Part shown: positions 1-64,000 of the stretch, piece by piece
How positions within the stretch are numbered: the stretch's first letter is position 1
Layout of the letters: each line of letters opens with the position of its first letter
NCBI RefSeq assembly: GCF_014931715.1
Contig: NZ_CP063164.1
Span: forward strand, 1,364,001-1,428,000
Origin: Sulfurovum indicum
GTDB taxonomy: Bacteria; Campylobacterota; Campylobacteria; Campylobacterales; Sulfurovaceae
Length of the DNA stretch: 64,000 nucleotides
Reading direction: 5' to 3'
Position numbers and translations under genes: made by a program
The notes under the pieces: generated by a model
What the model was told of the DNA's origin: nothing
Database searches by the model: none
The model's input: only the letters and a program-made list of their open reading frames with translations

Positions 1-1
1 C

Positions 2-1525
2 GACAATCCACAAATCAATATTGTAATTTCTGCAAGAATGCTGATTGAGGGATGGGATACTCAGCGTATTTCCTCTCTATCGTTATTTGACTTTGGAAAA
101 CAAGAAGGTAGCCTTATTGTTCAATTATTTGGGCGAGGAGTAAGGCTTCATGGTTCACAGGAGAATAGACTCAAGCGATCAGGCGAGCATCCCATCATGG
201 AGCGATTCAATATTTATGGATATGATTCTAAATTTTTAAAAACATTTATTAATGAGGCGGAACTTAGCGATATATCAAAAGACATAATGATTGAAGTTTA
301 TATTGATAAAAATACGGATATGCTAAACAAAAAGCTTCCTATAGTGAAACCAAAACATTCATTTTCGACGCTTCCTTATACCTATCAATATGACAAAGAT
401 ATTACTGAAGAACTATGTTCTAAAATGATAAAAAAGTATCATCTTGATAAAGGTGACTATTCTTTCTCACTACTTCCTCTTGTTGATGTTAAGGCGCTAT
501 ATAAAACTTACATCGAAACTACAAGCTACTTGAATTATCACATACCGTATGCAGACTTCTGTCAAACAGTTGTAAAAATTTTTGGATTAAATTTTAGGCT
601 CAAAGAAAAAGATCAATTTAAAAATGTCAATTCTGTAGAGCAAATGGCAAATAGGCTGGTTGAATATTTCTTTGATAGCGCATATAAGCTAAAAAAGAAA
701 CAAGATGAACTCTCTACGCCAATGGTTGAACAATTGAGTGAAGACGACCCGAATGTAAACTTTGAGAAATATACTATTTCTGGAACAGAGGAAAGAATAG
801 CAAACTTTATAGAACATTTTGAACAAAATAAAGGTCGTTTTTTTATATCCAAACAAAGTTATGATAGATATGGTTCATATGTTATTGAAGGTAGTATTTT
901 TTCTTTCCTTTGCGACATACATGCTTATTCCCCATTGCTTGCTGAATATGGTCAATTAAGGATCAGCCCCGACAGACTGGTTGAGAGTGAACAAGATTTT
1001 GTTCATAAAGTCAATAAATACCTTTCTGATAATGATAAAAATAAGTCATACCAAGAAATTTATCTTTTAAGAAATCAACAAAAAATAGGTTTTAATGGCT
1101 ATTTCCCAGACTTCATTCTTTGGGTTATTGACAGAAACAATATTACGCATTTTGTCTTTATCGACCCCAAGGGAGTTAGCAGGCTAAATGTTGATTCAGT
1201 TTGGGAAAAAATGCTGTTCTCTATGGAAATTAAAAAAGTAGAAAAGTCTATTAGAAAAGAGTATCCTAATCTGCGCCTTCACTCGTTTATATGTGCAACG
1301 AAAAGTATTGATGAGTTGTCACAGGATAAGGTTTTGAGTAGTTTCATTGGTGGAAAAATTACTACAAAATTTACTGGCGACACAAAGCAGTTGTCTTCAC
1401 AACAATTAGCTACGGCACTTACACTTTTAAATGTTTTGTCCATTCAGGATCATGATCTTATTGAAACCATAGTGACAACAGTGTGCAAAACAGAGATAGA
1501 CGACTCCCTGAAGGGTTTTTTTTGA
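2..1525 (+). CDS. SF2 helicase/type III restriction-like protein, C-terminal part
   Basis: The reading frame is open from the first bases of the window, so the gene starts upstream and only the C-terminal part is visible. The first residues carry SF2 helicase motif V (ISARMLIEGWDT) and motif VI (QLFGRGVRL), as in type III Res subunits and related restriction helicases. Near nt 1104-1170 a PD...DPK arrangement (YFPDF, then FIDPKG) resembles a PD-(D/E)XK nuclease site, which would fit an ATP-driven DNA-cleaving enzyme. The frame ends at a TGA directly inside a T8 run (1516-1523). Removing one T would let it read on to 1832, so the true C-terminus may be longer. No modification gene is in view, so the exact system is undetermined. 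Confidence 0.75.
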   Translation, partial: DNPQINIVISARMLIEGWDTQRISSLSLFDFGKQEGSLIVQLFGRGVRLHGSQENRLKRSGEHPIMERFNIYGYDSKFLKTFINEAELSDISKDIMIEVYIDKNTDMLNKKLPIVKPKHSFSTLPYTYQYDKDITEELCSKMIKKYHLDKGDYSFSLLPLVDVKALYKTYIETTSYLNYHIPYADFCQTVVKIFGLNFRLKEKDQFKNVNSVEQMANRLVEYFFDSAYKLKKKQDELSTPMVEQLSEDDPNVNFEKYTISGTEERIANFIEHFEQNKGRFFISKQSYDRYGSYVIEGSIFSFLCDIHAYSPLLAEYGQLRISPDRLVESEQDFVHKVNKYLSDNDKNKSYQEIYLLRNQQKIGFNGYFPDFILWVIDRNNITHFVFIDPKGVSRLNVDSVWEKMLFSMEIKKVEKSIRKEYPNLRLHSFICATKSIDELSQDKVLSSFIGGKITTKFTGDTKQLSSQQLATALTLLNVLSIQDHDLIETIVTTVCKTEIDDSLKGFF

Positions 1526-1616
1526 GGTTATATTTCCAAATCAAAAAACAAAGCTTAACGAGTATTGGAATGACAAAAAACGAAGACTTAAAGATTGTAG
1601 TAATATTACAGGTCGA

Positions 1617-1832
1617 TTGCAATCAGATGCCTTTTATACATATAAATATATTTTAAAAGATGAAGAGGCAAGTCGTAAGCTGTGTAAACAATTTGCGACT
1701 GGAGTGTGGAAAGATGCTATCTTAGATGCTGGATTTGAACTTCTAAACATTTCTTTTGCTGGCATGTTAAGACCTGGCTTAACACTATCAAAGCAGGCAT
1801 TAGGTTTTGTTCAATCAAAAATTTCTAACTAA
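1617..1832 (+). CDS. Small ORF, probably the out-of-frame tail of the preceding gene
   Basis: A 71-codon frame begins with TTG and has no convincing ribosome binding site. The same frame is open back to 1512, overlapping the end of the helicase gene. If one T of the T8 run at 1516-1523 is dropped, the helicase frame continues smoothly into this one, adding about 100 residues that end in VQSKISN. I therefore see it as the real C-terminus separated by a frameshift, whether mutation, sequencing error or slippage. Alternatively it is a short independent protein translationally coupled to the upstream gene. No domain was recognised; the second half is mildly hydrophobic and glycine-containing. Confidence 0.4.
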   Translation: MQSDAFYTYKYILKDEEASRKLCKQFATGVWKDAILDAGFELLNISFAGMLRPGLTLSKQALGFVQSKISN

Positions 1833-2508
1833 AATATTCTTTTTATTTTTTATGTCTTTAGCCCATATAAATAGCTTTGGGGCAACCAAAAGTCATCTCA
1901 ACATAATAAACGGGGCAAGCACCGAATGCGTCATGCACAAATTCTATACCAACAGCGGATGGACACAGATAGAAGGCGAAGTCGGACGCAACGGTATTGA
2001 CGGGCTCTACTACAAAAAACGCAACGGCGTGATCAGGGGGGTACTGATCGCGGAAAGCAAATGGAACACATCAAGGCTTGGATTGAGCGGTAAAGGCAAG
2101 ACCATTAGGCAAATGTCTCAAGAATGGGTCATAAGGGTGCTTAAAAGGCTTCAAAAATACAAACCTATACCCGAATATAGTTCAATCCTGAAACTCGTTC
2201 AAAACGGGCAATACAGGGCACGGCTATTCCGGCTTAAACCGGTAGGTGAAGAGAGCATACAGATATCCATCTACAAGATCAAAAACAAAGGCTTTAAAAC
2301 ATTTGAAAAGATCAAAGAGCGGCAGCTAAAGCCGATCAATATCAATCATCCGTCAAACAGTTTTGAGAAAGGTATTATCAGAGCGTACAATGACTGCCGG
2401 CGAAAATATTTGCACCGCTACCTTCCAAGTCTGCCGGATATCGAAATTGAAAGATTAATGAACGACAACTATATTCAGCCAAAAGATATTAGTCGTGATC
2501 ACCTATAG
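1807..2508 (+). CDS. Exported protein with nuclease-like motif
   Basis: The 233-residue product begins at TTG. This start, rather than the ATG at 1852, gives a hydrophobic signal-peptide-like N-terminus (FLTKIFFLFFMSLAHINSFGA). After it, GRNGIDGLYY followed by GVLIAESKWN matches the D...E-x-K spacing of PD-(D/E)XK nuclease folds, as seen in restriction and polymorphic-toxin nucleases. The remainder is basic and helix-rich. It overlaps the upstream frame by 26 bases, so it is probably co-transcribed. Seen: signal-like segment and motif. Inferred: a secreted or periplasmic nuclease. A non-catalytic secreted protein is possible. A 21-codon remnant-like frame follows its stop (2495-2560). Confidence 0.6.
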   Translation: MFNQKFLTKIFFLFFMSLAHINSFGATKSHLNIINGASTECVMHKFYTNSGWTQIEGEVGRNGIDGLYYKKRNGVIRGVLIAESKWNTSRLGLSGKGKTIRQMSQEWVIRVLKRLQKYKPIPEYSSILKLVQNGQYRARLFRLKPVGEESIQISIYKIKNKGFKTFEKIKERQLKPININHPSNSFEKGIIRAYNDCRRKYLHRYLPSLPDIEIERLMNDNYIQPKDISRDHL

Positions 2509-2551
2509 ATATGCTATTGACGAAAACGGTAAGATTGATTCTATCGAGGAA

Positions 2552-2860
2552 TTATTTTAATTTAGCCAGTTCGTCGAGTATATTGTTTAATCCATCATAT
2601 AAACCTCGTTTGTAATCCCCTTCAAGCAAACATGAGTTTGATTTCATTTGGTAGTCTATCTGTTTTTTGAATTGATGAGGCAGATTTTTTTCTATCTGCA
2701 GAAAGTAGTATGCAAGTTCGGAGGCATATTTTAAAGCAGTAAGCCTTCCTTCCCGATACTTGTCTGTTTCGGTGATGGTGTTCTTGTTGAATTGATACAT
2801 GGTTATTTGAGAATAGATGTGGTTGCTGACAGACGATAAAAAATCTTTGGATGTCTTCAT
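2552..2860 (-). CDS. Small hypothetical protein, 102 aa
   Basis: I chose the ATG at 2860 because AAGGGAT stands a few bases upstream. The frame is open another 24 codons upstream, but without such a site. The product is soluble, helix-rich and fairly basic (KTSKDFLSSV at the start, GLYDGLNNILDELAKLK at the end), with no signal peptide or cysteine motif. I do not recognise the family. It stands alone, convergent with the nuclease-like gene and divergent from nothing close. Confidence 0.6.
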   Translation of the reverse strand: MKTSKDFLSSVSNHIYSQITMYQFNKNTITETDKYREGRLTALKYASELAYYFLQIEKNLPHQFKKQIDYQMKSNSCLLEGDYKRGLYDGLNNILDELAKLK

Positions 2861-3036
2861 GAGTATCCCTTTATAAATGATAGTGAGATGAGATTTTATA
2901 GTATATAAAAGGGAAATTGGTGATAAATACACAGTTTGTGTATTTACTTGAAAGTTAAGTGTTCTTTTTCGTAGTGTATTTATTAACTATGTAGAAACAA
3001 AGATATATCGTGATTTGTGGTTAGTTGATTTCGTGG

Positions 3037-3867
3037 TTATATCTTAGAAGATATCAAGACCCAGGCACCTTCATGACCCTCCATCGTAGCACTGCCGGCA
3101 CAATAAAGCGGAATCTTCACTTCAGGGACCTCTACCCTGTAGGTTTTATGTATGTGTCCAAAAAGTATCGCCCCATTCTCTATCACACTGCACGATCTCA
3201 AAAAGTCATCTGCATTATGCAATCCATGCAGTTTTTTATCAGGTTTGCCGTTTGCCAGACGCGGTGCATAATGAGTGATTACAAACAGGAATCGTCCTTT
3301 GACACGTTCATCTTGCAATATTTGGTCTAATGCTTGAAGCTGTATAGTGGGGATGTGTCCGTCTGAACGCCACGGCCATGGGTTTGGCTTGGAACTGTTG
3401 AGTGCTATCACTGCGACATCATCACCGATCAGTCGGATAAGAGGGTAGTGTCCTCCTCTGCAGTATTCGGGCAGATCATTTTGCAGAACGGAACAGAAGT
3501 GTGCTGCAAAACGATAGTGGCTATTTCCCTCATGCACATAAATATCATGGTTTCCCGGTACAGTAAGGTAATTCTGAGGCGGAGACATAAAAGGGTCCAT
3601 CAATTCACGGGCTGTGACCAGTTCATGCTCCAGTCCCAAAGCTGTATAATCACCTGTATTGATGATGATATCAATATCGTTCTTTTCTTTAAAACGTACC
3701 ATCGCTGCCATCTTCTCTTCAACTTCATCAAAATAGTTCGCACGGCCACGTAGAAGGTTTATCGCTCCTACGGCACGCTTACTGAACCACTTTTTCCACT
3801 TCATGTGACGCACAAGGGCACCCACATGAATATCACTGAAATGTAAAATACGCAACGGTCTGTTCAT
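3037..3867 (-). CDS. Calcineurin-like metallophosphoesterase
   Basis: The 276-residue protein shows the metal-ligand motifs of the family in order: FSDIHVG near residue 10, NTGDYTA near 72, VPGNHD near 106, a histidine in ITHYAP near 193 and FGHIHKT near 233. These bind two metal ions and hydrolyse phosphomono- or phosphodiesters; the substrate cannot be told from sequence. There is no signal peptide, so it is probably cytoplasmic. It is monocistronic, with 225 bases between it and acnB. The ATG has only a weak, distant AAAGG, so the start is less certain than the function. Confidence 0.85.
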   Translation of the reverse strand: MNRPLRILHFSDIHVGALVRHMKWKKWFSKRAVGAINLLRGRANYFDEVEEKMAAMVRFKEKNDIDIIINTGDYTALGLEHELVTARELMDPFMSPPQNYLTVPGNHDIYVHEGNSHYRFAAHFCSVLQNDLPEYCRGGHYPLIRLIGDDVAVIALNSSKPNPWPWRSDGHIPTIQLQALDQILQDERVKGRFLFVITHYAPRLANGKPDKKLHGLHNADDFLRSCSVIENGAILFGHIHKTYRVEVPEVKIPLYCAGSATMEGHEGAWVLISSKI

Positions 3868-4092
3868 TATCTGTCAAATACCTTTCAACCATTTTCTCAT
3901 CTTCATTTCCTCCATTCCGCTTTTTGACTATTCTACAGGTATTTTACTGATAACCTACAAAGCAAAAAACCGTTTTTTAAAATATATTTTCAATCTCAGC
4001 GATAAAATTGATAAAATTTTTGGGAAAAAAGGAGGAGGGAAGAAGGAACAACAAGTTGGGTCCTCCCGCAAAGGGGAGAAGTTGAGATGGCA

Positions 4093-6666
4093 CTATCCGA
4101 CCATCGCTTCAAGCTCTGCTTTGGAAACCTGGTTGAAGTTAAGATATTTATAGACACTCTCTTTGTTGTCATCTGTGATCTTTCTGTTCATAATTTCAAG
4201 GTACTCCTCTTTTGTCGGGAGGCGTCCAAGAAGCGCTGCAACAGCTGCAACCTCTGCAGATCCAAGATAAACCTGTGCACCTTTACCAAGACGGTTGTCA
4301 AAGTTTCTTGTTGAAGTAGAGAATACGATCGCATTGTCTGCAACCCGTGCCTGGTTACCCATACAGAGTGAACATCCAGGAATCTCTGTTCTTGCACCTG
4401 CTGCACCAAAGATCGCATAGTAGCCCTCTTCGATAAGCTCTTTCTCATCCATTTTGGTCGGCGGTACAACCCATGTTCTTGCTTTCACCGCACCCTCACC
4501 TCTGAGTACTTCACCGAGCGCACGGAAAAGACCGATATTTGTCATACATGAACCAACAAAAACTTCATCGATCTTCTCTGTAGGACGGTTTGGATCAGCA
4601 AGGATCTCAGAAAGTGTCGCTACATCATCCGGATCATTTGGACAGGCAAGAATAGGCTCTGTGATCTCATTAAGATCGATCTCAATAACCGCTGCATACT
4701 CTGCATCTTTGTCTGCTTCAAGAAGCTCAGGGTTCTTGAGCCATTCTCTCATTTTGTCTGCACGTCTTTGAAGTGTTGCTTTATCTTCATATCCCTGCTC
4801 AATAAGCTCTTCGATAAGTACGATATTGGACTCAAGATACTCAATAATAGGCTCTTTATCCAGTTTTACCGTACATGCAGCTGCTGAACGCTCAGCAGAT
4901 GCATCGGAAAGCTCAAATGCCTGTTCACATTTAAGCTGCTCAAGACCTTCAATTTCAAGTACACGTCCTGCAAAGATGTTCTTCTTGCCCTTTTTCTCAA
5001 CTGTCAGAAGACCATCTTTGATCGCCTGGTAAGGGATGGCATTTACGAGGTCTCGCAGTGTGATACCAGGCTGCATCTCACCCTTGAATCTTACAAGAAC
5101 AGACTCAGGCATTGTAAGAGGCATCATACCTGTCACCGCTGCAAATGCTACAAGTCCTGAACCTGCCGGGAAAGAGATACCAATAGGGAAACGTGTATGG
5201 GAATCCCCGCCTGTACCTACTGTATCCGGAAGACACATTCTGTTCAACCATGAGTGGATAACACCGTCACCCGGTCTGAGGATGAATCCTTTTCTCTCAG
5301 TCCAGAACTTAGGCAGTGTGTGCTGCAAATTGATATCTGCAGGTTTTGGATAGGCTGCAGTATGACAGAATGACTGAAGTACAAAGTCTGCTCCAAAGCT
5401 CAGTGCTGCAAGCTCCTTGATCTCATCTCTGGTCATTGGTCCTGTAGTATCTTGTGAACCTACAGTTGTACATACCGGTTCACAGTAGACACCCGGTTTC
5501 ACACCTTCAAGTCCACATGCTTTACCCACCATTTTCTGAGCAAGAGTATACCCTTTGCCATTGTCTTCCGGCTGGGCAGGTGCCATAAAGATATCTGATG
5601 CGCCAAGTCCGAGTGCTTCTCTTGCTTTGGCAGTCAATCCTTTACCAATGATAAGCGGAATACGTCCTCCTGCTCTCATTTCGTCAGGAAGCGTGTTCGG
5701 CTCAAGTGTAAATTCAGAGACTACCTGACCCTCTTTTTCGATCACTCCGTCAAACGGTTTTACAGTGATCACATCACCTGTTTCAAGTGCATCTACCGGT
5801 GCCTGGATAGGAAGACATCCTGAGTCTTCTGCTGTGTTGAAGAAGATCGGTGCTATGATAGAACCGATGACTACACCACCGGTTCTTTTGTTAGGGATAC
5901 CAGGGATGTCTCTACCCATATGCCATTGAACAGAGTTGATACCTGACTTTCTTGAAGATCCTGTACCTACAACATCACCTACATATGCAAGAGGATGCCC
6001 CTTCTTCTTGAGCTCTGCCATAGTCTCAAGCGGCTTCTCCATTCTTGATACGAGGAATGCATTTGCATGAAGAGGGATATCCGCTCTTGTAAATGCTTCA
6101 GATGCTGGAGAGAGGTCATCGGTATTTGTCTCACCCGGTACTTTATACACAGTCAGCGTGATCTCTTTTTCAAGTTCAGGCTTGTTGGTGAACCACTCAG
6201 CGTTTGCCCATGACTCGATTACCTCTTTTGCTTTTTCATTTCCCTCATCCATCAATGTTTTCACATCATTGAATGCATCATAAACAAGAATTGTATTCTT
6301 AAGCTGTTCAGCAGCTGCATCCGCTACTTCACCACCAAGCTTCAAAGCTTCAACCATCGGTGTAACGTTAAATCCACCAAGCATTTTTCCAAGGATCTCG
6401 ATCGCTTTTACCTTATCGATCGCGTCACAGCTTACATTTCCTTGAACAATGTCGTTCAAAAATGCCGCTTTAACGTATGCTGCATCATCTACACCCGCAG
6501 GAACTTTGTTCTCGAACATATCCATCGCGTATTCAACATCCGCGATCGGACTTGCTTTGAGCAGTTCGACAAGCTCTGCTGTTTGCTCTGCTGTCAATGG
6601 AAGCGGTGGAACTCCAAGCTCCGCACGTTCAGCCGTATGTTTTTTATAATCTTCGATCAAGGCCAT
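4093..6666 (-). CDS. acnB: Bifunctional aconitate hydratase 2/2-methylisocitrate dehydratase
   Basis: This 857-residue protein is the TCA-cycle aconitase of the AcnB type, interconverting citrate and isocitrate (and usually dehydrating 2-methylisocitrate). The AcnB order is visible: a helical HEAT-like N-terminus, then the swivelling domain (from about residue 165), then the catalytic core. [21 protein letters not shown] and GCSLCMGNQ carry the substrate-binding histidine and the three 4Fe-4S cysteines. Length matches E. coli AcnB (about 865). The start is set by AGGAG just before the ATG. It is monocistronic. The cluster makes it a client of the SUF system encoded downstream. Confidence 0.97.
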
Positions 6667-6848
6667 ATTCGGTCTCCTATTGTGTATGAATTTGTAGTTT
6701 AATAGTATCGAAATAGGGTTAAATCTTATTTGAATGATAAGTTTACAGAAAGCAGTTGTAAAGGATGTATCAGATAGTTACAGGAATTAGGAAGGAAAAA
6801 AGCATTTTTGTTACTTTTGAAGACATGATAAGTGTAAAAAAGGATCAT

Positions 6849-7463
6849 TCAGTAGATCAGAGGAACGAAGAGAAAACCGGGATAAGCCTCTTGTGTAATG
6901 CGGCTGTCCGAGTACTTTTTGAAGCGGTAAACAGTATCTTGCACAGGGATGACCAGTATACCTCCCTCATTAAGCTGCCTGAACAGCTCTTCAGGTATCT
7001 CTTTACTGCTGGCTGAAACCAGTATTCTGTCAAAGGTCTCATCCGGTTTTCCCAAATCTGTACCGGCTTTTTCAATACTACATCGTTTTCCAAAGCCCGA
7101 AGATGAGAGATTCTCTTTTCCCTTTTCTACCAGTTCATCCACTCTTTCCAGTCCCTGTACACTTCCCTCCTCTCCAACTATGTAGCAGAGTAACGCTGTC
7201 GTCCATCCGGATCCTGAGCCAATATCCAGGATCTTCTGACCGGGCTGCGGCTGAAGCAATTCAAACATAAATGCGACTGTAGACGGCTGGGAAATGGTCT
7301 GCCCCTCTCCTATTGGCAAGGGTGCATCGGCATAGGAGTGCTCATAGAATACTTCCGGTACAAAATATTTTCTGTCAACTTTTTTAAAAGCTTCTATAAT
7401 ATGTGACGAATGAAGTATACTGCTTGAGATCATACTCTCAATAAGCGCCTGATTGTCCTGCAT
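6849..7463 (-). CDS. pcm: Protein-L-isoaspartate O-methyltransferase
   Basis: Pcm methylates isoaspartyl residues from S-adenosylmethionine to start repair of aged proteins in the cytoplasm. The roughly 204-residue length, the LPIGEGQTISQPSTVAFM segment that binds the isoaspartyl substrate, and the SAM-binding ILDIGSGSGWTTALL are diagnostic. I place the start at the ATG at 7463, five bases after AGGAG, rather than the GTG two codons upstream. It lies 33 bases downstream of ftsK on the same strand, so it is probably co-transcribed with it. Confidence 0.93.
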   Translation of the reverse strand: MQDNQALIESMISSSILHSSHIIEAFKKVDRKYFVPEVFYEHSYADAPLPIGEGQTISQPSTVAFMFELLQPQPGQKILDIGSGSGWTTALLCYIVGEEGSVQGLERVDELVEKGKENLSSSGFGKRCSIEKAGTDLGKPDETFDRILVSASSKEIPEELFRQLNEGGILVIPVQDTVYRFKKYSDSRITQEAYPGFLFVPLIY

Positions 7464-7496
7464 TGCCACTCCTTAGTAATCGGTATCGTGACTCTC

Positions 7497-9770
7497 CTAT
7501 ATCAAAATCTCCCTGTTCCCCTTGGCATTTGGAGATGAGAGTACCCCCGTCGCCTCAAGCTGATCAATAATATTGGCTGAGCGATTATACCCGATCTGCA
7601 GTTTTCTCTGAAGATAGGATATGGAAGTTTTTTTATCAGAAAGAACTACGGCTTTAGCCTCTTCATAAAGCGGATCCAGGTCGATCTTACTCTCTCCTGT
7701 ATCCAGTGATGCACCGCCCCCTTCAATAAGGTAACTCTCATCATATTCAGGAACGCGCTGTGCCTTGATGAACTCGACAATATTTTCAATCTCTTCTTCT
7801 GTTGCCCATGGAGCATGAATACGTACAAGTCCCGTCATTCCTGGAGGTGTGAACAGTCCGTCTCCACGTCCCAGCAGACTCTCTGCTCCCATCGAATCCA
7901 AAATAACTTTAGAGTCTATTTTCTGTCCCACACGATAACTGAGCCTTGAAGGGAGATTGGCTTTGATGATACCGGTTACCACATCCACACTCGGTCTTTG
8001 CGTAGCAACGATCAGGTGAATACCGCATGCTCTGGATTTTTGGGCCAATCGTGCAATAGAGGTTTCCACTTCCTTCCCGCCATTCATCATCAGATCCGCG
8101 AGTTCGTCAATAACAATCACAATAAACGGCATAGGTTCTGCAGAACCGTCTTTCTTGACCTTTTCATTGTAGTTATCGATATTCTTGGTTTTCTTGTCTG
8201 CCATCAGACGGTAGCGCCGCTCCATCTCTCCTACCATGTTCGCCAATGCAGCGATCGCTTTTTTAGGTTCTGTAATAACCGGTGTAATCAAATGGGGGAT
8301 CTCATCATAAATTGAGAACTCCAGCATCTTCGGATCTATCATCATCAGCTTCAGATGCTCCGGATCGTTCTTGTAGAGCAGAGAGAGGATCATCGCGTTG
8401 ATTCCTACCGACTTACCTGAACCTGTCGTACCTGCGATGAGCAGATGCGGCAGTTTTTTGATGTCGGTAATAAAAGGTTTCCCGACAATATCTTTTCCCA
8501 GTGCGATCGTCAATGGGGACTTTGAGTTTTGGAAAAGTTCACTCTCCAGTATCTCTCTTAGATAAATAATATCCGTACTCTCATTGGGGATCTCTATCCC
8601 TACCACATCACGCCCCGGGATCGGTGCCTGTATACGTATAGTCTCGGCACTCAGTGCCATTGCAAGATCATCCTGGAGTCCAAGTATCTTGGAAACCTTG
8701 ACATTGGGTGCAGGTTTGAACTCAAATGTCGTAACCAGCGGTCCGGTATAGGTTCTGACCACATCACCATTGATATTGAAGAGCTTGAGTTTCTCTATGA
8801 GATCACCTGACTTTCTGTCTATCTCTGCTTCATTTACTCTTTTCTTATGCCTGGGTGCTTTTTGCAGAAAATCAAGTTTTGGCAGCTTGAAGTTCTTGGG
8901 TTTCTCCACTTTTCCTTTATCAAGCTCCTGCATCAGCTTGGAGTTCTCCTCAAGCTCTTTGACAATCTCTACCCCGCTTTTGGTAGCAGTCGTTTCTGTT
9001 TTTTCATCTGCTTGAAAGTCAAAGCTCTCTTCTATAGGCGGCTCAAGCTCCATGATCTCATTGAGAACAGGATCTTCCGTCTTCTCTTTGGACTTTCTTG
9101 CTTTTTTCGGTACCGTTTTTTTTCTGCCTGACGAACTCTTGCCTGCGATCGCTTTTACTTGTTTCTCTTCAACAACCGGTGTATCGATGATCGGCATCAT
9201 CTCATCTTCAAGTTTGGGAGAAGCAAAAGGGTTTGTAAAGATGATTTTCATCATTTTTCCAAATCCGGAAGCAAGTTTTCTGAAGCCTTCACCTGAACTC
9301 TTTTTCTCTACATTTTTCCTTGATCTTCTCTCTTTTCTTTCCGGTATAAGTGAGCGCCACTCAAACTCATCATCAACGATAAAAACTGCAGCAAGAGAGA
9401 TGGTCATCAGCCAAAGAAGCCATAAACCCGCTTTCCCAATATAGGGTAACAGAAAATCCACTACCTGCGCACCAAGGTAACCGGCATCTTTCAGATCAAG
9501 TACCAAAGACTCGAACAGTACTGCTCCGATAAAAAGAAGTATCCACCCCAGATAGAAATCGATCTCTTTTCTTACACTTGCATCAGTATAGAGTTTGTAA
9601 AGCGGATAAAAGAGCAGCAGGATGTTTACATATGCAAAATACCCAAAGAGATGGAGATTGGTATCACCTACTATCTTCCCGATATTTCCTGCCAGTGCTG
9701 TATCTCTGAAAAAAGTAGAGAATGCACCATAAATAAAAAGTATAGCTGTAATAATGATCGTGATCTTCAC
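7497..9770 (-). CDS. ftsK: DNA translocase FtsK
   Basis: FtsK pumps chromosomal DNA at the division septum and activates XerCD/H-type dimer resolution. The 757-residue protein has an N-terminal membrane domain (about four helices, residues 1-125), a charged linker, and the hexameric motor with Walker A IAGTTGSGKSVG and Walker B IVIVIDELADLMM. At the C-terminus is the winged-helix gamma domain (LYEEAKAVVLSDKK to the end) that reads KOPS-type polarity sequences. The start is GTG, preceded by AGGATGA. A stand-alone paralogue of just this gamma domain is encoded at 49805-50044. Confidence 0.97.
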   Translation of the reverse strand: MKITIIITAILFIYGAFSTFFRDTALAGNIGKIVGDTNLHLFGYFAYVNILLLFYPLYKLYTDASVRKEIDFYLGWILLFIGAVLFESLVLDLKDAGYLGAQVVDFLLPYIGKAGLWLLWLMTISLAAVFIVDDEFEWRSLIPERKERRSRKNVEKKSSGEGFRKLASGFGKMMKIIFTNPFASPKLEDEMMPIIDTPVVEEKQVKAIAGKSSSGRKKTVPKKARKSKEKTEDPVLNEIMELEPPIEESFDFQADEKTETTATKSGVEIVKELEENSKLMQELDKGKVEKPKNFKLPKLDFLQKAPRHKKRVNEAEIDRKSGDLIEKLKLFNINGDVVRTYTGPLVTTFEFKPAPNVKVSKILGLQDDLAMALSAETIRIQAPIPGRDVVGIEIPNESTDIIYLREILESELFQNSKSPLTIALGKDIVGKPFITDIKKLPHLLIAGTTGSGKSVGINAMILSLLYKNDPEHLKLMMIDPKMLEFSIYDEIPHLITPVITEPKKAIAALANMVGEMERRYRLMADKKTKNIDNYNEKVKKDGSAEPMPFIVIVIDELADLMMNGGKEVETSIARLAQKSRACGIHLIVATQRPSVDVVTGIIKANLPSRLSYRVGQKIDSKVILDSMGAESLLGRGDGLFTPPGMTGLVRIHAPWATEEEIENIVEFIKAQRVPEYDESYLIEGGGASLDTGESKIDLDPLYEEAKAVVLSDKKTSISYLQRKLQIGYNRSANIIDQLEATGVLSSPNAKGNREILI

Positions 9771-9854
9771 TCGTCATCCTAAATTATTGATAATTTAATA
9801 TTAATTAATGAAGATATTATAACAAATAAATATTATGTAGCTATAAAAATATGC

Positions 9855-9860
9855 TAAAAT
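9855..9860 (+). promoter_or_regulatory. Putative -10 box for tRNA-Leu/tRNA-Gly
   Basis: TGCTAAAAT reads as an extended -10 element on the plus strand, about 85 bases before tRNA-Leu. The AT-rich stretch 9771-9860 also lies upstream of the divergent ftsK. No -35 box is evident. Assignment is by pattern only. Confidence 0.35.
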
Positions 9861-9944
9861 GTCATGTTTTTCGTTTTTGGAGGCTACTAAAGTAGATTTA
9901 AGTTCTCTGAGAGTAGAATTCGACCTACGTTTTTGAACGTAAAT

Positions 9945-10030
9945 GCCTCGGTGGTGGAATTGGTAGACACGCTAGACTCAAAATCTGGTGGGCTTTGCCC
10001 GTGTCGGTTCGACTCCGACCCGAGGTACCA
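9945..10030 (+). tRNA. tRNA-Leu (CAA)
   Basis: The 86-base sequence folds as a class II tRNA. Acceptor arms GCCTCGG and CCGAGGT pair, the anticodon stem CTAGA/TCTGG encloses the loop CTCAAAA (anticodon CAA), a long variable arm (GTGGGCTTTGCCCGT region) is present, the T loop is GGTTCGACTCC, and CCA is encoded. It heads a tandem pair with tRNA-Gly. Confidence 0.96.
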
Positions 10031-10085
10031 CATCATATTCGGATTAAAAGAGTTATTATTTTAATTTCGATATACTTTCAGTCAT

Positions 10086-10162
<77 letters not shown>

Positions 10163-10303
10163 CTTTACCCAATAATTACACCTTTTCATACCATTTCGCA
10201 CAATTTATCAGACTTCTCCCCTCGGGTTATTCACTATTACACACTCTTTACACACAAAAATTTTTATAATTGTATATGAAATATTACTTCTAAAGGATCA
10301 AAG

Positions 10304-10543
10304 ATGAATAAAATAGCTCTATTATCGGTTTTTATACTCATCGTCAGTGTAAATGCAAAAGTGGATGGTGAGTACAAAAAGAGGGTTGGAGGCTGTTTGA
10401 TAGAAGGAACAGTATATGACTGTAATGCAGGCCAAGTCCATTGTGAAAAAGGAAAGTGCTGGGGTGACTGGGGACTAAACGGCAAAACCTACGGCAAATT
10501 TGTTAAAAGTGTAAAAAAAAGTGACAAAAAAGTGACACACTAG
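10304..10543 (+). CDS. Small secreted cysteine-containing protein
   Basis: The 79-residue product has a clear signal peptide (ALLSVFILIVSVNA, cut near residue 18). The mature part is about 60 residues, with four cysteines (GGCLIEG, YDCNAG, VHCEKGKCWG), tryptophans and a lysine-rich tail. In the oxidising periplasm these cysteines could form two disulfides. TATAAT at 10265-10270 and AAAGGA before the ATG support expression as a single gene. I do not recognise the family. It stands between the tRNA pair and the suf operon and no functional link is visible. Confidence 0.7.
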   Translation: MNKIALLSVFILIVSVNAKVDGEYKKRVGGCLIEGTVYDCNAGQVHCEKGKCWGDWGLNGKTYGKFVKSVKKSDKKVTH

Positions 10544-10650
10544 CGATATTGCACAACTCTGGAGAATCAGGAAAAAGAGATTTTCCAGACTTTCAATTCA
10601 AAACTTCTGCATGAATATCAACTATTTCTTTAAAACTTGATCCATATCAC

Positions 10651-10679
10651 TTGACCGCTGAACCTTTTTATGCTATAAA
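10651..10679 (+). promoter_or_regulatory. Sigma-70-type promoter of the suf operon
   Basis: TTGACC (10651-10656) and TATAAA (10674-10679) are separated by 17 bases, the ideal spacing. Transcription would start near 10687. This excludes the ATG at 10679 as the sufB start and supports the ATG at 10712. No IscR-like operator was recognised. Confidence 0.65.
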
Positions 10680-10711
10680 TGATACTAAATAACTCCGAAT
10701 TAGGAAAACCT

Positions 10712-12145
10712 ATGGCACAAGAAGAGATAAACAAAGCTGTCTCGGGTGAATACAAACTCGGTTTTGAGATCGATATCGAAACTGATGTAGTACCGCCCGG
10801 ACTCAATGAAGATACCATACGCTTCATCTCAAAGAAAAAAGAGGAACCCGAGTGGATGCTCGAACTTCGTCTCAAAGCTTTTGAGAAGTGGCAGAAAATG
10901 ACAGAGCCGCACTGGGGGCATCTCGAGTATGACCCTATAGACTATCAGTCCATCTCCTATTTTGCTGCACCCAAAAAGGGTCTGGAAAGTCTGGATGAAG
11001 TGGACCCCAAGATCCTTGAAGCCTACAAAAAGCTGGGGATCCCTCTCGAAGAGCAGAAACAGCTTGCAGGCGTTGCCGTTGATGCTGTTGTGGATTCTGT
11101 GTCGGTCAAAACAACCTACACTGAAGAGCTTAACAAACATGGCGTGATCTTCTGTTCTATTTCAGAAGCCATACGCGACTACCCTGAGCTTATCAAAAAA
11201 TATATGTTTTCTGTCGTCCCCATGACAGACAACTTCTTTGCCGCACTCAACTCTGCTGTCTTTACCGATGGAACATTCGTGTATATCCCAAAAGGAGTGC
11301 GCTGTCCAATGGAACTGAGCACCTACTTCCGGATAAATGCACTTAATACAGGGCAGTTCGAGCGTACGCTCATTGTAGCAGATGAGGGTTCTTATGTCAG
11401 CTACAATGAGGGATGTTCTGCTCCGACACGCGATGAACACCAGCTCCATGCTGCTGTAGTGGAACTGGTTGCAATGAAAGATGCTGAGATCAAATACTCT
11501 ACCATACAGAACTGGTACCCCGGTGATGAAGAGGGAAAAGGCGGGATCTACAACTTCGTAACCAAACGCGGGATATGTGCCGGAGAAAATTCAAAGATCT
11601 CATGGACACAGGTGGAGACAGGATCAGCCATTACCTGGAAATATCCAAGCTGTATCCTCAAAGGTGACAACTCTGTAGGAGAATTTTATTCAGTTGCTGT
11701 GACCACCCTGGCCCAGCAGGCTGATACAGGAACAAAGATGATCCATCTGGGCAAAAACACCAGTTCAACCATTATTTCAAAAGGGATCTCTGCGATGAAA
11801 GGGCAGAATACCTATAGAGGCTTGGTAAGGATAGGAGCAAAGGCTTCTGGTGCACGCAACTACTCGGAATGTGACTCCCTGCTGATCGGTGACAGATGTG
11901 GGGCCCATACTTTCCCTTATCTGGAGGTCAAGAATGCTGAAGGGCAGGTAGAACATGAAGCGACTACAAGCAAGATCAGCGATGAGCAGCTTTTCTACCT
12001 GAGACAGCGGGGGATCAACGAAGAGGATGCGGTCAGTATGATCGTACACGGCTTCTGTAAAGAGGTCTTCTCCCAACTCCCTATGGAGTACGCTGTAGAG
12101 GCAAAAGCATTATTGGAATTAACACTGGAAGGAAGCGTAGGATGA
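10712..12145 (+). CDS. sufB: Fe-S cluster scaffold protein SufB
   Basis: SufB is the scaffold subunit of the SufBC2D complex that builds Fe-S clusters in the cytoplasm. The roughly 477-residue length and the family core ([31 protein letters not shown], then [19 protein letters not shown]) are characteristic. Cys in EGCSAP and in SDRCGA-like LIGDRCG sit where the cluster-building residues are expected. I chose the ATG at 10712 (after AGGAAAA) over the one at 10679, which overlaps the promoter -10 box. It overlaps sufC by four bases. Confidence 0.95.
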
Positions 12146-12897
12146 AAACACTGGAAATAAAGAACATACATGCGAAGATCGGAGAAAAAGAGATTCTCAA
12201 GGGACTCAACCTGGAACTTGAACCGGGTAAAGTACATGCCATTATGGGGCCAAACGGTGCAGGAAAATCGACTCTCAGCAAAACGATTGTAGGACACTAT
12301 GATGTGGAAGTAACAGAGGGGGATATTCTCTATAAAGGCAAAAGTATTCTTGAGATGGAGCCTGAGGAAAGAGCACTTGAGGGGATATTCCTCAGTTTTC
12401 AACATCCTGTGGAGATTCCGGGAGTGAACAACGCCTATTTTCTCAGGACTGCACTGAATGCCAAGCGTAAACACGAAGGCAAAGAGGAGCTCAACGCTGC
12501 AGAATTCCTCAGAGAGATGAAAAAACATCTTGAAATGCTCGGAATGAAAGCCGATATGATCAGCCGTTCATTGAATGAAGGCTTCTCCGGTGGAGAGAAG
12601 AAACGCAACGAGATCCTGCAGATGCTCATCCTTGAACCGGAAGTGATCATTCTCGATGAGATCGACTCCGGTCTTGATATTGATGCACTCAGAGCAGTAA
12701 GTGAGGGGATCAATATGATGAAGGACGGTAAACGCTCATTCCTTGTCATTACCCACTACAGCCGTATTCTTGACTACATTGAACCTGACTATATCCATGT
12801 ACTCAAAGAGGGGCGTATTATCAAGACTGCCGGCCCTGAGCTGGTAGCAAAACTTGAAGAGGAAGGGTACGAAAGCATCATCGAGGAAGCACAATGA
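12142..12897 (+). CDS. sufC: Fe-S assembly ATPase SufC
   Basis: SufC is the ABC-type ATPase that drives conformational change of SufB-SufD during cluster assembly. Walker A is GPNGAGKST (about residue 36), the signature is [10 protein letters not shown] with Walker [17 protein letters not shown], and the SufC-typical [13 protein letters not shown] block is intact. Length is 251 residues. It overlaps sufB and sufD by ATGA-type junctions, so expression is translationally coupled. Confidence 0.97.
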
Positions 12898-14087
12898 AAC
12901 TGAGTGAGCTCAAGAACCTAACCCTCACCCAGGCAGCAGCCTTCCTGGATGTCGACAGGCACTCCATGGCACTTGAACGTTTTGTGGGGCTGGGACTCCC
13001 CTCCAAGAAGAGTGAAGAGTACCGCTACTTCCATATTGAGAAGCTCCTGGAGGCAGAGTACCGAAGGCTCAGCTATGTACCCAGACCTGTCCAAGAAGCA
13101 GAGAAGGTCGTCATCGTTGACGGTATAGTAACACATGCACCCAAGGGTATGCGCATCTACTATGAGCAGTATGAAGCGATAGACAGTGAACACTTTGATC
13201 CTCTCTACTATTTGGGTCATCTGCTCTCTCCACATGTTATCAGGATCGATCTTGATGGCGATGCAGACATTGAGATAGAACACCACTACACCCAAAGCAA
13301 TGCACTTATCCATTACCGCATTGCCCTGCTCAACCAGGCAAACCGTCATGCAACGGTATTTGAGAGTTTTCATGAAGAAGAGATAAGCAATACCCTGGTA
13401 CTGTATGGTTATGATGTGCTCGTTGCACCGGACAGTACCCTGCGCATCCTGAAAAACCAGCATATGCACGGCAACCGTTATGCTATGGTTGCTTCACACA
13501 GAATACACCTTGAAGAGCGTGCCAATGCCGTCATTAAAAGCTTCGACCTTGGTGGTGACATGGGACTTCAGCTCATCAAAGTGGAACTGGAACGCTATGC
13601 ACATATCGATGCAGGGCATCTTCTCTATCTTAACGAGCATGCGCAGCGTGGTACAGTCTCCAAGATCATCCACCAGGGTGAGCACTCAATCTCTCATCAG
13701 GAAGCCAAAAACATTCTCGACGGTGATGCAAGAGGGATCTTCGATGCGCTCATCAAAGTTGAGCACACTGCCAAATATACCAAAGCATATCAGAACTCCA
13801 AGGCGATCCTGCTGCATGAAAAGGCCTATATGGTTGCAAAACCGCAGCTGGAGATCTATATCGATGAGTTGGAAGCATCTCATGGCTCCACCACCGGACA
13901 GCTGGATGAGAAACAGCTCTTCTACCTGCGTTCACGCGGTATAGAGTATATGGAAGCAAGAAAAATGCTCGTTATCGCTTTTGCCAACACACTTATTGAG
14001 CAGGTCAAGGACCACAGACATCAGGATATCATTAAAGCTTCTTTCGAAGAAACATTCTATGCTGCACAAGAGGCAGCTGACAGTTAA
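12894..14087 (+). CDS. sufD: Fe-S assembly protein SufD
   Basis: SufD is the SufB paralogue that completes the SufBC2D scaffold and helps acquire iron. The 397-residue protein has a divergent N-terminus and the conserved C-terminal part: RGIFDALIKVEHTAKYTKAYQ, SKAILLHEKAYMVAKPQLEIY, then HGSTTGQLDEKQLFYLRSRGI. The histidine in EASHGST is the residue implicated in cluster assembly. It overlaps sufC by four bases and is followed by sufE after 33 bases that include short CAGTTAACAGT-like repeats. Confidence 0.94.
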   Translation: MKLSELKNLTLTQAAAFLDVDRHSMALERFVGLGLPSKKSEEYRYFHIEKLLEAEYRRLSYVPRPVQEAEKVVIVDGIVTHAPKGMRIYYEQYEAIDSEHFDPLYYLGHLLSPHVIRIDLDGDADIEIEHHYTQSNALIHYRIALLNQANRHATVFESFHEEEISNTLVLYGYDVLVAPDSTLRILKNQHMHGNRYAMVASHRIHLEERANAVIKSFDLGGDMGLQLIKVELERYAHIDAGHLLYLNEHAQRGTVSKIIHQGEHSISHQEAKNILDGDARGIFDALIKVEHTAKYTKAYQNSKAILLHEKAYMVAKPQLEIYIDELEASHGSTTGQLDEKQLFYLRSRGIEYMEARKMLVIAFANTLIEQVKDHRHQDIIKASFEETFYAAQEAADS

Positions 14088-14120
14088 CAGTAACAGAAAT
14101 TAGTAGAGAAGGACAATACC

Positions 14121-14540
14121 ATGACCATGGAAGAAACTCTGGCACAATACAAGGAAGATTTTGAACTCTTTCCAAGCGACAATGACAAGATAGAGTATAT
14201 CTTTGACCTTGGGAAAAAGCATACCGAACTGCCCCCTGAGGAAAAGAATGATGAAACTTTCGTAGAGGGGTGTTCCTCTGCAGCATGGCTGGTGGGTGAA
14301 TGTAAAGATGGCAAGCTCATCCTCAGGGGGGAAGGAACCTCAGAGATGGCAAAAGGGATGATGACACTTTTGTTGGATATCTTTTCAAACCGTACTCCTG
14401 ACGAGATACTCAGTTTCGATCCGATGAAACTGCACGATATGGGTGTAGTCGAACTCCTCTCTCCTGTACGTCAGCAAAGCCTGGAAGCTTTCATCAAGAA
14501 GGTCTACGGGTATGCTCAGAAGTGCAAGGAAGAAGGATAA
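14121..14540 (+). CDS. sufE: Sulfur acceptor protein SufE
   Basis: SufE takes persulfide sulfur from a cysteine desulfurase and hands it to SufB. The 139-residue length and the active-site cysteine in VEGCSSAAWL match the family. It starts at the ATG seven bases after AAGGA. Its natural partner SufS (the desulfurase) is not next to it nor anywhere in this window, so sulfur must come from a desulfurase encoded elsewhere. Confidence 0.92.
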   Translation: MTMEETLAQYKEDFELFPSDNDKIEYIFDLGKKHTELPPEEKNDETFVEGCSSAAWLVGECKDGKLILRGEGTSEMAKGMMTLLLDIFSNRTPDEILSFDPMKLHDMGVVELLSPVRQQSLEAFIKKVYGYAQKCKEEG

Positions 14541-14550
14541 AGGAGAAAAG

Positions 14551-15030
14551 ATGAAAGATCCTAATGACATACAATATGATGATATCCCCTCAACTGCCGA
14601 AGAGTTGGCGGCATGGGAAGCAAAATTCGGTAACAGTGCAGTTGGCGGTGTAGACAACCGTTTTGATGCAACCGAGGATAAGTGTTTTAAACCCGAAGGG
14701 GCTGAAGCAGATGAGAGCATGGTTCCCAAGGTCATTGAACAACTCTCGACCATTTATGACCCGGAACTGCCTGTAGATATTTACAATCTGGGACTCATCT
14801 ATGATATAGACTGTTGGAAAAACCCGACAACCGGGCTCACAGAATGTAAAATAACCATGACCCTTACTTCAGCCACCTGCTCCATGTCCGAAGTGATCGT
14901 TGACCTGGTACGTTCCATTCCCAAACGTATGGAAGGACTTGAGTGCCTGGATGTTGAACTGGTCTTTGATCCGCCATGGAGTCAGGACAAGATGAGTGAT
15001 GAAGCCAAACTGGCAATGGGAATGCTCTAA
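14551..15030 (+). CDS. SufT-like DUF59/MIP18 family protein
   Basis: DUF59 proteins assist Fe-S cluster assembly or delivery and often close suf operons (SufT). The 159-residue product has an acidic N-terminal extension, then IYDPELPVDIYNLGLIYDI and ITMTLTSATCSMSEVIVDL, the two family blocks. The second normally reads TxxxCP; here the cysteine is followed by Ser, a small deviation. The ATG at 14551 follows AAGGAGAAAAG, so I reject the longer frame from 14512. It ends the suf operon. Confidence 0.88.
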   Translation: MKDPNDIQYDDIPSTAEELAAWEAKFGNSAVGGVDNRFDATEDKCFKPEGAEADESMVPKVIEQLSTIYDPELPVDIYNLGLIYDIDCWKNPTTGLTECKITMTLTSATCSMSEVIVDLVRSIPKRMEGLECLDVELVFDPPWSQDKMSDEAKLAMGML

Positions 15031-15074
15031 TCCGCAGAAAAGGAAACCTGCACACACTCTTTAACTACTTTTGT

Positions 15075-15117
15075 TATAATCCCTCCAAGAAAACCCGGAT
15101 CAGGCAGCAGAACTGCC
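15075..15117 (+). promoter_or_regulatory. Putative ubiX promoter and leader hairpin
   Basis: TATAAT at 15075-15080 lies 69 bases before ubiX. The leader contains a small perfect hairpin, GGCAG (15103-15107) with CTGCC (15113-15117), flanked by two direct copies of CCGGAT. No terminator-like T run follows, so I do not call attenuation. Confidence 0.45.
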
Positions 15118-15148
15118 GTCTCTTCCGGATTAAAGATAAAGGCAGAAG

Positions 15149-15670
15149 ATGAAGTTGGTCGTAGCCATTACCGGAGCCAGCGGAGTACAGCTGGGTAAGA
15201 AGTTTGTAGATTACCTGCCATCAGATGTTGAGGCACATGTGATAGTCTCAGACAACGCTGTGACCGTCGATTTTTTTGAGAACAAAAATGTAACACTGCA
15301 CAATTGCGAAAATATTGCCGCCTCCGTCTCAAGCGGTTCTTTCAGAGTCGATGCCACCGCCATCATCCCCTGCTCCATGAACACTCTTGCCAAGATCGCC
15401 TGCGGTATCAGTGACAATCTCCCTACCAGAGTTGCTGCAGTAGCACTCAAAGAGCAGAAAAAACTGCTGCTTGCCCCAAGAGAGCTGCCCCTCTCCGCCA
15501 TTGCACTGGAGAACATGCATAAACTCGCCTCTCTGGGTGTCATTGTCGCCCCACCGGTCATAGGTTACTACTCTGAACAACAGACTCTCGAGGATATGGA
15601 AAAATTCATCATAGGCAAGTGGTATGATGTACTGGGGATACCCAATGACCTTTACAATCGTTGGGAGTGA
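15149..15670 (+). CDS. ubiX: Flavin prenyltransferase UbiX family
   Basis: UbiX joins dimethylallyl phosphate to FMN, making the prenylated flavin cofactor used by UbiD-type decarboxylases. The 173-residue flavoprotein has the N-terminal ITGASGVQLGKKF, the serine-rich IIPCSMNTLAKIACGISDNL and LAPRELPLSAIALENM, all family signatures. ubiD is not in the window. Its own promoter precedes it. A 177-base gap separates it from coaD. Confidence 0.93.
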   Translation: MKLVVAITGASGVQLGKKFVDYLPSDVEAHVIVSDNAVTVDFFENKNVTLHNCENIAASVSSGSFRVDATAIIPCSMNTLAKIACGISDNLPTRVAAVALKEQKKLLLAPRELPLSAIALENMHKLASLGVIVAPPVIGYYSEQQTLEDMEKFIIGKWYDVLGIPNDLYNRWE

Positions 15671-15847
15671 GAAATTAAGAGTAAGGAGTGAGGAGTTATG
15701 GTATGCTTTCTCTCAGAAAGCTTTTATTATGTTAGAGGAACTAATGACATATCATCTATTCAATAAAAGCATTGCACCGCAATGTTTACCAACACTATCA
15801 ACTCTTAACTGTCAACTATCAACTACAGACCTCACCGGGGTACTCCT
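15671..15847. other. Spacer with short purine-rich repeats
   Basis: The ubiX-coaD gap has no gene. It contains imperfect heptamer-like repeats (TTAAGAGTAAGGAGTGAGGAG) at its left and the roughly complementary CAACTATCAACTCTTAACTG type at its right, which could pair loosely. Shorter similar strings occur before hisS (near 16917) and sufE. This looks like simple repetitive spacer; no function is claimed. Confidence 0.4.
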
Positions 15848-16324
15848 ATGAGAACAGCGATCTACCCCGGCACTTTCGATCCTATTACCAACGGCCACCT
15901 CGATATCATTAAGCGTGCCTGTCATATGTTCGACCGTATTATTGTGGCAGTTGCGGCATCTGAGTCTAAAAAACCGATGTTTACTCTCGAACAGCGTATC
16001 CAGATGGTACAGGCGGCCACTGCAGATTTCCCAAAGATCGAAGTGATCGGCTTTGACAAACTGCTTGTCGACCTTGCAAGTGATCTTAATGCCAATATTG
16101 TCGTACGGGGACTCAGAGCAGTCAGTGACTTTGAATATGAACTGCAGATGGGATATGCCAATGCCTCACTCAAATCCGATCTTGAGACCATTTATCTCAT
16201 GCCAAGTCTCAACCATGCTTTTGTAAGCTCCTCTGTCGTACGTGCCATACTGGCATATGACGGAAAGATTGATCACCTTGTTGCTCCGGAAGTACACCGT
16301 ATCATCAGGGAGATAGGTACATAA
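15848..16324 (+). CDS. coaD: Phosphopantetheine adenylyltransferase
   Basis: CoaD transfers AMP to 4'-phosphopantetheine, the penultimate step of coenzyme A synthesis. The 158-residue protein shows YPGTFDPITNGHLDII (nucleotidyltransferase T/HxGH signature), RGLRAVSDFEYE, and SSSVVRAI near the C-terminus. Its TAA shares a base with the ATG of tmk, so the two are translationally coupled. Confidence 0.96.
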   Translation: MRTAIYPGTFDPITNGHLDIIKRACHMFDRIIVAVAASESKKPMFTLEQRIQMVQAATADFPKIEVIGFDKLLVDLASDLNANIVVRGLRAVSDFEYELQMGYANASLKSDLETIYLMPSLNHAFVSSSVVRAILAYDGKIDHLVAPEVHRIIREIGT

Positions 16325-16899
16325 TGTATATACTTTTTGAAGGTATTGACACCTGCGGAAAAAGCACGCAGATCGAACTGCTTAAAAAGACCCACCCGGA
16401 GATCATCACCACGCATGAACCGGGAGGCACATCTTTTGGCAAAAAAGCCAGAGAGATACTTCTGAATGACTCACTCCGGTCCAAGAGAGCCGAGCTTCTT
16501 CTTTTTCTGGCTGACAGAGCAGAACACTATGAGGAGATAGTGGAACCGAACAGATACAGTATGGTTATTTCTGACAGGGGGTTCATCTCCGGTATAGGAT
16601 ATGCACTTGCCAACGGAGACTTTGACTTTGATGAACTTGTGGCATTGAACAGGTTTGCGCTCAAGGGGCATTTCCCTGACCGTATCATACTTTTTATCAC
16701 CAATATGGAAACCTTGCAGGAACGCACCTCCCAAAAAAGCCTTGACGGTATAGAACTGCGTGGACTTGAGTACCTGCTTCAGGTACAGGAACATATGAAA
16801 GAGAGTATACTCAGACTTGATATCCCGCATCTCTTCATCGATGCAACAGAGAGCATTGAAAGTATTCATCAATCCATTCTTACCTACTTGAAGGTATAA
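16324..16899 (+). CDS. tmk: Thymidylate kinase
   Basis: Tmk phosphorylates dTMP to dTDP for DNA synthesis. The 191-residue protein has the P loop FEGIDTCGKSTQ at its start, the THEPGGTSFGKKARE dTMP-binding segment and the DRGFISGIGYA (DR-type) motif. Its start overlaps the coaD stop. hisS follows after 162 bases. Confidence 0.95.
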   Translation: MYILFEGIDTCGKSTQIELLKKTHPEIITTHEPGGTSFGKKAREILLNDSLRSKRAELLLFLADRAEHYEEIVEPNRYSMVISDRGFISGIGYALANGDFDFDELVALNRFALKGHFPDRIILFITNMETLQERTSQKSLDGIELRGLEYLLQVQEHMKESILRLDIPHLFIDATESIESIHQSILTYLKV

Positions 16900-17061
16900 T
16901 TCCAACTTTAGTGAAGCGTGAGAAGTAAGAAACTCCGGTATACGGTGCAGCAGCTCCGTTTTAATAAACCCGAAACAGGCATTAGGGATCACTGGTCTTT
17001 TAGTGATGTCCGGCAACTCCGATGCAAAATCCGGGATAAACATTTTCTGTAAGGAAACACA

Positions 17062-18285
17062 ATGATCAAACCTCTACGCGGTATGAAGGACCTCACTTTT
17101 GAGGAGGCAGAACGTTTTAACTATATTGTCGACACTGCTTCAAAAGTAGCAAAGCATTACGGATACAGCTACATTGAAACACCGATCCTTGAGGAGACGG
17201 CACTCTTCAAACGTTCGGTAGGAGAAAGTTCCGATATCGTAGGAAAAGAGATGTATCAGTTCGAAGACAAAGGAGGCAATGATGTCTGTATGCGTCCGGA
17301 AGGTACTGCCGGCGTTGTACGTGCTTTTATCTCTGCCAAACTCGACCGTCAGCCTGTCAAACAGAAATTCTACTACTACGGACCGATGTTCCGTTATGAA
17401 AGACCCCAAAAAGGAAGACTCAGAGAGTTCCACCAGTTTGGATGTGAAAGCTTTGGTGAGGCTTCGGTCTATGAGGATTTTACCATTATCACAATGATCG
17501 CCCGTATCTTCAAGGAACTTGGCATAGGTTTTGATCTTCAGATCAACTCACTAGGGTGTAAAATCTGTATGCCTAAATACAAAGAAAATCTTGTAAGTTC
17601 TCTAAAAGATATCAAAGAACAGCTTTGCGAAGACTGTAACCGCCGTATCAGTACCAATCCCATAAGGGTGCTTGACTGCAAAAATGACAAGTGCCAGGTA
17701 GTTTTGACTGATTCACCAAAACTTATCGATTACCTTTGTGAAGAGTGTGACCCGGACTTCAAGCGACTTACAGAGCTGCTGGACAAAGCCGGTATCAGCT
17801 ATGAAGTGAACAGCAACCTGGTAAGAGGATTGGACTACTATGGGAAAACAGCCTTTGAATTCGTCAGCAACGAGATCGGGGCGCAGTCTGCCATCGCCGG
17901 TGGTGGACGCTATGACAGACTCGTTGAGTTTCTTGACGGCAAACCGACCCCGGCAGTAGGATTTGCCATAGGGATTGAACGTATTATGGAACTTGTGAAG
18001 ATGCCTGAGAAACAGAAAGAGGGCTATTATATGGGAGCTATGGTACCGGAAGCTGTAGAAAAGGTTATTATGCTTGCAAATAAGAGACGCGGAAGCGACA
18101 AAGTGACTGTAGAATACACATCAAAAGGCTTTAAAAGCCATATGAAGGGTGCCGACAAGGCTAATGTCCGTTACGCTCTTCTCATTGGTGAAGATGAACT
18201 GGCAAACGACACTGTATGGCTGAAAGACCTGGAGAGCAAAGAGGAAAGAACCATCTCTTTGGAACTGTTTGAGGAAGAGCTGTAG
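17062..18285 (+). CDS. hisS: Histidyl-tRNA synthetase
   Basis: HisS charges tRNA-His. The 407-residue class II synthetase has motif 2 (FYYYGPMFRYERPQKGRLREF...QFGCE), the histidine-specific VRGLDYYGKTAFE and AIAGGGRYDRL, motif 3 VGFAIGIERIM and a C-terminal anticodon-binding domain. AAGGAAA precedes the ATG. It may be read through from coaD-tmk. The 3' end faces the Mla-like operon across 81 bases that contain a weak GCAGG/CCTGC hairpin without a T run. Confidence 0.97.
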   Translation: MIKPLRGMKDLTFEEAERFNYIVDTASKVAKHYGYSYIETPILEETALFKRSVGESSDIVGKEMYQFEDKGGNDVCMRPEGTAGVVRAFISAKLDRQPVKQKFYYYGPMFRYERPQKGRLREFHQFGCESFGEASVYEDFTIITMIARIFKELGIGFDLQINSLGCKICMPKYKENLVSSLKDIKEQLCEDCNRRISTNPIRVLDCKNDKCQVVLTDSPKLIDYLCEECDPDFKRLTELLDKAGISYEVNSNLVRGLDYYGKTAFEFVSNEIGAQSAIAGGGRYDRLVEFLDGKPTPAVGFAIGIERIMELVKMPEKQKEGYYMGAMVPEAVEKVIMLANKRRGSDKVTVEYTSKGFKSHMKGADKANVRYALLIGEDELANDTVWLKDLESKEERTISLELFEEEL

Positions 18286-18366
18286 ACTTGCCTTCAAGAG
18301 TACCTTTTATACACTTTGTCAGCAGGTAGATACCATGGCTATACTCCTGCATAGTATTAACCCGGA

Positions 18367-18954
18367 TTAACGGGAGAGCCATACTACCAGGTCTTTGGTC
18401 AACTTGGCCATCGCTCTGTTCGTAGCCTTCACATACCCCTCGGCATTCACTGTCGGTGTATCTTCTCTATAACTGAACCGCGTCGTTTTTATGAGATTTC
18501 CGGTATCAGAGTTGATCAGGCTGAACTCTATGGATACGACAGCATAAGAGTCCTCACCGCGTATATGATGGGAGAGATCGTAGATCATGCTTTCCAAACG
18601 CAGATCCTCACCGGCAGTGGAAGCATAAGGAAGTACTGCTTTAAAGAGTCTGCTCTCATGCAATGCCTCAATCACACTTCCCTGCACCAGTTTCTCCAGA
18701 GAGTTCGACCACTCTGAGTTCTGATAGACTCCATGGTCACTGCTGCTGTAGGAGAAGCGCATCTTATCTGTGATCTTCTCTTTAAGTGTCTGGGGGAAAG
18801 AGACCTTTAGCACTTTTGTACGGTATTTGTTTGTTGATACCACAGGGACTTTCCCTGCATCCAGTGTATAGATTTTTATTGGTGCCGCCTCTTTCATCGC
18901 ACAGCCGCTTAAAAGCAAAAGCACTGCGATCATTCCTGCATATTTCATTTTCAT
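18367..18954 (-). CDS. ABC-type transport auxiliary lipoprotein (PqiC/MlaC-position)
   Basis: The N-terminus carries a lipoprotein signal with lipobox LLSGC, so the 195-residue product should be anchored in the outer or inner membrane facing the periplasm. The body (IYTLDAGKVPVVS, then FKAVLPYAS, VSIEFSLINSDTG) fits the ABC_trans_aux family that accompanies Mla/MCE lipid transporters. It is the last gene of the mlaE-mlaF-mlaD-lipoprotein operon, five bases after mlaD. Confidence 0.82.
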   Translation of the reverse strand: MKMKYAGMIAVLLLLSGCAMKEAAPIKIYTLDAGKVPVVSTNKYRTKVLKVSFPQTLKEKITDKMRFSYSSSDHGVYQNSEWSNSLEKLVQGSVIEALHESRLFKAVLPYASTAGEDLRLESMIYDLSHHIRGEDSYAVVSIEFSLINSDTGNLIKTTRFSYREDTPTVNAEGYVKATNRAMAKLTKDLVVWLSR

Positions 18955-18959
18955 CTCTT

Positions 18960-19871
18960 CTACTCTCCCGGACCACGTCTTCTTTTTCGCGATTTAAACA
19001 AGATGTCGCTTGGACTCTCCTTGAACTCTTTTGCCAATGCATTGACCTGCTCGGAGAGGATCTCCATATCAACCAGTAATGGCTCAAAGATCTTTTTGAT
19101 ATCATAATCTCCACGGTCAAGGCTCTTCTCTACTTTAAGGGTCATACGATTGAAGTTCTGTGTGGTCTCCCTTAGTTTTTTCACTGCAGGTATCGTTTCA
19201 TCACCCAACTCGGTAAAGACCTGGGTAATGGCATCAACATCATTATTGAGATTCTCCACTGCGGTTTTAAATGCAACTACAGTACTGTTTGTTTCATCAA
19301 GCAGCAAGGATCCTTTGGCACTCAGAACTTCGGTATTCTTAAGTATTCTGCCGAACGTTTCAATATTTTCATCACTTAAAAGCTTGTCCGTTTGTTCAAG
19401 CAGGTGGACAAGACGTACAGTAAGCGTTCCGATATCCTTTTTTGTTGCATCAAACCAGGAGGATGAGGATTTGATCACCGGAATATACTCTTCAGTCGGT
19501 TTAAGGGTTTTGGCTTCATTACTGCCCCCCTCTATCTCTATATTAAGCAGTCCCGTCACTCCGACGAGTGACGTATGTGCTATCATATCTTCTTTAATGG
19601 GAATACCCTGTTTGATACTCAGAAGGATCTCTACACGTTCTACATGCTCAGGATCGATACGTATCTCTTTGACACGTCCTATATCGACACCTCTAAGTTT
19701 GACTACAGAATCTTTGGAGAGTCCCGCAACCGATTCATACATATAGATCTTGTAGAGATCATATTTTTGCTGCAGACCATACTTGGCAAGCCAAAATGAG
19801 AAACCGACCAGTCCGATGCCGAACAGGAGTACAAACAACCCCACAACGGTATAGTTGACTCTACTGTACAT
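18960..19871 (-). CDS. mlaD: MCE/MlaD family lipid-binding protein
   Basis: MlaD proteins form a periplasmic ring that carries phospholipid to or from the inner-membrane permease. The 303-residue protein has one N-terminal membrane helix (VGLFVLLFGIGLVGFSFWLA) and an MCE domain (about 38-115: GLSKDSVVKLRGVDIGRVKEIRID). A long helical C-terminal region (to 300) ends in a basic tail. It overlaps mlaF by 11 bases, consistent with coupled translation. Confidence 0.9.
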   Translation of the reverse strand: MYSRVNYTVVGLFVLLFGIGLVGFSFWLAKYGLQQKYDLYKIYMYESVAGLSKDSVVKLRGVDIGRVKEIRIDPEHVERVEILLSIKQGIPIKEDMIAHTSLVGVTGLLNIEIEGGSNEAKTLKPTEEYIPVIKSSSSWFDATKKDIGTLTVRLVHLLEQTDKLLSDENIETFGRILKNTEVLSAKGSLLLDETNSTVVAFKTAVENLNNDVDAITQVFTELGDETIPAVKKLRETTQNFNRMTLKVEKSLDRGDYDIKKIFEPLLVDMEILSEQVNALAKEFKESPSDILFKSRKRRRGPGE

Positions 19872-20649
19872 TCTTCTCCCCCTCTTTTAGCTTGTCTGCA
19901 AATTTCTCTTTGGTATATTCGTTCTTGAAGAACTCCTCTACAAACGGATGGGTTGAGCGCAACACCTCTTCCAAAGGCCCCTGTGCAACGACCCGTTTGT
20001 CTGCCAGGACAGCCATACGATCGACAATATTGGAAATACTGTCAAGATCATGTGTGATCATAACAACGGTAATACCCAACATCTGTCGTAATTCTACAAT
20101 AAGTTTATCAAAATTACGCGCGCCGACAGGATCGAGTCCCGATGTAGGTTCATCCAAAAAGAGCAGCTTTGGCTCCATGGCAAGTGCACGGGCCAATGCA
20201 GCACGCTTGATCATCCCTCCGCTCAGTTCAGAAGGATAAAGCGCACCGACATGTGCATCAAGCCCTACCAGTGCAATCTTTGAACGTACCAGTCGGTCTC
20301 GCATTTTCTTGCTAATTTTCGTATATTCCTTAAGCTGTATTTCAATATTCTCGGCAACAGTCAACGAAGAGTAAAGCGCACCGAACTGGAAAAGTACACC
20401 CCACTGGGCACGTAACTTTTGAGCATCATCATAGCTGATCTTTGCAAGTTCATGCCCCAGTACTTTCATACTGCCTGCACTGGGCCGCATCAGCATGATC
20501 ATCTCTTTCATCAAAACCGATTTCCCTGCGCCGCTCTCTCCCAATATACCATAGATCTCGTTTTCATCTATATGCAAAGAGACACCGTCGTGGATGGTGC
20601 GCTCACCAAAACGTGTCACAATGTCTGTTGCCTCGATGACCGGACTCAT
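19861..20649 (-). CDS. mlaF: MlaF-like ABC transporter ATP-binding protein
   Basis: This is the ATPase of an Mla-type lipid transporter. In 262 residues it shows Walker A GESGAGKSVL (about 36), the signature LSGGMIKRAALARAL, Walker B LLFLDEPTSGLDPVGA and the H loop ITHDLDS. The SGGMIKR form of the signature is typical of the MlaF/Ttg2A family. It overlaps the permease gene by four bases (ATGA). Confidence 0.92.
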   Translation of the reverse strand: MSPVIEATDIVTRFGERTIHDGVSLHIDENEIYGILGESGAGKSVLMKEMIMLMRPSAGSMKVLGHELAKISYDDAQKLRAQWGVLFQFGALYSSLTVAENIEIQLKEYTKISKKMRDRLVRSKIALVGLDAHVGALYPSELSGGMIKRAALARALAMEPKLLFLDEPTSGLDPVGARNFDKLIVELRQMLGITVVMITHDLDSISNIVDRMAVLADKRVVAQGPLEEVLRSTHPFVEEFFKNEYTKEKFADKLKEGEKNVQ

Positions 20650-21749
20650 AGATCCAGCTCCGTATATATCACTGAGAAGAGTGCATCAAAGGCAATAACA
20701 AGGAAGATGGCGTTGACCACAGAAGCAGTTGTGTGCAAACCGATACTCTCTGTATTGTCAGAAACCTGAAACCCCCTGAAACAGCCAATAGATGCAATGG
20801 CAAAAGCAAAAACCGGTCCTTTGATAATACCCAGTATATAGTGTTTAACCTCCAATACTTCATAAAGCCTGCTGATAAACATATCGAAGGAAATATCAAG
20901 CTGCATTACGGAGGCGACCATACCTCCGAAGATCCCGACGATATCGGCAAAAAAGATCAATAGCGGCAGTGTGATCATCAAGGCAAAGATACGTGGCAAA
21001 ACCAGAAAATTATAGGGGTCGAATCCCATTGTCCGCATTGCCGAGATCTCCTCAGTGATCTTCATCGCACCGATTTCAGCAGTATAGGCAGAACCACTCC
21101 GTCCGGCTATAACGATCGCGGTGATCATAGGACCAAGCTCACGTACAATAGAGATACCCACTGTATCGACAATATAGATATCTGCACCGAATTTTGCCAA
21201 TTGGACTGCTCCCTGGTATGCGATGACCATTCCCACAAGAAACGAAGTCAGACCTATGATCATAAGTGCATTGAACCCGGAGTGGTAAATATGATAGACG
21301 GTCTCTTTGAAACGTATGTTCCCCGGGTGTCTGAGCTCATAGAAAAAAGTATAGGAGAGCTGTCCGAGAAAGGTGATGAAGTCTTTAATGTCACGAAGCA
21401 GTTCGACCGTTGCTTTTCCAAGCTCTTCAAGAAACCCCTCTTTTCTCGGCGGGATCTCTTCGACCATATGTTCCCGAAGCAGATCGTACATTTTTTTCTG
21501 ACTCTGGGTATATCCTACGATCTCAACACTGCCTTGAGACTGGAAATGTTTGAGATATTCGATAAAGAGCAATACACCTGAACTGTCAAAATCATTTACA
21601 CCGGAGAGATCCCATACGATACGTTTGGTCTGTGGTACCGTTCTCAACATCTCCTCGATCACCGGTACGGTCTGGAGTGTCCATTCTCCCTCTGCTTTAA
21701 GCTTAAGCTGATCCTGATCTTCCTGCCAAGTGATAAATTCCCTGTTCAT
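20646..21749 (-). CDS. mlaE: MlaE permease with N-terminal STAS domain
   Basis: The C-terminal two thirds is the MlaE permease (GRSGSAYTAEIGAMKITEEISAM, PRIFALMITLPLL), with five to six membrane helices. The first 100 residues form a STAS-like domain (RIVWDLSGVNDFDSSGVLLFIEYL), replacing the separate MlaB protein of E. coli. The fusion is a recognised variant. The frame is open to 21794, but that start overlaps the divergent speA promoter and has no ribosome site; I prefer the ATG at 21749, itself with only weak AAAG. It heads the four-gene operon. Confidence 0.88.
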   Translation of the reverse strand: MNREFITWQEDQDQLKLKAEGEWTLQTVPVIEEMLRTVPQTKRIVWDLSGVNDFDSSGVLLFIEYLKHFQSQGSVEIVGYTQSQKKMYDLLREHMVEEIPPRKEGFLEELGKATVELLRDIKDFITFLGQLSYTFFYELRHPGNIRFKETVYHIYHSGFNALMIIGLTSFLVGMVIAYQGAVQLAKFGADIYIVDTVGISIVRELGPMITAIVIAGRSGSAYTAEIGAMKITEEISAMRTMGFDPYNFLVLPRIFALMITLPLLIFFADIVGIFGGMVASVMQLDISFDMFISRLYEVLEVKHYILGIIKGPVFAFAIASIGCFRGFQVSDNTESIGLHTTASVVNAIFLVIAFDALFSVIYTELDL

Positions 21750-21785
21750 ATCTTTAATTATAGGTAAGATTAGATTAAGTTTTGG

Positions 21786-21791
21786 TATAAT
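21786..21791 (+). promoter_or_regulatory. -10 box of speA
   Basis: TATAAT lies 29 bases before the chosen ATG of speA in the short divergent region shared with the Mla-like operon. No -35 hexamer is clear. Confidence 0.55.
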
Positions 21792-21819
21792 CATTGTAAA
21801 TTAGACTTTGAGGCATGGT

Positions 21820-23700
21820 ATGAAGAACTTCGGCTTGAGTATTTGGGGAGATGACAACTTTGTGATCGATGGCGAGACCATCAATATAAATTACGCGTCA
21901 AAACCCTCACTGCTGCAGATTACACAGGATATCAGGGAAAAAGGCTACAAGGGTCCTCTGCTTCTCCGTTTCCCGCATCTGATCCAGAAACAGATCTCCA
22001 CACTTTTCAAAACCTTCGAAAAAGCAAAAAAAGAGTTTGACTATCAGGGCAGTTTTCATGCTGTTTTCCCTCTCAAGGTCAACCAGTTCCCCAATTTCGT
22101 CCATTCACTCATGGAAGTTTCCGACGGATACAATTACGGACTTGAAGCAGGAAGCAAAGCAGAACTGATCATCGCTATGGCAAAAACCCCTATCGGAGCC
22201 CCTATCACTGTCAACGGATTTAAAGACAAAGAGATGATCTCCTTGTGTTTTATTGCAGCCAAAATGGGGCATAATATTACTGTGACCATCGAAGGGCTGG
22301 GAGAACTTGAAACGATCATTCAAGTCAACAAAGAGTTCAACGACAAAGCGGAAAACCCTATCAGTCCGAAGATCGGTGTACGTATAAGGCTGCACAGTTC
22401 AGGTATCGGTATCTGGGCAAAAAGCGGCGGCTACTCCTCCAAATTCGGCCTCACTTCTACCGAATTGCTTGAAGCCTATGAAATGCTTAAAGCCAACACT
22501 CTCCTGCACAAACTCTGGATGATCCATTTTCATATCGGTTCCCAGATGGGCGACATCGCACCGCTTAAAAAAGCTCTCAGAGAGGCAGGAAACATCTATA
22601 CAGACCTGAAAAAAAGAGGTGCAAATGCACTGGGAGCCATTAATATCGGAGGGGGACTTGCCGTTGAGTACTCACAGCATACACATAGCCAGGAACGCAA
22701 CTACTCCCTTCTTGAATTTGCCAATGATGTTGTCTACCTGATGCAGGAGATCTCCAAACGCAAAGGGGTCGACGAACCCGATATCTTTACAGAGTCCGGC
22801 CGTTATATCGCTGCATCACACTCTGTACTTGTTGCACCGGTACTTGAACTCTTTTCCCAGGAGTATACAGAAAAAGGATTACGTTTAAAAAAGAAAAACC
22901 CACCGCTTATTGAGGAGCTTTATGATCTCTATAACAATATCAAACGAAAAAATGCAAGAGAGTATCTCCACGATGCGCTTGATCATATGGAGAGTCTCTT
23001 AACGCTCTTTGATCTGGGGTACATTGACCTTGAAGACCGTTCCAATACCGAAATTCTCGTCAACCTCATTATCAAAAGATCGATCGCCCTGCTTAAAAAT
23101 GAAGGAACGGACGAACTGAAAAAACTTCAGGATCGGATACAGGAGAAATATCTGGTCAACTTTTCAGCATTCCAGTCCCTGCCGGACTTCTGGGGACTTG
23201 CACAACACTTTCCTATTGTCCCGCTGGACAAGCTCGATGAAAAACCGAGCAATCCTGCAAGCATCTGGGATATTACCTGTGACAGTGACGGAGAGATCGG
23301 TTTCAACCGGGAACTGCCGCTCTATCTGCATGACATTGATATCTCTACAGAAGAGTATTTCATAGGGTTTTTCCTTACCGGTGCCTACCAGGAGGTATTG
23401 GGCATGAAACACAATCTCTTTACACACCCCACAGAAGCCGTGATCAGTTTCGATGAAGACGGCAACTATGTGATCGATAAACTGATAGAGGCACAGAATC
23501 TCATGGATGTACTTGAAGATCTGGAGTACGATACCAATATCATCGACAAAGCGCTTAAATACCGTATCGAAGAGTCTGAAAAGATCTCTTTGGAAGAGAA
23601 ACGGGAACTTTTGGGAAAACTTTATCTCTATTTAAGTGAAAACAGTTATCTTAAAACCATTCAAGCTATCAGTGAAAGTAATCAAGGAGTCCAAGCGTGA
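21820..23700 (+). CDS. speA: Biosynthetic arginine decarboxylase
   Basis: SpeA converts arginine to agmatine, the first step of putrescine and spermidine synthesis. The protein (about 626 residues, family 630-660) has the PLP lysine in AVFPLKVNQ, the glycine-rich phosphate site [12 protein letters not shown] and the C-terminal SWDIT-like [12 protein letters not shown]. The ATG at 21820 follows GAGG; the TTG four codons earlier is less likely. It overlaps cysE by GTGA. A later polyamine gene lies at 29534-30754. Confidence 0.95.
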
Positions 23701-24398
23701 ATGTTTTCAAACTGATCAAAGAGGATTTTGCCAATGTCAAACGCAATGATCCTGCACTTCATTCCACTTTTGAACTTTTTTTCAATTATCCTGGTCTTTG
23801 GGCGCTTATGTTCCATCGTATCGCACACTGGTTCTACGGCAAAGGCCTGCGTTTCATCCCGCGACTGATCTCAGCGATCGGAATGTTCCTGACGATGATA
23901 GATATTCACCCTGCCGCAAAATTCGGACGCAGGGTTTTCATAGACCATGGAGTAGGAGTTGTCATCGGAGAGACTGCGATCATCGGTGATGATGTTCTCA
24001 TCTATCAGCAGGTAACGTTGGGCGGTGTAAGTACCACCAAAGGGAAACGGCACCCTACACTGGGGAACAATGTCGTTATCGGTGCAGGTTCCAAGGTACT
24101 TGGGAACATCACCATAGGGGAGAACTCCAAGGTTGGAGCAAACTCCGTTGTGGTCAAGGATGTACCGCCCAACTCTACAGCCATCGGCATCCCTGCGCGT
24201 GTCCTTAAACGCGGCTATGACAAAAGCCCGCTCAGTCATGACAAGATTCCCGATGTCAACAAAGAGATATTTGAGTATCTTCTCAGACGTATCGAAGTCC
24301 TTGAAGCAGCACTTCCCAAAACCAAACAGGAAAAGATCAAAGAAAAAGACCATGAGCTTGAAGAGCTGTATGACAACTTCATCCATTCAATGGATTGA
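23697..24398 (+). CDS. cysE: Serine O-acetyltransferase
   Basis: CysE acetylates serine, committing it to cysteine synthesis. The 233-residue protein has an N-terminal helical domain and a left-handed beta-helix of hexapeptide repeats ([34 protein letters not shown]) with the active-site histidines. The start is GTG overlapping the speA stop, after AAGGAG. Its carboxyl end is charged and helical. Cysteine supply also feeds Fe-S assembly. Confidence 0.95.
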
Positions 24399-24520
24399 TC
24401 CACATCCAAGGCAGGACAACAGTAAAAGATACTCTCTCTGATATGATACAAAATACACCATTTATACCATAGTCTCTCCCTTTGGTCTGCCATTTTAGTC
24501 CCTTGTCAAGCACTTTTAGT

Positions 24521-24526
24521 TATAAT
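24521..24526 (+). promoter_or_regulatory. -10 box of the aminotransferase gene
   Basis: TATAAT stands 32 bases before the ATG at 24558. A TTGTCA occurs upstream, but only 12 bases away, too close for a normal -35. Confidence 0.5.
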
Positions 24527-24557
24527 ATTTATCATTTTTTTTACTAAAGGTTTTTGT

Positions 24558-25733
24558 ATGTTGTTATCAGACCGTATTCAGACACTGTCACCGTCACTTA
24601 CCATCGCCATCTCATCTTTGGCAAGGGACCTTAAAGCCCAGGGCAAAGATGTCCTTTCGTTCTCAGCAGGAGAACCGGACTTTGGAACACCACAGCGCAT
24701 CAAAGATGAAGCGATCAAAGCGATCAATGAAGGCTTCACCCAATATACTGCCGTTCCCGGCATCCCTGAGCTTCTTGAAGCGGTTGCTGCCAAACTCAAA
24801 AGAGACAACGATCTTGAGTATGCTCCTTCCGACATTATTGTCAGTAACGGTGCGAAACAGTCTCTTTTCAATCTCTTCCAGGCAACACTGAACCCTGGTG
24901 ATGAAGTGATCATCCCTGCCCCGTACTGGGTAACCTACCCTGAACTTGTCAAATATGCCGGTGCCATACCGGTAATCATTGATACCAATGAGATCAACGG
25001 ATTCAAGATCACAGCAGAACAACTCAAAGCAGCCATTACCACAAAAACGAAAATGCTCATCCTCACTTCTCCGTCCAACCCGACAGGTTCTGTCTACAGC
25101 AAAGAGGAGCTGGAGGCTTTGGCTGAAGTACTGAAAGAGACCGAGATCATCGTTGCATCGGACGAGATGTATGAAAAGCTGGTTTACGGTATCGACTTTA
25201 CTGCAACAGCAGGCATTTCTGAAGATATGTACCAAAGAACCGTCACCATCAACGGTCTGAGCAAATCTGTAGCGATGACAGGATGGCGGTTCGGATATCT
25301 GGCAAGTCCGAAAAAAGAGCTTATTGCCGCTATGAACAAACTCCAGAGCCAAAGTACTTCCAACATCAACTCCATCACACAAAAAGCGGCGATCCCTGCT
25401 TTACTTGGTGAAGTAGATGATGAAATAGAGATGATGAGGGAAGCCTTTGAAAAACGTGCCCAGGAAGCGGTCAGACTCTTCAATGAGGTAGACGGACTCT
25501 CTGTGATTGCACCGCAGGGGGCATTTTACCTCTTTGTGAATATCAAAGATATCTCAAATGACTCTATAGAGTTCTGTAAAGAGTTGCTTCAGGAAACCGG
25601 TGTTGCCGTTGTTCCAGGTATCGGCTTTGGAAGCGAGGGCTACTTCAGATTCTCCTTTGCAACCGATATCACTACCATACGCGAAGGTATCCGACGTATC
25701 GAGAAGTTCGTCAAGCAGAAAAAACAGGCCTGA
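24558..25733 (+). CDS. aspC: Class I/II aspartate-type aminotransferase
   Basis: A 391-residue PLP enzyme that probably transaminates aspartate and oxaloacetate. SAGEPDFGTP near residue 36, SNGAKQSL, LTSPSNPTGSVYS, and the PLP-lysine motif NGLSKSVAMTGWRFGY are those of subgroup I-gamma aspartate aminotransferases. Prephenate or other amino-acid activity cannot be excluded by sequence. It has its own promoter and is followed by the patatin gene on the same strand after 57 bases. Confidence 0.9.
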   Translation: MLLSDRIQTLSPSLTIAISSLARDLKAQGKDVLSFSAGEPDFGTPQRIKDEAIKAINEGFTQYTAVPGIPELLEAVAAKLKRDNDLEYAPSDIIVSNGAKQSLFNLFQATLNPGDEVIIPAPYWVTYPELVKYAGAIPVIIDTNEINGFKITAEQLKAAITTKTKMLILTSPSNPTGSVYSKEELEALAEVLKETEIIVASDEMYEKLVYGIDFTATAGISEDMYQRTVTINGLSKSVAMTGWRFGYLASPKKELIAAMNKLQSQSTSNINSITQKAAIPALLGEVDDEIEMMREAFEKRAQEAVRLFNEVDGLSVIAPQGAFYLFVNIKDISNDSIEFCKELLQETGVAVVPGIGFGSEGYFRFSFATDITTIREGIRRIEKFVKQKKQA

Positions 25734-25790
25734 TACACTTTTTCAACGGCAGCTCTCCTGCCGTTCCCCTCTCATCAAAGGATCCTTTCC

Positions 25791-27887
25791 ATGAGACTTT
25801 TCCCAAAACCCCTTATTCTCTCTTCTCTTTTGCTCTTTGCCCCGCTTTCTGCAGAAACTGCCGGAAACGAACAGGTCGACTTCTCTATGGTCATCAGCGG
25901 AGGTGTCAGTCTGGGCGCCTATGAGTCAGGCTACAACTGGGCAATGGTCAAAGCACTGGGAGAGATCAGGCACTCTCCAAAATGGAATATCGATCCGGTA
26001 CTCCGCTCTGTAGCAGGTGCCTCTGCAGGATCGATCAATGCCCTGCTTACTGCTGCCTACTGGTGCCAAAAAGAGTCTGTTCCCTATCAGAACACGGTCG
26101 AAGAGAACCTTTTTTATGAAACATGGGTGAATCTTGGTCTGGAAAACCTCATCATCAAAGGAAATGATCCGGAGAACAAAAGCACGCTCTTCAGCCGCAG
26201 GGTCCTGCGGGAGAAGGCAGAAAATATCATGCAGTATCTGGAGAAACCCATTTTCCGTGAGGGATGCGAAGTACCTATGGGGTTTGCCGTGACCAAGGTC
26301 ACACCGATCATCGAAGAGTTCCAGGGCATCAAAATCAAAAATCAGAACTTCTCTGTCCCGTTTGACTTTACAGTCAAAAAAGGAAAGGTGGTCATAGAGA
26401 ACAAACTGATGCCCAAAGAGAGTACCAGTTTCTACCTCTCCATCCCCGGCATTGAGAAAGACCACAGAAAGATCACAGATGTACTCTTTGCCTCATCAGC
26501 CTTTCCCGGTGCTTTTCAGCAAGTGAAACTGCACTACGAGTATAAAGGAAAAGTGCGTCACAGTTACTTCATAGATGGGGGAGCATACGATAACATCCCT
26601 CTGGGGCTGGCTACGGAACTGAACCCCAAAGCAGATCTCTTTTTATTCATGGACCCAAACAATATGCGTAAAGAGGCGCCTCTGCCTGAAGATGAAGAGG
26701 AGAAACCACCCATAGGTTTCTTTGCATCAAGTGCCGGAACACTCTCCTCGTCAGTTGAGATATTTCAGCAGATGAAACTATACCAGGCGATCAACCGCTA
26801 TTTTAGAGGACATCCCGAACGAAAACTGATACTCTCTTCACGCTACCACCCTCTTACTGCCGGCTTTCTTGAGCACTTCGGTGCCTTTCTGGACAAGAAC
26901 TTCCGCCTCTACGATTATCATGTCGGTGTCTACGATGCCGTCTACCAGCTTGCTGCAAAACTGAGAAAGAAAGGCTTCTTCCCGCATCTCTCCCAGACAG
27001 AGGTCATGGACAAGATCATGCAGAAGCTTGAAATAGACAAGAGCAAAGAGGCTTACACTGCCTATAAGTTCTTCAAGGCAACAGAGTTCAAAAAGACAAA
27101 ACCGGAGAAGAACAACCGCTACGCTGCGATCTATTACGCCTTTGACCTGAAAACAGCCGACAGCAAGCGCTACACATCAGAGGCATTCAAACAGTTCCTC
27201 TCCAGACTGGACATGCGTTACCTGCCAATCAAAAAAGGCTCTTTCCTCTACTATGCCAGAAAAGATACTGAACACTGGTACAACCGCCCTTTACGCTACC
27301 TTGTCAACCGTATTACCTATCTGGAGAACGAACGTGCCAAAGTCTATCCCGATTACAGATCCACAGCAAAAGTATTGGGAATAGGTGCATGGCTTGTCTC
27401 AGATATGCTCAAAGAGAAGGACGGCTGGAATATCCTGCCGATCAATGTACCTGATGTTCCTGCCCAAAAGCACTTCAGAAATGCTCTCAGACTCATCCCG
27501 ACCGAGTTCTCCACCGATACGGTCAACGGAGGCTTCTCTTTCGCCTATGAAGGCTACTGGTACCACAAAATGGCACTCCTTGACGGTCTGGACTTCAAAG
27601 CCTCCTATAATGTACATGATGAGGGTGGAGACTTTATACGTTTTGATTCCGATCTCTTTACAGAGTATAACGACTTTCTAAAGGCAGGGGCGGGACTCAG
27701 TCTATTCGGGAATCTTGAAGGTGCTTTCTACGAGCGTGATACCGCTTATGGGACCAATCTCTATATCGATGTCATGGATATCTTCAGAATGACCTATGTC
27801 AGACGGCATGGAGATGTTCAGAACAATGACTATTTCTATCTGGGTATTGAGAATATTCCCAGTCTCATCTATTGGCTGAGCCGATAA
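25791..27887 (+). CDS. Secreted patatin-like phospholipase
   Basis: The 698-residue protein has a signal peptide (LILSSLLLFAPLSAET). Its patatin domain shows the oxyanion hole SGGVSLGAYE near residue 42, the catalytic serine in GASAGS near 75 and the Asp in IDGGAYDN near 262. These form a Ser-Asp lipase dyad. A long helical segment follows, and the last 160 residues are rich in aromatic, alternating strands (for example GAFYERDTAYGTNLYIDV), suggesting an outer-membrane beta region. A PlpD-like (type Vd) autotransporter is possible, but the barrel part looks short. AAGGATCC precedes the ATG. Confidence 0.85.
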   Translation: MRLFPKPLILSSLLLFAPLSAETAGNEQVDFSMVISGGVSLGAYESGYNWAMVKALGEIRHSPKWNIDPVLRSVAGASAGSINALLTAAYWCQKESVPYQNTVEENLFYETWVNLGLENLIIKGNDPENKSTLFSRRVLREKAENIMQYLEKPIFREGCEVPMGFAVTKVTPIIEEFQGIKIKNQNFSVPFDFTVKKGKVVIENKLMPKESTSFYLSIPGIEKDHRKITDVLFASSAFPGAFQQVKLHYEYKGKVRHSYFIDGGAYDNIPLGLATELNPKADLFLFMDPNNMRKEAPLPEDEEEKPPIGFFASSAGTLSSSVEIFQQMKLYQAINRYFRGHPERKLILSSRYHPLTAGFLEHFGAFLDKNFRLYDYHVGVYDAVYQLAAKLRKKGFFPHLSQTEVMDKIMQKLEIDKSKEAYTAYKFFKATEFKKTKPEKNNRYAAIYYAFDLKTADSKRYTSEAFKQFLSRLDMRYLPIKKGSFLYYARKDTEHWYNRPLRYLVNRITYLENERAKVYPDYRSTAKVLGIGAWLVSDMLKEKDGWNILPINVPDVPAQKHFRNALRLIPTEFSTDTVNGGFSFAYEGYWYHKMALLDGLDFKASYNVHDEGGDFIRFDSDLFTEYNDFLKAGAGLSLFGNLEGAFYERDTAYGTNLYIDVMDIFRMTYVRRHGDVQNNDYFYLGIENIPSLIYWLSR

Positions 27888-27891
27888 TCTC

Positions 27892-28446
27892 CTATCGTTT
27901 TTTTGTCATTTTCTCCATTCCAAACCATACGGCACCAATAATGGAGAAGAGTACCAAGGGAGCGATCCACGGTTTCTCTTTGATCACACCGAAAAGTGCA
28001 ATGATCGTTTCACTGGCAAAATAGGCACTCAGGCCAATCGTAAGTACAAAAATAACCGAAGCGAATATATTGAAGAAGACAAACTTTTTGAAGTCATACT
28101 TTGCCAATGCCATGGAAAGCGGTACCAGTGTCTTTACTCCGTAGATGAACTTCTGTATGAAGATCGCCGCAACACCATACTTTCGCATGATCAGTGTAGC
28201 AAGCGCCAGTTTCCGCTTATGCTTGGCAAAATAGGGCTGTATCTCCTTTTTCTGGTACTTTCCCAGATAAAAAAGAAAATTGTCTCCCATAAAATTCGCT
28301 ATGGCCGCAACTGTCAGAGCCATTGCCAGATCCATATGTCCCATATAGGAAAATACCCCTGCTGCCGCCACAATAAAAAAAGAACCGCCAAAAGAGAAAA
28401 AGGCAACCGCTAAATATCCCCAGGTCTCCAGTGAAGAAAAATCCAT
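27892..28446 (-). CDS. DedA family membrane protein
   Basis: The 184-residue protein has about five hydrophobic segments and the DedA/SNARE-associated signature around GGSFFIVAAAG and FGVAAIFIQKFIYGVKTLVPLSMA. The family includes undecaprenyl-phosphate and phospholipid flippases; the substrate of this member is unknown. It ends four bases from the patatin gene (convergent), with no room for a separate terminator. Confidence 0.85.
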   Translation of the reverse strand: MDFSSLETWGYLAVAFFSFGGSFFIVAAAGVFSYMGHMDLAMALTVAAIANFMGDNFLFYLGKYQKKEIQPYFAKHKRKLALATLIMRKYGVAAIFIQKFIYGVKTLVPLSMALAKYDFKKFVFFNIFASVIFVLTIGLSAYFASETIIALFGVIKEKPWIAPLVLFSIIGAVWFGMEKMTKKR

Positions 28447-28554
28447 ATATATATCCTAAGTTTAAGTTGGCAAAATCATACCAAAACATTATTAACACAC
28501 GATCGATCATCACGTTTGCGCCTTCTGCTAAACACTATCACTGTCTCTATGCGC

Positions 28555-28568
28555 TATAATCACATTTA
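28555..28568 (+). promoter_or_regulatory. Promoter suggesting a leaderless transcript
   Basis: TATAAT (28555-28560) ends seven bases before the ATG at 28568 and there is no Shine-Dalgarno. If this -10 is used, transcription begins at or next to the start codon. Confidence 0.4.
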
Positions 28569-29491
28569 TGTTAAGTACACTGCTCTCTATCATATTTGTA
28601 TATGTATTCATACTGCTTGGCTATCTTGCCAAACGGATCTTCAAAGAAGATATGCATACCAAAACACTGACCCTGATGTCTGTTTACTTTCTCCAGCCCT
28701 TTGTCACAGTCTGGGGATTCAGTACAGCAAAACTGCATACAGAACATATTTTTGTACCGCTTCTCTATCTGGCGATCATTTTTGTACTCCTTTTGCCAAC
28801 CATCGCCCTCGGCAAACTCATATTTACAGATATTAAAGAGCGTGCTATCTTCTCAATAGCAGGTTTTGTCGGCAATACAGGCAATATAGGTATCCCTCTT
28901 GGTATTGCACTTTTCGGGGAACAGAGTGTCATCTATACCACACTTATCAACATTGCCAATGTTTTTGTGGTCTACATTATCGGTGTCTACATCTACTCAC
29001 GTGGTTCCTTCAGTGTCAAAGCTTCTCTTCTGAATATTATAAAGATACCGATCATCCCCGCTTCAATGATTGCAATATTTATAAATATTAACAATATTGA
29101 CCTCACGCCTCAGCTGGAAGAGTTCTTTAAAATGGGAGCTTATGCCGGTATTGTTCTGCAGCTCTTTTTACTGGGAACGTTTCTTCAGGGCATCAGGGTA
29201 CATGAGCTCCATTCCAGACTCTTTGTCGGTACGATGACCCAGAAGTTTTTCATTGTCCCCCTCTTTACTGCGGTCGTTCTGCACTTTACTGATTTGCCGC
29301 CGATGGTACAGGGGGTACTTTTCATGGAGATGATGGTACCGCTTGCCGTTGCCAATATCAACCTTGCCTCTCTCTATGACTGCCGTCCCAAAGATGTGAC
29401 CTCTCTGATCCTCATCAGTACCCTTCTCTTTCTCCCTATTCTTTTCATATTGACAAATATTATACCCTTTTTCTATCCTTCTCTGCATTAG
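28568..29491 (+). CDS. AEC family transporter (auxin efflux carrier-like)
   Basis: The 307-residue protein has about ten membrane helices in two inverted halves separated near residue 150, and GNTGNIGIPLGIALFG, the conserved N-terminal half motif of the family. Bacterial members export or import small organic acids such as malate or malonate; the substrate here is unknown. The start at 28568 is needed for the first helix. It has no ribosome site and lies just after a -10 box. Confidence 0.86.
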   Translation: MLSTLLSIIFVYVFILLGYLAKRIFKEDMHTKTLTLMSVYFLQPFVTVWGFSTAKLHTEHIFVPLLYLAIIFVLLLPTIALGKLIFTDIKERAIFSIAGFVGNTGNIGIPLGIALFGEQSVIYTTLINIANVFVVYIIGVYIYSRGSFSVKASLLNIIKIPIIPASMIAIFININNIDLTPQLEEFFKMGAYAGIVLQLFLLGTFLQGIRVHELHSRLFVGTMTQKFFIVPLFTAVVLHFTDLPPMVQGVLFMEMMVPLAVANINLASLYDCRPKDVTSLILISTLLFLPILFILTNIIPFFYPSLH

Positions 29492-29533
29492 TTTGTGGTA
29501 CAATAATTCCACTATTTTTCAAGGAGCTTTTCT

Positions 29534-30754
29534 ATGTCTACAAAAACCCTTATCATCGGTGCCGGAGGTGTCGGGAACGTCGTTGCTTTCAAGTGTGCAA
29601 TGAATGCAGAGACTTTCGGAGAGATCACACTTGCAAGCCGCACAAAAAGTAAATGTGACGATATAGCCAAGAATATCAAGAAAAAAGTAGGTGTCGAGAT
29701 CTCTACGGCAGAGGTAAATGCAGACTCCGTACCGGAACTTGTAGAGCTGATCACCAGAACAGAGGCGGACATCGTGATCAACGTAGCACTCCCCTACCAG
29801 GACCTTACCATCATGGATGCATGCAGACAAACATGTGTCGACTACCTCGATACGGCCAACTATGAGCATCCGGATACAGCAAAATTCGAATACAAGGAAC
29901 AGTGGGCAAGGGACAATGCCTTTAAGCAGGCAGGTATCATGGGACTGCTCGGAAGCGGTTTTGATCCGGGCGTGACCAATGTCTTCTGTGCCTATGCCCA
30001 AAAGCACTACTTTGACGAGATACACACCATCGACATCCTCGACTGCAATGCCGGTGATCACGGCTATCCTTTTGCAACCAATTTCAACCCGGAGATCAAC
30101 CTGCGTGAAGTGAGTGCCAAAGGACGCTACTGGGAGGATGGAAAGTGGATAGAGACCGAACCGATGGAGATCAAACAGGTATGGGACTACCCTGAGATCG
30201 GACCAAAAGACTCCTACCTGCTCTACCATGAAGAGATGGAGTCCCTGGTCAAACACATCAAAGGGCTGAAACGTATCCGTTTTTTCATGACCTTTGGAGA
30301 GAGCTATCTGACACATATGCGATGCCTTGAAAATGTCGGTATGCTGAGTATCGAACCGATTGAACACAAAGGATGCAAGATCGTACCTATAGAGTTTCTC
30401 TCTACCCTGCTTCCTGACCCTGCCAGCCTCGGTCCGAGAACCCAAGGTAAGACAAATATCGGTATCTTTGCCAAAGGTATCAAGGATGGAGAGCCCAAAA
30501 CGCTCTACATTTACCAGGTCAGTGACCATCAGAAGTGCTATGAAGAGGTGATGAGCCAGGCAGTCAGCTACACCACAGGAGTACCTGCCATGATCGGTGC
30601 AAAGCTGATGCTGGAGAAGAAGTGGTACGAAACAGGCGTACACAACATGGAAGAGTTCGATCCCGACCCTTTCATGGAGGAACTCAACAAACAGGGGCTG
30701 CCGTGGCAGATCATGGAGCTTGATGCAGATGCAACACTGGAAGTGAAAGCATAG
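29534..30754 (+). CDS. Carboxynorspermidine/carboxyspermidine dehydrogenase
   Basis: This 406-residue saccharopine-dehydrogenase-fold protein starts with the Rossmann motif LIIGAGGVGNVVAFKCA and continues with SRTKSKCDDIA, LDTANYEHPDTAKFEY and LGSGFDPGVTNVFCAYA. These match the Campylobacterota enzyme that condenses putrescine (or diaminopropane) with aspartate semialdehyde to carboxyspermidine, the alternative spermidine route. The decarboxylase (NspC) is not in the window. SpeA at 21.8 kb supplies the precursor pathway. CAAGGAG precedes the ATG; TACAAT at 29499-29504 may be its -10. Confidence 0.9.
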   Translation: MSTKTLIIGAGGVGNVVAFKCAMNAETFGEITLASRTKSKCDDIAKNIKKKVGVEISTAEVNADSVPELVELITRTEADIVINVALPYQDLTIMDACRQTCVDYLDTANYEHPDTAKFEYKEQWARDNAFKQAGIMGLLGSGFDPGVTNVFCAYAQKHYFDEIHTIDILDCNAGDHGYPFATNFNPEINLREVSAKGRYWEDGKWIETEPMEIKQVWDYPEIGPKDSYLLYHEEMESLVKHIKGLKRIRFFMTFGESYLTHMRCLENVGMLSIEPIEHKGCKIVPIEFLSTLLPDPASLGPRTQGKTNIGIFAKGIKDGEPKTLYIYQVSDHQKCYEEVMSQAVSYTTGVPAMIGAKLMLEKKWYETGVHNMEEFDPDPFMEELNKQGLPWQIMELDADATLEVKA

Positions 30755-30756
30755 TC

Positions 30757-31518
30757 TTGGAATTCGGATTCCTTCTTAAAAAGCTCATTTCTCTTTTTTT
30801 AATGCCTCTTCCCATTGGCATACTGCTGACAGGAGCCGGGCTTTTTTTTCTCTACCGTTCACATCTGAAAAAAGCCCGTCTCTTCATACTTTCAGGTATG
30901 GTATGGCTGTTTGTTTTTTCCTACGCTCCTTTAGGCAACTGGCTGCTTTACCAGGTGGAACAACGCTACGCTGCACTGCTTAGCCCGCCAAAAGAGATCA
31001 GGTACATCTATGTGCTGGGGAACGGACACCATACCGATGAAGCGTTGCCCATTACTTCACAAGTAAACAAAGAGGCAATAGTAAGGCTGACAGAAGGTAT
31101 ACGGCTCTACCGTCTGCTTGACGGCAATGCCAAACTTATCGTCTCAGGCTATAGCGGACTCTTCGACCCGACCCCCCATGCACTTATGCAGCAAAGACTT
31201 GCCCTGGCACTGGGCATTCCAAAAGAAGACATTATTACACTCTCTGAACCTGAAGATACACAAGCCGAAGCAAAAGCCGCCAGAGCCATAGCAAAAGAAT
31301 CCCCTCTGGCAGTGGTGACATCCGCCTACCATATGCCCCGTGCTCTCAAATGGTTCGAGCATGAGGGGCTCACCCCCTATCCGGCACCGACCTACCATCT
31401 GGCAAGTATTGAACACCCCCACTATCTGGGTATATTTTCGGCTGATGCACTTGAAAAATCCACTATCGCCTTTCATGAGATCATCGGCATGATATGGCAA
31501 AAGGTCAAAGGAGTATAA
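30757..31518 (+). CDS. ElyC/YdcF-like DUF218 protein
   Basis: The 253-residue protein has two N-terminal membrane helices and a periplasmic DUF218 domain: YIYVLGNGHHTDEALP, LIVSGYSG, EDTQAEAKAARAI and VTSAYHMPRAL. ElyC in E. coli affects peptidoglycan synthesis and the lipid carrier. The start is TTG, two bases after the previous stop, with no better candidate in frame. It is the second gene in a three-gene row with DUF2461. Confidence 0.82.
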   Translation: MEFGFLLKKLISLFLMPLPIGILLTGAGLFFLYRSHLKKARLFILSGMVWLFVFSYAPLGNWLLYQVEQRYAALLSPPKEIRYIYVLGNGHHTDEALPITSQVNKEAIVRLTEGIRLYRLLDGNAKLIVSGYSGLFDPTPHALMQQRLALALGIPKEDIITLSEPEDTQAEAKAARAIAKESPLAVVTSAYHMPRALKWFEHEGLTPYPAPTYHLASIEHPHYLGIFSADALEKSTIAFHEIIGMIWQKVKGV

Positions 31519-32226
31519 ATGCACTTTACCGGTTTTCCAAAAGAGGGACTCGCCTTCCTCGACCAGATCATCGTCAACAACTCCAAAGAGTGGCTGGATG
31601 CCCACAAAGAGAAGTATGAACGTTTTATCGTTACTCCCAACAAAGCCTACGTCGAAGAGATGGGTGAACACCTGCAGATACTTGTTCCCACGATCAATGC
31701 CGTTCCCAAAACAAACAAATCCCTTTTTCGCATCTACCGCGATGCACGTTTTCATCTGAACGACCCCATCAAGACCCGCATCGGGATCATCATCTGGCAG
31801 GGGGCAGGTCATCGTATGCAAAGCAGCAGTTTCTATATGCATTATGACCCGCAGGAGATCTTTGTCGCCACCGGTATACGCAATTTCAAACCTACCCTGC
31901 TGAAAACTTACCGCGAATATATCCGGAACGATGAGAGAAGAAGCCGGCTGCACAACATTCTCGAAGGCCTCAGGGCAAAAGGCTACCGACTCCCCGAACC
32001 CAAATACAAAAAAATGCCAAGAGGCTGTGAGACTGACGATACCTACAGCTATCTTTACAAAATGGGCGCGATCTATGCCTACACAACCTTTCCTCCCGAT
32101 GAAACATTTCATTCCGAAGCTCTCATTGACAGAAATTTTAAAATTTATGAGGATATGTTTGAGTTGCAACAGTGGGTTTATGAACTGACACTCCGCTGTG
32201 ATACAAATGCAGATCTCTTCAGATAA
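31519..32226 (+). CDS. DUF2461 family protein
   Basis: The 235-residue protein matches the DUF2461/TIGR02453 family by its N-terminus (FPKEGLAFLDQI then NNSKEWLDAHKEKYE) and by SLFRIYRDARFHLNDPIKTRIG. Function is unknown. It begins directly after the preceding TAA (TAAATG), with AAAGGAG inside the upstream gene, so the two are coupled. Confidence 0.8.
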   Translation: MHFTGFPKEGLAFLDQIIVNNSKEWLDAHKEKYERFIVTPNKAYVEEMGEHLQILVPTINAVPKTNKSLFRIYRDARFHLNDPIKTRIGIIIWQGAGHRMQSSSFYMHYDPQEIFVATGIRNFKPTLLKTYREYIRNDERRSRLHNILEGLRAKGYRLPEPKYKKMPRGCETDDTYSYLYKMGAIYAYTTFPPDETFHSEALIDRNFKIYEDMFELQQWVYELTLRCDTNADLFR

Positions 32227-32256
32227 CCGATCCACACCCTCTGCACACTTTTTGAC

Positions 32257-32262
32257 TATAAT
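32257..32262 (+). promoter_or_regulatory. -10 box of the NDH-2 gene
   Basis: TATAAT stands 30 bases before the ATG at 32292, inside TTTGACTATAATGG. Confidence 0.5.
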
Positions 32263-32291
32263 GGTCAAAATATAACAGCAAAAGGCTTATA

Positions 32292-33491
32292 ATGCATCAT
32301 GTGGTCATTCTTGGCGGAAGTTACGGCGGCATTGCAGCCTTGAGAAGAGTGCAGATCAACAGAGATGTCCGGGTCACCCTTGTCGACCACCACCCTTATC
32401 ACTATCTTCAGACAGAAGGCTATGAGCTTATTTCGGGAGATACTTACTTTGACAAGACCATCGTCAATCTCTCTACACTGTGTGCCAACTACGAGAATGT
32501 CACATTCAGACACAGCAGTGTAGAGCATATTGATCCCGAAACAAAGAGTGTACACCTGAGTGACGGTATCGAGATGTACGATACACTGATCATCGCACTG
32601 GGAAGTGTAACCAAACGCTTTCAGTGTGACGCCAGAGTCTACAACTACTCCAGCGGAGCAAAAAGCCTGCGCGGTGCCCTGAAGCTCAACCGCTTCTTTC
32701 AAGATGAACTTTACAAACGGCTTGAGTCAGCCAGGTATGCCAAAGAGAACTTCAACATCATTGTTGGAGGTGCAGGACTCTCAGGTGTCGAGATCGCAGC
32801 AAGTATGCAGCACTTTTTCAACCACTACTACCGAAGCAATACCCTCTCGTGCGAAACACTCAATATACACCTCATTGCCAGCAGAGAGACCATTCTTTTC
32901 GGTATGCCTCGGAAAATCATTGAAACAGGTACCCGAAGACTTGATAAACTCAGTGTGAACATACATACAAACTGCCGTATCAGCGCCATTGACGGGCATG
33001 AGACAGTCATGAGCAACGGGGAGAGGATCCCTTTTGACTTTATGATATTTGCAGGGGGAACGACTATCAACCCCGTACTGGAATCTTTGAATACCAAAAA
33101 GAATGAAAAGGGACAGTTCCTTGTCGATGCATACCTAAGATCGCTCTGCTATGAAGATATCTATATCATAGGTGATGCTGCCTGCCTCAAAGACAAAAGA
33201 GGCAATATGCTCCCTCCTACAGCCATGACTGCCATTGAGAGCGGCAGAGATGCGGCAGAGAACATCATACGTACACTGAAGAAAACAGCTCTGAAAAGAG
33301 CCAACCTGAAGATAAAAGGGATCGCCATTGCCCTTGGCGGAAAATATGCAGTGATCGATCTGAAATTCATCTATGTTTCCGGATACAGTGCATACCTGAT
33401 AAAAAAGTTCATCGAGAAGATCTATAAATGGCCGCTGTGGTGGCTTACCTACAAGGGGTACAAAAAAATGAAAGCCTGCAAGCTGGGTTAA
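32292..33491 (+). CDS. NDH-2-like NAD(P)/FAD-dependent oxidoreductase
   Basis: A 399-residue pyridine nucleotide-disulfide oxidoreductase. It has the FAD-binding VVILGGSYGGIAALR at the start, the NAD-binding NIIVGGAGLSGVEIA near residue 155 and the second FAD motif DIYIIGDAACLKD. Layout and length agree with type II NADH:quinone dehydrogenases, and the basic hydrophobic C-terminus (YLIKKFIEKIYKWPLWWLTYKGYKK) could sit on the membrane. A sulfide:quinone reductase is less likely because the paired catalytic cysteines are not evident. It overlaps the convergent pgeF by four bases. Confidence 0.8.
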   Translation: MHHVVILGGSYGGIAALRRVQINRDVRVTLVDHHPYHYLQTEGYELISGDTYFDKTIVNLSTLCANYENVTFRHSSVEHIDPETKSVHLSDGIEMYDTLIIALGSVTKRFQCDARVYNYSSGAKSLRGALKLNRFFQDELYKRLESARYAKENFNIIVGGAGLSGVEIAASMQHFFNHYYRSNTLSCETLNIHLIASRETILFGMPRKIIETGTRRLDKLSVNIHTNCRISAIDGHETVMSNGERIPFDFMIFAGGTTINPVLESLNTKKNEKGQFLVDAYLRSLCYEDIYIIGDAACLKDKRGNMLPPTAMTAIESGRDAAENIIRTLKKTALKRANLKIKGIAIALGGKYAVIDLKFIYVSGYSAYLIKKFIEKIYKWPLWWLTYKGYKKMKACKLG

Positions 33492-34258
33492 AGAAGTGCG
33501 ATCATACTCATAAACCGTCCGCTGCAGCCTTGTTCTTTTCGGTAGGAGAAGTACCTCTCTACTTCGCACGCGGTACAGATGCCGCTCATCTTGATGTTCT
33601 CTTTTTGCAGTCCGCTATCCAAAAGCTGCTGTTTGTTGACAAAAGAAAGATCCAGCATATATTTGTCTCCCCTGGTCGTAAAAGCCTCCCTCAGATCAAA
33701 AAAATGCTGTGCGACTTCCTCTCCTACTTCATAACAGCACTTTCCTATTGCCGGAGCAATACCGGCAACAATGTTTTCAGCGCTGCACCCAAATACCTCC
33801 TGCATCTTCCGTACCGTTTTGGCAACGATCTTTGACTTCGTCCCTTTCCATCCGGCATGGACGGCAGCTGCTACCTCTTCTTCAGGGTCATAGAGCAGCA
33901 CCGGCACACAGTCTGCTGTCAAGACACAAAGCACCACACCCTTCTGATCCGTAATAAGGGCATCACAGTCTGCTACGGCACTCTCCTGACTCTCCCACCC
34001 CCTTGTCTCTTTCTTAGTAACAATATGGATGTTGTCACTGTGTGTCTGATCGGCAACTACAAAACACCACTCGCGACTGACACCAAAAGATTCGGCGATC
34101 ATCTTGCGATTGACAGCGATCTGCTCCTTTTCTTCTCCCGTATGCAGTGCAAGGGAAAGACTGAAGGGCGCTGATGTATCCTTCATAGTGACAGCATGCA
34201 TGCATCCGGAAAACCGCTCCAGGTGTTCAAAACGGTAGAAATCAACCATAGTTTTCAT
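33488..34258 (-). CDS. pgeF: PgeF/YfiH laccase-domain protein
   Basis: The 256-residue protein carries the zinc-binding motifs of the DUF152 family: a histidine in VADQTHSD, the cysteine in CVLTADCVPVLLYDP and the histidine in AAVHAGWKGT. Members are described as purine nucleoside phosphorylase/adenosine deaminase and as editing factors in peptidoglycan synthesis. AAGGGAAG precedes the start. It is divergent from rodA and convergent with NDH-2. Confidence 0.88.
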   Translation of the reverse strand: MKTMVDFYRFEHLERFSGCMHAVTMKDTSAPFSLSLALHTGEEKEQIAVNRKMIAESFGVSREWCFVVADQTHSDNIHIVTKKETRGWESQESAVADCDALITDQKGVVLCVLTADCVPVLLYDPEEEVAAAVHAGWKGTKSKIVAKTVRKMQEVFGCSAENIVAGIAPAIGKCCYEVGEEVAQHFFDLREAFTTRGDKYMLDLSFVNKQQLLDSGLQKENIKMSGICTACEVERYFSYRKEQGCSGRFMSMIALL

Positions 34259-34285
34259 TTTAGAACTTCCCTTAAATCTTTACGA

Positions 34286-34291
34286 TATAAT
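34286..34291 (+). promoter_or_regulatory. -10 box of rodA
   Basis: TATAAT lies 29 bases before the rodA ATG in the short divergent region shared with pgeF. Confidence 0.5.
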
Positions 34292-34320
34292 ACCTAAAAA
34301 TTTTAATTGGAATCGCACAG

Positions 34321-35466
34321 ATGAACGCATGGTTTGACTTTGACAAACGTATCTTCAAATACTTCTCATACTCTTTAATGATACAGCTGCTGCCCATCTT
34401 TGTTATCTCCTCTTACCTCGTTTACGAGATCAATCAGCGTCTTTTCAATAAGCAGATGGTCTACTACTTTATCGCATTCATTGCTTTTTGTATTGTTGTT
34501 ATTATCCCGTGGAGACGTATTATGTGGTGGTTTGCACCACTCTTTTATCTTATAAACCTCGGTATGTTGATCGCTGTTGAGTTTGTAGGCAAGACCATTC
34601 TTGGAGCCAAACGGTGGATCGAGCTGCCGGGTATCCACATTACCATTCAGCCTTCGGAGTTCATCAAGGTAAATGTTATTATGATGCTGGCCTACCTCAT
34701 CAGTAAAAAGCCGCCGCCGGAAAAAGGGTATGGGCTTTTCCAGTTCCTCAAACTCTCACTGATCATTGTCATTCCTTTTCTTGTCATCGCCAAAGAACCG
34801 GACCTCGGTACTGCACTTGTACTGCTCATTACCGGTTACGGTATTCTCTTTCTTATCGGTGTGAACTGGAAGATCTGGGTTGCCCTTGCCATTCTTGCCG
34901 GGGCAGGCGCTCCTGTGATCTACCAGTACGGACTTAAACCATACCAGAAAAAGCGTATCCATGATATGCTCAACAAACCAAGCTATCAGGTACGTCAGGC
35001 ACTTATTGCCATTGGAAGCGGCGGAATGGAGGGTAAAACCAAGGAAGAGGCCACGCAGACACAGCTGAAGTTCCTTCCGGTCTCTTCCACAGACTTCATC
35101 TTCGCCTACCTGGGAGAGCGTCTTGGTTTTAAAGGTATGGTCACGGTCATTGGACTCTACATCCTCCTCATCTTCAATCTGCTCTATATTTCATGGAAAT
35201 ACAAACGCGACTACCTCATCAAAACCTTCGCCGGAGGACTGGCCTTCCTCATCTTTGTCTACATGGGTGTCAACATCTTCATGATCATCGGTCTAGCTCC
35301 GGTCGTGGGACTCCCCCTGCCTATGTTCAGCCACGGAGGAACTTCTTTCATTATCTTTGCTGTAATTTTCGGAATTCTGCAAAATTTAATTGCTTTTAAA
35401 GACTACAGTCGTTATACTTCCGACGAAAAAATTGTAATGCAGACAAAAGGTACGCCAGTACCATAA
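34321..35466 (+). CDS. rodA: Rod shape-determining protein RodA
   Basis: RodA is the SEDS-family glycosyltransferase that polymerises peptidoglycan along the cell body. The 381-residue protein has about ten membrane helices, GAKRWIELPGIHITIQPSEFIK with the SEDS-typical QPSE, KEPDLGTALVLL and GLPLPMFSHGGTSF. It ends three bases before the CAU tRNA, which marks the edge of the housekeeping block. Confidence 0.95.
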   Translation: MNAWFDFDKRIFKYFSYSLMIQLLPIFVISSYLVYEINQRLFNKQMVYYFIAFIAFCIVVIIPWRRIMWWFAPLFYLINLGMLIAVEFVGKTILGAKRWIELPGIHITIQPSEFIKVNVIMMLAYLISKKPPPEKGYGLFQFLKLSLIIVIPFLVIAKEPDLGTALVLLITGYGILFLIGVNWKIWVALAILAGAGAPVIYQYGLKPYQKKRIHDMLNKPSYQVRQALIAIGSGGMEGKTKEEATQTQLKFLPVSSTDFIFAYLGERLGFKGMVTVIGLYILLIFNLLYISWKYKRDYLIKTFAGGLAFLIFVYMGVNIFMIIGLAPVVGLPLPMFSHGGTSFIIFAVIFGILQNLIAFKDYSRYTSDEKIVMQTKGTPVP

Positions 35467-35468
35467 AC

Positions 35469-35545
35469 GGGTCTTTAGCTCAGCTGGTTAGAGCACTCGG
35501 CTCATAACCGAGTGGTCCGGGGTTCGAGTCCCCGAGGACCCACCA
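35469..35545 (+). tRNA. tRNA with CAU anticodon (tRNA-Met or tRNA-Ile2)
   Basis: A 77-base cloverleaf: acceptor arms GGGTCTT/AGGACCC, anticodon stem CTCGG/CCGAG with loop CTCATAA (anticodon CAT), T arm GGGGTTCGAGTCCCC, and encoded CCA. Elongator Met and Ile2 cannot be separated by eye; it lacks initiator features. It follows rodA directly, and the accessory type I restriction locus begins downstream, so it is a plausible integration site. Confidence 0.94.
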
Positions 35546-35717
35546 CCTACAACCTCAAATACACCCCTAAAATACGTTGTTTCAGTGTTTCTATAGATTT
35601 TTGTTTTTTATTTTGGCAACCTATTGGTAACCAATTATAGATAATTTTTGATTCGCCCATTCAATAATAGCTTGCTATATCTAACGGTCTTATATCCATT
35701 TTTTCCCTTTCTTGTCA

Positions 35718-36926
35718 TCACAACTCCCCTCTAAAAGCCCTGTCTAAAATAGATGCCTTCAAATCTTTGAGGTGCTGCATCTTCTCCTGCTGCACCTGTT
35801 TCAGTTTCTCTGTCTTTTGGGAGAGTTGGTCGAGGTATTGGACGGTTTTTTGTTGGGTTTTTAGGGGTGGAATTATTACAGGATATTCTCTCATTGTTTT
35901 TAATGATACATTATTTATGGTTGATCCTGTTGCATTTTCTCTAATATATTGTTGGAAATCACCATTTTTAACAACATATACAATATAAAACTTATCTATA
36001 TTGTCTTTTAAATTAAAATAACATGCACTTTTACCCAAAACACATTTTTCATGATTATATAAAGCAACATTTCCGATTGTTCCATTTATTGAAACTAAAA
36101 CCGTTTTATCATTTAAGTCTTTTTTATATTTTTCATATTCTGATTTATTTATTTTTTTTGTATTATCTTTAATAAAAATTTTATTGTCCAATAAATTTGC
36201 ACCATTTATAAAGTAATAATCACCAGTTTCATCATACTTAGGTGTACCGTGTAAACCATCACCAAGTTTTGTAACTATATCTTTTAATACTTTCTTCTCA
36301 TACCTCTCCTCCAACTCCCCAAATACCTCATTCAACACAGACCCCATCAATGCCTCGGCTTCGTCGATGTTCTGCTGATGCAGGGCGATGGCTTGGTCTA
36401 TCTTGGCAAAGAGACTGTCAAGCTTGGCAACGATGCGTTTTTGTTCTTGGAGGGGTGGGAATGGAATCTTAAAAGCTTTTAAACTTGTTTTACTTACTTC
36501 CTTAAAAGTTGTCGAATTAGAAAGTAATGTAATCTCAGGAGTAAACCTATTCAATACATAAGCTAAATATTTATTTAATAAATCATCATTACAAATAAAA
36601 TTTGTAAAACCTTGATTTGTAGATACTTCAATAGAGTTTATAGCTATTTTTCCAATAGTTGCTCTACTGCTATAAAGTACTGTACCAATTGGCAGAAGCC
36701 TTGCTGAACTTTTAGCTAATCCCAATTCAGTAATTTTATCTTTAGAAATGTCAACATCTACTATTTCTCCTATTCCCCCCAAATCGGTTGGGGATAACCA
36801 AATAATAGTTCCATTTTCCCAATACTCATTATTATTTCTTTTTGGAGTACCTCCTCCAATCAAAGTAGTTATATCTCCCAACTTCTTCCACTCCCACCCT
36901 TCAGGAAGCACATACAACTCACTCAT
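35718..36926 (-). CDS. hsdS: Type I restriction specificity subunit HsdS
   Basis: HsdS chooses the DNA target of the type I enzyme. The 402-residue protein has two target-recognition domains: the first begins PEGWEWKKLGDITTLIGGGTP, the second VLKDIVTKLGDGLHGTPKY. They are joined by the conserved helical spacer (PPLQEQKRIVAKLDSLFAKID) and followed by a second helix (LKTQQKTVQYLDQLSQKTEKL). The recognised sequence would be bipartite. AAAAGG precedes the ATG. It lies 126 bases after hsdM, with a repeat pair in between. Confidence 0.95.
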   Translation of the reverse strand: MSELYVLPEGWEWKKLGDITTLIGGGTPKRNNNEYWENGTIIWLSPTDLGGIGEIVDVDISKDKITELGLAKSSARLLPIGTVLYSSRATIGKIAINSIEVSTNQGFTNFICNDDLLNKYLAYVLNRFTPEITLLSNSTTFKEVSKTSLKAFKIPFPPLQEQKRIVAKLDSLFAKIDQAIALHQQNIDEAEALMGSVLNEVFGELEERYEKKVLKDIVTKLGDGLHGTPKYDETGDYYFINGANLLDNKIFIKDNTKKINKSEYEKYKKDLNDKTVLVSINGTIGNVALYNHEKCVLGKSACYFNLKDNIDKFYIVYVVKNGDFQQYIRENATGSTINNVSLKTMREYPVIIPPLKTQQKTVQYLDQLSQKTEKLKQVQQEKMQHLKDLKASILDRAFRGEL

Positions 36927-36947
36927 AAATACACCTTTTGCACACCC

Positions 36948-37042
36948 GTAGGGGTATCCCCTTGTGGGTACCCTTTGAATCGACCATCCATAAAACAGAT
37001 CTCTTTTTCATCATCTCGGGCAACCACAAGGGATGCCCCTAC
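36948..37042. repeat. Inverted REP-like repeat pair between hsdM and hsdS
   Basis: GTAGGGGTATCCCCTTGTGG (from 36948, continuing GTACCC to 36973) and its inverted relative GGGCAACCACAAGGGATGCC (from 37018 to 37042) face each other with 44 bases between. Each half is itself palindromic. Similar GTAGGGG...CCCC TTGTGG sequences occur widely between genes in bacteria. It may form a hairpin in the hsdMS transcript. Confidence 0.65.
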
Positions 37043-37052
37043 ATTATCTGCC

Positions 37053-38543
37053 CTATGCATCAATATCTTTACCCTCCAAGATCATCTTGATCTCATCCAT
37101 CAACCCATCTATCTGTGCATTGTTCGCTTTAATGCTCTCTACCAGCTCCAACGGTGCTTTGTGTTCTACGACCTCTATGTTGTTCGGGTTCTTTGCAGAG
37201 ATGTCATAGTCTACTATGTCATTAACATTGACTATCCACGAGTTATCGGTGAGCTTTCGCTCTTTCCATACCTCCAAAAACTCTTTGAAATGCTCATACT
37301 GTATGGGCTTGTTCTTGGTAAGCTTGTATGGCGGGTTTACTTCGTAGTAGAAGATGTCCGATGTACTCCCCTTGCGGTCAAAAAAGATGACATTGGTCTT
37401 GACCCCGGAGTACGGCAAGAACACACCCGCAGGCAGGCTGAGTATGGTATGCACGTTAAAACGCTCTAAAAGCTCCTTCTTTACCGCCTGAAACGCCTTG
37501 TTCGTCTGAAACAGCACACCCTCAGGGATGACCACACCACATCTGCCCTCCAGTTTGAGGTAGTTCATCATGTGTTGAAGGAACAGAAGCTCTGTAGCGT
37601 TGGACTTAATGGGAAAGTTCTGCTGTATCTGCTCTTTCTCTTTCCCCCCAAAAGGAGGGTTTGCCAGTATGCAGTCATAGCGGTCTTTCTCCTCCAGCCC
37701 TCGAATGTCTTTGGTGAGGGTATTGGCTTTGGCAATGTTGGGTGACTCGATGCCGTGGAGTATCATATTCATCACACCCATCACGTAGCTCAGCGGTGTC
37801 TTTTCGTTACCAAAAAAGGTATCTTCGTTTAAGAATTTCAGCTGCTCCGTAGAGAGTTCTCTCTGTTTGTTCGCTTTCACATCTTCATAGCGTATATGAT
37901 TGTAAGCATCTATAAGAAACCCACAAGACCCCGCAGCAGGATCATAGATAGTCTCACCTATCTGAGGATCTACCACATCGACAATGGTCTTAATGAGCGG
38001 TCGAGGTGTATAAAACTCCCCAGAGTTACCCCCATCACTCCCCATGTCCTTGAGCAGTTTCTCGTAGATGAGTGAGAGCTGAAACAAGTCAGCCTGAGAA
38101 TGAAAGTCCATCGCATCAATGATGTCCAGCACTTCCCTAAGCGTATGCCCATTGGCAATGCGATTGTCAATAAACTCAAAAATAGCCCCTATTTTATACT
38201 TCACCGACTTCACATCTGCCGTGATGGACTTAAACCCTTTCAAGTACGGAAACAACTCCCCATTCACAAACTCCAGCAGATCATCCCCGCTCTGAGCATT
38301 CATTAAATCCAACTTACCCTTAGCATCTTTAGGACAAGCCCAAACATCCCAACGGTATTTCTCGTCTATGATGTAGGTATACTCCTTGCCATCAAGCTCC
38401 GCTTCTTCTGCCTTATTGATCTCAAGGTCATTGATGAATTTGAGGAAGAGTATCCACGAGATCTGCTCCGTGTACATCATCGCACCGCTGATGCCATCGT
38501 CTCTTCTCAGGATGTCGGTGATTCGGTTGATTTTGCTTTCCAT
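37053..38543 (-). CDS. hsdM: Type I restriction DNA methyltransferase HsdM
   Basis: HsdM methylates adenine in the sequence chosen by HsdS. In 496 residues it has the N-terminal HsdM domain (ISGAMMYTEQISWILFLKF), motif I as DPAAGSCGFLID (usually DPACGTGGFL, a mild variant) and motif IV ILANPPFGG. The length fits the type IB/EcoEI group. AAAGG precedes the ATG. A block of four tandem palindromes stands immediately upstream, probably its control region. Confidence 0.95.
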   Translation of the reverse strand: MESKINRITDILRRDDGISGAMMYTEQISWILFLKFINDLEINKAEEAELDGKEYTYIIDEKYRWDVWACPKDAKGKLDLMNAQSGDDLLEFVNGELFPYLKGFKSITADVKSVKYKIGAIFEFIDNRIANGHTLREVLDIIDAMDFHSQADLFQLSLIYEKLLKDMGSDGGNSGEFYTPRPLIKTIVDVVDPQIGETIYDPAAGSCGFLIDAYNHIRYEDVKANKQRELSTEQLKFLNEDTFFGNEKTPLSYVMGVMNMILHGIESPNIAKANTLTKDIRGLEEKDRYDCILANPPFGGKEKEQIQQNFPIKSNATELLFLQHMMNYLKLEGRCGVVIPEGVLFQTNKAFQAVKKELLERFNVHTILSLPAGVFLPYSGVKTNVIFFDRKGSTSDIFYYEVNPPYKLTKNKPIQYEHFKEFLEVWKERKLTDNSWIVNVNDIVDYDISAKNPNNIEVVEHKAPLELVESIKANNAQIDGLMDEIKMILEGKDIDA

Positions 38544-38560
38544 GGTTGCCTTTTTATATC

Positions 38561-38706
38561 TATGGGTAAATTTTACGGTTTTTTATACATAGGTCGTAAG
38601 GTATGGGTAAATTATTGGTTTTTTTACCTATAACCATGTTAAATTTTTTTCATTTTTTTAACATAGACCGTTTGATATGTTAACTTTTTCGTGTTTTTTT
38701 AATATA
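38561..38706. promoter_or_regulatory. Four tandem 31-bp palindrome units upstream of hsdM
   Basis: Units lie at 38561-38591, 38602-38632, 38635-38665 and 38676-38706. Each has the form TATGKKTAA, an A/T-rich centre, then TTTTTA and a TATA-like end; the second and third are clean inverted repeats (TATGGGTAAA/TTTACCTATA, ATGTTAAA/TTTAACAT). Gaps are 10, 2 and 10 bases, so they form two pairs. They lie in the 269-base space before hsdM, where a multi-site operator would sit. Spacing rules out CRISPR. Confidence 0.6.
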
Positions 38707-38812
38707 ACAAATTTAAAAAGATGTTATACTAACATACTTGTCTGCTCCTCCAGTGAAGTAAGTTTACTATAGTTTCTAATAAGCTTTAGTTTGGTGAGGA
38801 TAGGTTGTACAT

Positions 38813-39382
38813 TTACATAAAACTTTCAATATAATATTCTGCCTCACTACAACATTTCATATTATAAACTTCAAATCCAGATTGATTTTTTGACATATAA
38901 TTTCCTCGAGTATCTTTCTGTACACTACCATGTTTAGAGAAAACAATATATTTAAAAATTAAATTATCAACATTTATATTATAAAATCTTTTTAAAATTG
39001 ATTTTAAATAATCCACAAAGCAACTTGTGCTTTTAAATTGAGCTATATGACCTTTGCTACCATCTTTTAATTCGCAAATAAAGACATATTTATTCCCCTT
39101 CAATGTGGTAAATATTATTCCGTCATTACCTTTGTCTAATCCTTTTTTATCAGTAAAATAAGGACTTATTTTACTGATTTTACCACACTTAGCTTTTTTG
39201 GAATCTAACTCAAATGCAAAAGTTACATCTTCTGATTCAAAACCAACCAAATTAACTTTTTTACATTTTGCACTATTGCTAGACTCTTTTATTGAAAAAC
39301 AATTTTTACCATTATGTCGTGAAATATAAAAATTTTTCAACTGTGCCTTATCAGAAATAATATCTTTTAATACACTATACAT
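38813..39382 (-). CDS. Predicted PD-(D/E)XK nuclease-like partner of the ATPase
   Basis: The 189-residue lysine-rich protein begins two bases after the ATPase stop, so the two are coupled. In its middle, GNDGIIFTTLKGNKYVFIC followed by ELKDG gives the D...E-x-K pattern of PD-(D/E)XK nucleases. Cysteines are numerous (CKKVNL, KCGKIS, KCCSEAEYY) but not in zinc-finger spacing. I do not recognise a named family. Inferred role: effector nuclease controlled by the upstream ATPase, within the type I locus. It could also be a non-catalytic adaptor. Confidence 0.6.
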   Translation of the reverse strand: MYSVLKDIISDKAQLKNFYISRHNGKNCFSIKESSNSAKCKKVNLVGFESEDVTFAFELDSKKAKCGKISKISPYFTDKKGLDKGNDGIIFTTLKGNKYVFICELKDGSKGHIAQFKSTSCFVDYLKSILKRFYNINVDNLIFKYIVFSKHGSVQKDTRGNYMSKNQSGFEVYNMKCCSEAEYYIESFM

Positions 39383-39384
39383 TT

Positions 39385-40731
39385 CTACTCTTCAATATTA
39401 AAATATATATCATCCATTGAACTAGATAAATCATTTAGTACTTTATCAAATGTATCCATCTCTATTCCCATATCATCTATAGGTGCTTTACTCAGGTATC
39501 CAGAACTATTCACATAAGCAGATATTTTGGCATAATCCAAATTGTCATGTTCTTTATATCCATATTTTTTAATAATTTTTTCTTTATTGGCTATATTATG
39601 CTTCAACCTAATTAAATTATTAAATTCTTTAATCATATAATCACTATGCGTAGTAATAAATACATAAATTCCTTTGTTGGACAAATGACTTAAAAGTCTA
39701 GTAATTTTTCTATGATTATCTGGATGTAAATTTAACTCAGGCTCATCAATCATGAGTAAATCACCTTTTTTTGCACTATGCTTTATGTAAAAGAATAACT
39801 CAACCAAAGATTTAGTTGCAGAAGAAGCAAAATACATAGGTATCTGTTTTTTATTTTTTTTAGTAGTAAAATATACTTCTTTATTTACAACTTTATAGCT
39901 CCCTTGTAAAATATCTGAAAAATATTTTGTTATCTCTCTATCTGAATGAAGATAGCTTTTTTCTTTTGAAATACTACTGGCTAAATCTCTTGTATAATCA
40001 ATATTATCTTTCACAGGTAGAGCATATCTTGAAATAGTCTCTTCAAATATTTTAAAAGGGTTTATATCTTTTCCCTTATTTTTTGTAATATGCTCTACCA
40101 TAACATTTTTATTGATATCTAGCTCTTTATAAAATAGTGAGATTCCCGTTCTTTCACTGGTAATGATAAAAGGATTTTTAAAATAATTACCAAAATAAAT
40201 TTTTCCTAATGCCCTATTGATTCCCTGATCTAAAATAAAATGAGGAATTTGCCTTTTATTATCTGTTGAAAGTGTAGAGATTTCCAATAAATTACTATCT
40301 TTTTCTTTTTTAATTTGTAAAATATCTTTTTTAGAAGATGTTAATGTAGTATTGATTTCAGAATGAATATCAAGTATAAAATCATCAATAATTACCTCAA
40401 ATAAACTCTCTTTGAACCATTCTGCATCCACACTAAAGACATTTTCTAGCATACCTGTATATCTATCTGATAAATCGTTTAATATTGTTTGAATATTTTT
40501 TTGAAAAACTGTAATATCCAAACTACAAAAACCATTTTCTTCTAATTCTTCAAATATTTCTTTTTTTAAATCAAAATCAATCAACTCTTGCCACATAGAC
40601 AAAAAACCATAAATAGAATACGTTATATAGGTTTTTCCTGTATTATTCTGACCACAAATAATTGTTAAATCATTTAATGTGATTTCTGCATCCTCAATAA
40701 GCCCAATATTTTTTAATCTAAACTTCATCAT
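39385..40731 (-). CDS. OLD/AAA_15-like ATPase
   Basis: The 448-residue protein has an ABC/SMC-type head: Walker A CGQNNTGKTYI near residue 28, the signature region YFASSATKSLVELFF, Walker B LLMIDEPELNLHPD and the H motif ITTHSDYMI. Such ATPases pair with nucleases in several defence systems (OLD, Gabija, Septu, PARIS); no TOPRIM domain is visible here. AAGGATAT precedes the first of two ATGs. Its codon use is strongly AT-rich compared with hsdM and hsdR on either side, suggesting separate origin. Confidence 0.8.
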   Translation of the reverse strand: MMKFRLKNIGLIEDAEITLNDLTIICGQNNTGKTYITYSIYGFLSMWQELIDFDLKKEIFEELEENGFCSLDITVFQKNIQTILNDLSDRYTGMLENVFSVDAEWFKESLFEVIIDDFILDIHSEINTTLTSSKKDILQIKKEKDSNLLEISTLSTDNKRQIPHFILDQGINRALGKIYFGNYFKNPFIITSERTGISLFYKELDINKNVMVEHITKNKGKDINPFKIFEETISRYALPVKDNIDYTRDLASSISKEKSYLHSDREITKYFSDILQGSYKVVNKEVYFTTKKNKKQIPMYFASSATKSLVELFFYIKHSAKKGDLLMIDEPELNLHPDNHRKITRLLSHLSNKGIYVFITTHSDYMIKEFNNLIRLKHNIANKEKIIKKYGYKEHDNLDYAKISAYVNSSGYLSKAPIDDMGIEMDTFDKVLNDLSSSMDDIYFNIEE

Positions 40732-40782
40732 ATATATCCTTTTTTTATCACAACACCTCTAAATCCAGATTCTAACGCAAAT

Positions 40783-40981
40783 TCAAACTTTTTGATGATA
40801 TCTATCTAAACATAAGGTGAAACACCTGCTTATCTTTTTTTGTACCTTCATAAATAGCATTATCAATACACCATCCACTATGACAGCTGAGGATAAGGCA
40901 TCAAAGTAAACTTTTTTTCATTATATCTTTTGCAAGCAAAGAGATAAATGTTTCTAGGTTATTAAATTCTATATCTTTCAT
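40783..40981 (-). pseudogene. Possible frameshifted small gene
   Basis: The 310-base gap between hsdR and the ATPase contains an ATG at 40981 preceded by a good GGGGAG. It opens MKDIEFNNLETFISLLAKD and stops after 26 codons just past an A7 run (minus strand). Shifting frame at that run continues VYFDALSSAVIVDG, and a further shift gives IYEGTKKDKQVFHLMF. This looks like a decayed or slippery small gene; family unknown. The rest of the gap is featureless. Confidence 0.35.
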
Positions 40982-41041
40982 AACTCTCCCCTTTTTATAT
41001 TAATTTTTATTTTAACATATTTTATTAGTGGCGCAATAGCA

Positions 41042-43387
41042 TCACCTATAAATCTCCCTCTGTAACCCAAAATACCCCTCACGGATATTGGCTGCACCTT
41101 TAAATGCCTCTTTGAGTTCGTTTCTGTCTAGTCCACTAAGCTTGATGAGTGAAGAGAGTTTGTCGCTCCCCATCTCTTTGACCCCGTCTTTCTCATACCG
41201 TTCCAGTATGAAGTTCAAAAACTCTCGTACTTTATGGTTATGATACTTCTCTATATACTTTCGATAATGCACAGCAAAAGCCCTCTCACTCCGTGTCTTG
41301 ATGTCGAGGTTGAACGCCAAGTGAGCCAGTACATCATAGATGTCACTCTCTTGGGCATCAAAGATAGCTTTGAGTTCTTCTAGTTGGACTTCGTCTATCT
41401 GCATGGCTCTTAGCTTTTCCAGCAACTCTTCACGCTTTACAGGATCAGACCATAGCTCCCTGAGCTGTGCTTCATCGTGGAAAAACTTGTCGAGTATGCC
41501 TACCAAAAACTCTAAAAACTCATGGGTTTTTAGAGGGATGCCATCCTCTCCTACATAAGTGGTCTCTATGTCTATGACTTTGAGCTTTCTTCCTCGTATG
41601 TCGATGGTGACTTTCTCTTTTCTTTTAGCATCGCTTTTACCCTCCGCATCGGTATCTGAATCTTCTGAATTTCCATAAGGTTGCTTTGGTTCTTTGACCT
41701 TGTCTGCACCTTTGTCTCCCTCTACCGTAGTGTCATCTATCTGCTCTTGGGGCAGACCATCCCAGGCATCATCATAAAAGAGATTGGTCGCACCTACAAA
41801 GTCTATGATGGTAAAAAAGTCTTTGCCGTCAAAGACCCTTGTACCTCGCCCGATGATCTGCTTGAACTCTGTCATGGAACGGATGGGAGCCGTTAAGACT
41901 ACATTGCGTACATTTTTCGCATCTACACCTGTTGTGAGCATCTTGGAAGAGGTCAGAATGGTCGGGATGTCTCTGTCGTTGTTCTGAAAGGCTTCGAGGT
42001 AGTCACGCCCTATCTCTCCCTCATCGGAGGTGACTCGGACACAGTAGTCATTGTCTTTGACTGTTTTGTACTTGTCTATGGCTATCTTCATGTCTATGGC
42101 ATGTTTTTGGTTCACACAAAAGACGATGGTTTTGTCCATAGGGTTTATCTGTTCGAGTATGGTCTTGGCAACAAGCTCTGTACGCTTGGGAATGATGACC
42201 TGCTTTTCAAACTTTTCAAGTGTGACTATCTGCTCTTCCAGTTCACCTTGCACGATGTCGTTAGGGTTAAACTTATACTCATCGATGTTTGTCTTGATTC
42301 GTTTCACCTTGTAGGGCGTGAGGAAACCATCGTTTATCCCCTCTTTGAGAGAGTACTCATAGACAGGCTCACCGAAGTACTTGTACGTATCTCCATTATC
42401 ATCTCTTTTGGGTGTAGCGGTGAGTCCTAAGTGTACAGCAGAAGAAAAGTGGTTTAAGATCTCTCTCCATGAGCTTTCATCGTTAGCACTTCCTCTGTGA
42501 CATTCATCGATGACTATGAGGTCAAAAAACTCAGGTGGATACTGCTTGTAGTAGGCAGTGACATCATTCTCTTCATCAAATTCATCTGACTTACGCTCTG
42601 CTATGGACTGATAGATAGCAAAAAAGACATTGGCATTGGTAGGTACTCTGCCACCTCGTTTGCGTATCTCTTTGCCATTGACACGGACGATCTCTTTTTC
42701 CAGTGGGTTAAAAGTGTTAAAGGCTTGGTCTGCCAGTACATTTCTGTCTGCAAGAAAAAGCACTTTGGGTCGTCTCTGCGTACCTGATCTGCTCCATTTG
42801 GCTTCAAAGAGTCTATAGACGATCTGAAAAGCGATGTAGGTTTTGCCTGTACCTGTAGCCAAAGTGAGCAAGACTTTGTCTTTACCATCTGCAATGGCTT
42901 CAAGCGTTTTATCTACGGCTATCTGCTGATAGTAGCGTGGTTTCATGTTGCCTTCAAAATGAAAAGGCTGTTTGATGATCTTCTCTTTGACAGGGGTAAT
43001 GGTAGGGAATTTTCGCTCAAAGAGCATCTGAGGTGTAGGGAAATTTTCTACCCAGTCGCCTTTACCTGTGCGTAAGTTATGTTCATAGATCTTATGCCCG
43101 TTGGTGGCATAGACAAAATCTATTTTGAGTTTTTGGGCATAGTTAATGGACTGTTGCAAACCGTCCAGAGGGTCTTTGTTCTCAGCTTTGGCTTCGATGA
43201 TGGCAAGATTGGTATTTTCATAGGTGAGCAGGTAGTCCACATAATACTGCTTCCCGCGCTTCCCACCAATGAGCTTACGCCCATCCGTAAAGTAATATTC
43301 ACGGACGATGTACGATTCTAGCCAATTGCTGGATTTGAGGCGAGGATCGATAAGTTTAGCTCTGGTATCTGCTTCTGTATATGCCAA
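41042..43387 (-). CDS. hsdR: Type I restriction endonuclease subunit HsdR
   Basis: HsdR translocates DNA and cuts unmethylated DNA with HsdMS. The 781-residue protein has the N-terminal nuclease motif YVDYLLTYENTNLAIIEAKAE, helicase Walker A ATGTGKTYIAF, the DEAD-type box VIDECHRG, LTATPKR and motif VI IIGRGTRV. It resembles the EcoEI (type IB) group. The start is TTG seven bases after GGAGAGG. It heads the minus-strand locus hsdR, ATPase, nuclease-like, hsdM, hsdS. Confidence 0.95.
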   Translation of the reverse strand: MAYTEADTRAKLIDPRLKSSNWLESYIVREYYFTDGRKLIGGKRGKQYYVDYLLTYENTNLAIIEAKAENKDPLDGLQQSINYAQKLKIDFVYATNGHKIYEHNLRTGKGDWVENFPTPQMLFERKFPTITPVKEKIIKQPFHFEGNMKPRYYQQIAVDKTLEAIADGKDKVLLTLATGTGKTYIAFQIVYRLFEAKWSRSGTQRRPKVLFLADRNVLADQAFNTFNPLEKEIVRVNGKEIRKRGGRVPTNANVFFAIYQSIAERKSDEFDEENDVTAYYKQYPPEFFDLIVIDECHRGSANDESSWREILNHFSSAVHLGLTATPKRDDNGDTYKYFGEPVYEYSLKEGINDGFLTPYKVKRIKTNIDEYKFNPNDIVQGELEEQIVTLEKFEKQVIIPKRTELVAKTILEQINPMDKTIVFCVNQKHAIDMKIAIDKYKTVKDNDYCVRVTSDEGEIGRDYLEAFQNNDRDIPTILTSSKMLTTGVDAKNVRNVVLTAPIRSMTEFKQIIGRGTRVFDGKDFFTIIDFVGATNLFYDDAWDGLPQEQIDDTTVEGDKGADKVKEPKQPYGNSEDSDTDAEGKSDAKRKEKVTIDIRGRKLKVIDIETTYVGEDGIPLKTHEFLEFLVGILDKFFHDEAQLRELWSDPVKREELLEKLRAMQIDEVQLEELKAIFDAQESDIYDVLAHLAFNLDIKTRSERAFAVHYRKYIEKYHNHKVREFLNFILERYEKDGVKEMGSDKLSSLIKLSGLDRNELKEAFKGAANIREGYFGLQREIYR

Positions 43388-43755
43388 ATTTACCTCTCCC
43401 CAATTTGAAGTAATAATATATTCTATCGTAAAAATATGTAGAGTTCTTTATATTAATCTAAGGTTTATGATTATTTCATTCTTTCCCTCTGCCCCTCTGG
43501 CGAAGAGTAGGTTTTAGGGCAAAGCCTTAAAGTAATATATTTATTTTAAATTCGTTCTCAAATTCCAGTTTATTACTCCTGAATGGCATATACTACAAAA
43601 CTTGAGTAAGGGAAACAAGTCTTCCAAAGAATTATTACAGCGTATAGCTCTGCAAAAGCATCAAAAGATAAACAAAACCATGAAAGTTTCCTTTAGGAAA
43701 ATTATAGTAATATACATTACAGTAATTTAGATTACCCTAATAAAAGGTCTTGCAC
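43388..43755. other. Divergent spacer between hsdR and the DUF234 ATPase
   Basis: This 368-base stretch holds no convincing gene. Apart from the double palindrome at 43707-43735 it is AT-rich, with short broken frames (for example one starting ATGGCATATACTACAAAA that stops after eight codons). Confidence 0.5.
43707..43735. promoter_or_regulatory. Double palindrome GTAAT-N4-ATTAC
   Basis: GTAATATACATTAC (43707-43720) and GTAATTTAGATTAC (43722-43735) are two perfect GTAAT-N4-ATTAC palindromes with a 15-base centre spacing, ending 20 bases before the ATPase ATG. This is the form of a dimeric repressor operator occupied twice. Confidence 0.55.
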
Positions 43756-45096
43756 ATGAAGTTTTACAACAGAGACAAAGAGTTAGCCTATTTGAGAAAG
43801 ATCGGTGAAGAGGCGAAAAGTACCTCACGTATGACCATCATCGTAGGGCGAAGACGGATCGGGAAAACGAAGCTCATCAAAGAAGCCTACGCCAAAAGAG
43901 TCTACCTCTTTGTCTCAAGGAAAAATGAAGCCCTGCTTTGTGAAGAGTTCATTAGTATTATCCAAAATGAACTGGATGTCAAAGTATTTGGAAGTTTCAC
44001 CAACTTCAAAGACCTCTTTGAATACCTGATGGAACTCTCTAAGACCACTCCTTTCACACTTGTTCTCGATGAATTTCAAGAGTTTTTACAGATCAACCAT
44101 ACGATTTACGCTGATATGCAAAATATATGGGACAGCTACAAAGATGAGAGTAAAATGAATCTGGTACTCAGTGGGTCTATCTACTCTCTAATGAAAAAGA
44201 TATTTGAAGATAAGAAAGAACCTCTCTTTGGACGAGCGAATCATAAAATATATCTCAAACCCTTTAGCGTAGAAACCCTCGAAGAGATACTAGATGACAA
44301 TATTTCCAACTACACCAATGATGATCTGCTCTCTTTTTATATCTTAACCGGTGGTGTTGCCAAGTATGTTGAGTTGTTTGTAGACAACAAAGCCTTTACC
44401 TTCGCCGCGCAACTTGACCTGGTATTTGATGAGAACTCTCTTTTCATCGATGAAGGGAAGAACTTACTCATAGAAGAGTTTGGTAAAGAGTATACCACCT
44501 ATTTCTCCATACTCTCACTCATCGCTTCTTCCAAAACATCACGCTCGGAGATAGAGAGTATACTCGGAAAGAATGTCGGTGGGTATCTGGATAGACTGGA
44601 GAATGAATATACCATCATCAAAAAAGTCAAGCCTATTTTTGCTAAGGAAGGAAGCAGGACACTTAAGTATGAGATCATCGACAACTTTTTCCACTTCTGG
44701 TTCCGTTTCATCTACAAAAACCGTTCTGCCATTGAGATAGAGAATTACGACTATGTTAAATCCATCGTTCAAAGGGATTTTGCTACCTATAGCGGCAGAT
44801 TTCTGGAAAAGTACTTCATAGAAAAGCTCAAAGCATCTGGAAAGTTCTCTGCCATCGGAACCTATTGGGAAAAAGGCAACCAAAATGAGATAGACATCGT
44901 AGCGGTCAATGATGATGAAAAAAAGATGCTCATTGCAGAAGTCAAACGAAACCCTGACAAGATCAATCTGGAACTGCTGGAGAAGAAAGCTCAAAAGCTA
45001 CTTCAAAAGCACAAAGGACATGAAGTTGTTTTCAAAGGATACTCGTTGGAAGATATGCGTAAAGAGGATCTGTTTAACTCGTACCATATCTTCTGA
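43756..45096 (+). CDS. ATPase_2/DUF234 family ATP-binding protein
   Basis: The 446-residue protein has an archaeal-type AAA domain (Walker A VGRRRIGKTKLIKEA near residue 32, Walker B TLVLDEFQEF) and a winged-helix middle (SRSEIESILG). The C-terminal DUF234 domain contains NEIDIVAVND and LIAEVKRN, a PD-(D/E)XK-like site. Members occur widely in mobile and defence regions; function is uncertain. The last six residues and stop codon lie inside a 104-base repeat copy. The ATG at 43756 follows AAAAGG; the TTG two codons upstream is less likely. Confidence 0.8.
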   Translation: MKFYNRDKELAYLRKIGEEAKSTSRMTIIVGRRRIGKTKLIKEAYAKRVYLFVSRKNEALLCEEFISIIQNELDVKVFGSFTNFKDLFEYLMELSKTTPFTLVLDEFQEFLQINHTIYADMQNIWDSYKDESKMNLVLSGSIYSLMKKIFEDKKEPLFGRANHKIYLKPFSVETLEEILDDNISNYTNDDLLSFYILTGGVAKYVELFVDNKAFTFAAQLDLVFDENSLFIDEGKNLLIEEFGKEYTTYFSILSLIASSKTSRSEIESILGKNVGGYLDRLENEYTIIKKVKPIFAKEGSRTLKYEIIDNFFHFWFRFIYKNRSAIEIENYDYVKSIVQRDFATYSGRFLEKYFIEKLKASGKFSAIGTYWEKGNQNEIDIVAVNDDEKKMLIAEVKRNPDKINLELLEKKAQKLLQKHKGHEVVFKGYSLEDMRKEDLFNSYHIF

Positions 45097-45176
45097 TATG
45101 GTACGAGTAGCGATATTGGGCTTATTGGTTTATTGAATTTGAGGTATGCATTCCATATCGGGAGATATGGAACGAG
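45073..45176. repeat. REPIN/MITE-like repeat, copy 1
   Basis: 104 bases, identical to 48671-48774 except one base in a hairpin loop. The left hairpin (45078-45107) is a perfect 13-bp stem CTCGTACCATATC with loop TTCT. The right hairpin (45151-45172) is a 9-bp stem TTCCATATC with loop GGGA. The outer 13 bases at the two ends are near-perfect inverted repeats (CTCGTACCATATC and GATATGGAACGAG). The left end encodes the last residues of the ATPase gene. Confidence 0.85.
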
Positions 45177-45322
45177 CAAGAGCAGTATAGTGATATTGAA
45201 CCGGTTAGTATAATCCACATGGCGGGTATGGTTGGCATACATCGCTATGAACATATGCTGCCATAAGATTACAGGAAGCTGAACAAGTGTGGTGAAAAAA
45301 GCTTGTTTGAGTCTGTTTGTTT

Positions 45323-45541
45323 TCATTTTTGTCTCTTTATCCATTTCCATAACACAAAAGGTATCCCAATAAAAAGTACCATACCTGCAACAAAGATCAA
45401 GCTGCCGATCACAATGGCACCTTCGGGAGGCGTACCCGGCGCATCGGTTGCAAAAACACCAAGCAGTGCAGAAAAGTACCCGACAATACCTATTGCCAGA
45501 ATACAATAAAGCCACCACAGAATTTTTTGTACTACTTTCAT
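45323..45541 (-). CDS. Small two-helix membrane protein
   Basis: The 72-residue product has two membrane helices (WLYCILAIGIVGYFSALLGVF and VIGSLIFVAGMVLFIGIPFVL) joined by a short GTPPEGA loop, and a positively charged tail. I do not recognise it. It follows the 568-residue gene on the same strand after 34 bases, so it may share its transcript. It lies between the two 104-base repeats. Confidence 0.6.
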   Translation of the reverse strand: MKVVQKILWWLYCILAIGIVGYFSALLGVFATDAPGTPPEGAIVIGSLIFVAGMVLFIGIPFVLWKWIKRQK

Positions 45542-45575
45542 TCTTCTGACTTAATTAACATAAGGATACACAAAC

Positions 45576-47282
45576 CTACCACCCATAAGGCTCCCAGTAT
45601 ATCTTTCCTTGAATATAATACATATCCAGACATCCCTTCTTCGGCAGTGTTTTATCGTCTATCGTAAAACAGTATTCCAAACTTTTACAAGGTACTTTCT
45701 TTCCTGTTGCAACGTAACGGCAGGTACGCTCCTTGTCTCTATGTGCTTTTTTATATATTTGCAAACTATCAATATCGGCATGTGTCACCCCATCAAGAAA
45801 CGGAAAGTTCTTTTTCCATGACGTTTCACTGCCAGTCAATCTTTCGAATTCTTTTTTTGTATATACTCTACCACTGTCTGTGATATTGGCAAATGCTTTC
45901 ATATCTCTATCCAGAATATAGTGCATACTCTTTTTTATATTTTTCAAAACTACTTTATCCAGTGAAGTGTCACTTTTTGGCGGTAAGTGCTTCTGTTCTG
46001 TTACTTGTTCCTGCATGGTTTTTTCTTTTTGAATATCTTTTTTTGATATCTTCAGTAAGCTACGGATCCTCTCTTCATATGCATTTTTGATACACGAAAT
46101 ATTACTTCCACAATCATTACGTTTTTTAAGCCAAAGCTTTTGTGAAACATCTTTACTGCGAACCTTTGAAGCGCCATAAATTTCAGCAAGTTTTATATCT
46201 AATGCGCTCAATGTGTCATCAGTACAAATCGTATGTTCTGTTTTATTTAATTTTGGAGCAGTACACCATGAAGGCATTGCATCATTTATCTTCCCATCCT
46301 TCACACATCTTACATATCTGCTCTTAGACTTCATACTCATTTTGTCATCACCCTGACGGAAACGAACATACCACACAACATCATCATCACCAGTTATAGC
46401 TGTAGATGACCAGTAATTGTTCGAGCTACTAAAACCCATTTTAGAATAACACTGTTGATAATCCAAATCTTCAAGATTATTTCCTACATCATTAACAACC
46501 CCACCACACATTGTCACTACATCTCTCAATTCGTCAATACTGGGAAGTTGACCACCACTGGCACGGCATATCTTTTCAGCCTGTAGCCAATTGGCTTTGC
46601 ATGCTCCACTATCAAACTTTCCTCCCTTTGCCTGACAAATACTACTGCTTGGACTGATCCATTTACTTCCTTTTGCCAAGTTCTCAAAATAGTCTGTAAA
46701 TATGGGATTGTGTTCGATGACATTTTCTACTTTATGAAGATAGCCACAAGGCAACTCTTCTTCTGTTTCAGTACAATAGCCTTTAAGCTTTTTATACTCT
46801 CTTATAAAGCCTAGCATCTCTTTATCCATCTTCTCTTCTGAATCCATTTCGGAAACAATACCCCGAAGATTCATCATAAATACGTAACCACACACTCTTT
46901 TGTCTACAGCACATCCACGTTCAAACATATTTCTTGCAAACAAACCATTACCTGATGCCCAATAACGTCCTCCAGCCTCAATACACCCATCTGCATTGCC
47001 ACCATAGCAAGAAGAACCATAATATTTCAAAGAACGCTTCTGATACTTTTTGGGATCCATCATTTCATTAACAACACCTGCCATAAAACAGCCGTCAGAT
47101 GACTCGTTCTCACATGCAATTTCAAAACACTTTGCTGCATTGGCATAATCTTTCACCTTTTTAAAATGCAAACCCGATTGCAATACAACTGGCAATGAAC
47201 TATCATCATTGCACTCCTCTGCACTTATATTTAGACTTAACACAAGCATACTGACTATCAACCTAAAAAGTATTTTTTTCAT
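45576..47282 (-). CDS. Secreted multidomain protein (SLR, Lcl-like, LprI-like)
   Basis: A signal peptide (LIVSMLVLSLNISAEE) is followed by cysteine-containing Sel1-like repeats (about 25-130: AAKCFEIACENESSDGCFMAG). Next comes a DUF1566/Lcl-like domain (about 225-325: ANWLQAEKICRASGGQLPS, NYWSSTAI, SRYVRCV), then an LprI/DUF1311-like segment (about 340-405: ALDIKLAEIYGASK, KLWLKKRNDCGSN) and a C-terminal region of unknown fold. The many cysteines suit a periplasmic, disulfide-bonded protein. AAGGAGAG precedes the ATG. Function is unknown; protein interaction is the likely role. Confidence 0.72.
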   Translation of the reverse strand: MKKILFRLIVSMLVLSLNISAEECNDDSSLPVVLQSGLHFKKVKDYANAAKCFEIACENESSDGCFMAGVVNEMMDPKKYQKRSLKYYGSSCYGGNADGCIEAGGRYWASGNGLFARNMFERGCAVDKRVCGYVFMMNLRGIVSEMDSEEKMDKEMLGFIREYKKLKGYCTETEEELPCGYLHKVENVIEHNPIFTDYFENLAKGSKWISPSSSICQAKGGKFDSGACKANWLQAEKICRASGGQLPSIDELRDVVTMCGGVVNDVGNNLEDLDYQQCYSKMGFSSSNNYWSSTAITGDDDVVWYVRFRQGDDKMSMKSKSRYVRCVKDGKINDAMPSWCTAPKLNKTEHTICTDDTLSALDIKLAEIYGASKVRSKDVSQKLWLKKRNDCGSNISCIKNAYEERIRSLLKISKKDIQKEKTMQEQVTEQKHLPPKSDTSLDKVVLKNIKKSMHYILDRDMKAFANITDSGRVYTKKEFERLTGSETSWKKNFPFLDGVTHADIDSLQIYKKAHRDKERTCRYVATGKKVPCKSLEYCFTIDDKTLPKKGCLDMYYIQGKIYWEPYGW

Positions 47283-47326
47283 TTTCTCTCCTTTTTATGT
47301 AACACGACTTTATCATTTTTTCCCTG

Positions 47327-47626
47327 TTATTTTTCACAGCACACCTCTTCAAATATCTTCTGCGCCACTTGCTCTGCATACTCCCAGCTTGAAAAAAGCA
47401 GCGAATCTTTGATGAAATAGTCTACACCACCGTATTTGTACACGCTCAACAGTTCTTCTGCACTCGCAACATTTTTGGCCAGTCCGTATAACTGCTCATC
47501 TAGTTTGGCACACATATACGCCACTGCCTCCTCTGTACTATGAAACTCCGCTATTTTACAGGGATGGCTCTCCCCTTTCATAAAATCGTAGTTGTCTTCA
47601 GCCCATACTTCTATTATCTGACTCAT
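47327..47626 (-). CDS. Hypothetical protein coupled to a phosphatase
   Basis: The 99-residue soluble acidic protein (FHSTEEAVAYMCAKLDEQLYG) begins at an ATG sharing a base with the stop of the upstream phosphatase (TAATG). The two are translated together. I do not recognise the family. No signal or membrane segment is present. Confidence 0.62.
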   Translation of the reverse strand: MSQIIEVWAEDNYDFMKGESHPCKIAEFHSTEEAVAYMCAKLDEQLYGLAKNVASAEELLSVYKYGGVDYFIKDSLLFSSWEYAEQVAQKIFEEVCCEK

Positions 47627-48360
47627 TACCGCCTCTTCTCTACTCTTTTTTCACTCACCACTTCCCCCGTCTCTACACAGTAGGCACTGAGCATCCCGTA
47701 CCCATGCTCACTCATGTAGCATCCCGTATCGATATTGACATAGTGTGGCTGCACATCGGCACCATATGGAGTAACGGTGTGTCCGAAGATGTTGAAAATG
47801 GGTGCGTTCTCATCAGGCTCTCGCCTGTTCCAAAGTGCCATCTCGGCAAAGGTCTTGTACATTGCATCGCTGTAGCGCATCCCCCAAACGGTGGCGATAG
47901 GTGCATGTGAGACGACAACGGGTTTACCTGAAGAGTGGTCTATATCGAGTTGTATATACAGTGGCAGCGAACGCATCCAGCAAATATCCTCTTTGAATAT
48001 CTCCAGCCTCTCTTTGGCATCCAAAGCAACTACGGGCTTACCCTCTTGCAAGGTAATAAGCCCGTACGACTTGAGTGTGGCAATACCACCGTTGCTATAC
48101 CAACTGTTATACGTTTTTATAGGTTCATTTTGTTCAATAAATAGGGCAAAACTGCTGCCGTATCCCGTCATCATCTCCTCATGGTTGCCCATCACACACC
48201 CATGTCCACCCTCTCGCACAAACTTCACCACCTCTGCACTTCTGCTGCCGCGATCGATAAGGTCGCCTACAAATATGAGCTTGGCATCGCTGGGAAGTTT
48301 TTCGACAAGTCTCATGAGGGTGTTGTATTCACCGTGAACATCACCGATGATGTAATACAT
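47626..48360 (-). CDS. PPP-type metallophosphatase
   Basis: The 244-residue protein shows the serine/threonine phosphatase-like metal motifs: IIGDVHGEYN at the N-terminus, VGDLIDRG, MGNHEEMM, VVSHAPI and IFGHTVTPYG. Relatives act on phosphoproteins or dinucleoside polyphosphates. The ATG at 48360 (after AGAGG) puts the first motif at residue 4, as is usual; the longer frame to 48393 is unlikely. Confidence 0.85.
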   Translation of the reverse strand: MYYIIGDVHGEYNTLMRLVEKLPSDAKLIFVGDLIDRGSRSAEVVKFVREGGHGCVMGNHEEMMTGYGSSFALFIEQNEPIKTYNSWYSNGGIATLKSYGLITLQEGKPVVALDAKERLEIFKEDICWMRSLPLYIQLDIDHSSGKPVVVSHAPIATVWGMRYSDAMYKTFAEMALWNRREPDENAPIFNIFGHTVTPYGADVQPHYVNIDTGCYMSEHGYGMLSAYCVETGEVVSEKRVEKRR

Positions 48361-48497
48361 TATTTTATTACCTCTCTTTTTTATACATTTCAAAAAGTTT
48401 ATCTACAACCTGTCAATCCTCAAAAAGCTCTTCAGGAGGTATAGATCCATTGCTAAAACAAGCTGTTTCCTCTTGCCAGTGATTGATTTTTCTTAAA

Positions 48498-48614
48498 TCA
48501 TCCCAGTATGGACTTTGATACAATCTCTCTACAAATCTCAGAAACCGGTATCCCATTTTCTGCCTGTTTTAAAATTGATAGTATCTGTGTATCACCAAAT
48601 CGTGACTTCTTCAT
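48498..48614 (-). pseudogene. IS3-family transposase OrfA remnant
   Basis: A 38-codon frame reads KKSRFGDTQILSILKQAE then GIPVSEICRE, the N-terminal helix-turn-helix of IS3-family OrfA proteins, which continue with a G-x-S-x-x-TFYKW segment. Here the frame breaks instead at SKSILG-stop. No OrfB, DDE motif or clear terminal repeats remain. It stands 57 bases from repeat copy 2 within the otherwise gene-free 48394-48902. Confidence 0.65.
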
Positions 48615-48670
48615 AGAAAATCTTCTTATAATATTTTACTGGAATTTTCCACTTTTAGAAAGATTGGATT

Positions 48671-48774
48671 TTTAACTCGTACCATATCTCCTGATATGGT
48701 ACGAGTAGCGATATTGGGCTTATTGGTTTATTGAATTTGAGGTATGCATTCCATATCGGGAGATATGGAACGAG
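48671..48774. repeat. REPIN/MITE-like repeat, copy 2
   Basis: Same orientation and sequence as 45073-45176 with one loop difference (TCCT for TTCT). Hairpins lie at 48676-48705 and 48749-48770. The mismatch leaves both stems intact. The two copies bracket 3.5 kb of DNA as direct repeats. Confidence 0.85.
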
Positions 48775-48902
48775 AAAGCTTCCAGCCATACGTGCTCTGC
48801 CTCATCAACTTCTACACACATTTTACACACTATAGGTATAGAATGGAAATAAGTCAAATACTCTTAATATGGATCATAAACCTACTGACCAAGGGAAAAA
48901 CA

Positions 48903-49424
48903 ATGAAAACAAATAAAAAGACGGTATTTCTTCTATTGGCTTTTTCTCCCGCCATAGTGTTTGGGCACGGAGATGAAACTCATGAAGAAAAAGTAAAAAC
49001 AACTAAAAGTGTAGTTCAAAAATCAGTCAACACTACCCAGAGCGCTCTATATGAAGAGATCAATAAATCATATCTGAAAAATATCAAACCGATCTTTGAA
49101 AAAAAATGCTTTGATTGTCATGCAGATCCGGAAAATACACCATGGTACTATACACTACCCGGTATCAAACAGATGATGAACTATGATATGCGTGAAGCCA
49201 AAGAGCATATGGATATGCGTAAAGATTTTCCTTTTATCTCTCACGAATCACCCCTGAATGATCTTAAAAGTATTCAAAAAATAGGTATGGAAGGCGGTAT
49301 GCCGCCACTTCGTTATATTTTAGGACACTGGGATTCCAGATTAACCGATGCAGAAAAGAAGGAGATCATTTCCTGGAGTACCAGATCGATCAAATTATTA
49401 AAAAGCGAAAAGAAGCATAAATGA
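48903..49424 (+). CDS. Periplasmic heme-binding domain protein
   Basis: The 173-residue protein has a signal peptide (FLLLAFSPAIVFGHG) and one heme c attachment motif, CFDCH, in the context IKPIFEKKCFDCHADPENTPWYY. This is typical of the Haem_bd family. GMPPLRYILGHWDSRLTDAEKKEI supplies the conserved tail. It probably works as a periplasmic cytochrome or peroxidase partner. The ATG at 48903 follows AAGGGA; the longer frame from 48744 would start inside the repeat copy. Confidence 0.8.
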   Translation: MKTNKKTVFLLLAFSPAIVFGHGDETHEEKVKTTKSVVQKSVNTTQSALYEEINKSYLKNIKPIFEKKCFDCHADPENTPWYYTLPGIKQMMNYDMREAKEHMDMRKDFPFISHESPLNDLKSIQKIGMEGGMPPLRYILGHWDSRLTDAEKKEIISWSTRSIKLLKSEKKHK

Positions 49425-49527
49425 TCTTTCTCACTAACTGACCTCCTGTTTTAAATCCAAACAGAGAGGTACTCAAAAAAAGATCGACATACTTGTAAAT
49501 AAAACTTTTTGATACGCTATCACCGGA

Positions 49528-49803
49528 CTACCCCATTAACCATTCTGTCCATGACTTCAATCTATGCAGCCTGTGTGGTGATGTCAGTATGAAAAGTACA
49601 GCAATGACAAACAGCCCCAAAAAGGTTGTCCATACCCATTTCCAGCCCAGTTTTTTCCGCAGTATCCATACAACACCCGCTATCATAAACAGAAAGAACC
49701 CATACGCCTCTGCACGATTCATAAGCGGATAGACATAGGATCCAAACCCCCATGAGAATAACAACAAGCCAAAAACAATCACACTGTTTGTATATTTTTG
49801 CAT
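49528..49803 (-). CDS. Small membrane protein after the FtsK-gamma-like gene
   Basis: The 91-residue product has three hydrophobic helices (VIVFGLLLFSWGFGSYVY, YGFFLFMIAGVVWIL, WTTFLGLFVIAVLFIL). Its ATG lies two bases beyond the stop of the upstream gene and AAAGG precedes it. I do not recognise it. The tight spacing suggests it acts with the gamma-like protein. Confidence 0.62.
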   Translation of the reverse strand: MQKYTNSVIVFGLLLFSWGFGSYVYPLMNRAEAYGFFLFMIAGVVWILRKKLGWKWVWTTFLGLFVIAVLFILTSPHRLHRLKSWTEWLMG

Positions 49804-49804
49804 T

Positions 49805-50044
49805 TTACGTACCTTTTTCCATATTTTCATACTGAAAGTCATCCATGACTCTTCTTTTTCCAAAGCTCTCTGGAGCTGTTACAACTCCTGTGGCTTCAAG
49901 CTGCTGCAGAATTATTCCGGCACGTTCATACCCTATATGGAGTTTTCGCTGCAAATGCACTATCGTGCTCTTTCTATCCGTCAATACAATCTGCTTTGCC
50001 TGTTCATACAGCTTATCTAAAACAATAGTTCCACTTTGGGACAT
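49805..50044 (-). CDS. Orphan FtsK-gamma-like DNA-binding protein
   Basis: The 79-residue protein matches the C-terminal domain of the FtsK in this window at roughly half of aligned positions (LYEQAKQIVLTDRKSTI, LQRKLHIGYERAG, QLEATGVVTAPESFGKRR). It has no motor or membrane domain. The winged helix should bind DNA, perhaps KOPS-like sequences, as an independent factor. GGAGGGG precedes the ATG. It is the middle gene of a small operon (49-residue ORF, this gene, membrane protein) led by a copy of the shared regulatory motif. Confidence 0.85.
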   Translation of the reverse strand: MSQSGTIVLDKLYEQAKQIVLTDRKSTIVHLQRKLHIGYERAGIILQQLEATGVVTAPESFGKRRVMDDFQYENMEKGT

Positions 50045-50054
50045 TCACCCCTCC

Positions 50055-50204
50055 TTAATTACAATCTACACTTTCTGTAAACTCTTTGAGCATAGCAAGG
50101 TATTTTATTCTGTTCACAGCTAACATATCATGATGATCGCCATTAATGAACAATTTACGCTCTTTAGGCTCATTTACCCTGCTATAAACAGCATCTGTTT
50201 TCAT
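50055..50204 (-). CDS. Small ORF upstream of the gamma-like gene
   Basis: A 49-codon frame from ATG at 50204 to TAA at 50055 reads KTDAVYSRVNEPKERKLF and ends KEFTESVDCN. It stops just before the ribosome site of the next gene. Only a weak GAGAA precedes it, but it starts 58 bases downstream of regulatory motif copy 1, the same geometry as other genes here. Family unknown. Confidence 0.45.
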   Translation of the reverse strand: MKTDAVYSRVNEPKERKLFINGDHHDMLAVNRIKYLAMLKEFTESVDCN

Positions 50205-50262
50205 TTGATTCTCATTCAAGATCCTTTCTTGTGTTTTTATGTAAAATATTAAGATAGACTAT

Positions 50263-50276
50263 TTAGATATTTTAGA
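50263..50276 (-). promoter_or_regulatory. Shared regulatory motif, copy 1
   Basis: In gene direction: TCTAAAATATCTAA, 58 bases before the 49-residue ORF. It extends on both sides as a direct repeat ATCTAAAAT-ATCTAAATA with 9-base period. Confidence 0.7.
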
Positions 50277-50372
50277 TGTCATAAAGTTGTTTGGAAAGTT
50301 GCATAATGGAGCTTTTGACAAGATCAGTGACTTTTGTAAAGAGCCAAAGTTTTAGAAAAATAGACAAGAACA

Positions 50373-51227
50373 ATGAAAGCCGATTACCTGATAATTCCCG
50401 ATATTCACGGACAAGTTAAGCAGTTTGATGCTGTAGTGCAATTGATCAAAGAATCCATACAAAAAGACAGAAATATACATATTCTGTTTCTGGGAGACTA
50501 CATAGATCGTGGAGAGGGTGGTAATTTCAAACACTATAGTAAACGCTTTAAAAAAGAGGTCGAAATATATTATGAAGATATTGGTTCGAGGTTGGTTATT
50601 GAGAGACTCTTCGATCTTAAAGATTATTTTGATGAGCACAATATCACTCATACATTTTTGCGCGGGAACCATGAGCAGGAATTTATTAGAAATATCCAAA
50701 TTGCAGAAAGCGGCAACAATCTTATAGCGATCCTTGAATCGAAGATGAATGACCTCAACAGAAAAACCTATCAAGAGATGATCTATACGCTAAAAGGCTT
50801 TACCCAAGAATTTGATCTTATGAAAAAAACAAAAACTTTTTTTGAATCTATGCCACTTTATATGTATGATAGAGAGAATGAACTCTTTTTTGTACATGCA
50901 GGCGTAGAACCGGGCATATCACCTGATGGCTCCGGTAATGATACTTACCTATGGATAAGAGAAAAGTTTTATATGTACACAGGTACCTATCCTGCAAGAA
51001 TCATTTTTGGCCATACTCCGATAGGCAGTTTAAATGAAGATGAGAAGTCATTTTTAAATGTTTGTGAACCGGAAAACATTATTTTAAAAGAAGACCGTAT
51101 AGGCTTAGACAGTGGAAACTATCAAAGGCACCCCTTGAATGTTTTGCGAATTAAAGACAGGATATACGAACTCATCAAGATTGATACACATGGCGTCATC
51201 GCATCCGCAATGCCCTTAAACTTATGA
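50373..51227 (+). CDS. PPP-type metallophosphatase
   Basis: The 284-residue protein has PDIHGQVKQ, LGDYIDRGEGG, LRGNHEQEF, FVHAGVEPG and FGHTPIGSLN in the order of serine/threonine phosphatase-like enzymes. A helical insertion lies between the third and fourth motifs. It could remove phosphate from protein or small molecules. It is a single plus-strand gene among minus-strand operons and has a weak ribosome site. Its upstream region holds motif copy 1, but in the opposite orientation. Confidence 0.82.
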   Translation: MKADYLIIPDIHGQVKQFDAVVQLIKESIQKDRNIHILFLGDYIDRGEGGNFKHYSKRFKKEVEIYYEDIGSRLVIERLFDLKDYFDEHNITHTFLRGNHEQEFIRNIQIAESGNNLIAILESKMNDLNRKTYQEMIYTLKGFTQEFDLMKKTKTFFESMPLYMYDRENELFFVHAGVEPGISPDGSGNDTYLWIREKFYMYTGTYPARIIFGHTPIGSLNEDEKSFLNVCEPENIILKEDRIGLDSGNYQRHPLNVLRIKDRIYELIKIDTHGVIASAMPLNL

Positions 51228-51233
51228 GAAAGG

Positions 51234-51458
51234 TCATCCTCTCTCATAGATAATGGGTTTTGGAGCAGCACTGACACTACCGTTATATGCTCGCATACCA
51301 TTCACATATACATCCACAGCCGATGAACTCACTATCACTGTTGCAAGCCCACTACTGTTCGTTTTAACCTCCGGACCGCCATAAGCTTTTACTCTTTGTC
51401 CTGAAAGACCTTTTCCTGTTCTTCGGTCAACAACCATTACCTGTACTGCATATGCCAT
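51234..51458 (-). CDS. Small Ig/CarboxypepD-regulatory-like domain protein ending in Gly
   Basis: The 74-residue product is a single beta-rich domain (VMVVDRRTGKGLSGQRVKAYGG, VDVYVNGMRAYNGSV) resembling carboxypeptidase-regulatory or transthyretin-like modules. There is no signal peptide. The protein ends IIYERG. A short compact beta protein with a C-terminal glycine, next to an E1/E2/JAB operon, is a candidate protein modifier, although its sequence looks more Ig-like than ubiquitin-like. A degenerate motif copy (51536-51549) precedes it by 77 bases. Confidence 0.6.
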   Translation of the reverse strand: MAYAVQVMVVDRRTGKGLSGQRVKAYGGPEVKTNSSGLATVIVSSSAVDVYVNGMRAYNGSVSAAPKPIIYERG

Positions 51459-51535
51459 TTTTGCTCCTTTTTAATATCATAGTCGGCTTTTCAAGCACCT
51501 CTGTTTTTCCGTATATGTAATTTATTGCAATTTTT

Positions 51536-51549
51536 TTAGATAAAATAGA
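51536..51549 (-). promoter_or_regulatory. Shared regulatory motif, degenerate copy
   Basis: In gene direction: TCTATTTTATCTAA, two mismatches in the first half compared with the consensus. It sits 77 bases before the 74-residue gene. Confidence 0.4.
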
Positions 51550-51557
51550 CAAGTGCC

Positions 51558-52037
51558 TCAATTGACAAAATAGTTAATGATCAGCCCAAGAGTCACCATA
51601 CCATACACCCATACCGCAATAACAAACTGCTGACGGTATGCCCTCTGTTCAAACAAAAGCCTATAGACCACCAGCATACTTCCTATAAACGGGAACCAGA
51701 CTGCCCACATCTCTTGCATGTCAAACAGCAGCAGTATCGGCCATAACAGTCCGTCTACTGTACCAATGAAGAGCCCTTTGAACACTTGCCAGATAAAACT
51801 GAAAAACCCTCTGCTTTGCATAAGGGTGTCGATGAGCATCATTGCAAATGTCATAATGGCGGTTCCACCGTAAACAAGCCATGCAGAAAAGAACCATGGT
51901 CGTTCACGCATCGTCTCCAGCAGTGTGCCCAAAGCCACCTCTTCTTCAGACTCCTTTTGGGTAAAAGGATGCGATGACCTGCTACTGTACCCTGCTCTCA
52001 TATACGGAGGGGTAGGATCTATATCTTTGAGTCCCAT
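51558..52037 (-). CDS. Four-helix membrane protein of the E1/E2 operon
   Basis: The 159-residue protein has a soluble N-terminal 45 residues and about four membrane helices (WLVYGGTAIMTFAMMLIDTL, VDGLLWPILLLFDM, WFPFIGSMLVVYRLLF, AVWVYGMVTLGLIINYF). It begins three bases after the JAB-E1 stop, with AAGGATAG. It could be a target, anchor or effector of the conjugation system. I do not recognise the family. Confidence 0.65.
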   Translation of the reverse strand: MGLKDIDPTPPYMRAGYSSRSSHPFTQKESEEEVALGTLLETMRERPWFFSAWLVYGGTAIMTFAMMLIDTLMQSRGFFSFIWQVFKGLFIGTVDGLLWPILLLFDMQEMWAVWFPFIGSMLVVYRLLFEQRAYRQQFVIAVWVYGMVTLGLIINYFVN

Positions 52038-52040
52038 CTT

Positions 52041-53468
52041 CTATCCTTCTTTAAAGAAGAGTTCCCACACTTTTGCTCTATCCCCAAGTGCGACCCGATC
52101 CTGACAATCAATACAGGAACTGTTTGGTTTTTGATGCTCCCATGCAATCTTTTGCCCTTGATTTTCCAGAGTCATGCAGTTAATATAGGTATTTTCCAGC
52201 ATTTTGTCTTTATATCCCCAAAATAGATTCATAAATTCCAGGCTCAATGTACTGACCGAAAGCATATTAAGCGGATAAACTGACGGGGACTTGACAGATA
52301 TATCCTCCACCTGAATATATTTTCGTCTCTGAGCCTCTTTCTTCATGCTTTCGGATACAAAATCATAGGCGAACTCTGTCTTTTTGAAATAGACCTCTTC
52401 ACAATTGAAACAGTGTGTCGCTGCCGGAACAACCACAACATTGCGCGCAGACAGCTCTTTGATGTTTCCCTGCTCTACAACAATACCGCTTGAACAGTCC
52501 AGGTACGGAATAAGATATGCCAGTGCCATTCTGTTAAGAAGATAGCGTGCTTTATTGCTGTCTACAGCACCTATGACCACATCACTGTCCTTAATGTAGT
52601 CTATCACCTCTTCATTAAAGAGGGTAGACTCAAATGTCTTGATTTTTAGATCAAAAGCTATCGGATAGAGTAGATCTTTTAAAATGTTGACCTTATATCT
52701 GCCAACATGACAAATCTTTCCTCCCTGCCATCTGTTCAAGTTAGTATCTTCCAGCTTGTCATCATCAATGATCACAAGGTTTTTTACACCAAGTCTCACC
52801 AGTGTTTCAGCCAAAATGGAACCGGTACCTCCCGCTCCCACCAGTGTCACCTTCAACCGAGAAAGCTCTTTTTGCCCTGCTTCTCCAAAACCAAGGATCT
52901 GTCTGTTATACATCTTCATATCAACAGTATGATCTTCATGGCTCTTATTTACAGGGGTTATATACTTCATAGGATACCCTACTACCACTATCTGATCAAC
53001 AGAAGTAAACACTTTTGTTTCTTTCACATACCCTCTTGCCGCGATCGTTTTCTGCCCAAAGACCATGGTAAGCATTTGTGCATCTGGTTTATGTTTGGTA
53101 ATCTCCGTATAGAAATACTCGAACAGTTTCTGGTCATTGGCATCATCAATACCCGAAAACCAGACATTCCCTTCTTCAAACGGATGGGAATGACAGCTTA
53201 TGAGTGCCTGATGTTTTCCGTTGACAAACTGCTGAAAAAGTCCATTCACCAGATCATTTTCTATCTCTACGTGTACGGCGGAGACAGAGATCTCTTTTTC
53301 ATCAAAGATGACTATCTTGTCTACCAAAAATACCGTATTACATGTATGGTGGCTGCTCTGTGCCAGGTTGCACAGCAAAAAAGCGTGCTTTTCATTTCTG
53401 TCTGCAAGAAGGAGGCTTTTAAGCTCATCAAAGGTCTCCTTCGTAAACTTCACAATCGTTCTGTTCAT
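52041..53468 (-). CDS. JAB-E1 fusion (ubiquitin-like activating enzyme with deconjugase)
   Basis: Residues 1-150 form a JAB/JAMM metalloprotease domain: H93-S-H95-P with S105 and D108 (HxHx9SxxD). From about 188 comes an E1/ThiF domain: YNRQILGFGEAGQKEL, the ATP-binding GAGGTGS (211-217), and IIDDDKLEDTNLNRW. Two CxxC pairs (HCFNCEE, SCIDCQD) match the E1/ThiF zinc knuckle. The protein could therefore both activate a modifier and remove it or process its tail. The gene overlaps the E2-like gene by ATGA. Confidence 0.88.
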   Translation of the reverse strand: MNRTIVKFTKETFDELKSLLLADRNEKHAFLLCNLAQSSHHTCNTVFLVDKIVIFDEKEISVSAVHVEIENDLVNGLFQQFVNGKHQALISCHSHPFEEGNVWFSGIDDANDQKLFEYFYTEITKHKPDAQMLTMVFGQKTIAARGYVKETKVFTSVDQIVVVGYPMKYITPVNKSHEDHTVDMKMYNRQILGFGEAGQKELSRLKVTLVGAGGTGSILAETLVRLGVKNLVIIDDDKLEDTNLNRWQGGKICHVGRYKVNILKDLLYPIAFDLKIKTFESTLFNEEVIDYIKDSDVVIGAVDSNKARYLLNRMALAYLIPYLDCSSGIVVEQGNIKELSARNVVVVPAATHCFNCEEVYFKKTEFAYDFVSESMKKEAQRRKYIQVEDISVKSPSVYPLNMLSVSTLSLEFMNLFWGYKDKMLENTYINCMTLENQGQKIAWEHQKPNSSCIDCQDRVALGDRAKVWELFFKEG

Positions 53469-54154
53469 TGCGAAACTCCTTCTACTCCCAGGAGTTTATA
53501 GTAAATGTAGTAACAGTAGTATGCAAGAGTATCACCCTCTTTGATGTTGTTTCTGTTAAAGTTCCAGCTGTTGTCATTGTAGTGAAAACATATCCAATGC
53601 CAGTTATTTTTGAGGCTTGACTCTACATGGTCACTCTCAAGAATGGCATGGTCATAAAGATGTGTACCGAATATCTTTTCCATTGCACCAATATTTTGAG
53701 AACCTTTAGGTATATGAAACCCAATTGGAGGGCTGTCCGGATAGTTGTTTAGAATAAAGAGAAACGACTCTTTGTCATACGGAAAACGGTAGGTGCTTCC
53801 ATCTTCAAGTGTTGTTTTTTCAGGAAGCGGAAAATCCATCTTCACCCAGTGCTCTCCCGGGGTCTCAAAGTCATACGTGATCATCGGCTGATCGATGCCA
53901 AGCTCTCTAAAGAACTGAAGCAGATAGGGAAACTCCTTGTGCAGATAATACTCGGCAATATCATCTGCACCGTCAATAATGTTCCCCTGAAACGGTTTTG
54001 GTGTAACCGTACCGATGTTCTCCGGTGCCATTCTCTCCAGGTTTTCCCGGGTCATCACCTCGACCTTTCCTTTTTGTTTATCCTCTACGATGAACTCCTT
54101 TACACCGGACTCATACCCGGGTACTACTTCTGCCAGATTGACTGTTTTTGCCAT
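53465..54154 (-). CDS. Prokaryotic E2-like conjugating protein
   Basis: The 229-residue protein has an N-terminal extension (1-65) of unknown fold, then a region with E2-like order: NNYPDSPPIGFHIP (138-150), HLYDHAILE, NWHWICFH with Cys189 and His191, SWNFNRNNIKEGDTLAYYCYYIYYKLL. This resembles the prokaryotic E2 'family E', which sits beside E1 and JAB genes. Cys189 would carry the modifier. The ATG at 54154 follows AAGGAG, so the longer GTG frame is rejected. First gene of the operon, with motif copy 2 upstream. Confidence 0.75.
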   Translation of the reverse strand: MAKTVNLAEVVPGYESGVKEFIVEDKQKGKVEVMTRENLERMAPENIGTVTPKPFQGNIIDGADDIAEYYLHKEFPYLLQFFRELGIDQPMITYDFETPGEHWVKMDFPLPEKTTLEDGSTYRFPYDKESFLFILNNYPDSPPIGFHIPKGSQNIGAMEKIFGTHLYDHAILESDHVESSLKNNWHWICFHYNDNSWNFNRNNIKEGDTLAYYCYYIYYKLLGVEGVSQ

Positions 54155-54509
54155 GCTGTACTCCTTGTGCCATACTGCAAATAGTATCTGTCCGAACTTT
54201 CCCGGACACCTCTCGTCTTTCACATTAAGAGTATGTCTGAAAATTTTTGGATATTTTGGAAATATGCTTCTTGTCTTCCAAAATCTCTCTTAACTCATCT
54301 TCACACCTGCCAACATTCTGTTGGCTGACAATATTACTGTGCGATGATTATTTTTAAAATTTTGGAGGGAGTATAATTATTTTGAAAACAGAGGTAAAAA
54401 AGTAAACTCAGCCACTAAAGAGTGACGTTCGGATAAGAGTCTGTGGTTGTGATATCATTCATTCATCTACCGGAGGGTAATAAAGTTCTGAACGGTCGCC
54501 CAAAAACTG
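54155..54509. other. Spacer between the E2-like gene and the HTH-TPR gene
   Basis: No gene is visible in these 355 bases. It holds motif copy 2 and a perfect 7-bp hairpin GCCAACA-TTC-TGTTGGC (54309-54325) about 50 bases upstream of it in the direction of the E2-like gene. Confidence 0.5.
54247..54260 (-). promoter_or_regulatory. Shared regulatory motif, copy 2
   Basis: In gene direction: TCCAAAATATCCAA, 92 bases before the E2-like start. Direct repeat TTTCCAAAATATCCAAA. Confidence 0.68.
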
Positions 54510-55688
54510 CTACTCACCCTCACTATTTGTCCCTATAGCTTCCTGACACTCTTTCATATAATCAAGAAATTCTTTGGCACTATTATCACCTGTAAAATGT
54601 ATATACAACTCTAACTGCCTGATGGTCGTTCCCATATCGAACTTTTTCAATGACTTCTCATTCCAGTCCAGATAATCATTGAGTTTTCCTATGGCATCAT
54701 GCATTTTATCCATAAGTACCAAAAACTCTATTTCTGTTGCGACTTCCCACCAGTCATCTTCATTTGTCTTCCAACCGGACTTATGCACCTCTTCATAGAG
54801 TGCTTTGATCTCTGATCTGGTATCGGTCTGTTCACTGTCGGTTTCCAAAGCATTGATAATTCCGATCAAGTAAGCAATATTGATCGCATCATAGTATCTT
54901 TCTTCTTTTTTGAGCCCATATGACTCTCTGTATGAAGCCTGTGCCTTCCCTAAAAGATCCATATCTATATATCGTACATCAGGTGGGTTCAGCGTTCCCT
55001 TTTCACTATACAATGCTTTACGTTTATAGTTTGAGGCGATCAATGTAAGTACTTCCGGCTCCTCCATGTGATATCCGGCAGAAAAATAAAGTATATTCAA
55101 GATATCCAATGCACCGTCCCAGTCTCGCACCCTCTCACTTGAAAGTAAAACTGCTTTGAGATGCTGAATAAGGTTGTAATGTTTGGCTTTATAGAGTGTA
55201 TTGGAAGCAAGTAGCACATCTGTTATCCGTAGTGCATCTTCGATTTGGTTATTATCTTTAAGTAAACGTATCAGGGCCATCATAAAGTCAGGAGAATACC
55301 CTTCTATATTACCGGGGAGACTAACAGGGTCCTGTGTATCAAGTATTTTTATCTGCTCTTCTTCAGCCGGTGACATTTTAATAATATCATCAAAGAAAAC
55401 CTTTTCTTTCTCTTCCCATACAGGAGTGTCCTGATCAAGAAGATAGGTATCAAGATGCTTCATAAACTCCTGTTCGGTATAGTAGTGTTCGGTCCAGACA
55501 TCATACCTTAGACCAAATCCTTCACAGATTTTCGTTCTGTTCTTTGTCTGCAGCTTATTCCCCGCACCATTTTCCCAATTGTTCACCGCTGCCCTGGATG
55601 CTCCTATCTTTTCTGCAAATATCTCATAATGCTCATATTTGTCCCTGTATTTGCTTACCATACATTGAAACTTTTGTATATCTGTCAT
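54510..55688 (-). CDS. HTH plus TPR (TRAFs-binding/TPR-S-like) protein
   Basis: Residues about 20-60 look like an XRE-type helix-turn-helix (EIFAEKIGASRAAVNNWENG). The following 330 residues are helical repeats, with RYYDAINIAYLIGIIN and DDWWEVATEIEFLVLMDKM, the pattern of the MAP3K TRAFs-binding (DUF4071/TPR-S) domain. That domain is known in bacteria next to SLOG, TIR and similar sensor proteins. It begins two bases after the SLOG stop. It could sense a SLOG-bound nucleotide and act as the regulator that recognises the shared motif; the second idea is speculative. Confidence 0.72.
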   Translation of the reverse strand: MTDIQKFQCMVSKYRDKYEHYEIFAEKIGASRAAVNNWENGAGNKLQTKNRTKICEGFGLRYDVWTEHYYTEQEFMKHLDTYLLDQDTPVWEEKEKVFFDDIIKMSPAEEEQIKILDTQDPVSLPGNIEGYSPDFMMALIRLLKDNNQIEDALRITDVLLASNTLYKAKHYNLIQHLKAVLLSSERVRDWDGALDILNILYFSAGYHMEEPEVLTLIASNYKRKALYSEKGTLNPPDVRYIDMDLLGKAQASYRESYGLKKEERYYDAINIAYLIGIINALETDSEQTDTRSEIKALYEEVHKSGWKTNEDDWWEVATEIEFLVLMDKMHDAIGKLNDYLDWNEKSLKKFDMGTTIRQLELYIHFTGDNSAKEFLDYMKECQEAIGTNSEGE

Positions 55689-55690
55689 TT

Positions 55691-56254
55691 CTACTCTTCC
55701 TTCGCTTCTCTCTCACATTCTACGATAAAAAAGCTTTTATCTTTTTGTTCTGTATATACAACAATATCTCCTGTACCGCCAGTACCACCACTCGGTTTGC
55801 CATCCCACAAAAAGAGCATCATATTGCTTCTGTCTACGATCTCTTCCCCTGTTTTCAAATATTGTTTATCTCTATACTCTCCATACTTTGAGATATTTTC
55901 CTCGGTACACCCCTCACATAACGGTATGACCGTTGGTTTATCCATAGCAGTCATTGTCAGTGCTTTATACTCTTGCAGTGATTCCAATGAAAAATCTTTT
56001 TCATACAAATATGACGGCATGGGAAGCAGCACTTCATACCGAAGCTCAAGCTCTTTTGCGGCATACACGGCCAGCCTGTCTGCACCATCTGCCAAAGGCG
56101 AGACAACAATCACTTCTCTGTCAGGATTTTCCCTAATCAACTTCATCAATATTGATTTTACTTCCTCTTTATAGTCATCCATTTTTGACTTCTTCAAATC
56201 TCTATGTCCGGAGACACCTACATACAGTTTCTCTTTTAGATAATATGGTTTCAT
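55691..56254 (-). CDS. SLOG-family nucleotide-sensing protein
   Basis: The 187-residue Rossmann-like protein carries the LOG/DprA-superfamily signatures: YVGVSGHRDL near the start, VVSPLADGADRLAVYAA, ... RSNMMLFLWDG and GGTGGTGDIVVY. SLOG domains bind or produce nucleotide-derived signals in anti-invader systems. AAAAGGAAT precedes the ATG, and motif copy 3 lies 41 bases upstream. It leads a two-gene operon with the HTH-TPR gene. Confidence 0.8.
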   Translation of the reverse strand: MKPYYLKEKLYVGVSGHRDLKKSKMDDYKEEVKSILMKLIRENPDREVIVVSPLADGADRLAVYAAKELELRYEVLLPMPSYLYEKDFSLESLQEYKALTMTAMDKPTVIPLCEGCTEENISKYGEYRDKQYLKTGEEIVDRSNMMLFLWDGKPSGGTGGTGDIVVYTEQKDKSFFIVECEREAKEE

Positions 56255-56295
56255 TTAGATTCCTTTTGTAATTCCGACATTTTCCAATACTGTTT

Positions 56296-56309
56296 TTGGA
56301 TATTTTAGA
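56296..56309 (-). promoter_or_regulatory. Shared regulatory motif, copy 3
   Basis: In gene direction: TCTAAAATATCCAA, 41 bases before the SLOG start. Identical to copy 7. Confidence 0.72.
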
Positions 56310-56367
56310 CAAGACAGCAAAATCTATGCTGCTTTGACACCTCTATACTCCATCACCCCATACAGCC

Positions 56368-58053
56368 TTAGGCTGCCCTGTTCGTACAAACCTCTTTCAG
56401 GATCTCCTCATAGTTTTTTGTCTGAGACTGCGAAAAAACCGTTTTTCTCTCTTCTGACATCCGCTCCTGCCGTATCTGCTCAAGTACTTTTTTTGCCTCT
56501 TCAAGTTCCATTTTTTTCTTCTCCACTGCTATAAGCTCATCGATCTCATCCCTGCTCAAACCGTCATTTTCCAAAATGCGCTGCGTTGCTCTTTTCGTCT
56601 GCATCTGTAGTGCAGCTGCATAGACTGTCGGTGGTCCGAATATCATTTTTGCAAGGATTGGTGCGATCTCCAAAAAGATCAGTATACCTTTGACCACCCA
56701 TGAGAAGTACCCTACCTCTTTCCCTGTCTTTGGATCCTGTTTCATCTCATCCATAGCGATCAGACGGCTCATGGGACCATCTCTGAACGGAATGAACTCC
56801 GGAGAGTGTATGATCTCTTTGTAATGTGCTTCAATGTACTGCTGCTTATTTTTGGCAATATCTTCCAGTCTCTTCTGCACCCTTTTTAGCTGTGCCTCAA
56901 ACCTCTTCATGATCGTCTTTGCATTTGCCTGCATTCCCTTCTGTACCTTTTGCTTATACTCTTTAAGCTGCGCATCGATTGCGGCAAGTGCATGTTCATT
57001 TTGTACCTGAAGATCTTCTTTATTCTTTGCTGACTCTTCTACCAGCAGTTGTATCTTGACATCGTAATTGTGCAGCAAGGCAGAAAGCTCCCGCATTTTG
57101 CCTTTGAGCTGATGCATACGTTTTTTATAGACCTTTGCCCTTCTTCCCTCTGTAGGAATTCCGCTTGCCCTGATGATCTTTCCGCCCACCTCGATCTCTT
57201 TGAGTCCTCCCACTTCTGCCTGATACTTCAGTTCAACTGCATCATATTCCTGCTGCATGGCATTTAGCTTTTGCTGTAACGGGTTGCGTGCCTCTTTCAC
57301 TACCTTCATTTTTGCATGATACTCAGTATCTAAAGCAGCAAACATTTTTTCATACTCTTTTTCAACGCTCTTTTTCTTCTCTTCAAGTGACCTGACCACG
57401 GAATCATCACTCCATACCACAACACCGCTGTCAAGTGTTTTTATTTTCTCAATCAGTTTCTCTTCTGCCTGCTTTAAAACATCCTCTTCCTCTTCCAGTT
57501 TCTGAGCGTATGTTTTCATATCATCATACGCTTTCTTATTTTCCTTAAGATGTTTTTTCTGCATTGAGGCAAGCAGCTCAGACTCATAGAACTTCAACTC
57601 GAGAAAACTTGAAAACGTATAGGCCAAAAAGAGTGAGATACTGATACGGACAGTTATTTTTAAGATATTGCCGGCCCAAAAGCCTGTCTTTTTCCAAAGT
57701 GAGATCTGGGCACCATAGGGCATCTGCATAAACCAGTCCGACTGGTAAAATGCCCTGTCGAACAACACAACCACCAGCGCAACAATGGCAGAGACCACGC
57801 CATACAGTACATACTCTCCTGTTTCTATTATATTGCTGTCAAAGCGGACGCTTTTGGTCTCTGCATCAAAAAAGACATCTCCACCGTTCATGATAGTTAT
57901 AGAGTAAAATGTAATGCCCCAGAGTACCACAAAAGTCAGTATCAGAGCATATCCTATCTGTGTTGCCCATATTTTGTCTTTTTGAGGACACTCATTCAGC
58001 ATTATATTGTCTATCGCTGCTATGTCTCTTGCTATCTTATTGATCATCTTCAT
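56368..58053 (-). CDS. DUF4407 membrane/coiled-coil protein
   Basis: The 561-residue protein has three N-terminal membrane helices (ALILTFVVLWGITFYSI, LYGVVSAIVALVVVLFDRAFY, VRISISLFLAYTFSSF). A coiled coil of about 230 residues (EEEEDVLKQAEEKLIEKIK and onward) follows, then a fourth helix (ILIFLEIAPILAKMIF) and a charged tail. The VVLFDRAF motif and this layout are those of DUF4407. Such proteins are often carried in mobile regions; the role is unknown. AAGGAG precedes the ATG and motif copy 4 lies 45 bases upstream. Confidence 0.85.
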   Translation of the reverse strand: MKMINKIARDIAAIDNIMLNECPQKDKIWATQIGYALILTFVVLWGITFYSITIMNGGDVFFDAETKSVRFDSNIIETGEYVLYGVVSAIVALVVVLFDRAFYQSDWFMQMPYGAQISLWKKTGFWAGNILKITVRISISLFLAYTFSSFLELKFYESELLASMQKKHLKENKKAYDDMKTYAQKLEEEEDVLKQAEEKLIEKIKTLDSGVVVWSDDSVVRSLEEKKKSVEKEYEKMFAALDTEYHAKMKVVKEARNPLQQKLNAMQQEYDAVELKYQAEVGGLKEIEVGGKIIRASGIPTEGRRAKVYKKRMHQLKGKMRELSALLHNYDVKIQLLVEESAKNKEDLQVQNEHALAAIDAQLKEYKQKVQKGMQANAKTIMKRFEAQLKRVQKRLEDIAKNKQQYIEAHYKEIIHSPEFIPFRDGPMSRLIAMDEMKQDPKTGKEVGYFSWVVKGILIFLEIAPILAKMIFGPPTVYAAALQMQTKRATQRILENDGLSRDEIDELIAVEKKKMELEEAKKVLEQIRQERMSEERKTVFSQSQTKNYEEILKEVCTNRAA

Positions 58054-58098
58054 TGACCGCTCCTTATGTTTTGATGATCATACTCTTGCATACTTTTT

Positions 58099-58112
58099 TT
58101 AGATACTTTAGA
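58099..58112 (-). promoter_or_regulatory. Shared regulatory motif, copy 4
   Basis: In gene direction: TCTAAAGTATCTAA, 45 bases before DUF4407. The direct repeat GTATCTAAA-GTATCTAAA is perfect over nine bases. Confidence 0.68.
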
Positions 58113-58159
58113 TACACCATATAGACATACTATCTGTCTCTTTCTCTCAATATCCTGCA

Positions 58160-58173
58160 TCCAAAATATCCAA
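58160..58173 (+). promoter_or_regulatory. Shared regulatory motif, copy 5
   Basis: TCCAAAATATCCAA on the plus strand, 123 bases before the 77-residue gene. Divergent from copy 4, 47 bases away. Confidence 0.68.
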
Positions 58174-58296
58174 AAAACAGTCTGTAAATTCATAGATGAA
58201 CCGGAAAATACTTGTCATCACAAATGACCAACCCATTCTCAGTCTTATATGAATTTATCATGAGATTTGCACTTAATTTTTTTCAAAGGAGCCGTC

Positions 58297-58530
58297 ATGA
58301 CAGCACCCATCATCACCAAGCATGCCAAAAGAAGACTCAAACAGCGTGCAGGACTGGCAAAAAGAGCACATGAAAAACACATATACAAGGTATTGAAAGA
58401 GGGAATGTTCCTCTACAGAAATAGAGAAAACAATGTTTTTTACATGAGGTATCATACCAAAGAGTATGTTTTCGGGCTGACAAAGCAGCTTGAGCCCATA
58501 CTCATCACCCTCTATCTAAAATATCCATAA
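58297..58530 (+). CDS. Small basic protein, DUF4258/RelE-like pattern
   Basis: The 77-residue basic protein (TKHAKRRLKQRAGLAKRAHE, VLKEGMFLYRNRENN) resembles DUF4258-type and RelE-fold small proteins that begin with a HAxxRxxQR segment. Whether it is a toxin cannot be said; no antitoxin-like partner is obvious, apart from the coiled-coil protein downstream. The ATG follows AAAGGAG. The last codons coincide with motif copy 6. Confidence 0.6.
   Translation: MTAPIITKHAKRRLKQRAGLAKRAHEKHIYKVLKEGMFLYRNRENNVFYMRYHTKEYVFGLTKQLEPILITLYLKYP
58515..58528 (+). promoter_or_regulatory. Shared regulatory motif, copy 6
   Basis: TCTAAAATATCCAT on the plus strand, 80 bases before the 201-residue gene, overlapping the end of the 77-residue gene. 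One mismatch at the last position. Confidence 0.6.
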
Positions 58531-58608
58531 TTTGTATGCGATAAATACACCATGCAGGCGGTGCCGACATCTGGTTGGCCGGAAACAACATATAGCGAGG
58601 AGTCAACA

Positions 58609-59214
58609 ATGAAAAACAATACAACATCATTTATCAACACGGAAGAGACAAAAGCAGAAATTCTGGTAGAGCCATTGTCAGAAAATGAACAGCTCAGAAA
58701 AGCCGTCCAGTCCAAAAAAACCCGTTTGGGTCTTTTTAACGAAATAGTTTACCATAGAGAAGCAGGAAAAGCCCTTCGGGAAAGGATGGGGCAGATTGCC
58801 ATCGCTCTTTTGGAAGCCCAGAAGGAAGATATTATCCATAGATTGATGCTTGATGGAGATATCCGCAAGAAAAAAGCCTATGGGATTTACCAGACACAAG
58901 TCAGTGAACTCAATAAAGAGATCATTAAAGAATCTGAACGTATTACCGATGAACTCAACGGAATGATCCAAGAGGGTATCAGTACCATATATCACAGAAG
59001 AGGCAGCTGGACCAGTAATATAAAAAATATGTACAAGCAGGGGTTGTTGGATGATGACTCCAGACAAAAAGAGCTGGAGAGAATGAACCGGTGGATTGAC
59101 AGAAGTCTGGATGAGTTGGATGATAAAGCTATTTTATTTGCCAAATCACAGGCAGAGACTCTTGCACAGACACTTAAACTGTTAGACCAAAGAAAAATTG
59201 AAGATTCTATCTAA
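58609..59214 (+). CDS. Coiled-coil hypothetical protein
   Basis: The 201-residue protein is almost wholly helical and charged (QSKKTRLGLFNEIVYHREAG, ELNKEIIKESERITDELNG, RWIDRSLDELDDK), with no signal or membrane part. I do not recognise the family; it may form a dimeric coiled coil. The ATG follows GAGGAG. The longer frame from 58552 has no ribosome site. It precedes a lipoprotein gene by 11 bases. Confidence 0.68.
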   Translation: MKNNTTSFINTEETKAEILVEPLSENEQLRKAVQSKKTRLGLFNEIVYHREAGKALRERMGQIAIALLEAQKEDIIHRLMLDGDIRKKKAYGIYQTQVSELNKEIIKESERITDELNGMIQEGISTIYHRRGSWTSNIKNMYKQGLLDDDSRQKELERMNRWIDRSLDELDDKAILFAKSQAETLAQTLKLLDQRKIEDSI

Positions 59215-59225
59215 GGAGACCAACT

Positions 59226-59546
59226 ATGAAAAAGTCACTACTCCTCATGCCACTTCTTGCCTCACTCCTTGGTGCAGGATGTTTCAAAGCAACAGATGAT
59301 CTGACGGTCAATGCCCAGCAGATCCGTCTGATCTCAGACTCTCTGGGCTGGAAGGTCGGCAAGCTCAAATCTCTGAGTATTGCCGGGCTCATCAGGACAA
59401 AACAGGAGATTTTTCCGGACGGCAGTATCAAAGTCTGCATCCAAGAGCGGGATGGTGACCTGAAGTTCATCATGTACAGCAGCAGTATCGAAGAGAGCGA
59501 CCCTCAATGGCACTTTTTGACGGCATCTAAAACGGGATGGTTTTAG
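59226..59546 (+). CDS. Small lipoprotein
   Basis: The 106-residue product has a lipoprotein signal with lipobox LGAGC at residues 16-20, and a mature domain of about 85 residues (ATDDLTVNAQQIRLISDSLGW, KVCIQERDGDLKFIMYSSS). I do not recognise it. AAGGAG precedes the ATG. It probably shares a transcript with the coiled-coil gene and converges with the 145-residue gene. Confidence 0.7.
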   Translation: MKKSLLLMPLLASLLGAGCFKATDDLTVNAQQIRLISDSLGWKVGKLKSLSIAGLIRTKQEIFPDGSIKVCIQERDGDLKFIMYSSSIEESDPQWHFLTASKTGWF

Positions 59547-59557
59547 ATGCCCCTGTA

Positions 59558-59995
59558 CTATATGCTTTGCAATAGTTCTTCAGCTTCTTCTAATGTCGAT
59601 TTTTCTTCTTTGCTATGCAAACTGTTTAAAAACTTTATTTTTTCTTCGTATTGCAACTTCTGATACTCTATCAAATGTTTCTCATTCAATATCCGAATCT
59701 CTTTTGCATACTTTTTTTCCAGTTCTTGCAGCTTTCTTCTCTCTGTCTCTAAGATATTATAGAGCCGCTCAGTTTGTCTATCTGTCATAGAAGGCAAAAT
59801 ATCGAACCAATACTGTCGTTCATCATCATCCATACTCTCTGTTGCCAAAATCATTTTTACCAGGAGAGCATGTTTTTTCAACAACGCATTACTGATCATA
59901 AACTTTGTGCCATGCTCTCTTATTGTCGTTACACTATTGCTATTATCTGCCAACACCAAACTGCAAATCAAAATCAACCAAACAACTGTTTTCAC
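59558..59995 (-). CDS. Exported coiled-coil protein behind TIR-STAND
   Basis: The 145-residue product has a signal peptide (TVVWLILICSLVLADNSNS) and a strongly helical second half (ERRKLQELEKKYAKEIRI, LIEYQKLQYEEKIKFL). The start is GTG overlapping the TIR-STAND stop by GTGA, so translation is coupled. Family unknown; an accessory periplasmic partner of the large protein is possible. Confidence 0.65.
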   Translation of the reverse strand: MKTVVWLILICSLVLADNSNSVTTIREHGTKFMISNALLKKHALLVKMILATESMDDDERQYWFDILPSMTDRQTERLYNILETERRKLQELEKKYAKEIRILNEKHLIEYQKLQYEEKIKFLNSLHSKEEKSTLEEAEELLQSI

Positions 59996-62900
59996 GTTTT
60001 ATCCTTTTTCAAGAGCACTTCAATCTCTTTAAAATATTTACTCTTGATACCTTTTTCCCCAAATATTGCAAAGTCCTCAATAATGACATCATCCCATATT
60101 TGTCCCGAGTCCAGTTTCAATCCTTTATTTTTTACATAGATCATTTTGGCTTCATCATATTTGCCCAAAAACAGCTTGGCATGTGCCAGATTTGTTTCGA
60201 TCCATTTTTGTGCAGGATCAAGTTTTAAACCTTCCTCGGCACTTTTCAAAGCCTCTTTATATTCTCCTGAAAGCAACTGGAACCAAGAGAGGTTGCCAAA
60301 CCGTTCGGCTCTTAACTTGTTAGGCATATCATCATATTTTTTCAGAGAATCCCTGGTAATCCGGATCGCTTTTGAGAGATTTCCGTTAGCTGCATTACAG
60401 GATGCCATATTGAAATAATAGTTAAAGAGAGTTTTCTCTTCTTTCTTATTTAAATTCAAATTGGTATCTTTCAAAATAGATATACATGCTTTTAGTTTTT
60501 TATTTAGATACTCTTTCTGTGTCGGAAACAGTTTGATCATTTTATCAACCAATACAATAGCCTCTTTGTTCTCTTGTAAAAGATAGCTGTATGAGAGCTG
60601 ATTTAAAGCCCAGAAGTTATCATCTTGAATAGCAAGAATATGATTGATCTGTTCTTCTATTTCTTTTAATTTATAATCTTTAAATAATTTTTCTATTTTT
60701 TCTTTATATTTATAGATCATAAACTTATTTATATACAGGGAGCCTCTAAGCCAGTCAGGAACTTCATGTTTCCTGTTGATTTTTTTATAATCAATTTTCA
60801 TCTTATAAATACCGTAAAAATACATATCTTCAATAGTCTCTTTTTCTTTGGTTGTATACAGCTCCGGATACTGGCTTGAGTGTCGATATAAAACCCTTGA
60901 AATCTTTACGATCTTCTCAATCCCTTCATTAAGTATTTGCTCCCATCTATCCTGGGTATACTCTTTTGCAAACCTTTCACTATTGACATAATTAAACACA
61001 GATGTAAAGTTCAATAAGGTGTCCAGTCCGCTGTATACACTGTTTTCTGTTTTGCTCTTAAACTGCTTAAACTTCATAAGCTTGTTCAAAAGTTCTTCGT
61101 TGGGCTCATACATGTACTTAAGCATGAAAGAGAGATATTCCAGGGTCTGACGATCTTTATCATTTACATTTCGATATCTTTGAAAAATATCCGGCAAATT
61201 TTGCGACAGGAGTGTTGATATCAGTCTATCCAGAGCTTTGAGTTGCTCTTTGGATAATAGCCACAGATCCAAAGAAAGCCTTGCCTCTAACTCCATTCCT
61301 ACATATTTACTTTTTCTAAAAACTATACCGGTAAAAATTTTATCGAAATCATTTAACTCTTTTTCCTCAAACTTAAGCCCTAATCCTTTTTTACTAAAAT
61401 ACTTCGTAAGTACATTGATCAAAAAGTCTTTTCTTGTTACATTGGCATCCAGGTATGTTAGAATTTTCGATACTTTGTCTAGTTTATCAATATGTCCGTC
61501 TTTTGCATCATCATTCAGGAACAATACCCAATATGCCCCTATCATATCATTTTTTTGTTTCTCTATTGTTGCCAATCTGTCTAATGCTGTTTTTTCACTC
61601 TTTTCTGCCAGTTTTGCCTGTACTGTTGCCCTCTCTTCATTTACCTTTGCAACCCTCCACTGCCAGGCACTGAAAAGCCCAAAAAGCAAAACAACAAGAA
61701 ATACTCCAAGATACAGTGTTTTTCTCCTCTTCTCCTGTTTCTCGTGAAATGCTATACTCTTTTTGATGTAGTTTTTCTCTTCGGTACTCAGCTGGTTTTG
61801 ATAATCCAACAGCCAGCTGGAAGCTTTTTGCAGTCTTATCCCGCTCAGGTATGCTCTGTGCCTGGTGTTTGCATCTTCTCTGCTATACTCCTGCAAGGCT
61901 ATCTCAAGCTGTGACTTGCCTACAAGAAACTCCTGCTCTTCCTGAAGCCAGTTCTGCAGCAGCGGCCACTTTCTGATAAGTGCTTCATGGGATATCTCTA
62001 TGACCTCTTTGCCCTCTTCTGATTTTTTGATGAGAAGTCTTGCTTTGACCAGCTCTTCAAGAACAGCATATGCTTTTGCGGGCAGTTCTTCCCACAGGGC
62101 GATCCTTTTGATATATTCATTTTTACTGTTCACACGAACCAGATGGGGAATAAATGCTTCCTTCAGAGCACGCATGGTTTCCGCATCTTCACGGAACCCT
62201 TTTATTGCCTCTTCTGCTTTCTGCTGGATGATATGCTCCAACGGATTCTCTTCGCCTCTGGCGAGTGCCTTATAACCTTCCAGCGTAATCTGGCCACTCT
62301 TTCCATACTTTTGGTAGAGTTCGCTCATACCAAGCGCAAGCAGAGGGAGTGCATCAGTAGTCTGCATATCCTCCTTGATCTTCTCTATCAGCCTCTCATC
62401 GATATCTATTCCCGCTACCACAGCTGGATCTTTAATGATGGAAGAGACATTTTCCTTTCGCAAAGGCGTAAGTGCAAACAGTTCCATGGTCTTGCAGATA
62501 GGTTTGAGTGCTTTATCTGCCTGAAACTCTTTGAGGAAATCAGCTCTGAGTGTCCATATGGCAAAGAAGTGTTCCTTCTCCTTCAGAAGGTAGTAAAGAG
62601 AACGGAAAAACTGCTCTTTTTCATCTTTCTCTGCAAGAGAGTAGAGCTCTTCTGCCTGATCCACCGGAAACAAAATGGCACTTTGGGGGGAGACAAACTC
62701 TATCTCCGATACCAGGTCATCCAGCACCTCTTGGTAGTTCTCCTGCCAAAGTGCTTCATAAATGCTTTTATACTCTTGTTCTTTGTTTAAAAAAGCTGCC
62801 AAGTTCTTAGCAAATGCATACAGTGGTCTTCTGGTAGGTCTCTGTACAGGCAGCACAATCCACCTGTCGCTGTAGGAGCGCTTAAGCTGCGGAATAATGC

Positions 62901-63516
62901 CCGCTTTCAAAAAAGAGGATTTCCCCATCCCCGAAGCTGCAACAATATTGAGAAACTTTGGGGCATTTCGGTTTCTCATTGCATTAAGTTTTTCTATGAC
63001 CTCCAGAGTATCATCTTCTCTTCCGAAGAAAATAGCTGCATCCTCCTCTTCAAAAGACATCATACCCGGATAGGGAGAACGGTGTCTGTCCCATTCAAAA
63101 CCACGCTGTGTATGGACAGATATCTCCTTAAGTCTGCTGATCACCCTGCTTAAATCATGCTGATCCTTGGATATGTCACTTTTCTGTAAAAAACCATCTA
63201 TCCATTGATCTACTTCATTATCGATACCATGGTCGATCACAACAGGAATGATCTCTTTCCCTAAAGCTTTGGCCTGTGTATACTCTGCAAAACACCATTT
63301 GGAGTCTATCCATGCCGGAGAGAGTATCAGCAGCATTGCATGGGTTCTTTTGATCTCACGGTAAAGCCGTTGTTCCCAATGCTCCCCTGTTTTGATCCCT
63401 TTTAACTTATCATGATCCAAAAAAATAGAGTCAAATCCTTGAAGTCTAATAGCTTCAACAATCTCATTTACCTTATCTTTATCTTTGGATGAATGCGAAA
63501 TAAAAACTACTGCCAC
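59992..63516 (-). CDS. TIR-nSTAND NTPase-TPR protein
   Basis: The 1174-residue protein begins with a TIR domain (VVFISHSSKDKDKVNEI; SKWCFAEY with Glu78 in the NADase position). Then comes nSTAND1 (SPYPGMMSFEEEDAAIFFGR at 147-166; Walker A ASGMGKSS 194-201; ILFPVDQAEELYS as Walker B). A membrane helix follows near 615 (LYLGVFLVVLLFGLFSAW), and the C-terminus is a long helical TPR-like region (including ISHEALIRKWPLL before the helix). Family knowledge: STAND proteins oligomerise on ligand and TIR then consumes NAD+. The start is GTG after GGGGGAG. The membrane helix between NTPase and TPR is less usual. Confidence 0.88.
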   Translation of the reverse strand: MAVVFISHSSKDKDKVNEIVEAIRLQGFDSIFLDHDKLKGIKTGEHWEQRLYREIKRTHAMLLILSPAWIDSKWCFAEYTQAKALGKEIIPVVIDHGIDNEVDQWIDGFLQKSDISKDQHDLSRVISRLKEISVHTQRGFEWDRHRSPYPGMMSFEEEDAAIFFGREDDTLEVIEKLNAMRNRNAPKFLNIVAASGMGKSSFLKAGIIPQLKRSYSDRWIVLPVQRPTRRPLYAFAKNLAAFLNKEQEYKSIYEALWQENYQEVLDDLVSEIEFVSPQSAILFPVDQAEELYSLAEKDEKEQFFRSLYYLLKEKEHFFAIWTLRADFLKEFQADKALKPICKTMELFALTPLRKENVSSIIKDPAVVAGIDIDERLIEKIKEDMQTTDALPLLALGMSELYQKYGKSGQITLEGYKALARGEENPLEHIIQQKAEEAIKGFREDAETMRALKEAFIPHLVRVNSKNEYIKRIALWEELPAKAYAVLEELVKARLLIKKSEEGKEVIEISHEALIRKWPLLQNWLQEEQEFLVGKSQLEIALQEYSREDANTRHRAYLSGIRLQKASSWLLDYQNQLSTEEKNYIKKSIAFHEKQEKRRKTLYLGVFLVVLLFGLFSAWQWRVAKVNEERATVQAKLAEKSEKTALDRLATIEKQKNDMIGAYWVLFLNDDAKDGHIDKLDKVSKILTYLDANVTRKDFLINVLTKYFSKKGLGLKFEEKELNDFDKIFTGIVFRKSKYVGMELEARLSLDLWLLSKEQLKALDRLISTLLSQNLPDIFQRYRNVNDKDRQTLEYLSFMLKYMYEPNEELLNKLMKFKQFKSKTENSVYSGLDTLLNFTSVFNYVNSERFAKEYTQDRWEQILNEGIEKIVKISRVLYRHSSQYPELYTTKEKETIEDMYFYGIYKMKIDYKKINRKHEVPDWLRGSLYINKFMIYKYKEKIEKLFKDYKLKEIEEQINHILAIQDDNFWALNQLSYSYLLQENKEAIVLVDKMIKLFPTQKEYLNKKLKACISILKDTNLNLNKKEEKTLFNYYFNMASCNAANGNLSKAIRITRDSLKKYDDMPNKLRAERFGNLSWFQLLSGEYKEALKSAEEGLKLDPAQKWIETNLAHAKLFLGKYDEAKMIYVKNKGLKLDSGQIWDDVIIEDFAIFGEKGIKSKYFKEIEVLLKKDKT

Positions 63517-63533
63517 AACCCATCTCCCCCGCT

Positions 63534-63539
63534 ATTATA
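63534..63539 (-). promoter_or_regulatory. -10 box of the TIR-STAND gene
   Basis: TATAAT on the minus strand, 17 bases before the GTG start, giving a leader only long enough for the GGGGGAG site. Motif copy 7 would lie at about -55 to -65 from this start. Confidence 0.5.
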
Positions 63540-63579
63540 GAAAAGTATATCGAATAGAAGTTGAAATCCTTTTGTATCG

Positions 63580-63593
63580 TCTAAAATATCCAA
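63580..63593 (+). promoter_or_regulatory. Shared regulatory motif, copy 7
   Basis: TCTAAAATATCCAA on the plus strand, 47 bases before the gene at 63641, in the divergent gap with TIR-STAND. It could serve both genes. Confidence 0.7.
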
Positions 63594-63640
63594 TTCCAGT
63601 CAGTTACCCTCAATCAACACACATAAAAAAAGGAGAAAAG

Positions 63641-64000
63641 ATGTCATTACATAATGATAAAATAAAAAAGTCTGATACAAAATGGATGAATGCATTTGAA
63701 AATACTGTCTGGTCTAAACTGAAGCGTAAACAAAAGCGTAAACTCTGTAAAAGATTTGGGCTTCTCTATATGAAAGACACCACACTTGATATGCTGACAG
63801 AACAGATAGAAGTGCCTGCTCTTCCTCTTGCATTTTGTATCGCTGCTATGCATAAACTCAAGCAATGGGATGTAAAGTTACTGCAAAGCAACCCATATAA
63901 ACAGTTGTGGATAGAAAAGCTCACCTATGATCAAGACAGATGGGGGATCAGGCGCACACATACGCATACATATGGGATCTATGAGAATACCCCACTCTCT
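63641..64000 (+). CDS. Hypothetical protein, 3' end beyond the window
   Basis: An ATG after AGGAGAAAAG opens a frame that stays open for 120 codons to the window end. It reads SLHNDKIKKSDTKWMNAFE, then a very basic stretch (KLKRKQKRKLCKRFG), IEVPALPLAFCIAAMHKL and the start of another region (YKQLWIEKLTYDQDRWG). I do not recognise it. It lies divergent to TIR-STAND and 47 bases after motif copy 7, so it probably belongs to the same regulon. Confidence 0.65.
   Translation, partial: MSLHNDKIKKSDTKWMNAFENTVWSKLKRKQKRKLCKRFGLLYMKDTTLDMLTEQIEVPALPLAFCIAAMHKLKQWDVKLLQSNPYKQLWIEKLTYDQDRWGIRRTHTHTYGIYENTPLS

Follow-up and report, generated by a model that had tools for sequence, protein, structure and literature searches.

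A 64,000 nt stretch of the Sulfurovum indicum genome, here termed the window, contains at 54510-56309 two adjacent genes that raise the question of whether a nucleotide signal might be passed directly to transcription. The upstream gene encodes a 187 aa SLOG protein (55691..56254), and its partner a 392 aa protein joining a predicted N-terminal HTH to a TPR-S domain, hereafter HTH-TPR-S (54510..55688). Both ORFs lie on the minus strand with ATG starts; they are separated by 2 bp, a spacing that an earlier sequence-only reading of this DNA had noted.

Domain architecture of the paired proteins

The TPR-S domain (PF20308) spans residues 173-274 of the larger protein (54867..55172, minus strand) and scores 33.3 bits against a Pfam cut-off of 27.6, with close relatives reaching 36-45 bits; the MAP3K_TRAF_bd profile (PF13281) falls just below its own cut-off (23.3 and 24.1 bits respectively), a resemblance that is structural only. 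In the AlphaFold2 model of this protein (pLDDT 84.4, pTM 0.75), the helical part best matches the central regulatory region of ASK1 (MAP3K5; 5ulm, Z 16.9 over 258 residues, 14% identity), although there is no kinase here. Rap folds rank next (RapI, Z 14.6) and ComR is among the weak Foldseek matches. The combination of HTH and TPR in one protein recalls the RRNPP regulators (ComR, Rgg and PlcR, with Rap as the counterpart of the TPR part); however, the partner in this case is a SLOG protein rather than a secreted peptide, and the TPR part is nearest to the ASK1 region.

The N-terminal domain (residues 3-65; 55494..55682, minus strand) is predicted, from sequence and model together, to be a DNA-binding HTH. 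AlphaFold2 places five helices in it with confidence (residues 3-13, 21-28, 32-39, 48-58 and 62-65; pLDDT ~76-90), in support of the HTH proposed in the sequence-only reading, though the HTH_3 match is below the Pfam cut-off (18.2 against 23 bits; E 0.012 for the whole protein and 0.0025 for the isolated domain). Taken alone, the HTH regions of relatives match several HTH families, the family profile also retrieves free-standing HTH proteins from other genomes, and Trp38 and Trp65 are invariant among the closer relatives. The N-terminal region is nevertheless poorly conserved, with long insertions in several relatives; in that of G162 (L021:9266-10825), a long insertion separates the first HTH helix from the later ones, and the profile aligns the two parts separately. 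Sequence searches of solved structures gave nothing useful, and the HTH profile found only weak matches there, the top one being a designed DNA-binding protein, with homeodomains lower (E 0.12 and above). The Pfam matches, taken as far as E 1, include no WYL family.

The smaller protein has no Pfam match above cut-off, the top hit being YAcAr at E 0.11, whilst its relative in L025 matches the YpsA profile with E 1.7e-5 (25.3 bits; cut-off 27.7). The AlphaFold2 model, built from two sequences only, is of low confidence (pLDDT 58.5, pTM 0.59), and its best fold match in structural comparisons is YpsA (Z 11.0, 150 aligned residues, 3.7 A), followed by ShosA and DprA (9.6-8.2, with DprA reaching 9.5), LOG (~7.5) and ThsA (Z 5.9). 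As modelled at this pLDDT, the protein is a member of the SLOG superfamily, nearest to the YpsA clade; it contains the signatures GVSGHRDLK, SPLADGADRLA and LFLWDG..GGTGGTGDI, which are kept in relatives, and is probably nucleotide-binding.

Either partner might be the one that senses the nucleotide. It is quite possible that the SLOG protein is an enzyme making or destroying the nucleotide, with TPR-S as the sensor controlling the HTH. TPR-S is called a sensor in Pfam, the GGTGGTGD loop of the window protein is reminiscent of LOG enzymes, and SLOG clades span both enzymes and sensors (PMC9503650); such an arrangement would also suit the HTH-TPR-S genes that have no SLOG gene nearby. Against this, the best fold match is YpsA, at Z 11, and the YpsA-like clade includes sensors of cADPR (PMC9503650).

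Relatives and gene neighbourhoods

Scanning genome contigs with single proteins found nothing; an alignment-based scan found five loci in Campylobacterota. Viral contigs and plasmids contained no relatives, and none of the SLOG protein was found in phages. A SLOG gene adjoins, or shares an operon with, the HTH-TPR-S gene in eight of the 16 loci examined, and the other eight have no SLOG nearby. This co-occurrence, in addition to the PF20308 score, indicates that the TPR region is not merely generic. The suggestion that TPR-S proteins usually lack an HTH found no support, as worded, in Campylobacteria, the bacterial class to which this genome belongs: an HTH-like N-terminus is found across the separate, SLOG-partnered TPR-S proteins, and the HTH-less proteins in the census have another architecture, DRHyd-TPR-S, to which a SLOG domain is fused in some cases.

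TIR genes lie beside most HTH-TPR-S loci, and STAND, TIR and NACHT genes are the usual neighbours of the SLOG/TPR-S pairs found here. Such partners would be expected if the HTH-like domain served for protein contacts, with SLOG/TPR-S acting directly on STAND/TIR effectors, as other SLOG/TPR-S conflict systems do, and the promoter motif described below being unrelated, and the insertions, poor conservation and sub-threshold HTH scores of the N-terminus are consistent with this. We consider it unlikely, given the confident five-helix model, the similarity that this region shows to HTH proteins standing alone in other genomes, and the association of promoter clusters with genomes encoding HTH-TPR-S.

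A direct repeat at promoters of the island

The interval 54510-56309 ends exactly at a copy of a 17-mer, TTTTTGGATATTTTAGA (56293-56309). Written as TTTTTGGATATTTTRGA, it matches the genome perfectly at just three places, all at 54.2-58.2 kb and within 4 kb of one another. Its core, which reads TCYAAARTATCYA in the sense orientation of the genes that follow, is present at 10 positions in the 2,209,694-bp genome, compared with no occurrences of a reversed-pattern control. Seven of these copies fall within 13.3 kb (50264-63592), each upstream of a transcription unit and on its sense strand; six lie entirely between genes, and the seventh shares its bases in part with the end of the gene before it. 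The remaining three are inside unrelated genes. At the rate observed outside the island, 0.018 copies would be expected within it (clustering P ~1e-14 or less).

Four of the island copies are on the minus strand: TCTAAAATATCTA at 50264..50276, directed towards a small ORF and an FtsK_gamma-like gene (50044), with a -10 box of TAATAT; TCCAAAATATCCA at 54248..54260, preceding an E2/JAB-E1 operon, with CATACT at 54235-54230; TCTAAAATATCCA at 56297..56309, preceding the SLOG/HTH-TPR-S operon, with a -10-like GAAAAT at 56284-56279; and TCTAAAGTATCTA at 58100..58112, preceding a DUF4407 gene. On the plus strand, TCCAAAATATCCA at 58160..58172 (-10 TAAATT) precedes the gene at 58297, TCTAAAATATCCA at 58515..58527 precedes that at 58609 and extends over the final codons of the gene before it, and a further TCTAAAATATCCA at 63580..63592 precedes the AAA+ gene at 63641. 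Other HTH-TPR-S loci of the Campylobacterota have TCCAANAAATCCA upstream of the SLOG operon or of other genes. The unit common to all is a TCCAA-N4-TCCAA direct repeat, whose 9-bp period is close to a full helical turn.

In all 29 sites from relatives, at least five of the six bases of TATA(A/C)T follow the repeat after exactly 12 bases, compared with no more than three of 29 at other offsets. Fifteen of these sites were picked without reference to the -10 and they too show it; the rest were chosen by a pattern containing it and so carry no weight as evidence for the -10. Within the window, the same N12 offset is the best, with A2 present in 7/7 sites and A2 plus T6 in 6/7 (P ~1e-4 after correction), though some of the boxes are poor (AAGAGT, TACCCT). 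This fixed distance of 12 bp implies that the motif is, as read from its sequence, a promoter in which the direct repeat occupies the -35 position. It is placed for autoregulation at 56297 of the window and likewise in G162 (L021:11454), L028, L029 and G587.

Because the spacing between repeat and -10 is invariant, HTH-TPR-S appears likelier to activate these promoters than to repress them. The converse, that it is a repressor released by the nucleotide and that the occupied repeat blocks polymerase at the -35 position, seems rather unlikely. Campylobacterota promoters often need no -35 box, and the -10 boxes of the window are AT-rich, both of which would suit a repressor; defence operons are also under the control of the well-characterised regulators CapW and BrxR, of which CapW acts by repression (PMC9122588). 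Yet repressor sites usually tolerate variation, and the distance is 12 in aligned sites of several genera, whilst the poor -10 boxes of the window would fit a promoter that needs help. Activation is therefore favoured.

Promoter clusters in other genomes

When 175 genomes of the family were scanned with a pattern comprising the repeat and the -10, promoter clusters were found only in G000, G110 and G162, all three of which carry HTH-TPR-S. The bare repeat, tried as a marker without the -10, is present in 146 of the 175 and was too common to be informative; G017 alone has 19 copies, mostly lacking a -10. The same scan of 399 genomes of the order also flagged G409 (seven sites) and G587 (four sites) before their carrier status was known, and a relative of HTH-TPR-S was afterwards found in both. 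As eight genomes in a census of 269 have a full-length HTH-TPR-S, the probability of both flagged genomes being carriers by chance is P ~6e-4. In G587, an operon with SLOG and TPR-S genes begins at the promoter. G646 also fits the association, but it is a source locus. The shared upstream motif, already remarked upon in the sequence-only reading, behaves as a regulon signal of HTH-TPR-S itself would: it is largely specific to the island (7/10 copies), in an autoregulatory position, kept in sister loci and clustered only in carrier genomes.

The link between motif and protein is not one to one, as seven genomes with members of the HTH-TPR-S family have no promoter clusters (G145, G079, G011, G355, G502, G627 and G560) and a single such promoter occurs in G565, where no HTH-TPR-S was detected; several of these exceptions are incomplete MAGs. 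Beside the motif-less HTH-TPR-S genes, no clear alternative with the same repeat geometry and other letters was found. The genomes that encode HTH-less DRHyd-TPR-S proteins (G399, G304, G628 and G099) are without clusters. A census using the Pfam TPR-S profile, with 27 of 399 genomes above cut-off, mixed these HTH-less proteins and generic TPR matches and was too broad, hence one based on the HTH-TPR-S alignment was used instead. The motif was also considered as a phage signal, which was rejected as viral contigs have only single, scattered matches and no clusters.

The exceptions might be explained by another regulator reading the repeat, either a host factor or the stand-alone FtsK_gamma winged-helix protein of the island (79 aa; 49805-50044; E 3.5e-17), with HTH-TPR-S merely travelling along. 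A motif copy does lie upstream of the FtsK_gamma gene, with a small ORF between them. However, known FtsK_gamma domains bind the GC-rich KOPS, unlike the A/T-rich repeat, and the loci with the motif in G162, G110, G409, G587 and the L028/L029 contigs showed no FtsK_gamma-like gene, whereas HTH-TPR-S is the gene of DNA-binding type common to the motif-bearing genomes examined. A different reader is accordingly thought unlikely, and on balance the probable reader of the repeat, and regulator of the island, is HTH-TPR-S.

Genes of the candidate regulon

The E2/JAB-E1 operon (51234-54154) begins with a 229 aa protein, read from an ATG with a ribosome-binding site (53465..54154, minus strand). It has no Pfam match, is 44% identical to a protein of a G627 operon, and is probably E2-like as judged from its gene context. 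The JAB-E1 protein that follows (52041..53468, minus) matches ThiF with E 2.2e-39 and Prok-JAB weakly, and is 54% identical to its G627 counterpart; next is a probable 159 aa membrane protein (51558..52037, minus), weakly like the G627 protein at the same place. In G627, a distant relative, the genes for E2, JAB-E1, the membrane protein, a shortened SLOG protein and HTH-TPR-S form a single operon (L266:2311-4912). This independent arrangement argues for the window's E2/JAB-E1 and SLOG/HTH-TPR-S operons being parts of a single system. A 74 aa protein encoded at 51234-51458 in the former operon ends in ...YERG; that it is a ubiquitin-like modifier is a guess.

Also preceded by the motif are genes for a DUF4407 membrane protein (56368..58053, minus; 71 bits), a 77 aa protein (58297..58530, plus), a 201 aa protein starting at 58609 (plus) and a ClpB-like AAA+ protein of 525 aa (AAA_2 E 4.5e-11, ClpB_D2-small; 63641..64000, plus, continuing beyond the window). 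A homologue of the 77 aa protein in G162 (45% identity over 67 aa) is likewise motif-driven, from a site at L114:3442. The largest gene of the island encodes a 1174 aa TIR-nSTAND1-TPR protein (59992..63516, minus; nSTAND1 268.6 bits, TIR_2 72.5 bits) and has no motif copy on its own strand. Two calcineurin-like phosphoesterases are encoded near the island (47626-48393 and 50373-51227), and what looks from its sequence like a type I restriction-modification cluster (HsdS, HsdM and HsdR-like genes) adjoins it at 35718-43387, with no copy of the motif.

A second promoter cluster in G162 (L114, G162:C65, 3442-9528) includes that site; genes for small secreted proteins and a PIN-like protein are also associated with it, as is, further along, a TIR gene. 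Known HTH-TPR-S genes are all distant from this cluster, suggesting that the regulator acts in trans. In G409 (L135, G409:C154, 1539-12919), the promoters precede secreted trypsin-like and subtilase proteases and small lipoproteins, suggesting that the regulon there reaches the envelope or the exterior of the cell.

A proposed transcriptional switch

We propose that the pair would constitute a transcription factor that responds to a nucleotide, activates its own operon and has a regulon spanning the island. Infection or stress would lead to a nucleotide being made or altered, a likely source being a TIR enzyme such as the neighbouring TIR-nSTAND1 protein; once bound by the YpsA-like SLOG protein, this nucleotide would cause a change of state in the partner's TPR-S arm. 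Two HTH-TPR-S subunits would then bind TCCAA-N4-TCCAA head to tail through their HTHs at the -35 position and recruit RNA polymerase, exactly 12 bp before the -10 box. This would switch on the E2/JAB-E1 operon and the genes for DUF4407, the AAA+ protein and the small proteins as one regulon; the SLOG/HTH-TPR-S operon would also be induced, giving positive feedback.

Counting against this scheme are the sub-threshold HTH_3 score, the poor -10 boxes of the window and the lack of an own-strand motif at the TIR-nSTAND1 gene, as well as the tendency of Cro/XRE-type HTHs to bind inverted repeats more often, rather than the direct repeat envisaged here. The likelihoods given to the alternatives above are not mutually exclusive: whether the factor represses or activates, and whether SLOG is an enzyme or a sensor, are variations on a single core account.

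Comparison with known systems

The locus resembles the nucleotide-centred SLOG/TPR-S conflict systems described by the Aravind group in having such a pair beside TIR, STAND and NACHT genes, and differs from them in the N-terminal HTH on TPR-S and the island-specific promoter, the fused DRHyd-TPR-S-SLOG forms being without an HTH. TPR-S itself was reportedly defined in a 2015 paper. In Thoeris, the TIR protein ThsB makes a cADPR isomer that is sensed by the SLOG domain of ThsA (PMC9503650). A TIR enzyme and a YpsA-like SLOG protein are similarly found in one island here, but the output would be transcription through the HTH partner rather than a SIR2 NADase; the SLOG protein is a single-domain protein of 187 aa, with no Thoeris effector fusion, and PADLOC gave no ThsA match. 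CapW and BrxR are ligand-controlled WYL regulators of CBASS and BREX in defence islands (PMC9122588, PMC9122601), and the proposed factor would be similar in being a ligand-controlled regulator that is encoded with defence genes and acts on their promoters. It differs from them in having no WYL domain, in a direct repeat with fixed -10 spacing instead of a palindrome, and in a ligand arm composed of a TPR array and a separate SLOG protein. Fusions of SLOG and HTH in phages have been proposed to place transcription under the control of NAD+/ADPR (PMC9503650).

In the literature searched there was no description of an HTH-TPR-S/SLOG regulator, nor of a TPR-S transcription factor with an island-wide promoter code shared across genera. 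SLOG/TPR-S pairs are already known, and it is the transcriptional arrangement that appears to be new. Only tentatively would we go as far as a second-messenger-gated activator with its own promoter code that, across the Campylobacterota, joins otherwise unlinked conflict and secretion genes, and the ubiquitin-like conjugation operon, into one emergency regulon, as an inducible, self-amplifying master switch of the defence island.

Most of the second messengers described in defence, such as cADPR isomers and cyclic oligonucleotides, directly trigger a killing protein. If the proposal is correct, SLOG acting via HTH-TPR-S would add transcription to the outputs of such messengers, and the pair would explain how a whole island could be kept silent and then fired together. 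A promoter code this short, specific and conserved allows the regulon to be recognised in sequence; the code has already predicted two further carriers, and it would tie the ubiquitin-like E1/E2/JAB operon to nucleotide signalling.
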